The notes beneath the pieces are model-generated. The model was not told where the DNA came from. It saw nothing but the letters and a program-made list of their open reading frames with translations, and searched no databases. A stretch of DNA of 44,456 nt from Candidatus Poribacteria bacterium (GTDB lineage Bacteria; Poribacteria; WGA-4E; WGA-3G), in the NCBI GenBank assembly GCA_009843785.1, contig VYCT01000025.1, positions 1-44,456 of the forward strand, written 5' to 3'. Both the position numbers and the translations under genes were made by a program. This document shows, one piece after another, positions 1 through 44,456 of this stretch (positions within the stretch are counted from its first letter, which is position 1; each line of letters starts with the position of its first letter).

Positions 1-115
1 CGCAGTCGCTACGAAACCGAAGCCCCTGCCTTTAGGCAGTGGGTGCTATCACCAAAATAGTTTCAGGTAAGGTTTGCGAGCTAATCCTAATTGCAGAGCA
101 AATTCTGCGCCACTG
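1..115. repeat. IS200/IS605-like hairpin remnant at left edge
   Basis: This stretch beyond the end of the first oxygenase gene holds a hairpin at 23-43 (CCCCTGCC, loop TTTA, GGCAGTGGG) followed by GGGTGCTATCAC at 41-52. The same loop context (CCTTTAGG) and the same 12-mer recur near 4704-4910. Subterminal hairpins of this kind are typical of IS200/IS605 elements and their non-autonomous derivatives. No transposase reading frame is visible, so this would be a remnant or a short palindromic element. The assignment is inference. Confidence 0.4.
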
Positions 116-823
116 CTAATACTCCATTGGTTTATCGTTGCCTCGGTAGGGGCGCGTCCCCCGGACAAGCACTCTTCTGGGATTGTCTTCCAACACGAGT
201 TCATCTGCACTATGGTAACCGAGCGTCATACTCATCCGTGTCCCATCTGTGTGGTTGATTCCCGTTGAATGGATGATCATGCTATCAATAGCGAGCAAGC
301 CGCCTGCCGGCATCGGTAAAGGGATCGTTTGACTCGCAGCAATCTCTCGAACCCCATCATCTTTGAGATTAGCGAAAGCAGGCAAATGGTGTGATCCAGG
401 TACGATCCGTGTACATCCATTCTCAAGATTTGTGTCTTCCAGATAGACCAGAACAGTCGCTATTGTCCGAGACCAGTGGCGGACATCGCGATGCAACGCA
501 AGCGAATGGCTTGTACCCGCATCTCGAAGATAGACATGATTATGTCGATTTAGTAAAAATTCTATATCCGGTCCCAATAACGATTCCAAAGGATTGAGAA
601 TTTCATCACAAGTAATCGTTTCTCGGAAAATACCGCCACGTTCCCATACTGCGGAAATTCGGACGATTCTGTCATCTTGTTTTACCACAGGTTCTACGAC
701 TTCCGCCATATCTTTCAACGCCGCTGCTTTTAATGCTTCTACGTGATCCGTAGAAAGTTGAGTCGGAAATTTGATGAAGCCGTTGTGACGAAACAACTGG
801 ATTTCTTGCGGAGTCAGTTCCAT
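116..823 (-). CDS. Phytanoyl-CoA dioxygenase (PhyH)-like Fe(II)/2-oxoglutarate oxygenase
   Basis: The 235-residue product has the PhyH family pattern: an HxD motif (H111, D113, in LHRDVRHW), a distal histidine (H185, in IIHSTG) and a following arginine (R196) for the 2-oxoglutarate carboxylate. The segment CTRIVPGSHH is also typical of the family. Such enzymes hydroxylate small organic substrates using Fe(II), oxygen and 2-oxoglutarate; the substrate cannot be read from sequence. No signal peptide is seen, so it is probably cytoplasmic. The start at 823 has a good GGAAGGA ribosome site about five bases upstream. The gene is transcribed away from the amidase gene and is probably a single unit. 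A second, distinct PhyH gene lies at 13161-13985. Confidence 0.9.
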   Translation of the reverse strand: MELTPQEIQLFRHNGFIKFPTQLSTDHVEALKAAALKDMAEVVEPVVKQDDRIVRISAVWERGGIFRETITCDEILNPLESLLGPDIEFLLNRHNHVYLRDAGTSHSLALHRDVRHWSRTIATVLVYLEDTNLENGCTRIVPGSHHLPAFANLKDDGVREIAASQTIPLPMPAGGLLAIDSMIIHSTGINHTDGTRMSMTLGYHSADELVLEDNPRRVLVRGTRPYRGNDKPMEY

Positions 824-1183
824 CGGTTCCTTCCATCATATTCAGAATCAGTTGTGAGATGTCAGTTTAGCATAGATGGTAATGTGAGTCAACACCGAAA
901 TGTAGTGGATCAGAGCCATTCAGTTCTCCCATAAGTAGGCGCGAGTGTTTTTGCTTGGGCATTTCTTGTCCCTCGCGATCCGCTGCGATTGCCTTCATTG
1001 TAGGCGCGAGTGTTTCTGCGGATTTCTTGTCGCTCGCGGTCCTCACTGCTTGCTGACGGCTCATGGCTGATCCCTATCGTAATAGCACAATTTATTAGTA
1101 ACGAAAAATAGAGATATTTCGTTTTATTTTATGGTATACAAAAGAAATCAAAAAACAAAACATCGGGTAAGAGGAGAAAAATT
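824..1183. repeat. Divergent intergenic region with imperfect direct repeat
   Basis: This 360-base region separates the divergent oxygenase and amidase genes. It contains an imperfect direct repeat of about 48 bases, at about 935-983 and 1000-1047. Each copy begins with the same 16-mer (GTAGGCGCGAGTGTTT) and continues with ATTTCTTGTC and CTCGCG. A 65-codon open frame covers the repeat on the minus strand (867-1064), but it looks like repeat translation, not a gene. The AT-rich stretch at about 1085-1165 before the amidase could hold a promoter, but I see no convincing -35/-10 pair. Confidence 0.5.
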
Positions 1184-2665
1184 ATGAAAATGTGTTGTTT
1201 TTGTCTGCTGGGACTTTTTCTCGCAATATTGTCTGGGTGTATGAGCATGTCAGGTTATAAACAAGCTTCGTTATATGAAGAGGCTTCACTGCGCCATCAT
1301 GCCTATGCAACCGGGACAACGCGTGCCACTGCTACGGAGTGGCGCGCCCTTGCTTCAGAGTTCCAAAAGGTTATTGATGCAGATGTCCAGGGGCCATCAG
1401 CAGATGATGCCCAATACGCAATCGCCTCAAGTTGGATGTGGAGCATCACGGTTGGGGATGCCGAAGCCCCGCAGCAGGCGATTAAAGCACTCCGAAAACT
1501 GATTCACACCTATCCTAACTCAGAATACAGACCACTGGCTCACTACTGGTTAGGACGTTGCTACGATTATATCAACGACGATTCTCAGGCTATCATGCAA
1601 TACCAACTCGTGGGGAACCGTTATGCGGATTCCCAAGTGTCGGAACCTGCCAAGTTGGAATTGGCACGGGCGTATGCAAAGCAAGGGTATCCCACACGCG
1701 CTGAAACGTCCTATAAAAGTCTTGTTGATTCTTCGATAAATCAGGAAATTGGCGATGTTGCCGCTAAAGAACTACAAGTGCTCAAGACACAACCACAACC
1801 GCTTAGCCCCCCCGCTAAAGAAAATATTCAAATACAACCACAACCGCGGCCTGAACCACAGCCAGTAAAGCAGCCAAAATCCGCAGCACCGGTTACAGAT
1901 CCTGAACCTTTAGTCCCAAAATCATTAACGCGTGAATTTGGATTGACCGCGAAAACGATTGTTATCGACCCCGGACACGGCGGGAAAGACCCAGGAGGAT
2001 TCGGAAGTGGCAATCTTCAGGAGAAGGGTATTGTTCTCAGTATCTCACACAAACTCCGCGAGGTTTTAACAGCAAAAGGCTACACCGTCCTGATGACGCG
2101 TGAGACCGATCATTTCATTCCGCTGAAAAAACGCACCGAATTCGCAACACAACATAAAGCAGATCTTTTCCTGAGCATCCATGCCAATGCAGCTGACAGT
2201 TCGAGAGCCAACGGAATCGAAACCTACTATCTGGATGTCACCAGTACGGACAAAGCCTCAGAAAAAATCGCAGCGCGAGAAAATATAAACTCCGGCTACA
2301 GTATCCAAGAATTGGAAACATTGTTGGACGGATTGATACGGGAAAGCAAAAGTGAGGATAGCAAACGCTTGGCAAGACATGTACAGGATACATTGGTACA
2401 GAACACAGGGGCGGTTGACCGTGGTGTTAAGCACGCTCGTTTTGTTGTTTTGATCGGAACAAAGGTGCCTGCTATTCTCATTGAGACCGGGTTTGTGTCA
2501 AATCCAGTGGAAGGACAGAAACTCATAACGTCAGCGTATCAGCATAAAATTGCCACCGCTATCGCACAAGGCGTTGATCAGTTTTTAGGGAAGACCGGAG
2601 AAACGCCTTTTGCTAAAGCCCAAAGCCTGAGATTTGTCGCTAAGGGTGTTGAGAGGAACAAGTAA
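1184..2665 (+). CDS. Lipoprotein N-acetylmuramoyl-L-alanine amidase with N-terminal TPR region
   Basis: The 493-residue protein starts with a lipoprotein signal (lipobox LSGC, Cys19). A helical TPR/YbgF-like region follows at about 45-200, then a Pro/Gln-rich linker at about 202-245 and an Amidase_3 domain at about 257-470. Zinc ligands are visible as H265 (DPGHGG), E280 (LQEKG) and H333 (SIHANA), and the catalytic glutamate is E434 (IETGF). Family enzymes cut the amide between MurNAc and the stem peptide, so this is probably a lipid-anchored envelope enzyme that splits or remodels peptidoglycan. The start has a GAGGAG site. The stop codon overlaps the next start by one base, so the two genes are likely translationally coupled. 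The TPR-linker-amidase order is less common than amidases with AMIN or LysM domains. Confidence 0.93.
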   Translation: MKMCCFCLLGLFLAILSGCMSMSGYKQASLYEEASLRHHAYATGTTRATATEWRALASEFQKVIDADVQGPSADDAQYAIASSWMWSITVGDAEAPQQAIKALRKLIHTYPNSEYRPLAHYWLGRCYDYINDDSQAIMQYQLVGNRYADSQVSEPAKLELARAYAKQGYPTRAETSYKSLVDSSINQEIGDVAAKELQVLKTQPQPLSPPAKENIQIQPQPRPEPQPVKQPKSAAPVTDPEPLVPKSLTREFGLTAKTIVIDPGHGGKDPGGFGSGNLQEKGIVLSISHKLREVLTAKGYTVLMTRETDHFIPLKKRTEFATQHKADLFLSIHANAADSSRANGIETYYLDVTSTDKASEKIAARENINSGYSIQELETLLDGLIRESKSEDSKRLARHVQDTLVQNTGAVDRGVKHARFVVLIGTKVPAILIETGFVSNPVEGQKLITSAYQHKIATAIAQGVDQFLGKTGETPFAKAQSLRFVAKGVERNK

Positions 2666-4674
2666 TGCTGTTTGCCAAATTTGCCAGTCAACGTCTATCC
2701 TACGCAGCCACAATAGTTATTCTTGTGTGTCTATTATCCTTGTGTAGTGGTGGGCTCAACCTCACTGTCGCACAACAGGCGGAGATTGCGATTGTCTTAC
2801 CGAAAAAAACGCCGCAGGTATCAGAAGGTGATGTTCAATACGCACGTTCTGTCGCTAAACGATTCAATCGGATGCTCAACGGCATTGGGTTAACCGCTGC
2901 CACACTCGAAGAGGCTTCGCTCTCTGAAGCACAACTCAAATCTCGCCGTTTGGTTATCCTTCCACTAAACCCCGTGATTGCACCGAAAACTGCGGGTTTA
3001 TTGAACAGTTTTGTAGCAAATGGTGGTAAACTTTTCGTAACCTATACTTTATCCGATACGGTGGCACCGCTCCTCGGCTTGCGTCAAACGAATTGGCTAA
3101 AACAAGAAGCTCCCGGGCATTTTGCTTCAATTCAGCTGAACGCACCCGATATACTTGATATGCCGGTATCTATCAGGCAAGCATCGTGGAACATTACAGT
3201 GGCAGAACCGACAACACCCGATACAGAAATTATCGGGTACTGGCACAATGCAAACGGAGAATCTACGGGTTTACCAGCGCTGTCTGTAGGGAAGTCAGGA
3301 GTGTTCTTTAGTCATATTTTCCTTCCAGACGACATCCAGCGCAAAATGCAGATGCTCGCTGCACTCTTGGGACATCTCGTCCCTGAGTTTCGGCGTACGT
3401 TTGCTAAGCAAGCGATAGCGACAATGACGACCATTGGGCATACCAAGGATTTCACTGAGCTAAAGCAATTCGTCCAACAGAGCGATGTCCCCGAAGCGAA
3501 TGAAGCGTTAAAAACAGGGACAGATTTGATGAACCGGGCGCGCGTCGAGTATGATGCTGAGGCTTACAATACGGCAATAACAGTAGCACGCGCGAGTCGT
3601 GCAGAATTCTCAAAAGCCTATTTCCTATCGCACGGAAGCGTTGAAACCGAAGGGCGCGCTGTATGGAATCACTCAGGACTTGGTGCCTACCCTGGAGATT
3701 GGGAACGCTCCGCTCAGGAATTAGCATCTGCTGGGGTCAACATAGTTCTGCCAAACATGGCATGGGCAGGTGTCGCACATTATCCGAGTAAAATCTTGCC
3801 ACAGAGCAAAACTTTTACGCGATACGGGGATCAGATTGCACAATGCGTTGAAGCCGCACACAACCACAGCTTAGAGGTACATGTTTGGAAAATTACGTGG
3901 AATTTAGAAGGCGCGCCGAAAGAATTCGTTGAAAAAATACGAGCAGAAGGGCGGACCCAAGTCTCCGCAACGGGACAAGCCCTCAACTGGCTCTGCCCTT
4001 CGCATCCGAAAAATGTGCTGCTGGAAGTCGAAAGTAGTCTTGAGATCGTGGCAAATTACGATGTGGACGGTATCCATCTCGATTACATCCGCTATCCGGG
4101 AAGCCACGCCTGCTACTGTGACGGGTGTCGCCAAAGATTTGTGCTTGCAACGCGACTGCAGATTGACAAATGGCCCGCCGCCGTCTTGCCAAAAACGGGG
4201 ACACATAGCGAAAAATATATTGAATGGAGGGCGCAACAGATCACACGCTTGGTACGCTTACTCCACAAACGGCTACGTGAGGCTGATCCTAAAATCAAAA
4301 TTTCTGCTGCAGTCTTTGGCTGGTATCCAGGGTGTATCACGACCATTGGGCAGGATTGGATCGCATGGGCGAAGGCAGGTTATGTCGATTTCGTGTGTCC
4401 AATGAACTATACGGAAAGTACGGACTATTTCACGGAGCTGTTGGTCAACCAGCTTGCCCTAATGCCTAAAGACGTTGCCATCTATCCCGGTATCGGCGCA
4501 ACTGCCTCTAATTCACTACTGACCCCAGATGCCGTCGTTGAGCAGATTTACTTGTCGCGGAACTTAGGTGCTTCGGGGTGGACAATCTTTGACTATTCCC
4601 TTGACATTTCTGAGACTGTACTACCAGCATTCACAATTGGTGTTACTAAGCGCAAAGCAAAACCGCCCCACTAA
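2665..4674 (+). CDS. Secreted GHL10-family glycosidase-like protein (DUF187/DigH type)
   Basis: The 669-residue protein has an N-terminal signal sequence (hydrophobic core about residues 13-30). Residues about 40-240 resemble a glutamine-amidotransferase-like fold. A GHL10 (formerly DUF187) TIM-barrel domain follows at about 325-650. Family hallmarks include the opening AVWNH, DGIHLDYIRYPG with likely catalytic acidic residues, CPMNYT and a late YPGIGA segment. Escherichia coli DigH (YddW) of this family cleaves peptidoglycan glycan strands lacking stem peptides. The one-base overlap with the amidase gene, which would make such denuded strands, supports the same role here. A GAGAGGA site precedes the start. 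Hairpins and a terminator follow. The substrate is inference; other glycans are possible. Confidence 0.88.
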   Translation: MLFAKFASQRLSYAATIVILVCLLSLCSGGLNLTVAQQAEIAIVLPKKTPQVSEGDVQYARSVAKRFNRMLNGIGLTAATLEEASLSEAQLKSRRLVILPLNPVIAPKTAGLLNSFVANGGKLFVTYTLSDTVAPLLGLRQTNWLKQEAPGHFASIQLNAPDILDMPVSIRQASWNITVAEPTTPDTEIIGYWHNANGESTGLPALSVGKSGVFFSHIFLPDDIQRKMQMLAALLGHLVPEFRRTFAKQAIATMTTIGHTKDFTELKQFVQQSDVPEANEALKTGTDLMNRARVEYDAEAYNTAITVARASRAEFSKAYFLSHGSVETEGRAVWNHSGLGAYPGDWERSAQELASAGVNIVLPNMAWAGVAHYPSKILPQSKTFTRYGDQIAQCVEAAHNHSLEVHVWKITWNLEGAPKEFVEKIRAEGRTQVSATGQALNWLCPSHPKNVLLEVESSLEIVANYDVDGIHLDYIRYPGSHACYCDGCRQRFVLATRLQIDKWPAAVLPKTGTHSEKYIEWRAQQITRLVRLLHKRLREADPKIKISAAVFGWYPGCITTIGQDWIAWAKAGYVDFVCPMNYTESTDYFTELLVNQLALMPKDVAIYPGIGATASNSLLTPDAVVEQIYLSRNLGASGWTIFDYSLDISETVLPAFTIGVTKRKAKPPH

Positions 4675-4703
4675 CAAGCATGTTTAGCACTCCCCCGTCA
4701 AAC

Positions 4704-4723
4704 CTCCTGCCTTTAGGTAGGAG
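4704..4723 (+). repeat. CCTTTAGG-loop hairpin (IS200/IS605-like)
   Basis: CTCCTGCC, loop TTTA, GGTAGGAG forms an eight-pair hairpin, one pair being G-U in RNA. It is followed by ATGTAGAC. The CCTTTAGG core is shared with the hairpins at 23-43 and 4839-4852. It lies just after the glycosidase stop and probably comes from an IS200/IS605-type end. Confidence 0.45.
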
Positions 4724-4737
4724 ATGTAGACAGTCTT

Positions 4738-4790
4738 CCCGCCAAAACCTCGTTTTTTAAAGCGAGGATGTAGGCGGGTTTTCCTTTTTT
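4738..4790 (+). terminator. Compound hairpin plus T-rich tract, likely Rho-independent terminator
   Basis: An outer stem CCCGCC (4738-4743) pairs with GGCGGG (4773-4778) and encloses an inner CCTCG/CGAGG hairpin. TTTTCCTTTTTT follows immediately. This is a good terminator for the amidase-glycosidase pair. Its GATGTAGGCGGG segment resembles the GATGTAGAC after the previous hairpin, so it may be a recruited mobile-element end. Confidence 0.65.
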
Positions 4791-4792
4791 CC

Positions 4793-4822
4793 TTGACAAA
4801 ACAACCTCACAAGTGCTATAAT
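4793..4822 (+). promoter_or_regulatory. Perfect-consensus sigma70 promoter
   Basis: TTGACA at 4793-4798 and TATAAT at 4817-4822 are separated by 18 bases. Both hexamers match the sigma70 consensus exactly, with only a slightly long spacer. The expected transcription start is near 4829, just before the CGCCC-TTTA-GGGCG hairpin, giving a leader of about 150 bases to the discoidin-like gene. Confidence 0.75.
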
Positions 4823-4829
4823 AGTTTTG

Positions 4830-4978
4830 TAAAAGCTTCGCCCTTTAGGGCGGGGTCTATCACGGAACACAGATTCGTAAAGATTGATATGGTAAAATGG
4901 GTGCTATCACTCAAACTCACGTACTTAACGCGAAACTCACGTAAAAGTGAGATTCATTCCTTTAGGAGATTGAACGGC
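4830..4978 (+). repeat. Structured leader with IS200/IS605-like hairpin and short direct repeats
   Basis: The leader begins with hairpin 4839-4852 (CGCCC, loop TTTA, GGGCG) followed by GGGGTCTATCAC (4852-4863). GGGTGCTATCAC recurs at 4899-4910 and matches 41-52. AAACTCACGTA is repeated at 4913-4923 and 4933-4943, and CTCAC/GTGAG (4936-4940, 4947-4951) can form a hairpin. A fourth CCTTTAGG (about 4959-4966) overlaps the AGGAG ribosome site of the next gene. The region looks like a decayed mobile-element end recruited as a leader. Confidence 0.5.
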
Positions 4979-5677
4979 ATGAAAATTATATTGGTATTCG
5001 CAGGATTGGTGTTGATGATAGCCTATTGTGTTATCGGAAACCCGATCGACATAGCACAGGCGGAGGAAGTCTTGGGAACAGGAACAGGTGAACTGCTCGG
5101 AGGGGACCTAACCGACCCAGAAGATGATGGTGAACCTGAAGCAGATAAGGGTTACGATGCCATTTTCTCAGCCAACGATGAACCCGGATTCGCAGGCGGT
5201 GAATTTGCGTTTAACGTCTTCGATAACCGCCTTGGCCCCAGCAATGACAAATGGTGCTGCGGAAAGGGAGGCGGCATTCCGGATGAAGGCCTACACGTGA
5301 CAGCTGAGTTTGAGGAGCAGTACGCATTGACACACTTCACTGTATCTTCAGCGAACGATGTCCCCGCAAGGGACCCGACAGTGTGGGAGATTCAGGGGTC
5401 GAACGACGGTAAGGAATTTGAGACCATCTTTGCTCACGACGGCGACAGTTTTTGGGATCAGCGCCTGCAAGTCGTCCTTTTTGAGGCAGGGAAAGATTAC
5501 GACCGTCAAAAAACCGGATATCGGTTTTTTCGGCATGTTACTTTTGACACCGCATCGAACCCAGCTGGGGCGTACTTCCAAATTGGCGAAATTGAGTTCT
5601 TCGGCGATGATAGTTTTCCTGTAGACCCCAGATCCAAACTCGCAACCACATGGGGAAGCATCAAAAACGCCCGATAA
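4979..5677 (+). CDS. Secreted discoidin (F5/8 type C)-like protein with C-terminal TWGSIK tail
   Basis: The 232-residue product starts with a signal peptide (MKIILVFAGLVLMIAYCVIG, mature end near AQAEE). A short acidic region follows, then a discoidin-like beta-sandwich at about 60-205. In it WEIQGSNDGKEFE and FFRHVTFD match the family pattern of a sugar- or surface-binding domain. The protein ends SKLATTWGSIKNAR; a similar tail closes the beta-helix protein at 14003-15373. A longer in-frame reading from 4793 would begin inside the -35 hexamer, so I chose the ATG at 4979, which has TTTAGGAGA upstream and leads directly into the signal peptide. It has its own strong promoter and terminator. 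The ligand is unknown. Confidence 0.75.
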   Translation: MKIILVFAGLVLMIAYCVIGNPIDIAQAEEVLGTGTGELLGGDLTDPEDDGEPEADKGYDAIFSANDEPGFAGGEFAFNVFDNRLGPSNDKWCCGKGGGIPDEGLHVTAEFEEQYALTHFTVSSANDVPARDPTVWEIQGSNDGKEFETIFAHDGDSFWDQRLQVVLFEAGKDYDRQKTGYRFFRHVTFDTASNPAGAYFQIGEIEFFGDDSFPVDPRSKLATTWGSIKNAR

Positions 5678-5708
5678 GCGTAAATATCGGACATTTTTGC
5701 GGAAGTCC

Positions 5709-5752
5709 GCTGAAGTGCCCCAACCTATTGAACAGGTTCGGGCAACTTCAGC
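5709..5752. repeat. Long imperfect hairpin downstream of discoidin-like gene
   Basis: GCTGAAGT and ACTTCAGC form the outer arms, with GCCC/GGGC and AACCT/AGGTT inside and a seven-base loop. No T-run follows, so it is more likely a palindromic repeat or processing structure than a classical terminator. The true terminator appears to be the next hairpin. Confidence 0.5.
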
Positions 5753-5793
5753 AAGCGATCACTATCATTGTGATGGTGGGCTTCCGCCTCAAT

Positions 5794-5838
5794 CGGAAAC
5801 CTGAATCCAGTAATAACTTGGTTTGGGTTTCCGTTTTT
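5794..5838 (+). terminator. Rho-independent terminator before sulfatase gene
   Basis: CGGAAACC (5794-5801) pairs perfectly with GGTTTCCG (5826-5833), followed at once by TTTTT (5834-5838). The position suits termination of the discoidin-like transcript. The rest of the 244-base gap (5678-5921) shows no clear promoter and no convincing gene. Confidence 0.55.
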
Positions 5839-5921
5839 CATATCCGCTTGAAACCGTATGGATTCTACTGGGGTAGAGGTAACGTCATCCACGCCAAGCC
5901 GTCCAAGGAGACTTTTAATTA

Positions 5922-7382
5922 ATGGCTCAAAGACCGAATATTTTATTTTTGATGAGTGATGAACACAGTCCGCACGCTATAGGGTGTGAAGGTAATGCTA
6001 TTGTACAGACACCAAATCTTGACCGACTCGCAGCATCTGGCACCTATTTTGAGGGGGCGTACTGCCAAGTTCCACTCTGCACACCCTCCCGGATGTGTAT
6101 GCTAACCGGGCAATACGCACATCGCTGCTCCGCGTGGAATAACGGATCCGTCCTATTTCCTGAGCATCTCACAATGCCCGCACATTTCGCACAACACGGC
6201 TACGCGACCGCGCTCGTCGGGAAGATGCACTTCGGTGGAAAAGAACAGAACAACGGTTTTGAGTCTCGACCCTACGGCGATCTACGCGGTTATGCCGGAC
6301 ACCAAACAGATCCACTGAATCCGCCATCTCGCATACGACAACGAACGCGACTTGCAGGTGTCACAGAAATCCCGACCAGCCTTCTGCAAGAGCGGGTTAT
6401 TAACGAAGAGACACTGGAATACTTAAGGTCCCAACCATCAGAACAACCCTGGTTCCTGCTTGCGAGTTACAGCCGTCCGCACTTCCCGCTCACTGCACCG
6501 AAACGACTCCTTGATAAGTATTGGCCCGATAATGTAGATATGCCCAACATTCCACCCGGGCACTTAGAACAGACGCACCGCTTCGCGAAGGGCTTGCGAG
6601 ATAATTTCAACACGCAGGATATCCCACCCGAAGAAGCCCGAAAAGCCAGAGCCGCTTACTACGCCTGTTGCGAATTCTTGGACGAGACTGTTGGCGATCT
6701 ACTCACGCTTCTGGAACGTGACGGCTTTTTAGATAACACCATCATCGTCTATACCACGGACCACGGTGAGATGGCAGGTGAACACGGACAGTGGTGGAAA
6801 TCCAGTTACTACGAAGCCGCGGCACGAGTCCCGCTAATCATATCGGACAGGCAGCTCCAGCAATCACACGGCGCACGCATAACAGCACCTGTCGAGCTAA
6901 ACGATCTCTTCCCGACGTTATGCGCGAAAGCAGGCCTTCCTATCCCTGAAGGTTTAGATGGCGATGATTTAACGAATCTCATGTCGGGAGACACCGAAAG
7001 TTGGCGCAACACTGCAATCACCGAATACTGGGCAAATCAGACAACCGGACCGATGCGTATGCTCCGAACCCCTCGCTATAAGTATGTTGCCTTCCCTGAA
7101 GATGAATCTATCCTTTTCGATTTAGAGTCGGACCCAGATGAATTCGAGAATCTTGCAGGACAAGCGACATATCGCGAGTTAGAAACATCTCTCCACGCAC
7201 AACTTATGGACGGGTTCTCATGGGAATCTGTCGCTGAACAGATGGCAGCTGATAAAGTACGAAGCCAAGATTTCAAGGAGCCGTGGGGCAGAGGCACCCC
7301 CAATCAGTACACACTACCTGATGGACGGATCGTTGATGCGGAGACCTGTCTCTATCGGCCTTCAGTTAGAGAGGAAGGTTAG
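5922..7382 (+). CDS. Cys-type sulfatase (alkaline-phosphatase superfamily)
   Basis: The 486-residue enzyme has the sulfatase signature CTPSR (C53-R57), whose cysteine is converted to formylglycine in active enzymes. Other conserved elements are the N-terminal metal site near D13 (RPNILFLMSDEH), GKMHFGG (K101, H103), RPHFPL (H187) and TTDHGEM (D280, H281), with K293 following. These enzymes hydrolyse sulfate esters. The closest look is to the choline-sulfatase/arylsulfatase group, but the neighbours suggest a sulfated sugar. No signal peptide is evident, so it may act in the cytoplasm. An AAGGAG site lies about 12 bases before the ATG. It leads a three-gene run with a membrane protein and an enolase-superfamily dehydratase. 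No formylglycine-generating enzyme is in the window. Confidence 0.93.
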   Translation: MAQRPNILFLMSDEHSPHAIGCEGNAIVQTPNLDRLAASGTYFEGAYCQVPLCTPSRMCMLTGQYAHRCSAWNNGSVLFPEHLTMPAHFAQHGYATALVGKMHFGGKEQNNGFESRPYGDLRGYAGHQTDPLNPPSRIRQRTRLAGVTEIPTSLLQERVINEETLEYLRSQPSEQPWFLLASYSRPHFPLTAPKRLLDKYWPDNVDMPNIPPGHLEQTHRFAKGLRDNFNTQDIPPEEARKARAAYYACCEFLDETVGDLLTLLERDGFLDNTIIVYTTDHGEMAGEHGQWWKSSYYEAAARVPLIISDRQLQQSHGARITAPVELNDLFPTLCAKAGLPIPEGLDGDDLTNLMSGDTESWRNTAITEYWANQTTGPMRMLRTPRYKYVAFPEDESILFDLESDPDEFENLAGQATYRELETSLHAQLMDGFSWESVAEQMAADKVRSQDFKEPWGRGTPNQYTLPDGRIVDAETCLYRPSVREEG

Positions 7383-7426
7383 AGGAACGTTTGGACCGAG
7401 TCTAACACTGGGGGACACATACACGC

Positions 7427-9436
7427 TTGGCTGCTAATACTTTTAAAGACAATTTTGGGGAAAACAGCAGGTCGAATTCAAAAATTCGGTTTTCTGCTAT
7501 CCTCGTAGGGCTACTTTTAGTAGGTGCAATGTGTGCCATCACACCCTACAACAACTATTTCCTACAAAATACCAAAATTGCAGGCAATCATCTCCCCGTC
7601 GGTTCAATCTTCGGACTCCTCCTTCTGGTCTTTCTCGTCAATGTACCCTTGCGGAAGTTCATGCGGAGCAGCCGTTTTGCCTTCTCCGCACTCGAATTGA
7701 CGGTTATTTGGATGATGCTAATCGTGGCGGTCGGCATTCCGTCAATGGGGTTACTGCAATTTCTGCTGCCCTCCCTTGTCGCGCTCCGATACTTCGCAAC
7801 GACCGAAAACGATTGGGCCGAAACGCTCCACCCGCACATTCCAGAGTGGCTCGTTGTCACTGATTCTCGGGCTGTAACAGATTTCTATGAAGGCATCTCT
7901 GCGGGTGAAAGTGTCCCGTGGGTGTTCTGGATCAAGCCGTTGCTTATCTGGGGACTTTTCGTCCTCATCTTCTATTTTACAACGCTCTGCCTCTCAACAA
8001 TCCTCCGGAAGCAGTGGGTAGAACGTGAACGATTTTCGTTTCCACTCATTCAGATTCCGATACAACTCGCTGCGGAACCGGCACGCGGTACACTTCTCAA
8101 CACCTTTTTCAAAAGCCGACTCCTTTGGGCAGGGATGGCACTGCCTGTGGTGTTGCACCTGATCAACGGATTGCACGCGCATTTTCCAAAGGTGCCAGAA
8201 ATTCCACTGATTTATAATATCTACACCGTCTTTACTGAAAAACCGTGGCACACACTCGGATGGTGGCCCGCGATGCGGTTCGTCATCTATTTTTCAGTTA
8301 TCGGGATCGCCTCTTTACTGACACTTGAAGTCTCATTCAGCCTCTGGTTCTTCTACCTCTTTTTCAAACTTCAATATATCATCATGAATGCGGTCGGACT
8401 CAGCATCGGTCCGTGGATTAGTTGTAGCCGTCAAGTGATGGGAGGGTATCTCGTCTTTGTCCCCGCGGTTTTCTGGATAGGACGTGAACATATTGCAACA
8501 ATCTTTAGGAAAACCTTTGGTCTCGGGCACGCAAGAACAACCTCCACTACTTTGGCGCGGCAACCGATAGACGACTCAAACGAACCGGTTTCATATCGTA
8601 TCGCACTGCTCGGTTTTCTTTTTGGGTTCATCACCTTAGTGATATTTTTAGCTATTGCAGGTATTACAACATGGGTTGCCGTCGTGACGTTGCTCTCTAT
8701 CTTTATCACGTCTATTGTGTTGACGTGGATGGTCGTAAACGGCGGATTGTTGCTCGTCCAGGCGCCTTTTTTCCCTTCAGAATACATTGATATCACCTTG
8801 GGGTCCAATGCGTTGGGGCATAAGAGTCTCGCAATTCTAAGTTTCCAACGCACGTTCCTGCGGGATTGGGGCGAGTTTATGATGCCAAACTTCCTGCACA
8901 GTTTCAAGGCAGCGGATGAGGTGAAACTCGCACGCCGACGCGTTGTACCGATTTTGGGCATCGCAATTGTCGTTGCAATTCTTATCTCTGTTTATGCCTC
9001 ATTGACGCTGATTTACGACAAGGGCGCGCTATTTTTACAGAGTTGGTCCTTCGTCGTCGCACCGCGTAACTATTTTCAACGGATGAACAATCTTATCCAA
9101 TTTCCTATCGAGACAAAGTGGGGCGAGGTCTACAGTATGATTGCTGGTGCCGGGTTTACTGGCTTTATGCTCTGGATGCGACAGAACTTCGTCTGGTGGT
9201 CCTTACATCCGATTGGTTATTTGTTGGGTGCGACGTATCCGCCATTTCATCTCTGGTCATCAATCTTGGTTGGATGGTTCATTAAATACATGGCACTGAA
9301 GTTCGGTGGTGCCTCGACGTATCGAAAGATTCGACCGATCGCGTTCGGCTTGATCTTCGGTGAGTATGTAATGGTAGCGTTATGGATGATCGTCGGGATG
9401 TTTACAGGCATCGGTTATTTCGCGCTGCCATCGTGA
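7427..9436 (+). CDS. Polytopic membrane protein, DUF6785/DUF6784-like
   Basis: The 669-residue protein has about 12-14 hydrophobic segments spread over its length and a cytoplasmic-looking N terminus. It resembles a family of large membrane proteins annotated DUF6785/DUF6784 in planctomycete- and poribacteria-type genomes; the function is not established to my knowledge. The layout suits a transporter, and its position between a sulfatase and a sugar-acid dehydratase suggests uptake of a catabolic substrate (inference). The start is a TTG at 7427 behind a G-rich stretch (7410-7414). The next internal Met falls inside the first membrane helix, so the TTG start is preferred. It lies 44 bases after the sulfatase stop and 50 bases before the next gene. 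Confidence 0.8.
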   Translation: MAANTFKDNFGENSRSNSKIRFSAILVGLLLVGAMCAITPYNNYFLQNTKIAGNHLPVGSIFGLLLLVFLVNVPLRKFMRSSRFAFSALELTVIWMMLIVAVGIPSMGLLQFLLPSLVALRYFATTENDWAETLHPHIPEWLVVTDSRAVTDFYEGISAGESVPWVFWIKPLLIWGLFVLIFYFTTLCLSTILRKQWVERERFSFPLIQIPIQLAAEPARGTLLNTFFKSRLLWAGMALPVVLHLINGLHAHFPKVPEIPLIYNIYTVFTEKPWHTLGWWPAMRFVIYFSVIGIASLLTLEVSFSLWFFYLFFKLQYIIMNAVGLSIGPWISCSRQVMGGYLVFVPAVFWIGREHIATIFRKTFGLGHARTTSTTLARQPIDDSNEPVSYRIALLGFLFGFITLVIFLAIAGITTWVAVVTLLSIFITSIVLTWMVVNGGLLLVQAPFFPSEYIDITLGSNALGHKSLAILSFQRTFLRDWGEFMMPNFLHSFKAADEVKLARRRVVPILGIAIVVAILISVYASLTLIYDKGALFLQSWSFVVAPRNYFQRMNNLIQFPIETKWGEVYSMIAGAGFTGFMLWMRQNFVWWSLHPIGYLLGATYPPFHLWSSILVGWFIKYMALKFGGASTYRKIRPIAFGLIFGEYVMVALWMIVGMFTGIGYFALPS

Positions 9437-9442
9437 CCTATA

Positions 9443-9461
9443 AGCTATCGCAACGATAGCT
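9443..9461. other. Intra-operon perfect hairpin
   Basis: AGCTATCG, loop CAA, CGATAGCT is an eight-pair perfect stem in the 50-base gap between the membrane-protein and dehydratase genes. No T-run follows, so a role in RNA processing or stability, or a repeat relic, is likelier than termination. Confidence 0.55.
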
Positions 9462-9486
9462 ACCTGATTTCTGAAGGAATTATATT

Positions 9487-10689
9487 ATGCACGCCAATGA
9501 AAACAAGCTCACGGCTACATGGAAAGAACGTGCAAAAACGCGGCATACCGTTACTGGAATTCGGATGTGGCATGTTAATCTGAACCCTCGCGCGATGCCC
9601 GGTTTAGGGTTTGCCAAAGGACAGTGGCAGAAACCGACTACCCAGGCGGCGCACGTTGACTGGCGCGGCCCCTTCGCAACACAAGCAGGGGCGTTAATCG
9701 TAGAGATAACGACTGATAAAGGCTTAAAAGGATACGGTCTCGGCGGCGGTGGACTTGCTGGCGCGCTGGTTATTGAAAAACACCTTCAGCACTTTGTTAT
9801 CGGACGCGATCCGCTTGATGTTGAGGAGATATGGGAACATCTGTATCATATTACCTCAATTTATGGGCGGCGCGGTTTAGTGATTTACGCATTGAGCGGT
9901 ATAGAACTCGCACTCGTTGATTTGTGTGGGAAGATTGTGGACGCGCCTGTTTACAGTCTCGTGACAGAGACACCGTGCCTTAAAATTCCGGCTTATGCGA
10001 CGGGTGCCGATGTCGGTTATTACGCAGAGAAAGGATTCGCCGCCTGCAAGCTACCGCTCCGCAACGGACTTGCTGAGGAGGAGGATGGGTTCGCAGAAAA
10101 TGTGGAGATGATACATGCTGCACGGGAGGCTATCGGACCAGAGGTGGAACTAATGGCAGACATCTATCTCCGTTGGGATGTAGACTACACGCGCCGTTTC
10201 GCGGAAGCAGCTTCCGATGTGAATCTCAAATGGATTGAGGAACCTATCCCGCTTGACGACTACGCAGGCATGGCGCAACTCGTCCAAGATGTCCAACCGA
10301 CTTGGATTGTCTCCGGCGAACATGAATTCACACGATACGGATTTCGTGAATTACTGCGTTGGAAGGCAGCGGATATGATTCAACCCGATATTAGTTGGGC
10401 GGGTGGTTTCACTGAATGCCTACGCATCGCCAGCGAAGCCGCTGAACTCAATATCCCAACATGGTTGCATCAAGCGGGAACACCGTGGGGTTTACATCTC
10501 ACCGCTTGTCTTCCGATGTCGTGTATGGCAGAGACCTTTGGTCCCTCCCGCGACGGCGTTGAAAACGAACTATATAGCCGCTTGCGCCCTGAACCTCACG
10601 ATGGGTTTTTCAGCCTCAACGATGCATCGGGGTTCGGTGTAGATATGGACGAAGCGTTGTTAGAGGCATACACGGTTGATAGATTATAG
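9487..10689 (+). CDS. Enolase-superfamily dehydratase, L-rhamnonate-dehydratase-like
   Basis: The 400-residue protein is a mandelate racemase/muconate lactonizing enzyme family member. Likely Mg2+ ligands are D225 (ADIYLRW), E251 (WIEEP) and E278 (SGEHE); H29, D301 and H328 are candidate active-site residues. The SGEHEFTRYGF stretch and the D/E/E spacing match the L-rhamnonate dehydratase subgroup, which converts L-rhamnonate or related acid sugars to 2-keto-3-deoxy acids. GAAGGAA precedes the ATG at good spacing. As the last gene of the sulfatase operon it may process a desulfated sugar acid. The exact substrate cannot be fixed, since the superfamily contains many acid-sugar dehydratases. 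Confidence 0.88.
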   Translation: MHANENKLTATWKERAKTRHTVTGIRMWHVNLNPRAMPGLGFAKGQWQKPTTQAAHVDWRGPFATQAGALIVEITTDKGLKGYGLGGGGLAGALVIEKHLQHFVIGRDPLDVEEIWEHLYHITSIYGRRGLVIYALSGIELALVDLCGKIVDAPVYSLVTETPCLKIPAYATGADVGYYAEKGFAACKLPLRNGLAEEEDGFAENVEMIHAAREAIGPEVELMADIYLRWDVDYTRRFAEAASDVNLKWIEEPIPLDDYAGMAQLVQDVQPTWIVSGEHEFTRYGFRELLRWKAADMIQPDISWAGGFTECLRIASEAAELNIPTWLHQAGTPWGLHLTACLPMSCMAETFGPSRDGVENELYSRLRPEPHDGFFSLNDASGFGVDMDEALLEAYTVDRL

Positions 10690-10727
10690 TGTGGTCAAGC
10701 TACACGGAATGATTGGCAACCGAGACC

Positions 10728-10901
10728 TATACTGTTGCTTTGTCCATTTTCAAGTTAGAGGTAAATTCAGTTCGTAGTAGGGCAATTCATTGCCCCGTTG
10801 TACAAATAATGGTTTGCAATCGAAAGATATACTGTTGCTTTGTCCATTTTCAAGTTAGAGGTAAATTCAGTTCGTAGTAGGGCAATTCATTGCCCCGTTG
10901 T
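10728..10901. repeat. Tandem repeat, 100-bp period, with internal hairpins
   Basis: A 74-base sequence at 10728-10801 recurs at 10828-10901 with no visible difference. The bases just before each copy are also similar, so the unit is about 100 bases. Each copy carries GGGCAAT-TC-ATTGCCC (10780-10795 and 10880-10895), a seven-pair hairpin preceded by TTCGTAGTAG. It lies between convergent genes. Confidence 0.85.
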
Positions 10902-10903
10902 TG

Positions 10904-10941
10904 GGTTCGTAGTAGTGCGATAAATCGCACTACTACGAACC
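10904..10941. terminator. Perfect 38-bp palindrome between convergent genes
   Basis: An 18-base arm beginning GGTTCGTAGTAG pairs perfectly with its complement around a two-base AA centre. It could act as a two-way terminator for the dehydratase and for the minus-strand gene ending at 10964, although no T-run follows. Its arm shares TTCGTAGTAG with the tandem repeat, so it is probably a member of a dispersed palindrome family. Confidence 0.6.
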
Positions 10942-10963
10942 GATCCTATTCATTCTCCGATGA

Positions 10964-11779
10964 TTAAGGGGTTGGATGTAAGGAGACAGATGTTAATTGA
11001 TCGTGTGCCCAGCCGCTGCAATCGCTGTGGACATAGACGATATCGTTGATGACAATGCGGCGATTGTTCGGATATTTAGCCACTAAATCGTGTCCTCGCA
11101 AGTAGCGACCGTCATAGCGTCTGAAGAAGACTGTGCGTCCACCATTTTCGATGTATATCTCAGCAAGTTCGCCACCGTGAGGCTCGGAAATGTCAACGTC
11201 TAAAATACGAAGACAGTGAAAAGTAGTTTCACCAATTGTCACGTTGTATGTGCCAGCACCGAAACCTTGACCATCGGTGATTTTGTACGAGCCATCAGCT
11301 TGAAGTGCGTACCGACCATCGTCTATAATCCGTCGTTTTAAGGGACCACCCCACTGATCTTCAAACCACTCGTCACCGATTGTGTAGGAGACTTGTTTAC
11401 CATCGACTATATTAACTATCGAAATCCATCTGGTATGGGTATCGTCAACTGTTGCGTACATCATAACCGGGGGATTTACGTCGGGCCAGTCCCTCGGTGC
11501 TAACCATTCCCTAACTTGAAGTTCTACACAATCAATACCCCGAATTGTCGCAGGTCTGGTCGGCGTAATCTCTACGATTGCGTCGAGTTCAAGCGTGTTG
11601 GCATCATACTCAGCGCGGAAATGAGGTTCGCCCATCTCTGGAACGGCGAACCACCATTGTAGTTCTGGACAGTCAATTTCGGTGATACGATCATCGCTTT
11701 CGACAATCTTCACGTCCGGTCGCTGTTGTGGAAACGGGTGTTTTAGAATTTCATTTGTCTGTGTCTGTTTTGTATTCAT
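10964..11779 (-). CDS. Hypothetical cytoplasmic protein, 271 residues
   Basis: I do not recognise this family. The protein is acidic, tryptophan-rich and predicted beta-rich, with no signal peptide or membrane segment. Visible stretches are ELQWWFAVPEMGEPHF near residue 40, REWLAPRDWP near 108 and WFEDQWGGPLKRR near 137. The repeated beta-strand pattern would fit a lipocalin-like or ligand-binding barrel, but that is a guess. The gene has an ideal ribosome site (AGGAGG, nine bases before ATG), which supports real translation. It lies downstream of the AlbA_2-type gene with a 149-base gap in which I see no clear signal, and converges on the dehydratase gene. Confidence 0.75.
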   Translation of the reverse strand: MNTKQTQTNEILKHPFPQQRPDVKIVESDDRITEIDCPELQWWFAVPEMGEPHFRAEYDANTLELDAIVEITPTRPATIRGIDCVELQVREWLAPRDWPDVNPPVMMYATVDDTHTRWISIVNIVDGKQVSYTIGDEWFEDQWGGPLKRRIIDDGRYALQADGSYKITDGQGFGAGTYNVTIGETTFHCLRILDVDISEPHGGELAEIYIENGGRTVFFRRYDGRYLRGHDLVAKYPNNRRIVINDIVYVHSDCSGWAHDQLTSVSLHPTP

Positions 11780-11928
11780 GTTATGAATCCTCCTGTAGGC
11801 GGGATATTCTGAGAAGATTCAATCCATGTTGTGGAATTAAATTCAAAAAATATTGGATCGCGGCTTCAGAGGTCCTTCCGACTTTATAACAAATGGATAC
11901 ACACCGTTTTTTAGTCTGCCTCTTCTTC

Positions 11929-13134
11929 TCATGAGGACTTTGCTGCAAAGATTGTCAGACGTAATTCTTCGTCAAATAGTTCATATACCGGTGTCTTATT
12001 GCTCAAAGTCTCGCTCTCGTTCAAGATGATACCGACACCTTCCCCTCGGCGTTCTAAAAAGTAGCGTCGAGCGACCTGTTTCCTCATATCATCATCCAAT
12101 GTGATTTCCGACAGCAGACGAGCGAGGAGTTCGTTACGTGTAGCTTGGCTGTAGCGGAGGTTATCCACCGTCACTGTATTCGCCAATGCCCCCGGCGAGT
12201 AGAGTTCCAGCCGGTCGGAAAACATAAATAGGCGTATTTTTGAGACTGTTTTTGAATAATCTCTATGCACAACGGCGTTGACGATCGCCTCAAACACGGC
12301 ACGCATGCTATATTCGGGGTAGTCTATCCTGCCGATGTCCTTCCGCGCGGCGACCGCGTTGTACCTTTCAACGAATTTCATGGTATTTATAATCTGTTGG
12401 TCCAGGGGCCCCTTAAAGTCCTTAGCATCAAGTTGGTAGTTCGCGTCCTTTTTATTGCTGAGATAAAACACTGCTTGAATGAAGCTGTTATAGAGGTAAT
12501 CATCTGGGTTGTCATTACACATTAGCACACCGGCGACAGAGGCGCGGTTCTGATCACCTGCCTTGACAAGCAAACGTCTTTTCAGAAGAAGGTCTTCTAT
12601 TTCGTCTTCTGTAGCACCTTCTGTGATAAATCGCTGATACAGTTCTTTCCTTAATGTGTCTTTATCCGTATTCGGCACAAACTGTTCGTCAAAGGCGATA
12701 ATACGTGCCTGCGAACGGGTTTGGAACAACCGCGCCAACTGATCGGTAGGCATCTTCCGCTTACTACTGCCGTGGCGGGTGAAATAACCGTTTGGGGATT
12801 CGTGAACAAATAGACTACGCGGTACCTCTATTTTTAATACGTTTTTATCGTCAATCCGCAGCTTCTCGGTGAAAATAGGAACCAGAGGATCAATGCTGTC
12901 CGCACAGGTCTCTACGACTGTCTTTTCCGCTCTTGTCAGTTCCTGAAGATTAACCCCAACGATTTCCCCATTGTCGTCAACGCCGATCAATATCACGCCG
13001 CCTCTCGCGTTCGCAAAGGCTGCGATTTCATCAGCAAGACTGTTCCTGTGAGGCAACTCTTTTTTGAATTCAATCGTTGCGTCTTCTCCGAGGTATATTT
13101 TTTCAATGAGTTCGGTCAAAGTGTCGTACATCAC
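11929..13134 (-). CDS. AlbA_2 / RecG-like ATP-binding putative transcriptional regulator
   Basis: The 401-residue protein begins with an AlbA_2 (divergent AAA-4) domain at about 10-130. This contains the signature IEFKKELPH and, later, IAAFANARGGVILIGVDDNG. Residues about 270-400 resemble the HATPase_c_4 C-terminal domain, with EAIVNAVVHRDY (N-box-like) and RRGEGVGI (G-box-like). Such proteins are often labelled ATP-dependent DNA helicase RecG-like, but are better seen as putative DNA-binding regulators. Two starts are possible, GTG at 13134 or the adjacent ATG at 13131; a GAGG lies five or eight bases upstream respectively, and the ATG looks better. The stop is TGA. It lies 26 bases downstream of the oxygenase gene and could be cotranscribed. 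Confidence 0.85.
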   Translation of the reverse strand: MMYDTLTELIEKIYLGEDATIEFKKELPHRNSLADEIAAFANARGGVILIGVDDNGEIVGVNLQELTRAEKTVVETCADSIDPLVPIFTEKLRIDDKNVLKIEVPRSLFVHESPNGYFTRHGSSKRKMPTDQLARLFQTRSQARIIAFDEQFVPNTDKDTLRKELYQRFITEGATEDEIEDLLLKRRLLVKAGDQNRASVAGVLMCNDNPDDYLYNSFIQAVFYLSNKKDANYQLDAKDFKGPLDQQIINTMKFVERYNAVAARKDIGRIDYPEYSMRAVFEAIVNAVVHRDYSKTVSKIRLFMFSDRLELYSPGALANTVTVDNLRYSQATRNELLARLLSEITLDDDMRKQVARRYFLERRGEGVGIILNESETLSNKTPVYELFDEELRLTIFAAKSS

Positions 13135-13160
13135 GAATGCCTCATCTGATTATATTATTG

Positions 13161-13985
13161 CTATGCTTCGGACTGCTTTTCCTTCATCCGTTTAACGGCA
13201 TCCAATTTCGTCTGTTGCCAATCAGCCCAGTTTTTCCCGCCTTCATACCGGACGACATCGTGGATGGTTGCGCGCGGTTGGTAGGTGGTATAGTTTCCGG
13301 TATGCCACGCAAGGTTCCGATAAACCATAAAGTCTCCGGGTCCCAGATGTACCTGAACCGCACCCGGAAATTGCCTACAGTGTTCTAAGCAGTATCGTTC
13401 AGCTTCAGCATTAGACTGCCCTTCAGCAGGTTTCCGCAGACTGGGATCGCCTGTAGATTGTTCTTCACCGGGCATGTCCCACTGCCGTAGATGACTACCG
13501 GGGACGAACCATGTACAAGAATCCGCATAAATCGCACAGTTGACCTGATTGAAGTGCCGCAGATCGTGCCAGACTTCCGCCAACTTTGCATTGACAGTCT
13601 CATCGCGTGCTTCGGGCGGTACCTCAACAACACCGTCTCGATGCCAACCGAGGTGCCACGGGTGCTCAAGCGGCTCAACGAGAAGTCCCATGATGTCAAC
13701 ATGTCCGTGCGTATAGTCAGGACCGAGCAATTTTTCGATAGCATCGCGGAGCTCCGGCAGTTCTGTGTAGTCGTAAAAAGGCTTCAAGTCTAATTCATCA
13801 CCGTAATTGGAGAGCGGCTGAATGCGTTGCGTTTGTGGTCCGTTGAGTTTGTGTGCCAGATCGCGTGCCTTCTCTGCCTCACGACGTAAATCGGTGAGCA
13901 GCAACGGTGGCACAATTCCACGGAGAATCAGATAACCTTGCGAAAGGTATTCGTTTACCATTGAATCCTGAAATTGAAATGCCAT
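13161..13985 (-). CDS. Phytanoyl-CoA dioxygenase (PhyH)-like oxygenase
   Basis: The 274-residue protein carries the Fe(II) triad HxD (H115, D117, in LGWHRDG) and distal H228 (NLAWHTG), plus R238 for 2-oxoglutarate. FVPGSHLRQW is also typical. The substrate is unknown. It differs clearly from the window's other PhyH protein in length and in the long insertion between the HxD motif and the distal His, so the two are not recent duplicates. The start at 13985 has GGAG about 14 bases upstream. Met9 (13961) has AGGA about five bases upstream and is an alternative start. The gene follows the beta-helix gene by 17 bases, so cotranscription is likely. Confidence 0.9.
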   Translation of the reverse strand: MAFQFQDSMVNEYLSQGYLILRGIVPPLLLTDLRREAEKARDLAHKLNGPQTQRIQPLSNYGDELDLKPFYDYTELPELRDAIEKLLGPDYTHGHVDIMGLLVEPLEHPWHLGWHRDGVVEVPPEARDETVNAKLAEVWHDLRHFNQVNCAIYADSCTWFVPGSHLRQWDMPGEEQSTGDPSLRKPAEGQSNAEAERYCLEHCRQFPGAVQVHLGPGDFMVYRNLAWHTGNYTTYQPRATIHDVVRYEGGKNWADWQQTKLDAVKRMKEKQSEA

Positions 13986-14002
13986 TGTATGTTCTACATC
14001 TC

Positions 14003-15373
14003 CTACTTAATCTTGAGTTCACCCCATGTGACCAGTCGTTTTTCCTTGTGCGTTACAGCAGTGATACCGCCGAGCGGTGGTCGTGCGCCCATTGAGGCAG
14101 CTGGACTGTTTGATTCCAATCGGTAGTCGCCATTGTCAGGATTAATGAAGCGCGGATCTGCGTCAATGTTGTTTTCATAGATAAACCACTCGTCATCTGG
14201 TTCACGATCCATGCCTGCAAACCCGCCTCGGATATCACACGACTTAATAATGACCTGTCTCCCTCCTGGAGAGATTTCTGGATGTTTGCCGTGCGAGTGA
14301 TTATCCCAAACAATGGAGTTGGTGAGCGTAAATTGACTGAATTCAATAAAGGTAGAAATACCACCGCCTCTGTCATGCGCTGTATTCTGTGTAATGGTAC
14401 AATGCGTGATGGTTGCCAATCCTCGGGTCGAGATAACGTCAATGCCACCACCAGTCTCTGTCGCGGTGTTTTGCGCGATAATGCACCCGGAAACTTCAAT
14501 TTCGGATGTTGGGCTGCAGTAAATCCCACCACCGTGTACGGCTCTGTTTTGTTTGATGATACAATCCTCAATCTTCGCAAATGACTCCTCGCTGCATTCT
14601 ATACCGCCGCCTGTGTTTTGCTCAATACGGCAATGGGTAATGGAAATGCCGCGTGTGAAAAAAGTGCACATAATGCCGCGTTCACCGTTTTGGAGCACTG
14701 TACAGTCTTTTATCGTTACAGGTGCTAAATCTTGGCAAATAACCCCACTATCGGTATTCTCTGAGATGGTGCAATTAGCGAGAGTTGTCGATCGGAATGT
14801 ATTGAACGTCCATGCCCGCTCTCCCTCAAAGACCACACCACAGCCTCGGTTTTGTGTTACTGTGCAGTCTGTTATGTGCACGTTAGTATCCGTTCCATAG
14901 ACACCACCAGCACTTTGACCGCGAAAGCGCGTCGCAGTCCCTCTATTTTGGGTAATAATACAGTTTTGAATCGTCGGTGAGGCGGTGTGGCAGTAGATTC
15001 CACCGCCCAGATCGTGCACACCGTTTCTGATCGTAAATCCATCCAATACCGAAGTGTGAGTCTCTTTACTTTCAAAAGTGAACCCTCTCGTATTCGGTGT
15101 TTCTTCACAATCAATAATCGTCGCGTCGGCACCACTGCGAGACTTAACGGTAATCTGTTTGCCGCTAAAGCTGATGTTAACGTTGCCTGCCCCAGTGTAA
15201 ATGCCGTCGCTCACCAAGACCGTGTCACCGTTTTCTGCGGCATCAATACCCGATTGAATTGTCGGCTGATCTGCAGGGACATGGATCATTGCTGCAAATG
15301 TTAGCGGACCCAACCAAAACCAAGCAACAACGGTCATGATATACATGCACCATCTACATATTTTTCCCATCAT
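14003..15373 (-). CDS. Secreted right-handed beta-helix repeat protein with TWGELK tail
   Basis: The 456-residue protein has a signal peptide (hydrophobic core about residues 10-28, cleavage probably after the TFAA region). It then begins IHVPADQPTIQSGIDAA, the usual opening of pectate-lyase-like/NosD-type beta-helix proteins. About ten turns follow with recurring G-G-G-I and N-C-x-I or D-C-x-I patterns. Many members bind or cut polysaccharide, but no catalytic set can be named here. The C terminus EKRLVTWGELKIK resembles that of the discoidin-like protein at 4979-5677. AAGAGG lies five bases before the first ATG, and a second ATG follows directly. It is the next gene after the large VWA protein, with a 20-base gap. 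Confidence 0.88.
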   Translation of the reverse strand: MMGKICRWCMYIMTVVAWFWLGPLTFAAMIHVPADQPTIQSGIDAAENGDTVLVSDGIYTGAGNVNISFSGKQITVKSRSGADATIIDCEETPNTRGFTFESKETHTSVLDGFTIRNGVHDLGGGIYCHTASPTIQNCIITQNRGTATRFRGQSAGGVYGTDTNVHITDCTVTQNRGCGVVFEGERAWTFNTFRSTTLANCTISENTDSGVICQDLAPVTIKDCTVLQNGERGIMCTFFTRGISITHCRIEQNTGGGIECSEESFAKIEDCIIKQNRAVHGGGIYCSPTSEIEVSGCIIAQNTATETGGGIDVISTRGLATITHCTITQNTAHDRGGGISTFIEFSQFTLTNSIVWDNHSHGKHPEISPGGRQVIIKSCDIRGGFAGMDREPDDEWFIYENNIDADPRFINPDNGDYRLESNSPAASMGARPPLGGITAVTHKEKRLVTWGELKIK

Positions 15374-15393
15374 GTATGCCTCTTATTTCCGTT

Positions 15394-17970
15394 TTAGCGG
15401 CGTCCGAGATCAATTCGACGCAACGCAATATCTATGAGCAACAGACAGAGTGCCGCGATGAGAAACGGTCTCCAGAGATGAATCTGAAGCATCACTGGGT
15501 CTTCAGGGGCGCGAAATGCGTCCTCCACGGAAGCGTTGAATTTCCCGCCAGATGTTGTCGAGAGTTGGCTCAACAGTGATTCATCTGCATTGTGAACAAC
15601 ATATTCTTCAGGATAGGAGACTACGGTGCCTGTCACTTGGGTGTTGACGATTTCACCTGCCTGTTTTTGCATGATGTTAACGAAATAAGGTCCCACATCT
15701 TTCGTCGGGAAATCGAGTTCATAGTGTCCCGGCGCGCTCTGTGTAACAGCGAGTTGCTGCTTTTTGAGATTGGGGCCGATGAGAGAGATGTCGCTGTCCA
15801 ATTCGTTCAGGAATTCCCCAGTTTCCCCAAGCGCATCAATGCCGAGGTAAGCCGTGCCTTTTTCTTTCGTAATTTCCGCTTGAAAATTGCTGAGCGTCGT
15901 TTTTCGCATCGTGTCGCGAACAAGTTGCGCCCAGAACTTACCGTATCCGGGCCACTCCAGCCAATCGGCAGCCCAGCGTGCTTTCGCATCGGAGGTGAAA
16001 GCGGCAGACTTGCCCAATCCATATTGCCAACTCGCAAGCAGCGGGTCCCCACGGTCTGAGACAAGAAAGGTTTCGGCGGTAGGTCGCGGCTGCGTGGCAA
16101 CGTAACCGAGGAGGAAGGGCGCGAGTTCCAGATCAATTCCGCTCAAAACCTGGGTCGGCTTGATCTGTTGTGGTATAAAAGGTTCATCGATGATTGCAGA
16201 TTTAGATGCGGTGACTGTCTCTTTCGCGAATATCTGAGGGACGTTATACGGATCTTGGGTGAAGTATTCACGACCGCCCCCCCAGTTAGCAAGGTTACCA
16301 AGCATGTTCATATCAGCACCGCTGCCGATACCAACCGTTGAGATAGTGATGTTTTCGCTGTGCATCGAATTCGCAATACCGTACCAGTCCCCCGGCGTAG
16401 AGTGTCCATCACTGAGAACGATGACATGCTTGAGTTTAGCCGTCGTCTCTGTCAGCGCGTAGTAAGCCTGTTCGAGCGCAGGGTAAAGGCTCGTGCCACC
16501 ACCCGCAACAATGGAACCGATCTGGTCTGAGAGGTACTGCTTATCAGAGGCATCGTGCATCTCCGCAATCCAGAACGGGGACCCATCAAAAGCAATAACT
16601 CCAATCTTATCACGTTGTCCGAGCAGCTCTACCGATGCACGCGCCGCCTCTTTTGCCAACTCAATCTTGATACCCCCCATACTGCCTGATTTATCAATGA
16701 CGAGGACGATTGCCAGAGAAGGTGTCTCCTTTTTCTTTTCTGTATCGGTACGGACAGGTAAAATCGCTTCGATTGGCGTTTTATAGTAGCCACCAAGTCC
16801 GAAACTGTTCTCGCCGCCGAGCATCATGAAGCCGCCGCCGAGGTCCTGAACATAAGTGCGGATGAGATCCATCTGTTTTTCGGTGAGACGGTTCGCAGGA
16901 ACATCACTGAAAATAATGAGTTCATAATTTTGTAAGTCGGCGAGTTCATTCGGGACACCCAGCCCGTTGCGAACGTCCACGCGAATCTTAGCGTCTTCGA
17001 GGATTCTTGTCAGATAACGCGCTTGCGACTCGTTTTCGTCAATGAGGAGGACTTTCGGTTTGCCCGTAACAGAAACAATACCGAGTGCACGATTATTATC
17101 GTAGCGTGTGTCTTTCGTCGTCCGGCAGATCGCATCGTAAGTCAGGGTGCCGCTCTCCTCAGCAGTTTCAGTAAATATCACGCGATTTTCACCCGCTTCG
17201 AGCCGAGCCTCTTGTTTCGCTACCTCAAATTTGTTTTTGAAGAGACGGACTTCTGCTACGTCTTCATGGTTGTTGTGGATGATAACTTCTACATTGAACG
17301 GAGCACCTTGTTTGACTTGTGCTGGCATATCAAGCCGCTGAACCATAACTTCCGGTTCATCGCTCGGATGTATTGGCACCGTGTCGATCTGTATGCCGAA
17401 GTCTTTGCCGCGAAGTGCCGTATGAATTGCTTCACCTTGTGTTTCAACTCCATCTGTGATGAGGACAATACGTTTGTTCGCATTTGCTGGGAAGATACCC
17501 CAAGCCGTTTCAATCGCCTGCGCTATATTTGTTGTATCACCCGCATCCTCATCTGTATCCAGCCACGATTTTTTGATTTCAGCGAGTTCCAATTCCGTAT
17601 CAGATTCCGCTTCACTTTCCGAGAGTACTTGAATTATTTCTGCCTTGTCTGTAAATGCGATAAGACCCGCTTCTTGGTTCCCGCCTTGTAATTTCAGTGC
17701 CTCGTTGAGATAATCCGTTGTTTTTGTCAATCCATCATCTGAGATACTATCTGAGATGTCTGCCAGAAACATAACCGCTAATTTGTCATCGGTTTTTAGG
17801 TACTGGACATCTGCAACACTCAGAATCAGCAGCAGAACAATGATAATTCGAGTAATTAGGCTAATCACGCGCTGCGTTGTTGACAGATCTACCAGGCTGC
17901 GGCGGAAACCGTAATAAAGCAGCGGTAGTAAAAGTAGAAGTAGAAGTAAGAAAGGTCGTGTAATTTCCAT
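15394..17970 (-). CDS. Membrane protein with two VWA domains and a GATase-like domain
   Basis: The 858-residue protein has two N-terminal membrane segments (about 6-20 and 36-53). A first von Willebrand A domain follows at about 62-205 (MIDAS-like D71-S75, DISDS). A beta-sandwich comes at about 210-300, then a class-I glutamine-amidotransferase-like domain at about 303-408 without an obvious nucleophile Cys. A second VWA domain lies at about 418-605 (MIDAS D426-S430, DKSGS, with a later GGGTSL). A C-terminal membrane helix comes near 833-850. VWA proteins with this layout accompany MoxR ATPases and are thought to bind metal-dependent partners in envelope complexes. It has its own promoter at 18013-18045. 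The ribosome site is weak. Confidence 0.88.
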   Translation of the reverse strand: MEITRPFLLLLLLLLPLLYYGFRRSLVDLSTTQRVISLITRIIIVLLLILSVADVQYLKTDDKLAVMFLADISDSISDDGLTKTTDYLNEALKLQGGNQEAGLIAFTDKAEIIQVLSESEAESDTELELAEIKKSWLDTDEDAGDTTNIAQAIETAWGIFPANANKRIVLITDGVETQGEAIHTALRGKDFGIQIDTVPIHPSDEPEVMVQRLDMPAQVKQGAPFNVEVIIHNNHEDVAEVRLFKNKFEVAKQEARLEAGENRVIFTETAEESGTLTYDAICRTTKDTRYDNNRALGIVSVTGKPKVLLIDENESQARYLTRILEDAKIRVDVRNGLGVPNELADLQNYELIIFSDVPANRLTEKQMDLIRTYVQDLGGGFMMLGGENSFGLGGYYKTPIEAILPVRTDTEKKKETPSLAIVLVIDKSGSMGGIKIELAKEAARASVELLGQRDKIGVIAFDGSPFWIAEMHDASDKQYLSDQIGSIVAGGGTSLYPALEQAYYALTETTAKLKHVIVLSDGHSTPGDWYGIANSMHSENITISTVGIGSGADMNMLGNLANWGGGREYFTQDPYNVPQIFAKETVTASKSAIIDEPFIPQQIKPTQVLSGIDLELAPFLLGYVATQPRPTAETFLVSDRGDPLLASWQYGLGKSAAFTSDAKARWAADWLEWPGYGKFWAQLVRDTMRKTTLSNFQAEITKEKGTAYLGIDALGETGEFLNELDSDISLIGPNLKKQQLAVTQSAPGHYELDFPTKDVGPYFVNIMQKQAGEIVNTQVTGTVVSYPEEYVVHNADESLLSQLSTTSGGKFNASVEDAFRAPEDPVMLQIHLWRPFLIAALCLLLIDIALRRIDLGRR

Positions 17971-18012
17971 AGTTTTATCTCAGCAGGGTCGTAGGTTCTG
18001 TCTATTGTTTGG

Positions 18013-18045
18013 ATTATAGTATCACAGCTTATTTCTCTATGTCAA
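18013..18045 (-). promoter_or_regulatory. Sigma70-type promoter for the double-VWA gene
   Basis: On the minus strand TTGACA (18040-18045) is followed after 18 bases by TACTAT (18016-18021), with TATAAT overlapping three bases further on (18013-18018). Transcription would begin near 18008, about 38 bases before the ATG at 17970. The gene could therefore be expressed independently of the upstream cluster. Confidence 0.6.
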
Positions 18046-18100
18046 CCGTTTACATAGGCTTGCTCAGGGGCATTTAGTTTTCGGTTTTTTCGTCCAATGT

Positions 18101-18190
18101 TGCCCCCCCAGACCCGGTAGGTGCGGTTTGGAACCGGGGTCCCCACCCGTTACTGGGAAGGGGGCTCCCACCCGTTACTGGGAAGGGACA
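18101..18190. repeat. Palindromic repeat block, possible terminator
   Basis: GACCCGGT (18111-18118) pairs with ACCGGGGTC (18133-18141), with one bulge, around a GTAGGTGCGGTTT-containing loop. This is a version of the repeat found three times near the right edge. A 21-base unit starting CCCACCCG then occurs twice in tandem with a 25-base period (18142-18162 and 18167-18187). The block lies 3' of the GPDPase-type gene and upstream of the next promoter, so it may also terminate transcription. Confidence 0.6.
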
Positions 18191-18266
18191 CCGGGACTGA
18201 AAAAGAAGATTCAAAAATTCAGACAATCCAATAATTTATGTAAAACTAAATCGCCCTGTAGGCTTG

Positions 18267-19205
18267 CTACTCCACTTGGATGGACATAGCATCGGGACTG
18301 TTTACCTGTATCTCAATATCAAAACCTTCTTTTCGTATCCGCAGGTCAAAGTATAACAGCACTATACCGATCACCCAAATCGGAAAAATCAAGGTCTTAA
18401 GGATTAAGTCTGTACACGTCATGATCCCATAAAAAATCAGATTGCTGCTGCCAAGGTCTTCCTCCATTACTGACCATTGGATAAGTTCTTTAAAGTCTGT
18501 TCCACCCGCGGCTTTTGCTAAAATAAAGATGGAACCAAGCGAAATCTCGAAAATATAGAGAATCGCAACACTTAACAGGAGAATCAAAACGAGCAGCCCG
18601 AAGACCCGCCACCACGTCCCGCGAACTAATTCACTGCTGCGTTTGAAAGCATTTTTCACGTTAGTTTTCTCAAGCAAAAGCACTTCAAAGACGAACCCCC
18701 AACGCACCGCAAAATAGATTGAGAACGGCAAAAAGGCGAAAGGAATAAACAAGACTCGGAATGAAAATATTCCGCGCCTTACAAAAGATGATAAAAACAG
18801 CAAGGAAACGATGAACGGAATTATCAGGACTGCAGCCCATAGGAGATAGATCCCTAAAAGATACCAGAACCGGCGGAGCGTCTGCTTCAATGCGTCACTG
18901 CTTGTAATATGTCTGTCCAGAAAGATCGCAGCTGTAGCGATGATTACCCCGCCCATGCTGACCAGTACAAAAGGTATACTAACAAAGTTAGGGACAAGGT
19001 CTTTTCGATTAGAACCTTGAAGAGATCCGTCTAACAAATATGTTACGAGACTGCCCAGGAAATAGACGGTGATAATGCCCAAAAACAACAGAAAATGTTT
19101 CCGGTAGAGACTGAAGATTGTGTCCAGAATCTCACCAAACCCCATTGGTTGAAGTGGCGATGTATTGCTAATATTTGTTTGTGTTACATCGGTTGGGCTT
19201 AGCAT
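18267..19205 (-). CDS. Multi-spanning membrane protein, GPDPase membrane-domain-like
   Basis: The 312-residue protein has about six hydrophobic segments. After a 20-residue polar N-terminal extension it opens with PMGFGEILDTIFSLYRKHF. That opening is typical of the membrane domain found alone or fused to glycerophosphoryl diester phosphodiesterase (DUF7847-type). Alone, these proteins have no assigned reaction. The start at 19205 has only a weak ribosome site. The internal Met21 would match the usual family start but has no better site. It follows the BatA-like gene by 12 bases, so it is in the same transcript, and is the last gene before the repeat block and promoter for the double-VWA gene. 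Confidence 0.75.
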   Translation of the reverse strand: MLSPTDVTQTNISNTSPLQPMGFGEILDTIFSLYRKHFLLFLGIITVYFLGSLVTYLLDGSLQGSNRKDLVPNFVSIPFVLVSMGGVIIATAAIFLDRHITSSDALKQTLRRFWYLLGIYLLWAAVLIIPFIVSLLFLSSFVRRGIFSFRVLFIPFAFLPFSIYFAVRWGFVFEVLLLEKTNVKNAFKRSSELVRGTWWRVFGLLVLILLLSVAILYIFEISLGSIFILAKAAGGTDFKELIQWSVMEEDLGSSNLIFYGIMTCTDLILKTLIFPIWVIGIVLLYFDLRIRKEGFDIEIQVNSPDAMSIQVE

Positions 19206-19217
19206 ATTTTTTCTATT

Positions 19218-21284
19218 TTAATCAATCCTTCTACGTTGATATAAGAACCATTCAACAACACTCAATCCTACAGCGAGGAACACCAAGTAGACCCACGGTG
19301 GATAGCGTAAGAGCGCGGCACTGCTCTGTGCTACGGATTCCTTTGTCAGGTTTTCAACTGCCGGGTCGGCACCAATGTGTGATTCTGTTGCATCGGCGAG
19401 GTTAACCGCCCATACCGTTCCGCTATTATCTTCTGTAGCATCCGATACCTCTGGGGGCGGTTGTTCTGCTTCTGACGTAGAATCCGCTGCTTCTGAGATT
19501 TTCAGATCATAGAAACCGGCGCGCTGCGTCTGCTCAAAAAGCAGCGCGTCACCTTCAACAGGAAGTTCCCACGTTTGGTCTTCAGGTCCCGTGATTTTTA
19601 CAACTTTTGGGGTGCTTTCGAGTGAATCCGTTTCTGTCTTTAATGCCGGTCGCGAGATTGCGTCTATTGATTCAATCTGCTGTTTTAGGACTTCACCCGT
19701 ATGGAGGTGATATTCCAGAATTTCAGAACGCTGTTGGAACCACTGGATGGTATTCGCTATAATTACCGGAAATGCGATCCGTAACGGCAGATCGGATTCC
19801 AAGATATTGATAGCAGCGAAGACAATTTTTCGGTTCGGCTTAACGTCAATGAACAGGACAGGCGACTCAAATGAACGCGCAAGTACCTGTGCCGTGGACG
19901 GTGGCGTGACCTGATACGCTGTACCGATTTGGACATTCTCCAGATGAACGTGCTGCAGAATTGGATGCGTCCGTTCCCAATCCGTAATAATCGGTGTCTC
20001 CAACGCTGCACCGATATGCCATTTCAGTTCAGAGTTAGGCGTTTCTGATGCGTCAACAGCAGGGGGATAGATGAACATATAATTTCCATCACCGAGGGAG
20101 GGTGGGCTATAACGATCAAAGATAACGACCTGATAATTTTTGCTCCCTTGCGAATTAGCACTTTCAGGCAGGACATCGGTTTCATATTCCGTTGGTGTGA
20201 GGACAGTCAACTGGATCTGTTCATCAACAGCGAGTGCTTTTTGGAGAAACGGGTTCTCTACTGTCACAAGCAAAACAGGGATAAGATCGCGTTTCGGAAG
20301 TGTGGCATAAGCAATGTTGTCTGAGGCGAGTGGGTCTTGAATATCAAGCACCGCTTTGAGTTTGCCACCTTCAAACGCAAAATTGCTAAAAATCTCAGAC
20401 TTACTTTCGCCAGGGGCGAGCGTGTAAGGACGGACATCAAAGAGGTTCTCATCGAAATAGAGTTCAACGTTGAATTTTTTCTCTGCCTCTGAGGCGTTGA
20501 CAACGCGCAGCAGGGTTTGGTAATCGAAAGCGTTAACGAGACTCTTTCGGACGCGAAACTTCGTAATACCAACATTGTCGTTCGCTTTTCCTATCTGTAT
20601 CAAATGCCGTTTGACTTCGGGATCAGGTGCTTCGGTATCTGTGTCCTGTTCCGGTTCGCTTTTAAGCTTCGCGAGCAATGCTTCTGAAACAGACTGAAAA
20701 TCGCTGAAGATAACAATTTCAGGATTAGGTTTTGTTTCGGCAATGGCATCAGCTAAATCATAAGCCGGTTCAAGGTTGGTGCTGATGTCGGTCGGTTGGA
20801 TCGCGTGAATCGCTTCTCGCAGCGATTTCTGGTGATTCGTAAACGGGATGTGAATGACAGGGCGTGTATGGGAACTGATGACCGTCATTTCGTCCATGAA
20901 ACGCAGACCATCTACGCTTCGCAGGGCACTCTCTTTCGCAACCTCTAACCGCGTGCGTCCCTCAGTATCTGCTTCAATCGCGTTCATGCTTGCTGACTGG
21001 TCAATAATCAAAATGAGTTGCCGAGCAGATTTCGTTATGAAAGCGAACTGCGGACGCGCGATCGAGAGCACTAAGAGGGTCAAAAATAGAAGTTGCAGCA
21101 ACAGCGATAGGAGGTGCTTCAGTCGCTGGAACAGCGAGGTCGTCTGCCGTTCTCTGAAAAGTTCCTCCCAGAACATCAGTGTAGAGACCGGTTCGCGACG
21201 CCGACGAAGTCTAAGGATATATAGCGCAACAATCGGAATAGCCAACCCAAATAGCAAAAGTGAGGTGGGAGATAAGAAATTCAT
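19218..21284 (-). CDS. BatA-like membrane-anchored VWA protein
   Basis: The 688-residue protein starts with an aerotolerance-regulator N-terminal (BatA) domain: two membrane helices at about 5-24 and 58-76, separated by the basic segment LRLRRRREPV. A VWA domain follows at about 88-255 with MIDAS D95-S99 (DQSAS). A long beta-rich region and a final membrane helix (near 660-680) complete it. Bat-type proteins form envelope complexes with MoxR ATPases; their precise role is unsettled. It lies 14 bases after the DUF58 gene, as expected in these clusters. No ammonifex-type or chelatase signature beyond the VWA fold is seen. Confidence 0.88.
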   Translation of the reverse strand: MNFLSPTSLLLFGLAIPIVALYILRLRRRREPVSTLMFWEELFRERQTTSLFQRLKHLLSLLLQLLFLTLLVLSIARPQFAFITKSARQLILIIDQSASMNAIEADTEGRTRLEVAKESALRSVDGLRFMDEMTVISSHTRPVIHIPFTNHQKSLREAIHAIQPTDISTNLEPAYDLADAIAETKPNPEIVIFSDFQSVSEALLAKLKSEPEQDTDTEAPDPEVKRHLIQIGKANDNVGITKFRVRKSLVNAFDYQTLLRVVNASEAEKKFNVELYFDENLFDVRPYTLAPGESKSEIFSNFAFEGGKLKAVLDIQDPLASDNIAYATLPKRDLIPVLLVTVENPFLQKALAVDEQIQLTVLTPTEYETDVLPESANSQGSKNYQVVIFDRYSPPSLGDGNYMFIYPPAVDASETPNSELKWHIGAALETPIITDWERTHPILQHVHLENVQIGTAYQVTPPSTAQVLARSFESPVLFIDVKPNRKIVFAAINILESDLPLRIAFPVIIANTIQWFQQRSEILEYHLHTGEVLKQQIESIDAISRPALKTETDSLESTPKVVKITGPEDQTWELPVEGDALLFEQTQRAGFYDLKISEAADSTSEAEQPPPEVSDATEDNSGTVWAVNLADATESHIGADPAVENLTKESVAQSSAALLRYPPWVYLVFLAVGLSVVEWFLYQRRRID

Positions 21285-21298
21285 AAAACTGAGAACTA

Positions 21299-22186
21299 TT
21301 AAGAGACAAAACCACCCATCCTGAAAATGCGTAAGATGAGTTCCTCGAAAGGCGATGCTGTCGTCGTCCGTACAAGGCTGATTTCACGTTGCGTGCAGTA
21401 TAAGTCCATGTCGTCACAATATTTTTGGAACAGTGCTTGATACCGCTTGAGATGATTTTCGTTGATAGTGACTTGACGCAGCTGATTTGTTTCAACATCG
21501 ATGAGATGGTAATCACCAAGCAGGTCAGGAGTGACTTCTTTCTGATCAATGATATGGATCACGAAGAGTTCATGCTTTTGAAATTTTAACACGTTCAGTC
21601 CGTTAGTAAATCCGCTCGGATCAAAGAGATCGGAAATTAAAACGACAAGACCACGACGTTTAGTCGTATGAACGAAGTTGTGGAAGGCTGTCTCCAAATC
21701 CGTTTCGCCGGTGCCATTGATTTGATCGAGAAACTCAAGCACGGTAAAGATTTTACCTTTGCCCCGCTCTGTCGGAAGTCGATCCGCGCCTGTGTTATTG
21801 AAGGTAGTAATGCTGATCCGATCAAGGTTGGATAGACCGATATAGGCGAGCGCAGCGGCGACGCGCTTCGCATAAATCAGTTTGGGCAGTTCGCCATAGG
21901 TCATTGACTGGCTGGCATCGACGAGGAAGTAGATGTGCAGATCTTCGCGTTCTTCATAAAGCTTTAGCAGAAGTTCATCTAAGCGTGCGAAAGCGTTCCA
22001 ATCAATGTAACGGAAATCGTCGCCTGCGGTATAGTTACGGTAATCGGCGAATTCGACACTGACACCGCGGCGGGTACTTCGGCGTTCCGCCTTGATACGT
22101 CCGGCAAAAATCTTTTTGGAGACGATATAGAGATATTCAAGTTTTTTCAGGAATTCGCTGTCGAAAGCAGACTGTGTATCGTTCAT
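21299..22186 (-). CDS. DUF58 domain protein
   Basis: The 295-residue protein has the DUF58 hallmark at about 40-80, running from RGVSVEFADYR through YIDWNAFAR. A degenerate VWA fold follows with DASQS (D90-S94). DUF58 proteins are nearly always encoded next to MoxR ATPases and VWA proteins and are thought to link the ATPase to its client. It is predicted cytoplasmic. The start has no strong ribosome site; the 131-base gap upstream contains hairpin 22212-22236. The order MoxR, DUF58, BatA-like matches many characterised-by-context clusters. Confidence 0.92.
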   Translation of the reverse strand: MNDTQSAFDSEFLKKLEYLYIVSKKIFAGRIKAERRSTRRGVSVEFADYRNYTAGDDFRYIDWNAFARLDELLLKLYEEREDLHIYFLVDASQSMTYGELPKLIYAKRVAAALAYIGLSNLDRISITTFNNTGADRLPTERGKGKIFTVLEFLDQINGTGETDLETAFHNFVHTTKRRGLVVLISDLFDPSGFTNGLNVLKFQKHELFVIHIIDQKEVTPDLLGDYHLIDVETNQLRQVTINENHLKRYQALFQKYCDDMDLYCTQREISLVRTTTASPFEELILRIFRMGGFVS

Positions 22187-22211
22187 CTTTTTTAACTATT
22201 GGGTTTTCGCG

Positions 22212-22236
22212 CCGATTTTTCCGTTGTCAAAATCGG
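22212..22236. other. Hairpin between MoxR and DUF58 genes
   Basis: CCGATTTT (22212-22219) and AAAATCGG (22229-22236) form a perfect eight-pair stem in the 131-base MoxR-DUF58 gap. On the transcribed minus strand no T-run follows. It may set mRNA stability or be a dispersed repeat. Confidence 0.45.
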
Positions 22237-22317
22237 GTTTCTGATGAATTTCAGGGATTTTGGTTATGATTAAATTTTTTAAAAAAGATGCAAGATCGCA
22301 ACAACCCCTACCAGACA

Positions 22318-23298
22318 TTAAATTTCTTCCAGCAGATGCAAAATGATGTCGTCCGGGTCAATCCCTTCTGCCTCGCCTTCAAAACTAAGGATGAGACGAT
22401 GCCGCAAACTCGGTAGGGCGATGGCTTGAATATCCTCACGAGCGACGTTGTATCTGCCATCAAGAATTGCCCGAACCTTTCCGCCGAGAATCAACGCTTG
22501 CGCACCACGCGGACTCGAACCGTAACGAACATATTTTTTCGTCAGTTCTGGCGCATCTTCTGCTTCGGGGTGTGTACCCAGCACAATCCGCAAAGCGTAC
22601 CGGCGGACATCTTCAGCAATGAGGATATCACGGACGATCTGTTCCAATGCATTAATCTGTGCACCATCACAGACTTTATCCACGGACGGCATTTCGCGCC
22701 GCGTTGTGCGTTCCATAACGAGGTCGAGTTCGTCGAGGCTTGGGTATTCAACCTTGAGTTTAAAGAAGAAACGGTCGAGTTGCGCTTCAGGCAAGGGGTA
22801 GGTGCCTTCCATCTCCAACGGATTTTGCGTCGCCATCACAAAGAAAGGCAATTTGAGGTCCCGCTGCTGTCCAGCAACGGTCACGGATTTTTCCTGCATC
22901 GCTTCTAATAAGGCAGACTGTGTTTTGGGGGTCGCACGATTGATTTCATCGGCGAGAATAAGATTGGCAAATACGGGACCCTGTTGAAATTCAAAGAACT
23001 TCCGTCCGTCTTCATCCTCAGCGACAACAGTCGTGCCGATGATGTCTGCCGGCATCAGATCTGGTGTGAATTGGATTCGGGCAAACTTGAGGTCTAACAC
23101 CTCATGCAATGTCCGGATAAGCAAGGTTTTACCCAAGCCGGGAACACCTTCTAACAGCGCATGCCCGCCCGTCATGAGACAGATGAGAACCCCTTCGATA
23201 ATTTCTTTTTGCCCGACGATTTGTTTGGATACTTCTTGTTGTATTTTTAGGAAAGTCTCGCGAAATTCTTCATATTTTTGCTCAGCGTGTTCGGACAT
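22318..23298 (-). CDS. MoxR-family AAA+ ATPase
   Basis: The 326-residue ATPase has Walker A GVPGLGKT (51-58), Walker B LILADE (113-118) and a sensor region ATQNPLEMEGTYPLPEAQLDR. A C-terminal lid follows, with YGSSPRGAQALI. MoxR ATPases act as chaperone-like remodelers with VWA partners. Here the partner candidates are the DUF58, BatA-like and double-VWA proteins downstream. AGGGAG lies four to five bases before the start. It is separated from the upstream coiled-coil gene by 64 bases that contain a strong hairpin (23321-23349). Confidence 0.95.
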   Translation of the reverse strand: MSEHAEQKYEEFRETFLKIQQEVSKQIVGQKEIIEGVLICLMTGGHALLEGVPGLGKTLLIRTLHEVLDLKFARIQFTPDLMPADIIGTTVVAEDEDGRKFFEFQQGPVFANLILADEINRATPKTQSALLEAMQEKSVTVAGQQRDLKLPFFVMATQNPLEMEGTYPLPEAQLDRFFFKLKVEYPSLDELDLVMERTTRREMPSVDKVCDGAQINALEQIVRDILIAEDVRRYALRIVLGTHPEAEDAPELTKKYVRYGSSPRGAQALILGGKVRAILDGRYNVAREDIQAIALPSLRHRLILSFEGEAEGIDPDDIILHLLEEI

Positions 23299-23320
23299 AT
23301 TGCTCCCTACCGTTTTGCAA

Positions 23321-23349
23321 AGAAGCCGAGTTATGGCAACTCGGCTTCT
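23321..23349. other. Strong perfect hairpin between coiled-coil and MoxR genes
   Basis: A 12-base arm starting AGAAGCCG pairs perfectly around a five-base loop. On the transcribed strand only TTT follows, so it is at most a weak terminator. Its place inside an otherwise tight operon suggests partial termination or mRNA processing that sets relative amounts of the first gene and MoxR. Confidence 0.55.
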
Positions 23350-23362
23350 CTATAACTTCGTT

Positions 23363-24835
23363 CTACTCATCACTCGGTTTGATTGACTCGAAATAGCGTT
23401 TCACGTAAAACTTGTAACCCAAAGGAATTTGCTCTTCGGTCAGAGCATCCTCTGAAAGTTTCTGATACTTCGTGTACGCATCTTTGTAACTGACAGCAGA
23501 TTGCTGCCCCTCGGCTGATGTCTTAGAGGTTTGAACGGTAGAACTGCCTTCGCCCTGGACACCCGTAATCTGTTCAAGGTTGAGCGTAGAGTCAAGTGAT
23601 GTGAATTGACCGAGTTGCCCCTTAGAAGTGCCTTTTCCTATACTCGTACTCGGATTTTGGCTCAGCGCATTGGTTAACCCTGTATTGTTGCTTTGGCAGA
23701 CACCAGCAATGCACGCCTTGCACGCTTCACATTCCGAGAGCAATTTTGCCAACTGTACGTTGCGTTTTTTCAGCAGTGAGAGATCCCGCATCTTTTTGCT
23801 TGATGCACGGAGCCGTGTTTGCGCGCCTTCGACATCGTCGTTGGCTAAACCTTCACCTGCGCCGGACAACTCTGTACCGAGTCCATCAAGGTCGGTGCCT
23901 TGTAGGCTCTTGCCACCCCGTTTCAACTCGTCAGAAATATTTTGGCGTTTCTCCTTCTCAAATTCCGGGAGTTTTTTCGTCACTTGATCAAGTTTCGCCG
24001 CTGCCTGTTGATAATCACCGCGTTTCAGCTGCTGTCCGAATTCACCCAAATATGGGTTACCGATGAACTGTTGCCCTAACCCACTCATCAGCGATTCCTG
24101 CTGCGCCATTTTTGGGGGGTTAACTTTCGTCTTCAATAGTGCACTCAACTCCGTCATTCGAGCGAGTGCTTCCTTGGGCGTAATCTGCGGTTTCTTCAGT
24201 TCAAGGGCTCTTTTCTCAATCTCTTTCAGGAGCTCTTCGAGCTCTTCATCTTCATTCTGTTCGGCTTCCTCTTTTGCCGCTTCTATCTCTTTCAGCAGTG
24301 TGTCTGCCTCTGCTGCGATCTGCGGCGAGAAATCAATCTCTGTTGAGGTGGCGGACGGTGCGAAAAATTCGACAAACGAAAAACCGACGAGAAATATGGC
24401 GACGAGCGCAATAAATTTGGTCTCGCGGGGGACAGCATAGCGCGCGACCTGATTCACCGGAACCGCTTGTAGCCTTTGGGTTGTATCCTGAAGTTGAAGA
24501 GCCGTCAAGGTTTCGCCGGTTTGCTGTTGAATCTGTTCCAAACCACTTATAACGCGGTCTTTGAGGGACGCGTCTGTGTCAATAGTTCGTGCTGCCTCTT
24601 GGAGACTCACAGGGCGCAGGAGACGGAATACTAAGGCAGCGGCGGCGATGCCGAGTGCCACCCAGAGGAAAACCAGGGGCGGGATATTAAAGGATGTGAC
24701 GCTGTCAGCGATGACGAACGGGACGCACACCAAAAAACCGTAGAAGAGGAATGTCGCTAACGTTTGGAAGTATCGTTGGATGTTCAGGCGCTGTCGGACG
24801 CGCTGGATCTTTTCAAGAATCAATTTTTCTTCCAT
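23363..24835 (-). CDS. Membrane-anchored coiled-coil protein, first gene of MoxR/VWA operon
   Basis: The 490-residue protein has a DUF4175-like N terminus. Two membrane segments lie at about 24-42 and 50-68, followed by a SLQEAARTIDTDASLKDRVISGLE stretch read in parts near 77-100, and another hydrophobic segment near 143-162. Glu/Lys-rich coiled coil covers about 178-345. A cysteine cluster, CEACKACIAGVC (C-x2-C-x2-C-x4-C), sits near 370. The C-terminal third is Ser/Thr/Gln-rich. I do not recognise a catalytic function. Homologous genes of this type sit in MoxR clusters as a membrane partner. The start has AAAGGAG eight bases upstream and a consensus promoter 74 bases upstream, so it leads the operon. 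Confidence 0.75.
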   Translation of the reverse strand: MEEKLILEKIQRVRQRLNIQRYFQTLATFLFYGFLVCVPFVIADSVTSFNIPPLVFLWVALGIAAAALVFRLLRPVSLQEAARTIDTDASLKDRVISGLEQIQQQTGETLTALQLQDTTQRLQAVPVNQVARYAVPRETKFIALVAIFLVGFSFVEFFAPSATSTEIDFSPQIAAEADTLLKEIEAAKEEAEQNEDEELEELLKEIEKRALELKKPQITPKEALARMTELSALLKTKVNPPKMAQQESLMSGLGQQFIGNPYLGEFGQQLKRGDYQQAAAKLDQVTKKLPEFEKEKRQNISDELKRGGKSLQGTDLDGLGTELSGAGEGLANDDVEGAQTRLRASSKKMRDLSLLKKRNVQLAKLLSECEACKACIAGVCQSNNTGLTNALSQNPSTSIGKGTSKGQLGQFTSLDSTLNLEQITGVQGEGSSTVQTSKTSAEGQQSAVSYKDAYTKYQKLSEDALTEEQIPLGYKFYVKRYFESIKPSDE

Positions 24836-24908
24836 GAAATCTGCTCCTTTTGTAAAAGTATCCGAATTGCCATTTCAATATTCAATAGTTACTGTCTACT
24901 TACCATCA

Positions 24909-24937
24909 ATTATAACAAAGGCTTTGCACAATGTCAA
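24909..24937 (-). promoter_or_regulatory. Perfect-consensus sigma70 promoter for the MoxR/VWA operon
   Basis: On the minus strand TTGACA (24932-24937) and TATAAT (24909-24914) are separated by exactly 17 bases, an ideal match. Transcription should start near 24902, about 65 bases before the ATG at 24835. It lies between the giant TPR gene and the cluster, showing that the cluster can be expressed on its own. Confidence 0.8.
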
Positions 24938-24971
24938 GACATTTTTGTAGAAAGGCTCTCTGATAAAACTA

Positions 24972-24998
24972 AAATGTTTATGGTGTTACTTATAGTGA
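24972..24998. repeat. 27-base direct repeat, copy 1 (downstream of giant TPR gene)
   Basis: This 27-mer ends TTACTTATAGTGA and matches 34054-34080 at 23 of 27 positions, in the same orientation. The two copies bracket the 2981-residue TPR gene: this one lies 27 bases beyond its stop, the other 84 bases before its start. Confidence 0.6.
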
Positions 24999-25024
24999 CG
25001 CACTTTAAGGCTAAAAAGGGTGCA

Positions 25025-28000
25025 TTATTTTCCTATGTCTATAATTTTCAAATCGTCAAACGGCTTGCCATCCGTGTCAGTAATCCGCAGGTAGAACCCC
25101 CAACTCGATGTCTCATTGCACACTTTGACGAGGATACTGTTTTTGCCGGACCTGAGCGTTACTGGGATAGTGCGCCGATCCATGACCGCGCCACGGTTCC
25201 GCCTACGATGCGCATACATCTTTTTCTCGTTAAGCCACACTTTGCCTTGGTCATCACTATCAAAGCGGAGTTGTGCCTTCCGCTCGGCAGGTGAAGTAAT
25301 AGTTACCCACGCATACGCGGTGCGCCAATTGACATCCTTGCCGAAATCGACAAAGCCATCAAGCATCCGATCGTTCAGTTTTTGCCAACTCACCTCTCCA
25401 TCTGCCCCGTCGTATTTTGCGGTTGTGTCAACTTGCACCGCATCTTCAGGGATGTAAACTGTGTTGTAGCCGACACCCTCTGTATTGTCAAACGGACCGA
25501 GGGTTAACCACGCGCTTTCAGCAATGAAACCGGCTTTGTTGATATAGGGCGCTGCCTTTTCTCTTAAACCGTGTTCTAAACAAAATTTAGCTAACGCAAG
25601 AAGGTTTTCAGACCGACTGATCAGTTTATCAGGCAAGGCATCTAACAGTTTATCCACTATTTCAACGTAGGGCTTTTTGTCCGCCGCACGTTTGCTCATT
25701 TCAGAGATACGCGACAGTAAAAGATCCTCGATATATACGAAGGTTCTTCCAGACTGATTTATCAGGTCTAAACTGCGCTTGAACTCTCGCAGTGCTGCTT
25801 CATACTGTCCGTTAGCAAGATATGCATGCCCCAACGTCAAAACGTAAGTCCAATCCGTTTGGCTTCCTGTGGCTGTTTTCGCGAATGCTAACGCCGTTTC
25901 CGGCATAATATTTTCCTTGAGAAGCTTTTCAGCGAGTTGCTGATATTCCGAAGCGTGTTGGTTCTGGTTTACCGCTTTCTGGCGAATTTCTAACCATTTC
26001 ATATAGGCAGGCGCAGCCTTTTCGGTATTCCCCGCTTCTCTGTAAGCGTCCCCCAACATTTTATACAGGACAGCACTCTTCTCCGTTTTCGCGCTCAGCT
26101 CTTCAAGGACAGCGATGCGTTTATCAAAGTGCGCTTCACCACTGTAGAGTTTCGAGATAGCGGTAACCGCTGCATCGTGTTCTGCGGGCGTGAGAGGCGC
26201 ATCTAATGCACGACGGTACACCGCCTCTGCCTTTGATAAGTCTGCCTGTTTCTTATGGGTATCTGCCAATTGGCTATACGACATATAAACGGTCGGTTCG
26301 AGAATGATCGCTTTTTCGTATGCGGCGGCAGCTTTCGTCAGTCGATCGGGTTTATCCTGTTGACGGATTTTTCGGTAAAGGTCGCCGATTACTTTGTACC
26401 ATTCGGCGTTTTTAGGTTGCAGTTCGCTGAGTTTCTCGTATTGTGCTATCCCTTCTTCAACCTTGCCGCTGGATACATAATCTTTAGCAAGCGCGAGGCG
26501 AGTATCGATGTCATCCGGATTTTCTTCGAGTTTCTTCAGTTGTTTAGGAATCCGCGTTTCGTAGAGGTTACCCTCACGGTGTATCTCCTTTATCGCTTTT
26601 TCTGCCGCTTGTTTCCTATGGCTATCTCTGCTAACATTTGCTATCTGCTGATATGCCTTGATAGCTGCCTCGTACTGTTCTGTGGCGCGGTAACTTTTCC
26701 CAAGCATTTCGTATAAGTATTCTTGTTCCCAATTAATGCCACCCCGTGACCTGCTTCCACTTATCACCACAGCATCTTTAAAGAACGTGATCGCCGGTGT
26801 ATACATTTCACCCTCAAAACAGATAGAACCGAGTGACATAAGAAGCCACAGATCCTGTTTTTTGGAGTTTGATGAAAGCGCGGTTTCACCTTGATTCAAA
26901 AGATCGTTTGCCAATTCGGGCTGCCCGCTTTTAGTCCAGGCAGCGGCAGCGTAATAAAAACCGCGAATATTACTCGGCTGCGCTTTGCAGAGTGCTTGAT
27001 ATGCCTCAGCCGCCTCCGCGTGCTTATCTTCGTTTCGATAAATCTCGGCGATCATTTCAAGGGCAGCGGGATTATTCGCATTCTCCTCAAGTTTCTTTTC
27101 AAAAAGTGCTTTTAATTCCGCCAGTGTCCTGTGACTTCTAAAGGCTTTAATCAGGCTGTCACGCTCTCTATCTCCACTGAACATAACGATAAAACCGGAG
27201 GAGCCATGCGTCATTGACCTGGAGTTTGAATCGGATTGAGACGCGGATTCATAGAGTTCTATCGCTAAATCGTTCTCACCGATCTGGACGTATTCTTGCA
27301 TCAGTTCAATAGCGATACGATTTCGCTCGTGATTTTGGGTGGTCATGTTGAGTGCCTGTTTGTAGGCACTGATCGCTTTTTCTGATTCACCCTTATTCCG
27401 ATAATGTCGCGCAAGTTCTGCTTGCATAGTAAACGTAAGCGTATCGTTCTTTTCCGCTTCCTTTAGTACCTCCTCCAACGTGCCTTGACGACGATAGAGA
27501 TGCATCAGCTGCCGCTCGGCATTCTCACGTTCCCAATCTCTGGTCGTCATTTCAAGTGCCTTCTTATAGGCAGCGACGGCTTCGTCCAGTTTACCTTGAT
27601 TGGAATAGTTGCGTGCCTGCTCCATTTGCATCTCAAATGTGAGTCCACCTTGCGCTTCCGCCTCCTTTAGCATCTCCTCAAGTTTCCCTTGGCGGCGATA
27701 AAGATTTATCAATTGCCGTTCAATGTTTTGCCGTTCTCCGTCATGTGCTGCGTATTGAAGGGCTTCTTGGAATGCTTTTTCGGCAGCATCAAGATCGTTT
27801 TTACGAAGATAAAGCTGCCCCAGCTCCTGGTAAACCCGTCCATCCCCTGGGGTGAGTTCAATCGCTTTTTGATAATGCGTGATGGCAGCGTCAACCTCAC
27901 CATCAGCAGCGTAGAGTTTCGCGAGGCGTGAGTAGTGGACACCAACCTTTGCCTCGTCGTCAATATATTTCTGCGCAAGTTCAATAGCGTCCCCGATTCT

Positions 28001-31000
28001 TCCCGCCTTCTGGTAAGCGTCGATAAACCCATCCTGATACCTTGTGTTTTCCGGGTCGACTTCAAGCAGAGCTTTCCAAACATCAATCGCCTTATCATGC
28101 TGATTTTGGCGTGAATAGAGCGTCGCAAGTTGCGATCTGGATTCAAGATCTTCCGGCATGACTTTCGCAATCTGCTCATAAATTTCTACAGCTTTCTCGA
28201 TTTGGTTGCGCCGCATGTATTGTTGCGCCATTGACCGCTGCATGCCAATGTTTGACACTTCTATTTTGCCGCTTGATTCCGGTGTCTCTGTTAATCCGTC
28301 GCGTCTCTGTTGAATTGTCATCAACTGTTCTTGTGCCCGTTCAAGGTAGTACTGTTGCACCGATGGATCGTTGATCACCTCGGTCAACAGCACTTCTGCA
28401 TCGTCCCACATTTCGTGTTCTACATACTTCCGCGCAATGTTTTCTTTTTCCCAGTAACGAGAGCCACCGCGCCGCATCAGTTGAAGTGTACCCATTTTAC
28501 GGAGAGCGTTTCGCGATGCCTCTTTCTCACCTTTTTGAGCATACGCACTACCGAGCTTCTCGTAAAGCCCCGGAAGTTGATACGCCTCCTGGGGATCAAC
28601 GTTCTGCGTCGCTGCTTCAAGCATACGGATTTCACGTTCGCGATCAGATTTACCACGGTAAGTATCCGCTAACGTATTCAACCATCGTAATCTCATCCTT
28701 GGGGGTGCGTCTTCAAGTAGCCTCTTAACAAGCGGGTCTGCCCCTTCGATATCGTCCGTCACAATCTTTAGGGTCGCAACGAAATAGCACAACGGTGGAC
28801 TAATTTTATCTTCGGGAAGTCTGGCCTCATACTCTTTTAGTAAGGTTTTTATTTCATCTAACGTTTCATCGAATTCTGCCATTTTCAAGACGACTTGTAC
28901 CTGTATTTCTGGGTTCTTGGTTCGCAGTTTATCGCGTAAGAGTTGAATCGCCTTATCGCGCTTACCTGATGCAACGTAGGCAGACACTAATTGTTGATAC
29001 GCTCTTTCCCAGTTTATCTCAACCATCTTTTCATAAATTTCAACCGCTGCTTTGGCATTGTTATTTCGGGTACACTCCTCTGCCGCCATGCGCGCAAAAT
29101 CGTAGCTCCTGCCATATCGGGGACCTGTTTCAAGCATCTCCTTCACGGTTGAAATCAATGTATTAACCTCTCCGGCTTTGAGGAAGGTTCTTATGACTTC
29201 CCAATAGTTGGGAGGCAGGGCATTTACGTTTTCCTTAAGGAGAATCACATATTGGGTAACAGCATTTTTCGCGCGACCACTCCGCTGCAACATCTCAGCG
29301 TACCGCTGGCGAGTCATACTGTCCGTGGGACGCAGGATAAGGGCTGCATCATAAGCGTCTGATGCCTTTTGGATCTGGTTCTGACTTTCGTAAAGCGACG
29401 CTAATCTGATATGCCCTTGGAATGACTTTGGATTTCTTTCTATTGCTTCAACTAACTTGGATTCGCGGTCCCTCGTGCCTGACGCGCGACCCGCCAGACG
29501 GACTGCCTGCTGCATATTCCGAGAATGGAACAGCTGCCCGTGCTGCCCGCGTTGGTTGGCGAACCGCAAGGCGCGTGTTGCGAGCCGGGCGGCATCCTGT
29601 CCACGTCCCAATGTGCTTAGATGCTGACTTAATTGCACAAGCAAATTCGGATCGCGCTCCCGCATCGCCAAAGTTGTCGCCCTCTGAGCAACAGCAATCG
29701 CATATTGTGTAAGACCTGTCTGTTGGAGTTTTTGTGAAAACTGATACAGTTCTCGCACGCCACTGGGTGAATTTAGAATCTTGGTTACCAACTCACGGAC
29801 ACTGACAGTATCGCCTGTATGCACCACAAGTTGTAGGGTTAGGTCGTAATACTGACGCCGGTTCCTCGCGTCTGCTTCAGTGAGTTCTTTGAGGAGTGCT
29901 AACGCCGTTTTAATCTCTCCGGTCTGGATAGAAACAAAAACGGTGTTGAGTTTAAGCGTCAGATCGTTTGGAAATTCCAGTTGTAACGTTGAGAGTATCT
30001 CCTGCGCTTCTTCCCGTCTGCCTTCCCACCAGTAACAATAACTCATCGCCAGAAGCGGATAGATACGATCTCGCCCTTGTGTTGTATCCAACTGCGCCTT
30101 AAATGTCGCGTACAACGCCTCTTGTTGATCGTTCATCCATAACTGGTTGAAAAACTGTTGCAGATACTCCAACCGGTTTTGATTATAGTAGAGGGTGGGC
30201 GATGGGTAGCCTGATTGAATCGGGGTATAGCCGCCGTAGGTGTAAGAGGAAGCACTCAGTGCAACGACGCGCCGCGCCCCTGTCGTACGCGGCTTGTTAC
30301 GCTCAGAGAACTTCCAATAGAGCGCAACCGCTTTGTCGATTTGCCCTTCACGGAGGTAAATGGTCGTGAGCTGCTCATAGAAACGCTGCTGCTGAGTGAG
30401 CTGCCCTGTCGTTGATATTGGAAATTGAGAGATAACTTTTTCTGCCGCGTCGGTCTTTCTCATCTGCATGAGTATATTAGCGAGTCTCGTATTATTACTA
30501 AGGTTCAGCACGTTTACATCTTTAAGTTCATCCAGCAGCTTTTCCGCATCTTTCGCTTTTCCGCTGTAAAAAAGTCTATTTGCATATTCTATGGTATACC
30601 AATGCCGTGCTTCTGGTGTCAAGCCCGACATTTCGTCAAACTGTTTTTTCAAAATATCATAATCGAGCTGCTGCTGCCTATTAAGCCGATCCAACTGCAT
30701 GACTTGATATGCCGAATTGTTCGGAGATATTGCGATCAGTTTTTCAGTAATTTCTGCTGTCTTCTCCAAATTATTCGTCAATGTGTAGAGTGCGCCAAGC
30801 AGTTCAAGCGTCTGCGTATCCTTCGGATTTGCCGCTGCGTTTGTCTCAAACTGTTCGACCAGTTCACTGAGTTGGTTGTCCTCTTCCATGATTGTCTTCA
30901 ACCGCGCGAGCGCGCCGGCTTGTGCCTCGTCAAAAGTGTTTGGCTGCCATACCTGAGCGGTCCTAACACCATACGGTTGTCTCTGAATGTTTTGACTAAT

Positions 31001-33970
31001 ATTGCGCGCAAGATTAAGTTTGTTCATCCCATAGTTCAACGGTGCTTGGCTCGTCATGATACTGGCACTTGAGTCGGTAGACGGTTTCGGCATCTGTAGG
31101 ATTCGCTGGAAGATCGGTTTCGCACGCGCGAATTCATTCATCTCAACCAGCATTGACCCGATTTGATATAAAACAATGTGCGATTTTGGACCCGTCGCCT
31201 TTTCTGCGGCGCGATCCAGCGAAAATAGTGCCTCTTCTACCAGACCGTGTTCGATGAGGAGTGTCGCAAGTTTTATCTCTGCTTCCAGTGGCTTATTTTT
31301 CGCATGTAACACTTTTGACCATGCCTGAATCGCCTCTTGTTGACGACCCATATCAAACAATAACTCGCCCAGCTTTTGCTGTTGAGCAGGCCCTGGGTGT
31401 GCCTTGACAAGGCGTTGTTGATAAGTCAGAGCATCCGCTATATCGCCAAGGTCAAAGTTAACCTTGACCAATCTCTCCAATAGTTCTGGATGTTCGCGAT
31501 CCCTATCTAATGCGCGTGCCAGTTGGAAGCGCGCACTTGGTAAATCTCCCTCTACTCGATAAAGTTCAGCGAGGGCTAAAACGGGTCCAATGCTTGATGT
31601 GTTGGATTTTGATAGCTGCTTGAGTTTTTCTTCAAACTCTCCATGCCGTCCTGAGTCGTAATAGACTTCAGAGAGTGGTTTCAGAAAGGCGAGTTTATCA
31701 CCTAAGTTATCGCTTAACTCCCAGCACCGCCAATATTGTGAAATCGCTTCTTGAAGGCGACCTGAAACTTTGTAAGTGTCTGCTAATTCCGAGCGAATGT
31801 CTATCGCTTCCGGACGCAGACGCAGCGCATCTTTGAGGCTATCAATCGCGGCTTCGTAATCCTCTGCCTGCTTGGCGATTTCCGCGAACATCTGATGGCC
31901 TTCCGGGTTGCGCGGACTATGCGCGACGATCTGTTTAGCAGCTGTTTTCGCGGCTTCTAAATCCATCGCGTTTAGATGGAGACGTGCGATGTGCGTGTAG
32001 TATTCTCGCGCATTCGTACTGTCAATATCTACTAAACCCGTGTAGATCGCATTCGCATCATCACGCTTACCTTGTTTGACATAAATCTCCGCGAGCCATC
32101 GGTTCACAGTTACATCGTCAGGACGGAGTGCTTTCGCTTTCAAAAGCACTTCAAGGGCATAGGTGATATTCTCCAACTTCAAATACATCTTCGTGAGTCT
32201 TTTATGCTTCGCGAAGATGTCGGCATCAGAGATGCCCGGTTTCTCAAGTGCCACCTCCATCATCTCAATGTGATCTACAAGTGTCCCTTGCCGCCGATAG
32301 AGTTCGATGCGTTGGTCGTCCATCTGTTCAGCGAAAAACTCGTTCGGTGCGAGTTTTATGGCTTTCGTGTATTCTGTTATTGCTGCGTCGTACGCCTTGT
32401 TCTGCATGAGGCGTTTCGCCAATGCCTCGCGATAACGATATGCCTCCGGCATCAGCTCCACCGCTTTACGACTCGCAGTGAGTGCTTCAGTGCCGAAGTC
32501 TTTCGTATCCAGCAGCTGCGCCAAGCGATCGTAATTCTCAGCAATCCCTTTTTCACCAGCAACTATCTGATTCCATGTTTCAATCGCCTGCTCGCGACTG
32601 CCTTGGCGGATGTAAAACTCACCGAAATATTCAATATAATCCAGATTATCGGGTGCCAGTGAAATCGCCTTTTGATATGAAGCAACGGCATCCTCTGTCC
32701 ATTCATGCCCGGTGTAAATTTCGGCAAGAATGAGATATGTGCTTGCATTTTCTGGATCGCTGTCAATCATTCGTTGATAAGCTGATTTCGCTTTGCCTTC
32801 GTCCTGAAGTTCCAAGTATAACTTGCCGAGTTCGCGGTAGATACCAAAATCGTCAGGTTGTTGTTCGCTGAGTACTTCGTATGCCGCCGCAGCGTCCTCC
32901 AATTTCTCGGCACTGCGGAGCGCAGCAATCAAGTTTAGCCGTAGTTCGGCATCCGTCGGAGCCAGTTCTAATCCCTTTTGATATGCTGTAATTCCTTCAT
33001 CAAGCTGCTGGTTCTCAATATATGCAGAAGCCTGCAAACCGATAAGTTCCGGATCATTCGGGACTGCCTCAAGTTTGCCTTGATAGTACGCGATTAAGCC
33101 CTTCCAATCTGCATCGGCGGCATAAATTCCAATGATACGGTGTTGCAGGTCCTTTCGGAGCCAATTACCCGGAGCCGTTAACGCCAATGCAGCATCGTAG
33201 CGCGCTCGCGCTGCCTCGTAATCCCCTGTGTCTTCGTGAATCTTGCCAATCTCTCGCAGACTGAGACAGACGCGATACGGGTCATCTTTTTTTATCTCGG
33301 TGATTGCTTCATGCTGTGCGATGGCTTGTGGGTACAGTTCCTGCTCCCGGAAGAGGTCGGCGAGTTCAATACGGGCAAAAATGTTCTGCGGATCCAATTC
33401 GGCGATTTTCGTCCATGTTGTGATCGCGGCATCCACCCGATCCTGATGAAAATAGGCGCGACCAAGTGTTTTATAAATCGCGGTCCGATCATCAGGTGTC
33501 GCAGCTACCGTTTGCTCTGACAATGCTGCTGCTTTCGTCAGTGCGTTGATGGCTTGCTCATATTGACGTTTTGTTGTATAGATGTGTCCGAGTGCGAAAT
33601 GCGGATAGTAATCGTTTGGAGAGAGCGTAACAGCGCGTTGATATGCTTTAATGGCTTCCGTATCTTTTCCAAGGCGTTTGTGGATATGTCCCAAGATAAG
33701 TTGGAGGTTTGGCGCGTCAGGTTTCGCTGCGGCTTCTGCCTGATAATCGACGACCATCGCATCTAAACCGGCACCTTCAAGGTAAAACTGGTAGAGTCGA
33801 TCAAATGTGCTTCCCTCTTTCGGTTTACGATTCAGCATCTGCTTATAACGCTCAATAATTTGTGCCTCGTCTGTTTCATTTTGTGCGACGGTGATGGTTG
33901 TGAGACACAAGGTGTAGGCTATAAGGGACACTATGAACACACTAATTACGCATTTTTCTCGTTTGGACAT
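25025..33970 (-). CDS. Giant exported TPR protein with C-terminal jelly-roll-like module
   Basis: The 2981-residue protein starts with a signal peptide (cleavage near VAQ-NE, residue 30). It consists almost wholly of TPR units with recurring A-x-x-x-Y-x-x-A and L-x-P patterns from about residue 40 to 2750, several dozen in all. One non-TPR stretch near 1235-1265 is rich in Tyr, Pro and Ser. The last 190 residues form a beta-sandwich module with FDSDDQGKVWLN, like glycoside-hydrolase-2/PA14-type sugar-binding jelly rolls, closely matching the end of the WD40 protein at 40304-43273. TPR proteins are scaffolds; a periplasmic or surface site and a carbohydrate or protein ligand are inferred. An ideal AAGGAGGT lies six bases before the ATG. 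It is a paralogue of the adjacent interrupted TPR gene. Confidence 0.9.
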   Translation of the reverse strand: MSKREKCVISVFIVSLIAYTLCLTTITVAQNETDEAQIIERYKQMLNRKPKEGSTFDRLYQFYLEGAGLDAMVVDYQAEAAAKPDAPNLQLILGHIHKRLGKDTEAIKAYQRAVTLSPNDYYPHFALGHIYTTKRQYEQAINALTKAAALSEQTVAATPDDRTAIYKTLGRAYFHQDRVDAAITTWTKIAELDPQNIFARIELADLFREQELYPQAIAQHEAITEIKKDDPYRVCLSLREIGKIHEDTGDYEAARARYDAALALTAPGNWLRKDLQHRIIGIYAADADWKGLIAYYQGKLEAVPNDPELIGLQASAYIENQQLDEGITAYQKGLELAPTDAELRLNLIAALRSAEKLEDAAAAYEVLSEQQPDDFGIYRELGKLYLELQDEGKAKSAYQRMIDSDPENASTYLILAEIYTGHEWTEDAVASYQKAISLAPDNLDYIEYFGEFYIRQGSREQAIETWNQIVAGEKGIAENYDRLAQLLDTKDFGTEALTASRKAVELMPEAYRYREALAKRLMQNKAYDAAITEYTKAIKLAPNEFFAEQMDDQRIELYRRQGTLVDHIEMMEVALEKPGISDADIFAKHKRLTKMYLKLENITYALEVLLKAKALRPDDVTVNRWLAEIYVKQGKRDDANAIYTGLVDIDSTNAREYYTHIARLHLNAMDLEAAKTAAKQIVAHSPRNPEGHQMFAEIAKQAEDYEAAIDSLKDALRLRPEAIDIRSELADTYKVSGRLQEAISQYWRCWELSDNLGDKLAFLKPLSEVYYDSGRHGEFEEKLKQLSKSNTSSIGPVLALAELYRVEGDLPSARFQLARALDRDREHPELLERLVKVNFDLGDIADALTYQQRLVKAHPGPAQQQKLGELLFDMGRQQEAIQAWSKVLHAKNKPLEAEIKLATLLIEHGLVEEALFSLDRAAEKATGPKSHIVLYQIGSMLVEMNEFARAKPIFQRILQMPKPSTDSSASIMTSQAPLNYGMNKLNLARNISQNIQRQPYGVRTAQVWQPNTFDEAQAGALARLKTIMEEDNQLSELVEQFETNAAANPKDTQTLELLGALYTLTNNLEKTAEITEKLIAISPNNSAYQVMQLDRLNRQQQLDYDILKKQFDEMSGLTPEARHWYTIEYANRLFYSGKAKDAEKLLDELKDVNVLNLSNNTRLANILMQMRKTDAAEKVISQFPISTTGQLTQQQRFYEQLTTIYLREGQIDKAVALYWKFSERNKPRTTGARRVVALSASSYTYGGYTPIQSGYPSPTLYYNQNRLEYLQQFFNQLWMNDQQEALYATFKAQLDTTQGRDRIYPLLAMSYCYWWEGRREEAQEILSTLQLEFPNDLTLKLNTVFVSIQTGEIKTALALLKELTEADARNRRQYYDLTLQLVVHTGDTVSVRELVTKILNSPSGVRELYQFSQKLQQTGLTQYAIAVAQRATTLAMRERDPNLLVQLSQHLSTLGRGQDAARLATRALRFANQRGQHGQLFHSRNMQQAVRLAGRASGTRDRESKLVEAIERNPKSFQGHIRLASLYESQNQIQKASDAYDAALILRPTDSMTRQRYAEMLQRSGRAKNAVTQYVILLKENVNALPPNYWEVIRTFLKAGEVNTLISTVKEMLETGPRYGRSYDFARMAAEECTRNNNAKAAVEIYEKMVEINWERAYQQLVSAYVASGKRDKAIQLLRDKLRTKNPEIQVQVVLKMAEFDETLDEIKTLLKEYEARLPEDKISPPLCYFVATLKIVTDDIEGADPLVKRLLEDAPPRMRLRWLNTLADTYRGKSDREREIRMLEAATQNVDPQEAYQLPGLYEKLGSAYAQKGEKEASRNALRKMGTLQLMRRGGSRYWEKENIARKYVEHEMWDDAEVLLTEVINDPSVQQYYLERAQEQLMTIQQRRDGLTETPESSGKIEVSNIGMQRSMAQQYMRRNQIEKAVEIYEQIAKVMPEDLESRSQLATLYSRQNQHDKAIDVWKALLEVDPENTRYQDGFIDAYQKAGRIGDAIELAQKYIDDEAKVGVHYSRLAKLYAADGEVDAAITHYQKAIELTPGDGRVYQELGQLYLRKNDLDAAEKAFQEALQYAAHDGERQNIERQLINLYRRQGKLEEMLKEAEAQGGLTFEMQMEQARNYSNQGKLDEAVAAYKKALEMTTRDWERENAERQLMHLYRRQGTLEEVLKEAEKNDTLTFTMQAELARHYRNKGESEKAISAYKQALNMTTQNHERNRIAIELMQEYVQIGENDLAIELYESASQSDSNSRSMTHGSSGFIVMFSGDRERDSLIKAFRSHRTLAELKALFEKKLEENANNPAALEMIAEIYRNEDKHAEAAEAYQALCKAQPSNIRGFYYAAAAWTKSGQPELANDLLNQGETALSSNSKKQDLWLLMSLGSICFEGEMYTPAITFFKDAVVISGSRSRGGINWEQEYLYEMLGKSYRATEQYEAAIKAYQQIANVSRDSHRKQAAEKAIKEIHREGNLYETRIPKQLKKLEENPDDIDTRLALAKDYVSSGKVEEGIAQYEKLSELQPKNAEWYKVIGDLYRKIRQQDKPDRLTKAAAAYEKAIILEPTVYMSYSQLADTHKKQADLSKAEAVYRRALDAPLTPAEHDAAVTAISKLYSGEAHFDKRIAVLEELSAKTEKSAVLYKMLGDAYREAGNTEKAAPAYMKWLEIRQKAVNQNQHASEYQQLAEKLLKENIMPETALAFAKTATGSQTDWTYVLTLGHAYLANGQYEAALREFKRSLDLINQSGRTFVYIEDLLLSRISEMSKRAADKKPYVEIVDKLLDALPDKLISRSENLLALAKFCLEHGLREKAAPYINKAGFIAESAWLTLGPFDNTEGVGYNTVYIPEDAVQVDTTAKYDGADGEVSWQKLNDRMLDGFVDFGKDVNWRTAYAWVTITSPAERKAQLRFDSDDQGKVWLNEKKMYAHRRRNRGAVMDRRTIPVTLRSGKNSILVKVCNETSSWGFYLRITDTDGKPFDDLKIIDIGK

Positions 33971-34053
33971 GAAGGTACCTCCTTAAGGCGATAGGCAGCA
34001 TTGAAAAAAGTTAGGTTTCCGATGGTTTTCTGTTGCTTTCCAAAAACGGTTTT

Positions 34054-34080
34054 AAATGTTTGTCGGTTTACTTATAGTGA
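34054..34080. repeat. 27-base direct repeat, copy 2 (upstream of giant TPR gene)
   Basis: This copy matches 24972-24998 at 23 of 27 bases, with the last 13 (TTACTTATAGTGA) identical. See that copy for the bracketing arrangement. Confidence 0.6.
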
Positions 34081-34188
34081 ACGTGAGTTTGATAAATAAT
34101 TGACTAATTTTAGGGCTAACGCAAACTTTCCACTGAAAGGCGTGCGTTGATATATGTTACAGATTGATTTATAGCCCATCTTACTCTA

Positions 34189-34216
34189 ATTATAGAGATG
34201 AAATCGGAAAAGTTAA
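34189..34216 (-). promoter_or_regulatory. Weak promoter candidate for giant TPR gene
   Basis: TATAAT (34189-34194) is a perfect -10, but the -35 (TTAACT, 34211-34216) is poor and the spacer is 16 bases. The long leader makes this tentative. Confidence 0.3.
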
Positions 34217-34309
34217 GGGTAAAAGTCATATTTTTCCGAATTTCACGAAAAATACGTGCTGTGATTGTCCAATGAGCGGTTCTGGACCAGAAAATATTTG
34301 ATGAGCGCG

Positions 34310-35386
34310 CTATTCAACAGTAGGCTTGCGTTGCGTAGTTTTCCGCTTTGAAACCACTCGGTTCTTCAGTTCCAAAAAAGCACGCCGTCGTTTAATCTTC
34401 TTTAGTTGTTGCTCTGCTTGTCTCCGAGTCCACGGTCGTACTGAAAAATCGTTAAGAAGGTCGGTCCACAAGGCTTCGGCATCTGCTAACATGTCGTGTT
34501 GAGCATATATCTTGGCAACTTCCTCTTTCTCCAGGTAGCGTACACTGCGTTGCGAAAGGCGGAGTGCCCCCATCTTGAGAAGGGTGTTCTGTGCCTTCTC
34601 TTTCTCGCCTTTGTGGGCGTATGCCATAGCAAGTTTCCGATAAGTCTCCGAAAGTCTGCTGGAAGTCTTCGGATCAACACTCTCAACAGCAGATTCGAGT
34701 AGGCGGAGTTCCCATTCCCGGTCGCCTGCGACTCGGTATGCTTCCGCGAGTCTGTTCATCCACGATAGTCGCCGTGCGGCAGGTAAGACTTTAAGAAGTC
34801 GATTAATTAGCGGTTTCGCTTCTTCAAAGTTATTTGCTGCAACCTTCATTGAAGCAACGAGATACAGCAGTGCTGGATCCGCTGGCTTCTCAGCAAGTTT
34901 TGTTGCATATTCTGCTGTCAAGTCTTCTAATTCACTGGAACCCCAATAAAGTTCGGTGAGTTTTAATACAGTCTCCACTTGTGACGCAGTGCTCCCAGTC
35001 GCTAACCTGCCGCGCAAAAGTTGGATTGCCTTCTCACGTTCTCCAGCGGCAACATAGGCAGATGCAAGGTCTTGATACGTGTGGGTCCGGTTTGGATAAA
35101 CTTCAATAAACTTCTCGTAAATTTCGACTGCCGCTTCAGGGTTGTCCCCTCTGACACACGCCCGTGCTACGCTACGCGCGAATTGTTGCCCGAAATTTTG
35201 TCCCACAGATGGCACAATCATCTCCTTCGCGAGTGAAACGAGTTCATCAATTTTTTCCGCTTGGATGAAGGTTCCTATTATCTCCACATACTCCAAATAG
35301 TTGTGGGCAAGGACATTTGGGTTTTCCTTGAAAAGCACCATATACTGGTCAACAGCATCTTTTGCTTGTCCAGTCCTCTGTAACAT
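34310..35386 (-). pseudogene. C-terminal part of second TPR protein, cut off by in-frame stop
   Basis: This 358-codon frame is TPR sequence in the same frame as the 1570-codon frame upstream (35402-40114), separated from it only by one TGA and five codons. Its first residues (MLQRTGQAKDAV) align with MLQRSGRAKNAV inside the intact giant paralogue, so the natural protein runs through the stop. The ATG here has no ribosome site and is an internal Met. The frame ends near the region equivalent to residue about 1930 of the giant protein with a basic tail (KRKTTQRK). The remaining TPRs and jelly-roll module of the paralogue are absent. It is translated only by readthrough or reinitiation, or not at all. 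Confidence 0.75.
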
Positions 35387-35401
35387 CTGGGCGTAGCGGT
35401 A

Positions 35402-35404
35402 TCA
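35402..35404 (-). other. In-frame TGA codon splitting the second TPR gene
   Basis: On the minus strand the codons read ACC TGA TAC CGC TAC GCC CAG ATG, where the paralogue has Thr-Arg-Gln-Arg-Tyr-Ala-Glu-Met. The TGA sits where Arg is expected, so a CGA to TGA transition is the simplest cause. Frame and homology continue unbroken on both sides. TGA ends normal genes elsewhere here (9434-9436, 11929-11931, 43431-43433). Confidence 0.85.
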
Positions 35405-38400
35405 GGTTATGCCATCCTTGGGACTCAGAGTCAGTAATGCCTTAAATGCCTCCGATGCTTTTTTAGGTTGTTCAGTGCTTTCGTAGAAAATTGCCAACCT
35501 GCGATGCGCTTGGTGTGATTCTGGATTCTTTTGCACGGCTGCCACAAGTTTTTGCTCGCGGTCGGGGGCATCTGTGGCGCGGCTCACTAACCGCGTCGCG
35601 CTCCGAAAATTCCAAGAATAGAGCGTCTGTCCGTACCGGTCGCGTTGACCGGCGAGATGCAATGCTCGTTCTGCTATGTTTTCGGCATCCTGTTCTTGCC
35701 CAAGTCGCTCTAAATGTTGGCTCAAGTCCATTAGAAAATTCGGGTCGCGCTCACCCATCGCCAAGTCCGCCGTTTTCTTAGCAACAGCAACAGCCTGCTG
35801 TTTAAAGCCGGCATCATGGAGTTTTTCGGAAAACTGGTGAAGCTCTCGAACCCCGCTCGGCGAGTTCAAAAGTTTTGCTACCAAGTCACGAACGCTGCTA
35901 CTGTTATCTGTGTGCATAGCAACTTGTAGCATCAGGTCATAATATTGACGACGGTTCCTCGGTTCTACTTCAATGAGTTCTTCAAGCAGTGCCAGTGCTG
36001 TTTCGTGTTGCCCAGTTTGCATGGAGGCAAAGACAGTGTTAACTTTGAGTGTAAGGTCGTCCGAGAATTCTTTTTGCAACGCGGAGAGAACCTCTTGTGC
36101 TTTGTCACGTTGACCATTCCACCAATAACAGTAACTCAATGCTAAACCGGGATAGATACGCCCCCTGCCTTCTGTAGAATTGAACTCAGCCTGTAATTTG
36201 ACGTACAGGGTTTCTTGCTGATTTTTCAACAACAAGCGATTGAAAATCTGCTGCAAATACTGCAGCCGATCTTGGTTGTAATATGTCGTTGGCGAGGGAT
36301 AGGTTACCTGCATCGAGGTATAACCGGTGTAGGAAGGCGTAGAATATGCAAGTTTTGCGACGCGTTGGGGAGTTGTGGTGTTCGGTTTAGTGTGTTCCAA
36401 AAAGTTCCAAAAGAACTCAGTCGCTTTCTCAATGTTCCCCTGACGAAGGTAAGCCTCCGCCAAGGTTTGATAGACCCTAACATACTGTCGGTGTTGTTGT
36501 CCGAGAGAAGGTGCTCTGATCGTTGGTGCTCGGGAAGAGGCCGCTGAAGCAATCGGAATCGGAAATTCGGCAATAACTTTCTCCGCTGCGTCCATCTTGT
36601 CCATCAAAACAAGGACATCGACCAGCATAACGCCGGTACTGAGATCGGGGACTTGGACACCTTTAAGTTCGGCCAACAGTTTTTCGGCATCTGCTTTTTC
36701 GCCACGACGATAGAGCTTCTCAGTGTATTGTATGATATACTGATGCCGTGCTTCAGGGGTCAACTCGGTCACTTCATCCAGATGTTTTTTGAATGTTTCA
36801 TAATTGAGGTTGTCCTGCATGACTTGGTGCAACCGGACGGTTTGATAGACTGGATCATTCGGCGAAGTGGCAAGCAGCTGATCAGTAATTTTTCTTGTTT
36901 TGTCAGTGTTATCGGTCAGTGTGTAGAATTGTGCTAACAGTTCGAGCGTCTGAATATCCTGCGGGTTCGCGTTAACCTTCGCCTCAAATTGGCTAATCAG
37001 TCTATTCAGTGTTCCCTTCTGTTGCGCGATTGCCGTCAATTGGACGAGTGCCCCGGCTTGTGCCTCTTCAAAACTTGTAGGTACCCATCGCAGTCTATTT
37101 CTTCCACTAAATGGTGGTCTGAGAATCTGATTGACCAGACTTCGCGCGCGGTAGAATTTTTTCGTATTAAGACTGGAGGGTACTGATGTTGCGTAATTTG
37201 GACTTATCGTTATGTCCTTTGTCATATTTCTGGGCGGAGTGGGCATCTCCAAGATTTGTTGGAAATAGAGTTGCGCGCGTTCTAATTCGTTCATTTCAAC
37301 CAACGCTGCACCAAGTTGATAGATAGTTGTGGCATCCTGTGCATTCTCGGCTGCGCGCGCCAGCGTAAAAAGGGCTTCATCCAGTAATCCGTGGCGGATG
37401 AGCAAGGTTGAGAGTTTGAGATCTGCTTCAAGCGTCTGATTTTTTGTGTGTAGCAGTTTTGTCCACGCCTGGATTGCCTCTTGCTCACGGCCGGCATCGA
37501 ATAACAACTCGCCGAGTTTTTGTTGATGACGAGGGTCTGGCTGGACCTTGACGAGTTTCTGTTGGTAGGCGAGCGCGTCCTTATTATCACCAAGGGCGAG
37601 GTTGATTTTTACCAGTTGTGCCAGCAATTCGGGATTTTCGCGCTCCCGATCTAATGCTTGCGCCAATTGGAAACGCGCACTGGGTAAGTCACCCTCCATC
37701 TGATAGACCTCTGCTAATGCCAAGACAGCTGCTATACTGGACGTATTCACTTTTGACAACTGCTTCAATTTTTCTTCAAACGCATTGCGCTGGCCCAAGT
37801 CATAATATATCTCAGCAAGAGGCTTGACAAAAGCGAGTTTATTGCTCACATTTTTGCTCAATTCCCAACACCGCCAGTACTGTGTGAGTGCTTGTTGAGG
37901 TTTGCCTGAAAGTTTGTAAATCGCTGCAAGTTCCACGCGAATGTCGGTTGCATCAGGGCGCAGGCGAATCGCATCCTTGAGATTGTTGATAGCATTATCG
38001 TAATTTCCAGATTGTTTTGCGATTTCTGCAAGCAGCTGATATCCTTCCGGGTTACGCGGGTTATGTGCGATTACCTGCTTTGCTGCAGTTTTCGCGGCTT
38101 CTAAATCCATCGCGTTTAGATGGATGCGCGCGATGTGCGTATAGTATTCCCGGGCATTCGCACTGTCAATATTTGTTAGATGGGTGTAGATCGCATTCGC
38201 ATCATCGCGTCTACCTTGCTTAACGTAGATCTCCGCGAGCCATCGGTTCACGGTGACATCGTCAGGACGGAGTGCTTTCGCTTTCAAAAGCACTTCAAGC
38301 GCGTAAGTAGTGTTCTCCAACTTCAGATACATCTTGGTAAGTCTTTTATGCTTCGCGAAGATGTCGGTATCAGGGATGCCCGGTTTCTCAAGTGCCACCT

Positions 38401-40114
38401 CCATCGCCTCAATGTGATCTACGAGTGTCCCTTGCCGCCGGTAGATTTCAATCCGCTGGTTATCCATCTCCTCAGCGAAAAACGCGTTCGGTGCAAGTTT
38501 TTCGGCTTCCGTGTATTCGGCGAGTGCTGCAGCGTAGTCTTTGTTTACCATGAGCCGCTTCGCTAAGGTTTCACGGTAACGATAGACATCAGGCATCAAT
38601 TCAACTGTCTTTTGACTCGCGGCTATTGCTTCGGCGTGAAAATTCTTTGTGTCGAGCAGTTGGGCCAACCGATCATAATTCTCAGAAACGGCTTTGTCCG
38701 GAGCGACCATCTGATTCCATGTCTCAAGTGCCTTTTCACGATTGCCTTGGCGGAAGTAGAATTCGCCGAAATACTCAATATAGTCGAGATTGCTCGGCGC
38801 AAGCACAATCGCTTTTTGATATGCCGCAGCGGCATCTTCCATCCATTCATTGCTGGCGTAGATTTCGGCGAGGATGAGGTGTGTCCCTGCATTCTCCGGG
38901 TCGCGGTCAATCATCCGTTGATACGTTGCCCGTGCTTTGTCTTCGTCTTCCAGATGTAGGTACAATTCACCAAGTTCGCGATAGATGCCGAAATCGTCAG
39001 GGTTTTGTTCGCTCAAAGATTCATAAGCCGCCGCAGCGTCTTCATATCTTTCAGCATTCCGAAATGCTGCGATGAGATTCAAGCGCAAGTTCGCATCGGT
39101 TGGGGCAAGTTCCACCGCCTTTTGATATGTTGCGAGGCCTTCTTCGGGCTGCTGATTCTCAATATACGCGGCAGCGAGCAAACCGAGGACCTCTGGTTCG
39201 TTCGCGGTTGCTTCAAGTTTCTTTTGGTAGTATTCAATTAAGCCTTCCCAGTCCCCATCCGCAGCGTAAATCCCGATAATACGATGTTGGAGGTCTTTAC
39301 GGAGCCAGTTGCCCGGTGCTGTCAACGCCAGTGCTGTATCGTAACTCCCAATAGCAGCCGCGTAGTTGCCGTTCGCCTCGTGGATATTCCCAATTTCGCG
39401 ACGACTTAGACACACGCGGTACGGATCGTCGCCTTTGAACCGAATGATTGCCGCGTGCTGTGCGATTGCCTGTTCGTAGAGTTCCTGCTCGCGGAGTAAA
39501 TCCGCAAGTTCAATCCGTGTAAAGATATTCTCTGGGTCGAGTTCCGCGATCTTCGTCCATGCTGAGATTGCTTCATCAACCCGGTCTCGCCGGAAATATG
39601 CGCTGCCAAGGGCTTTGTAGATCGCAGTAAGGTCTTCGAGCGTACCGGTTTGCGTCTCCTCAGCGATTTTTGCCGCTTGGTTCAATGATCCAATCGCGTT
39701 TTCATGTTGAAGCAATATCGCGTGCGCCTGTCCGAGCGCAAAATGTGGGTAGTAATTGTTCGGTGCAAGTTCAGCTGCGCGTTGATAGGCTTTGACAGCC
39801 TCAGCGTCTTTTCCAAGGCGTTTGTAGATATGTCCTAAGATCAGTTGCGGGTTCGGGTTATCCGGTTTTGCTTGCACTTCTGCCTGATAATCGGCGACCA
39901 TCGCTTCTAAACCGGCACCTTCAAGATAAAACTGGTAGAGCCGGTCAAACGTGTTTCCCTCTTTCGGCTTACGGCTCAGCATGAGTTTATAGCGTTCAAT
40001 GATTTTTGCATCGTTCGCTTCATCTTGCGCAAGAAGCAGTGGTGAAAGGGAGAGGGTGAAGAGGATCAGACACAGAAGGAACGCGACAACATGAGATTTT
40101 CCTCGTCCAATCAT
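35402..40114 (-). CDS. Exported TPR protein (N-terminal 1570 residues before in-frame stop)
   Basis: The 1570-residue reading frame opens with a signal peptide (hydrophobic core about residues 9-27, then LLLAQDE) and consists of TPR units throughout. It aligns nearly end to end with the N-terminal half of the 2981-residue protein, including KIIERYKLML and FDRLYQFYLEGAGLEAMV near the start and a matching Tyr/Pro/Ser-rich break near 1230-1260. The two genes are therefore tandem paralogues. The frame stops at a single TGA, and homology continues in frame to 34310, giving about 1930 codons in total. An ideal AAGGAGGT lies seven bases before the ATG. A protein ending here would still be secreted and structured, so it may be functional despite truncation. 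Confidence 0.88.
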   Translation of the reverse strand: MIGRGKSHVVAFLLCLILFTLSLSPLLLAQDEANDAKIIERYKLMLSRKPKEGNTFDRLYQFYLEGAGLEAMVADYQAEVQAKPDNPNPQLILGHIYKRLGKDAEAVKAYQRAAELAPNNYYPHFALGQAHAILLQHENAIGSLNQAAKIAEETQTGTLEDLTAIYKALGSAYFRRDRVDEAISAWTKIAELDPENIFTRIELADLLREQELYEQAIAQHAAIIRFKGDDPYRVCLSRREIGNIHEANGNYAAAIGSYDTALALTAPGNWLRKDLQHRIIGIYAADGDWEGLIEYYQKKLEATANEPEVLGLLAAAYIENQQPEEGLATYQKAVELAPTDANLRLNLIAAFRNAERYEDAAAAYESLSEQNPDDFGIYRELGELYLHLEDEDKARATYQRMIDRDPENAGTHLILAEIYASNEWMEDAAAAYQKAIVLAPSNLDYIEYFGEFYFRQGNREKALETWNQMVAPDKAVSENYDRLAQLLDTKNFHAEAIAASQKTVELMPDVYRYRETLAKRLMVNKDYAAALAEYTEAEKLAPNAFFAEEMDNQRIEIYRRQGTLVDHIEAMEVALEKPGIPDTDIFAKHKRLTKMYLKLENTTYALEVLLKAKALRPDDVTVNRWLAEIYVKQGRRDDANAIYTHLTNIDSANAREYYTHIARIHLNAMDLEAAKTAAKQVIAHNPRNPEGYQLLAEIAKQSGNYDNAINNLKDAIRLRPDATDIRVELAAIYKLSGKPQQALTQYWRCWELSKNVSNKLAFVKPLAEIYYDLGQRNAFEEKLKQLSKVNTSSIAAVLALAEVYQMEGDLPSARFQLAQALDRERENPELLAQLVKINLALGDNKDALAYQQKLVKVQPDPRHQQKLGELLFDAGREQEAIQAWTKLLHTKNQTLEADLKLSTLLIRHGLLDEALFTLARAAENAQDATTIYQLGAALVEMNELERAQLYFQQILEMPTPPRNMTKDITISPNYATSVPSSLNTKKFYRARSLVNQILRPPFSGRNRLRWVPTSFEEAQAGALVQLTAIAQQKGTLNRLISQFEAKVNANPQDIQTLELLAQFYTLTDNTDKTRKITDQLLATSPNDPVYQTVRLHQVMQDNLNYETFKKHLDEVTELTPEARHQYIIQYTEKLYRRGEKADAEKLLAELKGVQVPDLSTGVMLVDVLVLMDKMDAAEKVIAEFPIPIASAASSRAPTIRAPSLGQQHRQYVRVYQTLAEAYLRQGNIEKATEFFWNFLEHTKPNTTTPQRVAKLAYSTPSYTGYTSMQVTYPSPTTYYNQDRLQYLQQIFNRLLLKNQQETLYVKLQAEFNSTEGRGRIYPGLALSYCYWWNGQRDKAQEVLSALQKEFSDDLTLKVNTVFASMQTGQHETALALLEELIEVEPRNRRQYYDLMLQVAMHTDNSSSVRDLVAKLLNSPSGVRELHQFSEKLHDAGFKQQAVAVAKKTADLAMGERDPNFLMDLSQHLERLGQEQDAENIAERALHLAGQRDRYGQTLYSWNFRSATRLVSRATDAPDREQKLVAAVQKNPESHQAHRRLAIFYESTEQPKKASEAFKALLTLSPKDGIT

Positions 40115-40303
40115 AAAGGATACCTCCTTGAAAAAACGCGCAGCATTATTCGGAAAACTTAAATCTCAGTACGCGGAACTATCTACTCCCGCACAACAAC
40201 TTGTAGTGGTGAGAAGGGAATTTGTGTGAGTTATATTAACAAATTTCGTTTTTGGTAGGGAATATCAATATATCTATCATACTACAGTGTAACACAATTT
40301 AAA
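40115..40303. other. Intergenic region between WD40 and TPR genes
   Basis: Besides the ribosome site of the TPR gene (AAGGAGGT complement at 40122-40129), this AT-rich 189-base gap shows no strong promoter pair, terminator or repeat. Near its TPR-gene end it shares AATGCTGC with the matching position upstream of the giant TPR gene, consistent with duplication of the leader. Confidence 0.4.
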
Positions 40304-43273
40304 TTATTGCGCAAGTCCTATTTCTTCTAACTGACTAATCTTCAAATCGTCAAACGGCTTTCCGTCAGTATCAGTAATGCGCAGGTAGAATCCCCAGCCG
40401 CCTACTTCCTCACATACTTTGACGAGGATACTGTTTTTCCCCGGTTTGAGTGTCACTGGAATCGTATAATTATCAATGACTGCAGAAAAGGCTTTGGTAT
40501 GGGTAAATACCTGTTCCCCATTAAGCCATATTTTCCCTTGATCGTCACTATCAAATTTAAGTAGGATTTCCCGTTCATCAGGTGAAGTAACGGTTGCAAA
40601 CGCATAGGCGACACCCCAATCAATGTTGTCTCCGAGACTGATATAGCCGTTGAGGATATTGTCTTCGCTTTTTTGCCAATGTATTTGTCCATCTATACCA
40701 TCATATTTTTCGGTTAGCTCAATCTGTGTTGCGTCTTCAGGAATGTAGGCGGTATTGTAACCGATACCCTGTGCATTGTCAAATGGGGTGAGCACTAACC
40801 ATGCATCCTCAATGATGAAGCCGGTTTTTTGAATATGTGATTCTGCCTTCTCAGACATATCGTTGTCGCGATAGAACCCCGCCAATAGAAGGTGAATATT
40901 TAATTGAACGCTCAGTTTGTCAGGTATAGCCTCCATCAATTTGTTCAGCATATCAAGGTAGCGTTTTTGGTCGTTGGGATTTTTGCCCATTTCAACAATC
41001 TGTGCAATCAGTTGGCGTTGAGAACTCCCAAACGTTGTTGTCTCCAATTCGCTTTTGAAGTGCGCGAACGCATTTTTCCATCTGTTTTCGAGATAGGTCT
41101 GTTCTACTGTCGAGATATAACGTGCGTTTGCCTCATTGTCTGCGGTGCGTTCAACAAATTTCAACACTGTTTCCGAACGCGCTTCTGTGTTTTGAAGTAC
41201 TTCACCAGTTTCAGGATTTCGCGCGGTCGTAAGGACTTCAGCCCAATCCCATAGGAGGACTGTACCGTCTCCACCCGCGCTAACGAGCGTTTTGCCATCG
41301 GGTGAAAATGCTAACGCATTCACACCATTTGTGTGTCCATTAAGCGTTATGAGTTTATTGCCGGTGGCCAGGTCCCATAACTCGATACCGCCGCTCTGTA
41401 TAAGTCCAGCAACAAGCACTGTGTTATCTGGTGAAAACACTAACGCTTCTGCCCATACTTCCGGCTCGTATGACATTTCCTTAAAACCGATCCGTTTCAG
41501 GTTTCCCAACAAACGGAGCTGCTTCATAGTGCCTACGGCAAGCGGCGAGCCGTCTGACGCGAATACCACATCCACAATGGGATCCCGATAACTCTGGCCT
41601 ATCGGTGGCTCTTCTTCAAAGAAGGAGGTCAATGCGATTCCGGCTTCTACGTCCAACATCTGAACGTCGCCGCCCATAGTACCACAGGCGATTTTTCCGC
41701 CATCTGGTGAAAATGTCAAGGTTCTGATGATGGGCTGGTGCTGATTTTCAGGGGCATCCTTCGGAACTATTAGAGGTATATCGAACGTTTTGCCCGTCTT
41801 TGTATGCCACAAGTGGATTGCGCCCGAACGGCTGCCAGCTACGGTTTTTGCGTCCGGTGAAAACGTAAGGTCTGAAGCACTTTGAGGTGAGGTTGCTAAT
41901 TCGCGTCCGGTGCTGACCTCCGTCAACCGCAGCATATAATTCAACCACGGTTCAGATGAATTCGTGTCTCTCCCATAGAAGACGAGTTTTGTTCCGTCTG
42001 GCGAAAATGCTAAATCTGGAAACCAATTCGGATACTTTCTGCTCTCAAGCGTCATTTGCGTCTGGAGTGTGGTTTTTTGGGATTTCTTCAGATCCCAAAG
42101 GGTAATTATCCCGTTATACGCGACACTCGCAATTGTGGAACTGTCTTTGTAGAAAGTTACGCCTCTCAGCCAGGATAGATGTCCAGTGATACGTTTCTGT
42201 AGCGGATCCCCCGTCTTGATATTCCAAAACTGAATAGTGCCATCTGTGCTCCCGCTGGCAAGCGTGGTGCTATCGGGTGAAAACGCTAACGCGTCAATAT
42301 GACTAAAATGATTTGTAAAGATGGCGAGCGACTCACAGGTAGTGGCATCCCACAATTGCACTGTACCATATTCACTTCCACTGGCAAGCAATTTCCCGTC
42401 GGGTGAGAACGCTAATACATAATCGTCTGGCCAACCGTGCCCTTTTTGGAGGGTGATCGGTTCGTTATCACTGGTAGTATCCCATAGTTCTACTGAATCC
42501 CTATTTGCACTGGCGAGCTGCGTGCTGTCCGGTGAAAACGCTAACGCTAAAACGCTGTTGTCCGCCATCACTCGATCCGGTAACCGGATCCGCTCTGCAT
42601 GTTCTCTGAGCGTGGATAACTTTTTATCCGTTCTCGTATCCCATAACGCGATGTTTCCGTTTCTATTTCCGATGGCGATTTTATCTTCCGTGAGCGCATA
42701 GGTTTCAAGATGGACATAACCGGGACGTTTGCCTAATTGACTCACAGTTCGCTTACCGGTTTCAATATCTAATCGATTAATTGTGTCCCTGGATTTATCA
42801 AGGCTGATAAATGTCTTGCCATCTTGAGAGAAGCGCATCACTGCGGCAGCAGATGGCATATCTCGGAATTCTATTTGCTGACCGGTGGCTATCTCCCAGA
42901 CTTCTACTCCGTTTTCCCAGCGACTCCCACCGAGATTGGAGAAGTAATCACCACCACCGTTGACAAGGAAACGACCATCTGGCGAAAAAGCAATGGATTC
43001 ACATATCCCCGCGAATAGAGATATTTCTTCGCCAGTTTTCACATCGTACAGCCACACACCGATGTCCGTTCCGACAGCGAGTTGCCTGCCGTCCGGTGAA
43101 AACTGGATCGCGTTAATACCTCCTTTTCCCAGTCGCGCTTTCGCCGCGTTCGGCAATTCCCACTGCGGATAAGTATCAACAATTTCGTCGGTTTGTGCAC
43201 CGGCAAACGGTAGTAGGCAGGTTATAAGATATAAGATACATACGATAGTGGTTTGCTTTTCTCGTCCGAACAT
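40304..43273 (-). CDS. Exported WD40 protein with C-terminal jelly-roll-like module
   Basis: The 989-residue protein has a signal peptide (cleavage near FAGAQ, residue 27). Some 14 WD40-like units follow at about 50-680, recognised by repeats of AFSPDG-x-x-LASG and LWD, enough for two seven-bladed propellers. A helical segment lies at about 690-795. The last roughly 190 residues, with FDSDDQGKIWLNGE and ILVKVC, closely match the C terminus of the 2981-residue TPR protein. WD40 propellers bind proteins; the end module looks like a sugar-binding beta sandwich. The start has AAGGAAA eight bases upstream. The opening MFGREKQ resembles the MSKREKC and MIGRGKS openings of the two TPR proteins, suggesting a shared export signal and a shared role. 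Confidence 0.9.
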   Translation of the reverse strand: MFGREKQTTIVCILYLITCLLPFAGAQTDEIVDTYPQWELPNAAKARLGKGGINAIQFSPDGRQLAVGTDIGVWLYDVKTGEEISLFAGICESIAFSPDGRFLVNGGGDYFSNLGGSRWENGVEVWEIATGQQIEFRDMPSAAAVMRFSQDGKTFISLDKSRDTINRLDIETGKRTVSQLGKRPGYVHLETYALTEDKIAIGNRNGNIALWDTRTDKKLSTLREHAERIRLPDRVMADNSVLALAFSPDSTQLASANRDSVELWDTTSDNEPITLQKGHGWPDDYVLAFSPDGKLLASGSEYGTVQLWDATTCESLAIFTNHFSHIDALAFSPDSTTLASGSTDGTIQFWNIKTGDPLQKRITGHLSWLRGVTFYKDSSTIASVAYNGIITLWDLKKSQKTTLQTQMTLESRKYPNWFPDLAFSPDGTKLVFYGRDTNSSEPWLNYMLRLTEVSTGRELATSPQSASDLTFSPDAKTVAGSRSGAIHLWHTKTGKTFDIPLIVPKDAPENQHQPIIRTLTFSPDGGKIACGTMGGDVQMLDVEAGIALTSFFEEEPPIGQSYRDPIVDVVFASDGSPLAVGTMKQLRLLGNLKRIGFKEMSYEPEVWAEALVFSPDNTVLVAGLIQSGGIELWDLATGNKLITLNGHTNGVNALAFSPDGKTLVSAGGDGTVLLWDWAEVLTTARNPETGEVLQNTEARSETVLKFVERTADNEANARYISTVEQTYLENRWKNAFAHFKSELETTTFGSSQRQLIAQIVEMGKNPNDQKRYLDMLNKLMEAIPDKLSVQLNIHLLLAGFYRDNDMSEKAESHIQKTGFIIEDAWLVLTPFDNAQGIGYNTAYIPEDATQIELTEKYDGIDGQIHWQKSEDNILNGYISLGDNIDWGVAYAFATVTSPDEREILLKFDSDDQGKIWLNGEQVFTHTKAFSAVIDNYTIPVTLKPGKNSILVKVCEEVGGWGFYLRITDTDGKPFDDLKISQLEEIGLAQ

Positions 43274-43331
43274 GTGAGATTTTCCTTATATCAGTTTCCA
43301 GTTTCCAGAGGATCCGCAAACCCCCTCTCTA

Positions 43332-43359
43332 ACTGGCCACTGGTTACTGGTGACTGGTA
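43332..43359. repeat. Four tandem 7-base units (ACTGGNN)
   Basis: ACTGGCC, ACTGGTT, ACTGGTG and ACTGGTA follow one another, with a partial fifth unit. A similar CAGTTTC doublet lies at about 43292-43305. Both are in the 157-base gap upstream of the WD40 gene, in which no clear promoter was found. The function is unknown; repeated operator-like sites or slippage are possible. Confidence 0.5.
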
Positions 43360-43430
43360 ACTTCTTCTAAACGTGCTTACCGGGCAGGAGAACGAGCAAT
43401 GGCACCGCCATTGCGTTAGCATCCACAGCC

Positions 43431-43913
43431 TCAGCCGCCCGATATCTGTACAGGTTCGGTAGTATCTGGCTCAGGGGGTGCTATTGTACTATCAAGGTCT
43501 CCATAGCAGAGCGCGAACCCCCCCTTACCGAACCATGAACCCAGCGTCAAGCGGAAATTATCAATGTCGTTGTGGGACAAAAAACCTGTCCGCTTAGTGT
43601 GATCGTGCCGCGCAACAAAATAGTGGCGGCCACGCCAGCGCAGTTCGCCGTTCATTGAAATACGATAGGCGGTGTTCGGGATAGGATCCGCATCGTTGGA
43701 ATTGACATACTCAAGCGGTATCTTAAGTGCCTCGATGAAATCCTCCAACGAACCACCTTCTCGGTAATAAGCGAGGATGTCATTCCAATCTGCAAGCCGG
43801 ACCCCTACGCCTAATGTTTCCTTACACGCAGCTTTGAGGTCGCCTGTCTCGTCCAAATCATGCGCAAGGACGTAAAAGTTTTTGTAACTCGCTGCAATTT
43901 GTTTTTTTGGCAT
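43431..43913 (-). CDS. Hypothetical small acidic protein, 160 residues
   Basis: I do not recognise this family. It has no signal peptide or membrane segment. The N-terminal half looks helical (KNFYVLAHDLDETGDLKAAC). The middle has an aromatic-rich beta pattern (NGELRWRGRHYFVARHD), and the tail is Pro/Thr-rich. AAGGAG lies nine bases before the ATG, supporting real translation, and the stop is TGA. It is the first gene of the minus-strand block at this edge, 157 bases upstream of the WD40 gene, and may or may not share its transcript. Confidence 0.7.
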   Translation of the reverse strand: MPKKQIAASYKNFYVLAHDLDETGDLKAACKETLGVGVRLADWNDILAYYREGGSLEDFIEALKIPLEYVNSNDADPIPNTAYRISMNGELRWRGRHYFVARHDHTKRTGFLSHNDIDNFRLTLGSWFGKGGFALCYGDLDSTIAPPEPDTTEPVQISGG

Positions 43914-44456
43914 TGGTGAAACTCCTTATATCTAATAATACCATTGTCATTTCCAGGCCGGTAGGTTCGGTTTTGCGGTGTACTCACCCCGGGGAATGCC
44001 CATAAGGCATTCATACCGTTGATTCATGCGATCTGCATTCCAACCGAACCGGATTCTACGCGGAAACCTTGAAGTTTCCTTCAAAAACCTCTTCAGTCCC
44101 ATAGGGACGATATGTTTATAGAAAAACGTTGCAAAAACCAATTTAGCCCTGTAAGGGCGGTATGTTATCTGGATGGTCTATAAAACACTGTCCAAAACCC
44201 CTAAATTGACACCTATGGGTGCGGTTAGGAAAACGCACCATAACTGTCAATTTTAGAAAAAATAACCTCGCCACCCCCCAGGCCGGTAGGTTCGGTTTGA
44301 TGAAGTGTAAGAAAATAAATCGGTAATTCTACATTCCCCCAGGGCCGGTAGGTGCGGTTTGGAACCGCACCGGACTTCGCCAGGAAATTACCGAATTAAT
44401 AAACTGATATTTATCAGAGTTATCAAGAAGTCAATAGTAATCAGAAGATCACAGGT
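43914..44456. repeat. Noncoding edge region rich in palindromic repeats
   Basis: No gene is visible in these 543 bases. Three copies of a CC-GG-GCCGGTAGGT-CGGTTT-like repeat lie at 43953-43973, 44278-44298 and 44338-44360. The last forms a nine-pair hairpin (GGTGCGGTT at 44351-44359 with AACCGCACC at 44363-44371). Two small palindromes followed by a TATGTTAT-type string lie at 44096-44108 (GTCCCATAGGGAC) and 44146-44158 (GCCCTGTAAGGGC). A nested hairpin spans 44203-44253 (outer AAATTGACA/TGTCAATTT, inner GGTGCG/CGCACC). The content suggests accumulated short non-autonomous elements. Confidence 0.6.
44320..44394. repeat. 75-base element with terminal inverted repeats
   Basis: TCGGTAATT (44320-44328) and AATTACCGA (44386-44394) are perfect nine-base inverted repeats that enclose the hairpin 44351-44371. 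This could be a miniature element or simply a larger stem. No target duplication could be confirmed. Confidence 0.4.

Follow-up and report, generated by a model that had tools for sequence, protein, structure and literature searches.

A C-terminal beta-sandwich module common to giant TPR and WD40 proteins beside a Bat-type MoxR/VWA operon in Candidatus Poribacteria

Gene content of the locus

The stretch of DNA analyzed here (the window; 44,456 nucleotides) is contig C211 of a 6.17 Mb draft genome, a 97% complete MAG of Candidatus Poribacteria, and the named relatives among the matches listed in the genome scan are all Candidatus Poribacteria. The window contains a MoxR/VWA operon followed, toward its far end, by genes for giant TPR proteins, a WD40 protein and a small protein of no known family. 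The features are as follows.

13161..13985, (-): PhyH-family protein, a conserved downstream neighbor
14003..15373, (-): parallel beta-helix protein, a conserved downstream neighbor
15394..17970, (-): 858-aa VWA protein with a GATase1-like domain
18267..19205, (-): membrane protein with a sub-threshold GPDPase_memb match
19218..21284, (-): BatA-N plus VWA membrane protein (PF07584, E 6e-13, plus VWA_2)
21299..22186, (-): DUF58 protein (PF01882, E 3.3e-39)
22318..23298, (-): MoxR AAA_3 ATPase with P-loop GVPGLGKT (PF07726, E 5.8e-62)
23363..24835, (-): 490-aa protein (labeled "DUF490"), the operon marker gene, with no convincing Pfam family
24909..24937, (-): perfect sigma-70-type promoter, TTGACA-17-TATAAT with TG before the -10, ahead of the 490-aa/MoxR operon; the same element is found in relatives
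25025..33970, (-): giant TPR protein, 2981 aa, with TPR repeats and a signal-peptide-like N-terminus; orthologues in relatives have about 2830-2990 aa
25028..25528, (-): C-terminal beta-sandwich module of the TPR protein, residues 2815-2981
25529..25900, (-): helical linker of the TPR protein, residues 2691-2814, common with the WD40 protein
34310..35386, (-): TPR paralogue, part two, 358 aa
35402..40114, (-): TPR paralogue, part one, 1570 aa, stopping at an in-frame TGA and lacking the module
40304..43273, (-): WD40 protein, 989 aa, with a signal-peptide-like N-terminus, WD40 blades at about 44-676, helices at 677-815, then the module
40307..40819, (-): C-terminal module of the WD40 protein, residues 819-989
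43431..43913, (-): 160-aa protein of no known family, between the WD40-module and ECF-WD40 genes

The MoxR (AAA_3), DUF58 and BatA-N/VWA genes belong to the same operon, and a giant TPR gene is their immediate upstream neighbor, both in the window and in most of the relatives read. Bat operons are known MoxR-DUF58-VWA operons with exported TPR proteins, and because such operons are known, the remark in an earlier note on this DNA that no described system has this makeup was too strong. The Pfam scan of proteins P0004-P0013 gave no match to BatD (oxygen tolerance), and BatD does not define every Bat-like operon; judged by its genes, the cluster is best described as Bat-type, not as a canonical Bat operon. 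It departs from Bat-type operons in the size of its TPR proteins (about 3000 aa) and their beta-sandwich head, in the WD40 partners present in some lineages, and in the extra conserved 490-aa, GPDPase_memb-like and GATase-like VWA proteins.

The gene order in the related genomes G003, G005, G006 and G032 begins with an ECF sigma-TM-WD40 gene with or without the module, the 160-aa gene (in some of them), the WD40-module gene and several giant TPR genes, and continues with the genes for the 490-aa protein, MoxR, DUF58, BatA-VWA, membrane proteins, the 858-aa VWA protein, and the beta-helix and PhyH proteins. On the first map of eight relatives, seven have a giant TPR gene next to the 490-aa-MoxR-DUF58-BatA operon, separated from it by no more than two small ORFs. 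Lineages such as G018, G036, G039 and G043 encode one giant TPR-module protein together with the Bat genes and have no WD40-module gene in the stretch read. The 490-aa marker itself gave 39 matches above 450 bits in the 85 genomes of the phylum that were searched.

The second TPR gene had been taken for a tandem paralogue of the giant one. It is a paralogue, with 63% (1570-aa ORF) and 46% (358-aa ORF) identity to the 2981-aa protein, but the gene is not intact: an in-frame TGA (window 35386-35404) splits it into two ORFs. In relatives, the reading frame is open at that point and encodes a single protein of 1923-1950 aa, never with the module. The break may reflect either a pseudogene or an assembly error. 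Matches of the TPR proteins to NCBIfam equivalogs (PrsT, MamA, PilW) were put down to TPR similarity and not accepted as identity. The signal-peptide-like N-termini, judged by eye, suggest that the giant TPR and WD40 proteins are exported.

At the WD40-gene end, the window probably adjoins contig C18 of the same MAG, as judged by synteny. Both contig ends hold similar dispersed repeats (window 43914-44456 and the end of C18), which are a likely cause of the assembly break. The 160-aa protein encoded near this end is about twice as long in G005 (325 aa), G028 and G032; among 60 genomes it was found only in this genus, with related copies within longer open frames of about 500-900 aa.

Sequence and fold of the C-terminal module

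The C-termini of the giant TPR and WD40 proteins align over 286 residues with 49% identity (E 8e-84), far beyond chance. The earlier note was right that these two proteins end in a common module, and the strings it quoted, such as GKNSILVKVC, are identical in both; its estimate of roughly 190 residues did not hold, the real unit being a helical linker of about 120 aa followed by a beta-sandwich of about 165 aa. AlphaFold, run on an alignment of 53 sequences, modeled this succession of linker and sandwich with a mean pLDDT of 90; in a model of the full-length WD40 protein, the C-terminal part was too weak to place the module.

Foldseek matched the module to GH2 sugar-binding-like domains, GH3-associated PA14 domains, flocculin PA14 lectin domains and CBM35, as well as to a clostridial anti-sigma-factor ectodomain, with E of about 1e-4 to 1e-3 and TM-scores that are low, partly because the model includes the linker. 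The AlphaFold and Foldseek results place the module in the beta-sandwich fold of the GH2_N/PA14 class. The window copies reach no Pfam cut-off (at most 20.4 bits against 28 for GH2_N), and a PDB sequence search with one module or with the module profile gave only marginal matches (best E 0.0067); a two-module relative (L163) scores above the Pfam cut-offs for GH2_N, RhaB_D2 and PA14. The likeness to GH2-N, RhaB-D2 and PA14 domains lies in the fold, in motifs of the VWLNG and GKNSILVKV type and in weak profile matches, whereas the copies in the window differ in remaining below those cut-offs and in sitting on repeat scaffolds, not on glycosidases. Conservation is strong in loop motifs, GPFDN and SDDQGKVWLNG among them. 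The fold hints at sugar binding or anchoring; GH2-N-type sandwiches often merely pack against neighboring domains.

Distribution of the module and changes of scaffold

The module profile detected 75 loci, the carriers being giant and mid-sized TPR proteins (some with LamG), WD40 proteins, ECF sigma-TM-WD40 fusions and trypsin-TPR proteins, so that the proposal of different scaffolds carrying one head is upheld. The trypsin-like protease-TPR proteins with the same C-terminal module are those at L125, L137, L161 and L165. Among the matches listed, the close module subfamily occurs only in Poribacteria, with up to 14 copies per genome; genomes of genus g20 contain 3 to 14 linker-module units each. 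On the tree, modules from like scaffolds cluster, and the four scaffold states require five changes, two of them between TPR-type and WD40-type carriers. The WD40 protein of the window falls in a supported clade with ECF fusions (98% SH-aLRT, 11 rows), suggesting that it derives from, or gave rise to, their extracytoplasmic half. The G038 protein encoded next to the 490-aa gene has the same, orthologous TPR scaffold, but its C-terminal domain is an AhpC/TSA-like redoxin (E 5.5e-24; L094 15028-16287) and not the module; this redoxin head was seen in one genus.

A single-sequence search located the wider superfamily at 19 places in the window's genome, including the two in the window; the roughly 15 further proteins that bear it have PSCyt/DUF1553, LRR-dockerin, regulator-propeller and cytochrome domains, among others. 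The looser superfamily is generic because it is scattered over many unrelated proteins in this genome, whereas the close subfamily goes with these scaffolds and this neighborhood. The outcome named beforehand as fatal to the earlier note's proposal, namely, a generic domain linked neither to the scaffolds nor to the gene neighborhood, thus applies to the superfamily but not to the close subfamily.

Co-inheritance of the giant TPR and Bat genes

In a set of 36 genomes from the genus, all 20 that encode a giant TPR-module protein also give a strong BatA match, as against none of the 16 that do not (Fisher P 1.4e-10, in a test that treats as units genomes that are not independent). On the tree of another VWA gene, this pattern needs four changes, at least three of which are forced by well-supported branches; the co-inheritance rests on few independent events. 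One genome, G019, has lost the giant TPR gene and the Bat block, and the flanking WD40-module gene, one membrane-protein gene and the PhyH gene stay in place. The WD40 part is separable from the TPR and Bat genes, being kept in G019 and absent from single-TPR lineages. Of the suggested co-occurrence of TPR, WD40 and MoxR/VWA genes, the link between TPR and Bat genes is supported but the WD40 gene drops out.

ECF sigma fusions and promoters

At the end of contig C18 lies an ECF sigma-TM-WD40 gene (L091; 971 aa) that lacks the module and joins sigma regions 2 and 4, a hydrophobic segment and WD40 repeats. Sigma-70 regions 2 and 4 are absent from the WD40 protein of the window and present in the C18 neighbor and in relatives. 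Among described ECF groups, ECF57 has WD40 and ECF52 a carbohydrate-binding ectodomain (PMC8999054). The C18 gene and its relatives resemble ECF57 (WD40) and ECF52 (TM plus carbohydrate-binding ectodomain) in their architecture; they differ in that some relatives carry both WD40 and the sandwich module, and the window's WD40 protein differs in having no sigma domain. A limited literature search found no report on sigma factor-WD40 proteins in Poribacteria.

ECF sigma-TM genes are hugely expanded in the genus, with dozens at E 1e-40 or better in most genomes and at least 38 in many, including tandem arrays such as G005:C1:1524855-1573145 and G001:C16:49897-87773. Frame lengths indicate that most of these are probably WD40 fusions, as checked for a subset. 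In G019, the ECF gene lacks residues 36-128, including most of sigma region 2 (L092 12922-13079). A search for an ECF-type GGAAC promoter motif upstream of the cluster genes found nothing consistent. In several genomes, the ECF gene carries the element TGCAACC-N16-17-GCGTC in its upstream region, and a looser form of it had no match within the window.

Discussion

We favor, with a probability of about one half, the interpretation that the locus encodes a poribacterial variant of a Bat-type MoxR-DUF58-VWA envelope system with giant scaffolds and an exchangeable, ligand-binding-like head. One or more giant exported TPR solenoids would serve the MoxR/VWA machinery as scaffolds or be its clients, presumably in contact with it, in the periplasm or at the cell surface, and the PA14/GH2-N-like C-terminal sandwich would be an exchangeable head that touches a ligand, for which a glycan of the envelope or the environment is the most plausible candidate. 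If transfer ran from TPR to WD40 proteins, ECF sigma-TM-WD40 sensors may later have acquired the head and its helical linker on their extracytoplasmic WD40 part, as may secreted WD40 derivatives, the WD40 protein of the window being one. A point against this interpretation is that the WD40 part is not essential to the cluster, given the single-TPR lineages that do without it.

It is possible, at somewhat long odds, that the module binds nothing outside the protein and is a structural cap or dimerization domain closing the helical C-terminus of solenoids or propeller stalks, having spread by duplication and fusion. The helical linker preceding it in both window proteins fits such a role, as does the occurrence of the wider superfamily on unrelated exported proteins (PSCyt/DUF1553, LRR-dockerin, regulator-type propellers), which is the behavior of a generic accessory domain. 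However, the long TPR paralogue has no module and the G038 protein has a redoxin domain instead, so the solenoid needs no module as a cap, and the strong conservation of the GPFDN and SDDQGKVWLNG loops also argues against this role. We consider it improbable that the giant TPR and WD40 proteins function as surface adhesins toward a sponge host, with the MoxR/VWA operon as an incidental neighbor: repeat proteins are abundant in Poribacteria, with host interaction proposed (PMC3909097), and the module fold is near that of flocculin lectin domains, but the TPR and Bat genes were lost together and the operon hence does not look incidental.

The joint presence of MoxR, VWA, TPR and WD40 genes, along with a secondary bpMoxR profile match of the MoxR protein, recalls the beta-propeller MoxR-vWA ternary conflict systems (Kaur et al. 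2020), which are defined by a fusion of vWA to a C-terminal propeller and often have the variant P-loop GXXXTAKS (PMC7159879). Membership in that class is very improbable: none of the VWA proteins (P0008, P0009, P0011) carries a propeller, which here sits on a separate protein with a signal-peptide-like N-terminus; the MoxR protein (P0007) fits AAA_3 far better (5.8e-62 vs 2.1e-14) and has the classical P-loop GVPGLGKT; PADLOC gave weak partial matches only; and WD40 is missing from many copies of the cluster. Doubtful, too, is a role of the ECF sigma-TM-WD40(-module) protein as a dedicated switch of the TPR-Bat operon, in which the module would sense the ligand of the TPR head and set the sigma factor free for transcription of the operon. 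Consistent with such a switch are synteny conserved across several genomes, the truncated sigma gene of G019, where the TPR-Bat block is missing, and the parallels with ECF52 and ECF57 (PMC8999054) and with clostridial RsgI (PMC12203970). Against it stand the perfect sigma-70 promoter that starts the 490-aa/MoxR operon, the failure of the element upstream of the sigma gene to match in the window, the 38 or more related ECF genes of the same genomes, the reliance on one decayed case, and several cluster-bearing lineages with no ECF gene nearby.

Bat-type MoxR/VWA operons are widespread, and their clients are, to our knowledge, poorly understood. Here, one lineage couples such an operon to giant scaffolds whose head is interchangeable; operon and scaffolds have disappeared jointly on more than one occasion, which makes the scaffolds a candidate client open to testing. 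The head on membrane-spanning sigma fusions may be a clue to how signals are received by uncultured bacteria that often live with sponges. One further idea, which we hold to be rather unlikely, is that a single ligand-binding head, placed both on giant periplasmic scaffolds kept by a MoxR-VWA machine and on ECF sigma ectodomains, reads the same ligand in both settings. If so, scaffold and sensors with a common ligand would amount to a system for envelope surveillance of a new kind, one that has expanded within Poribacteria.
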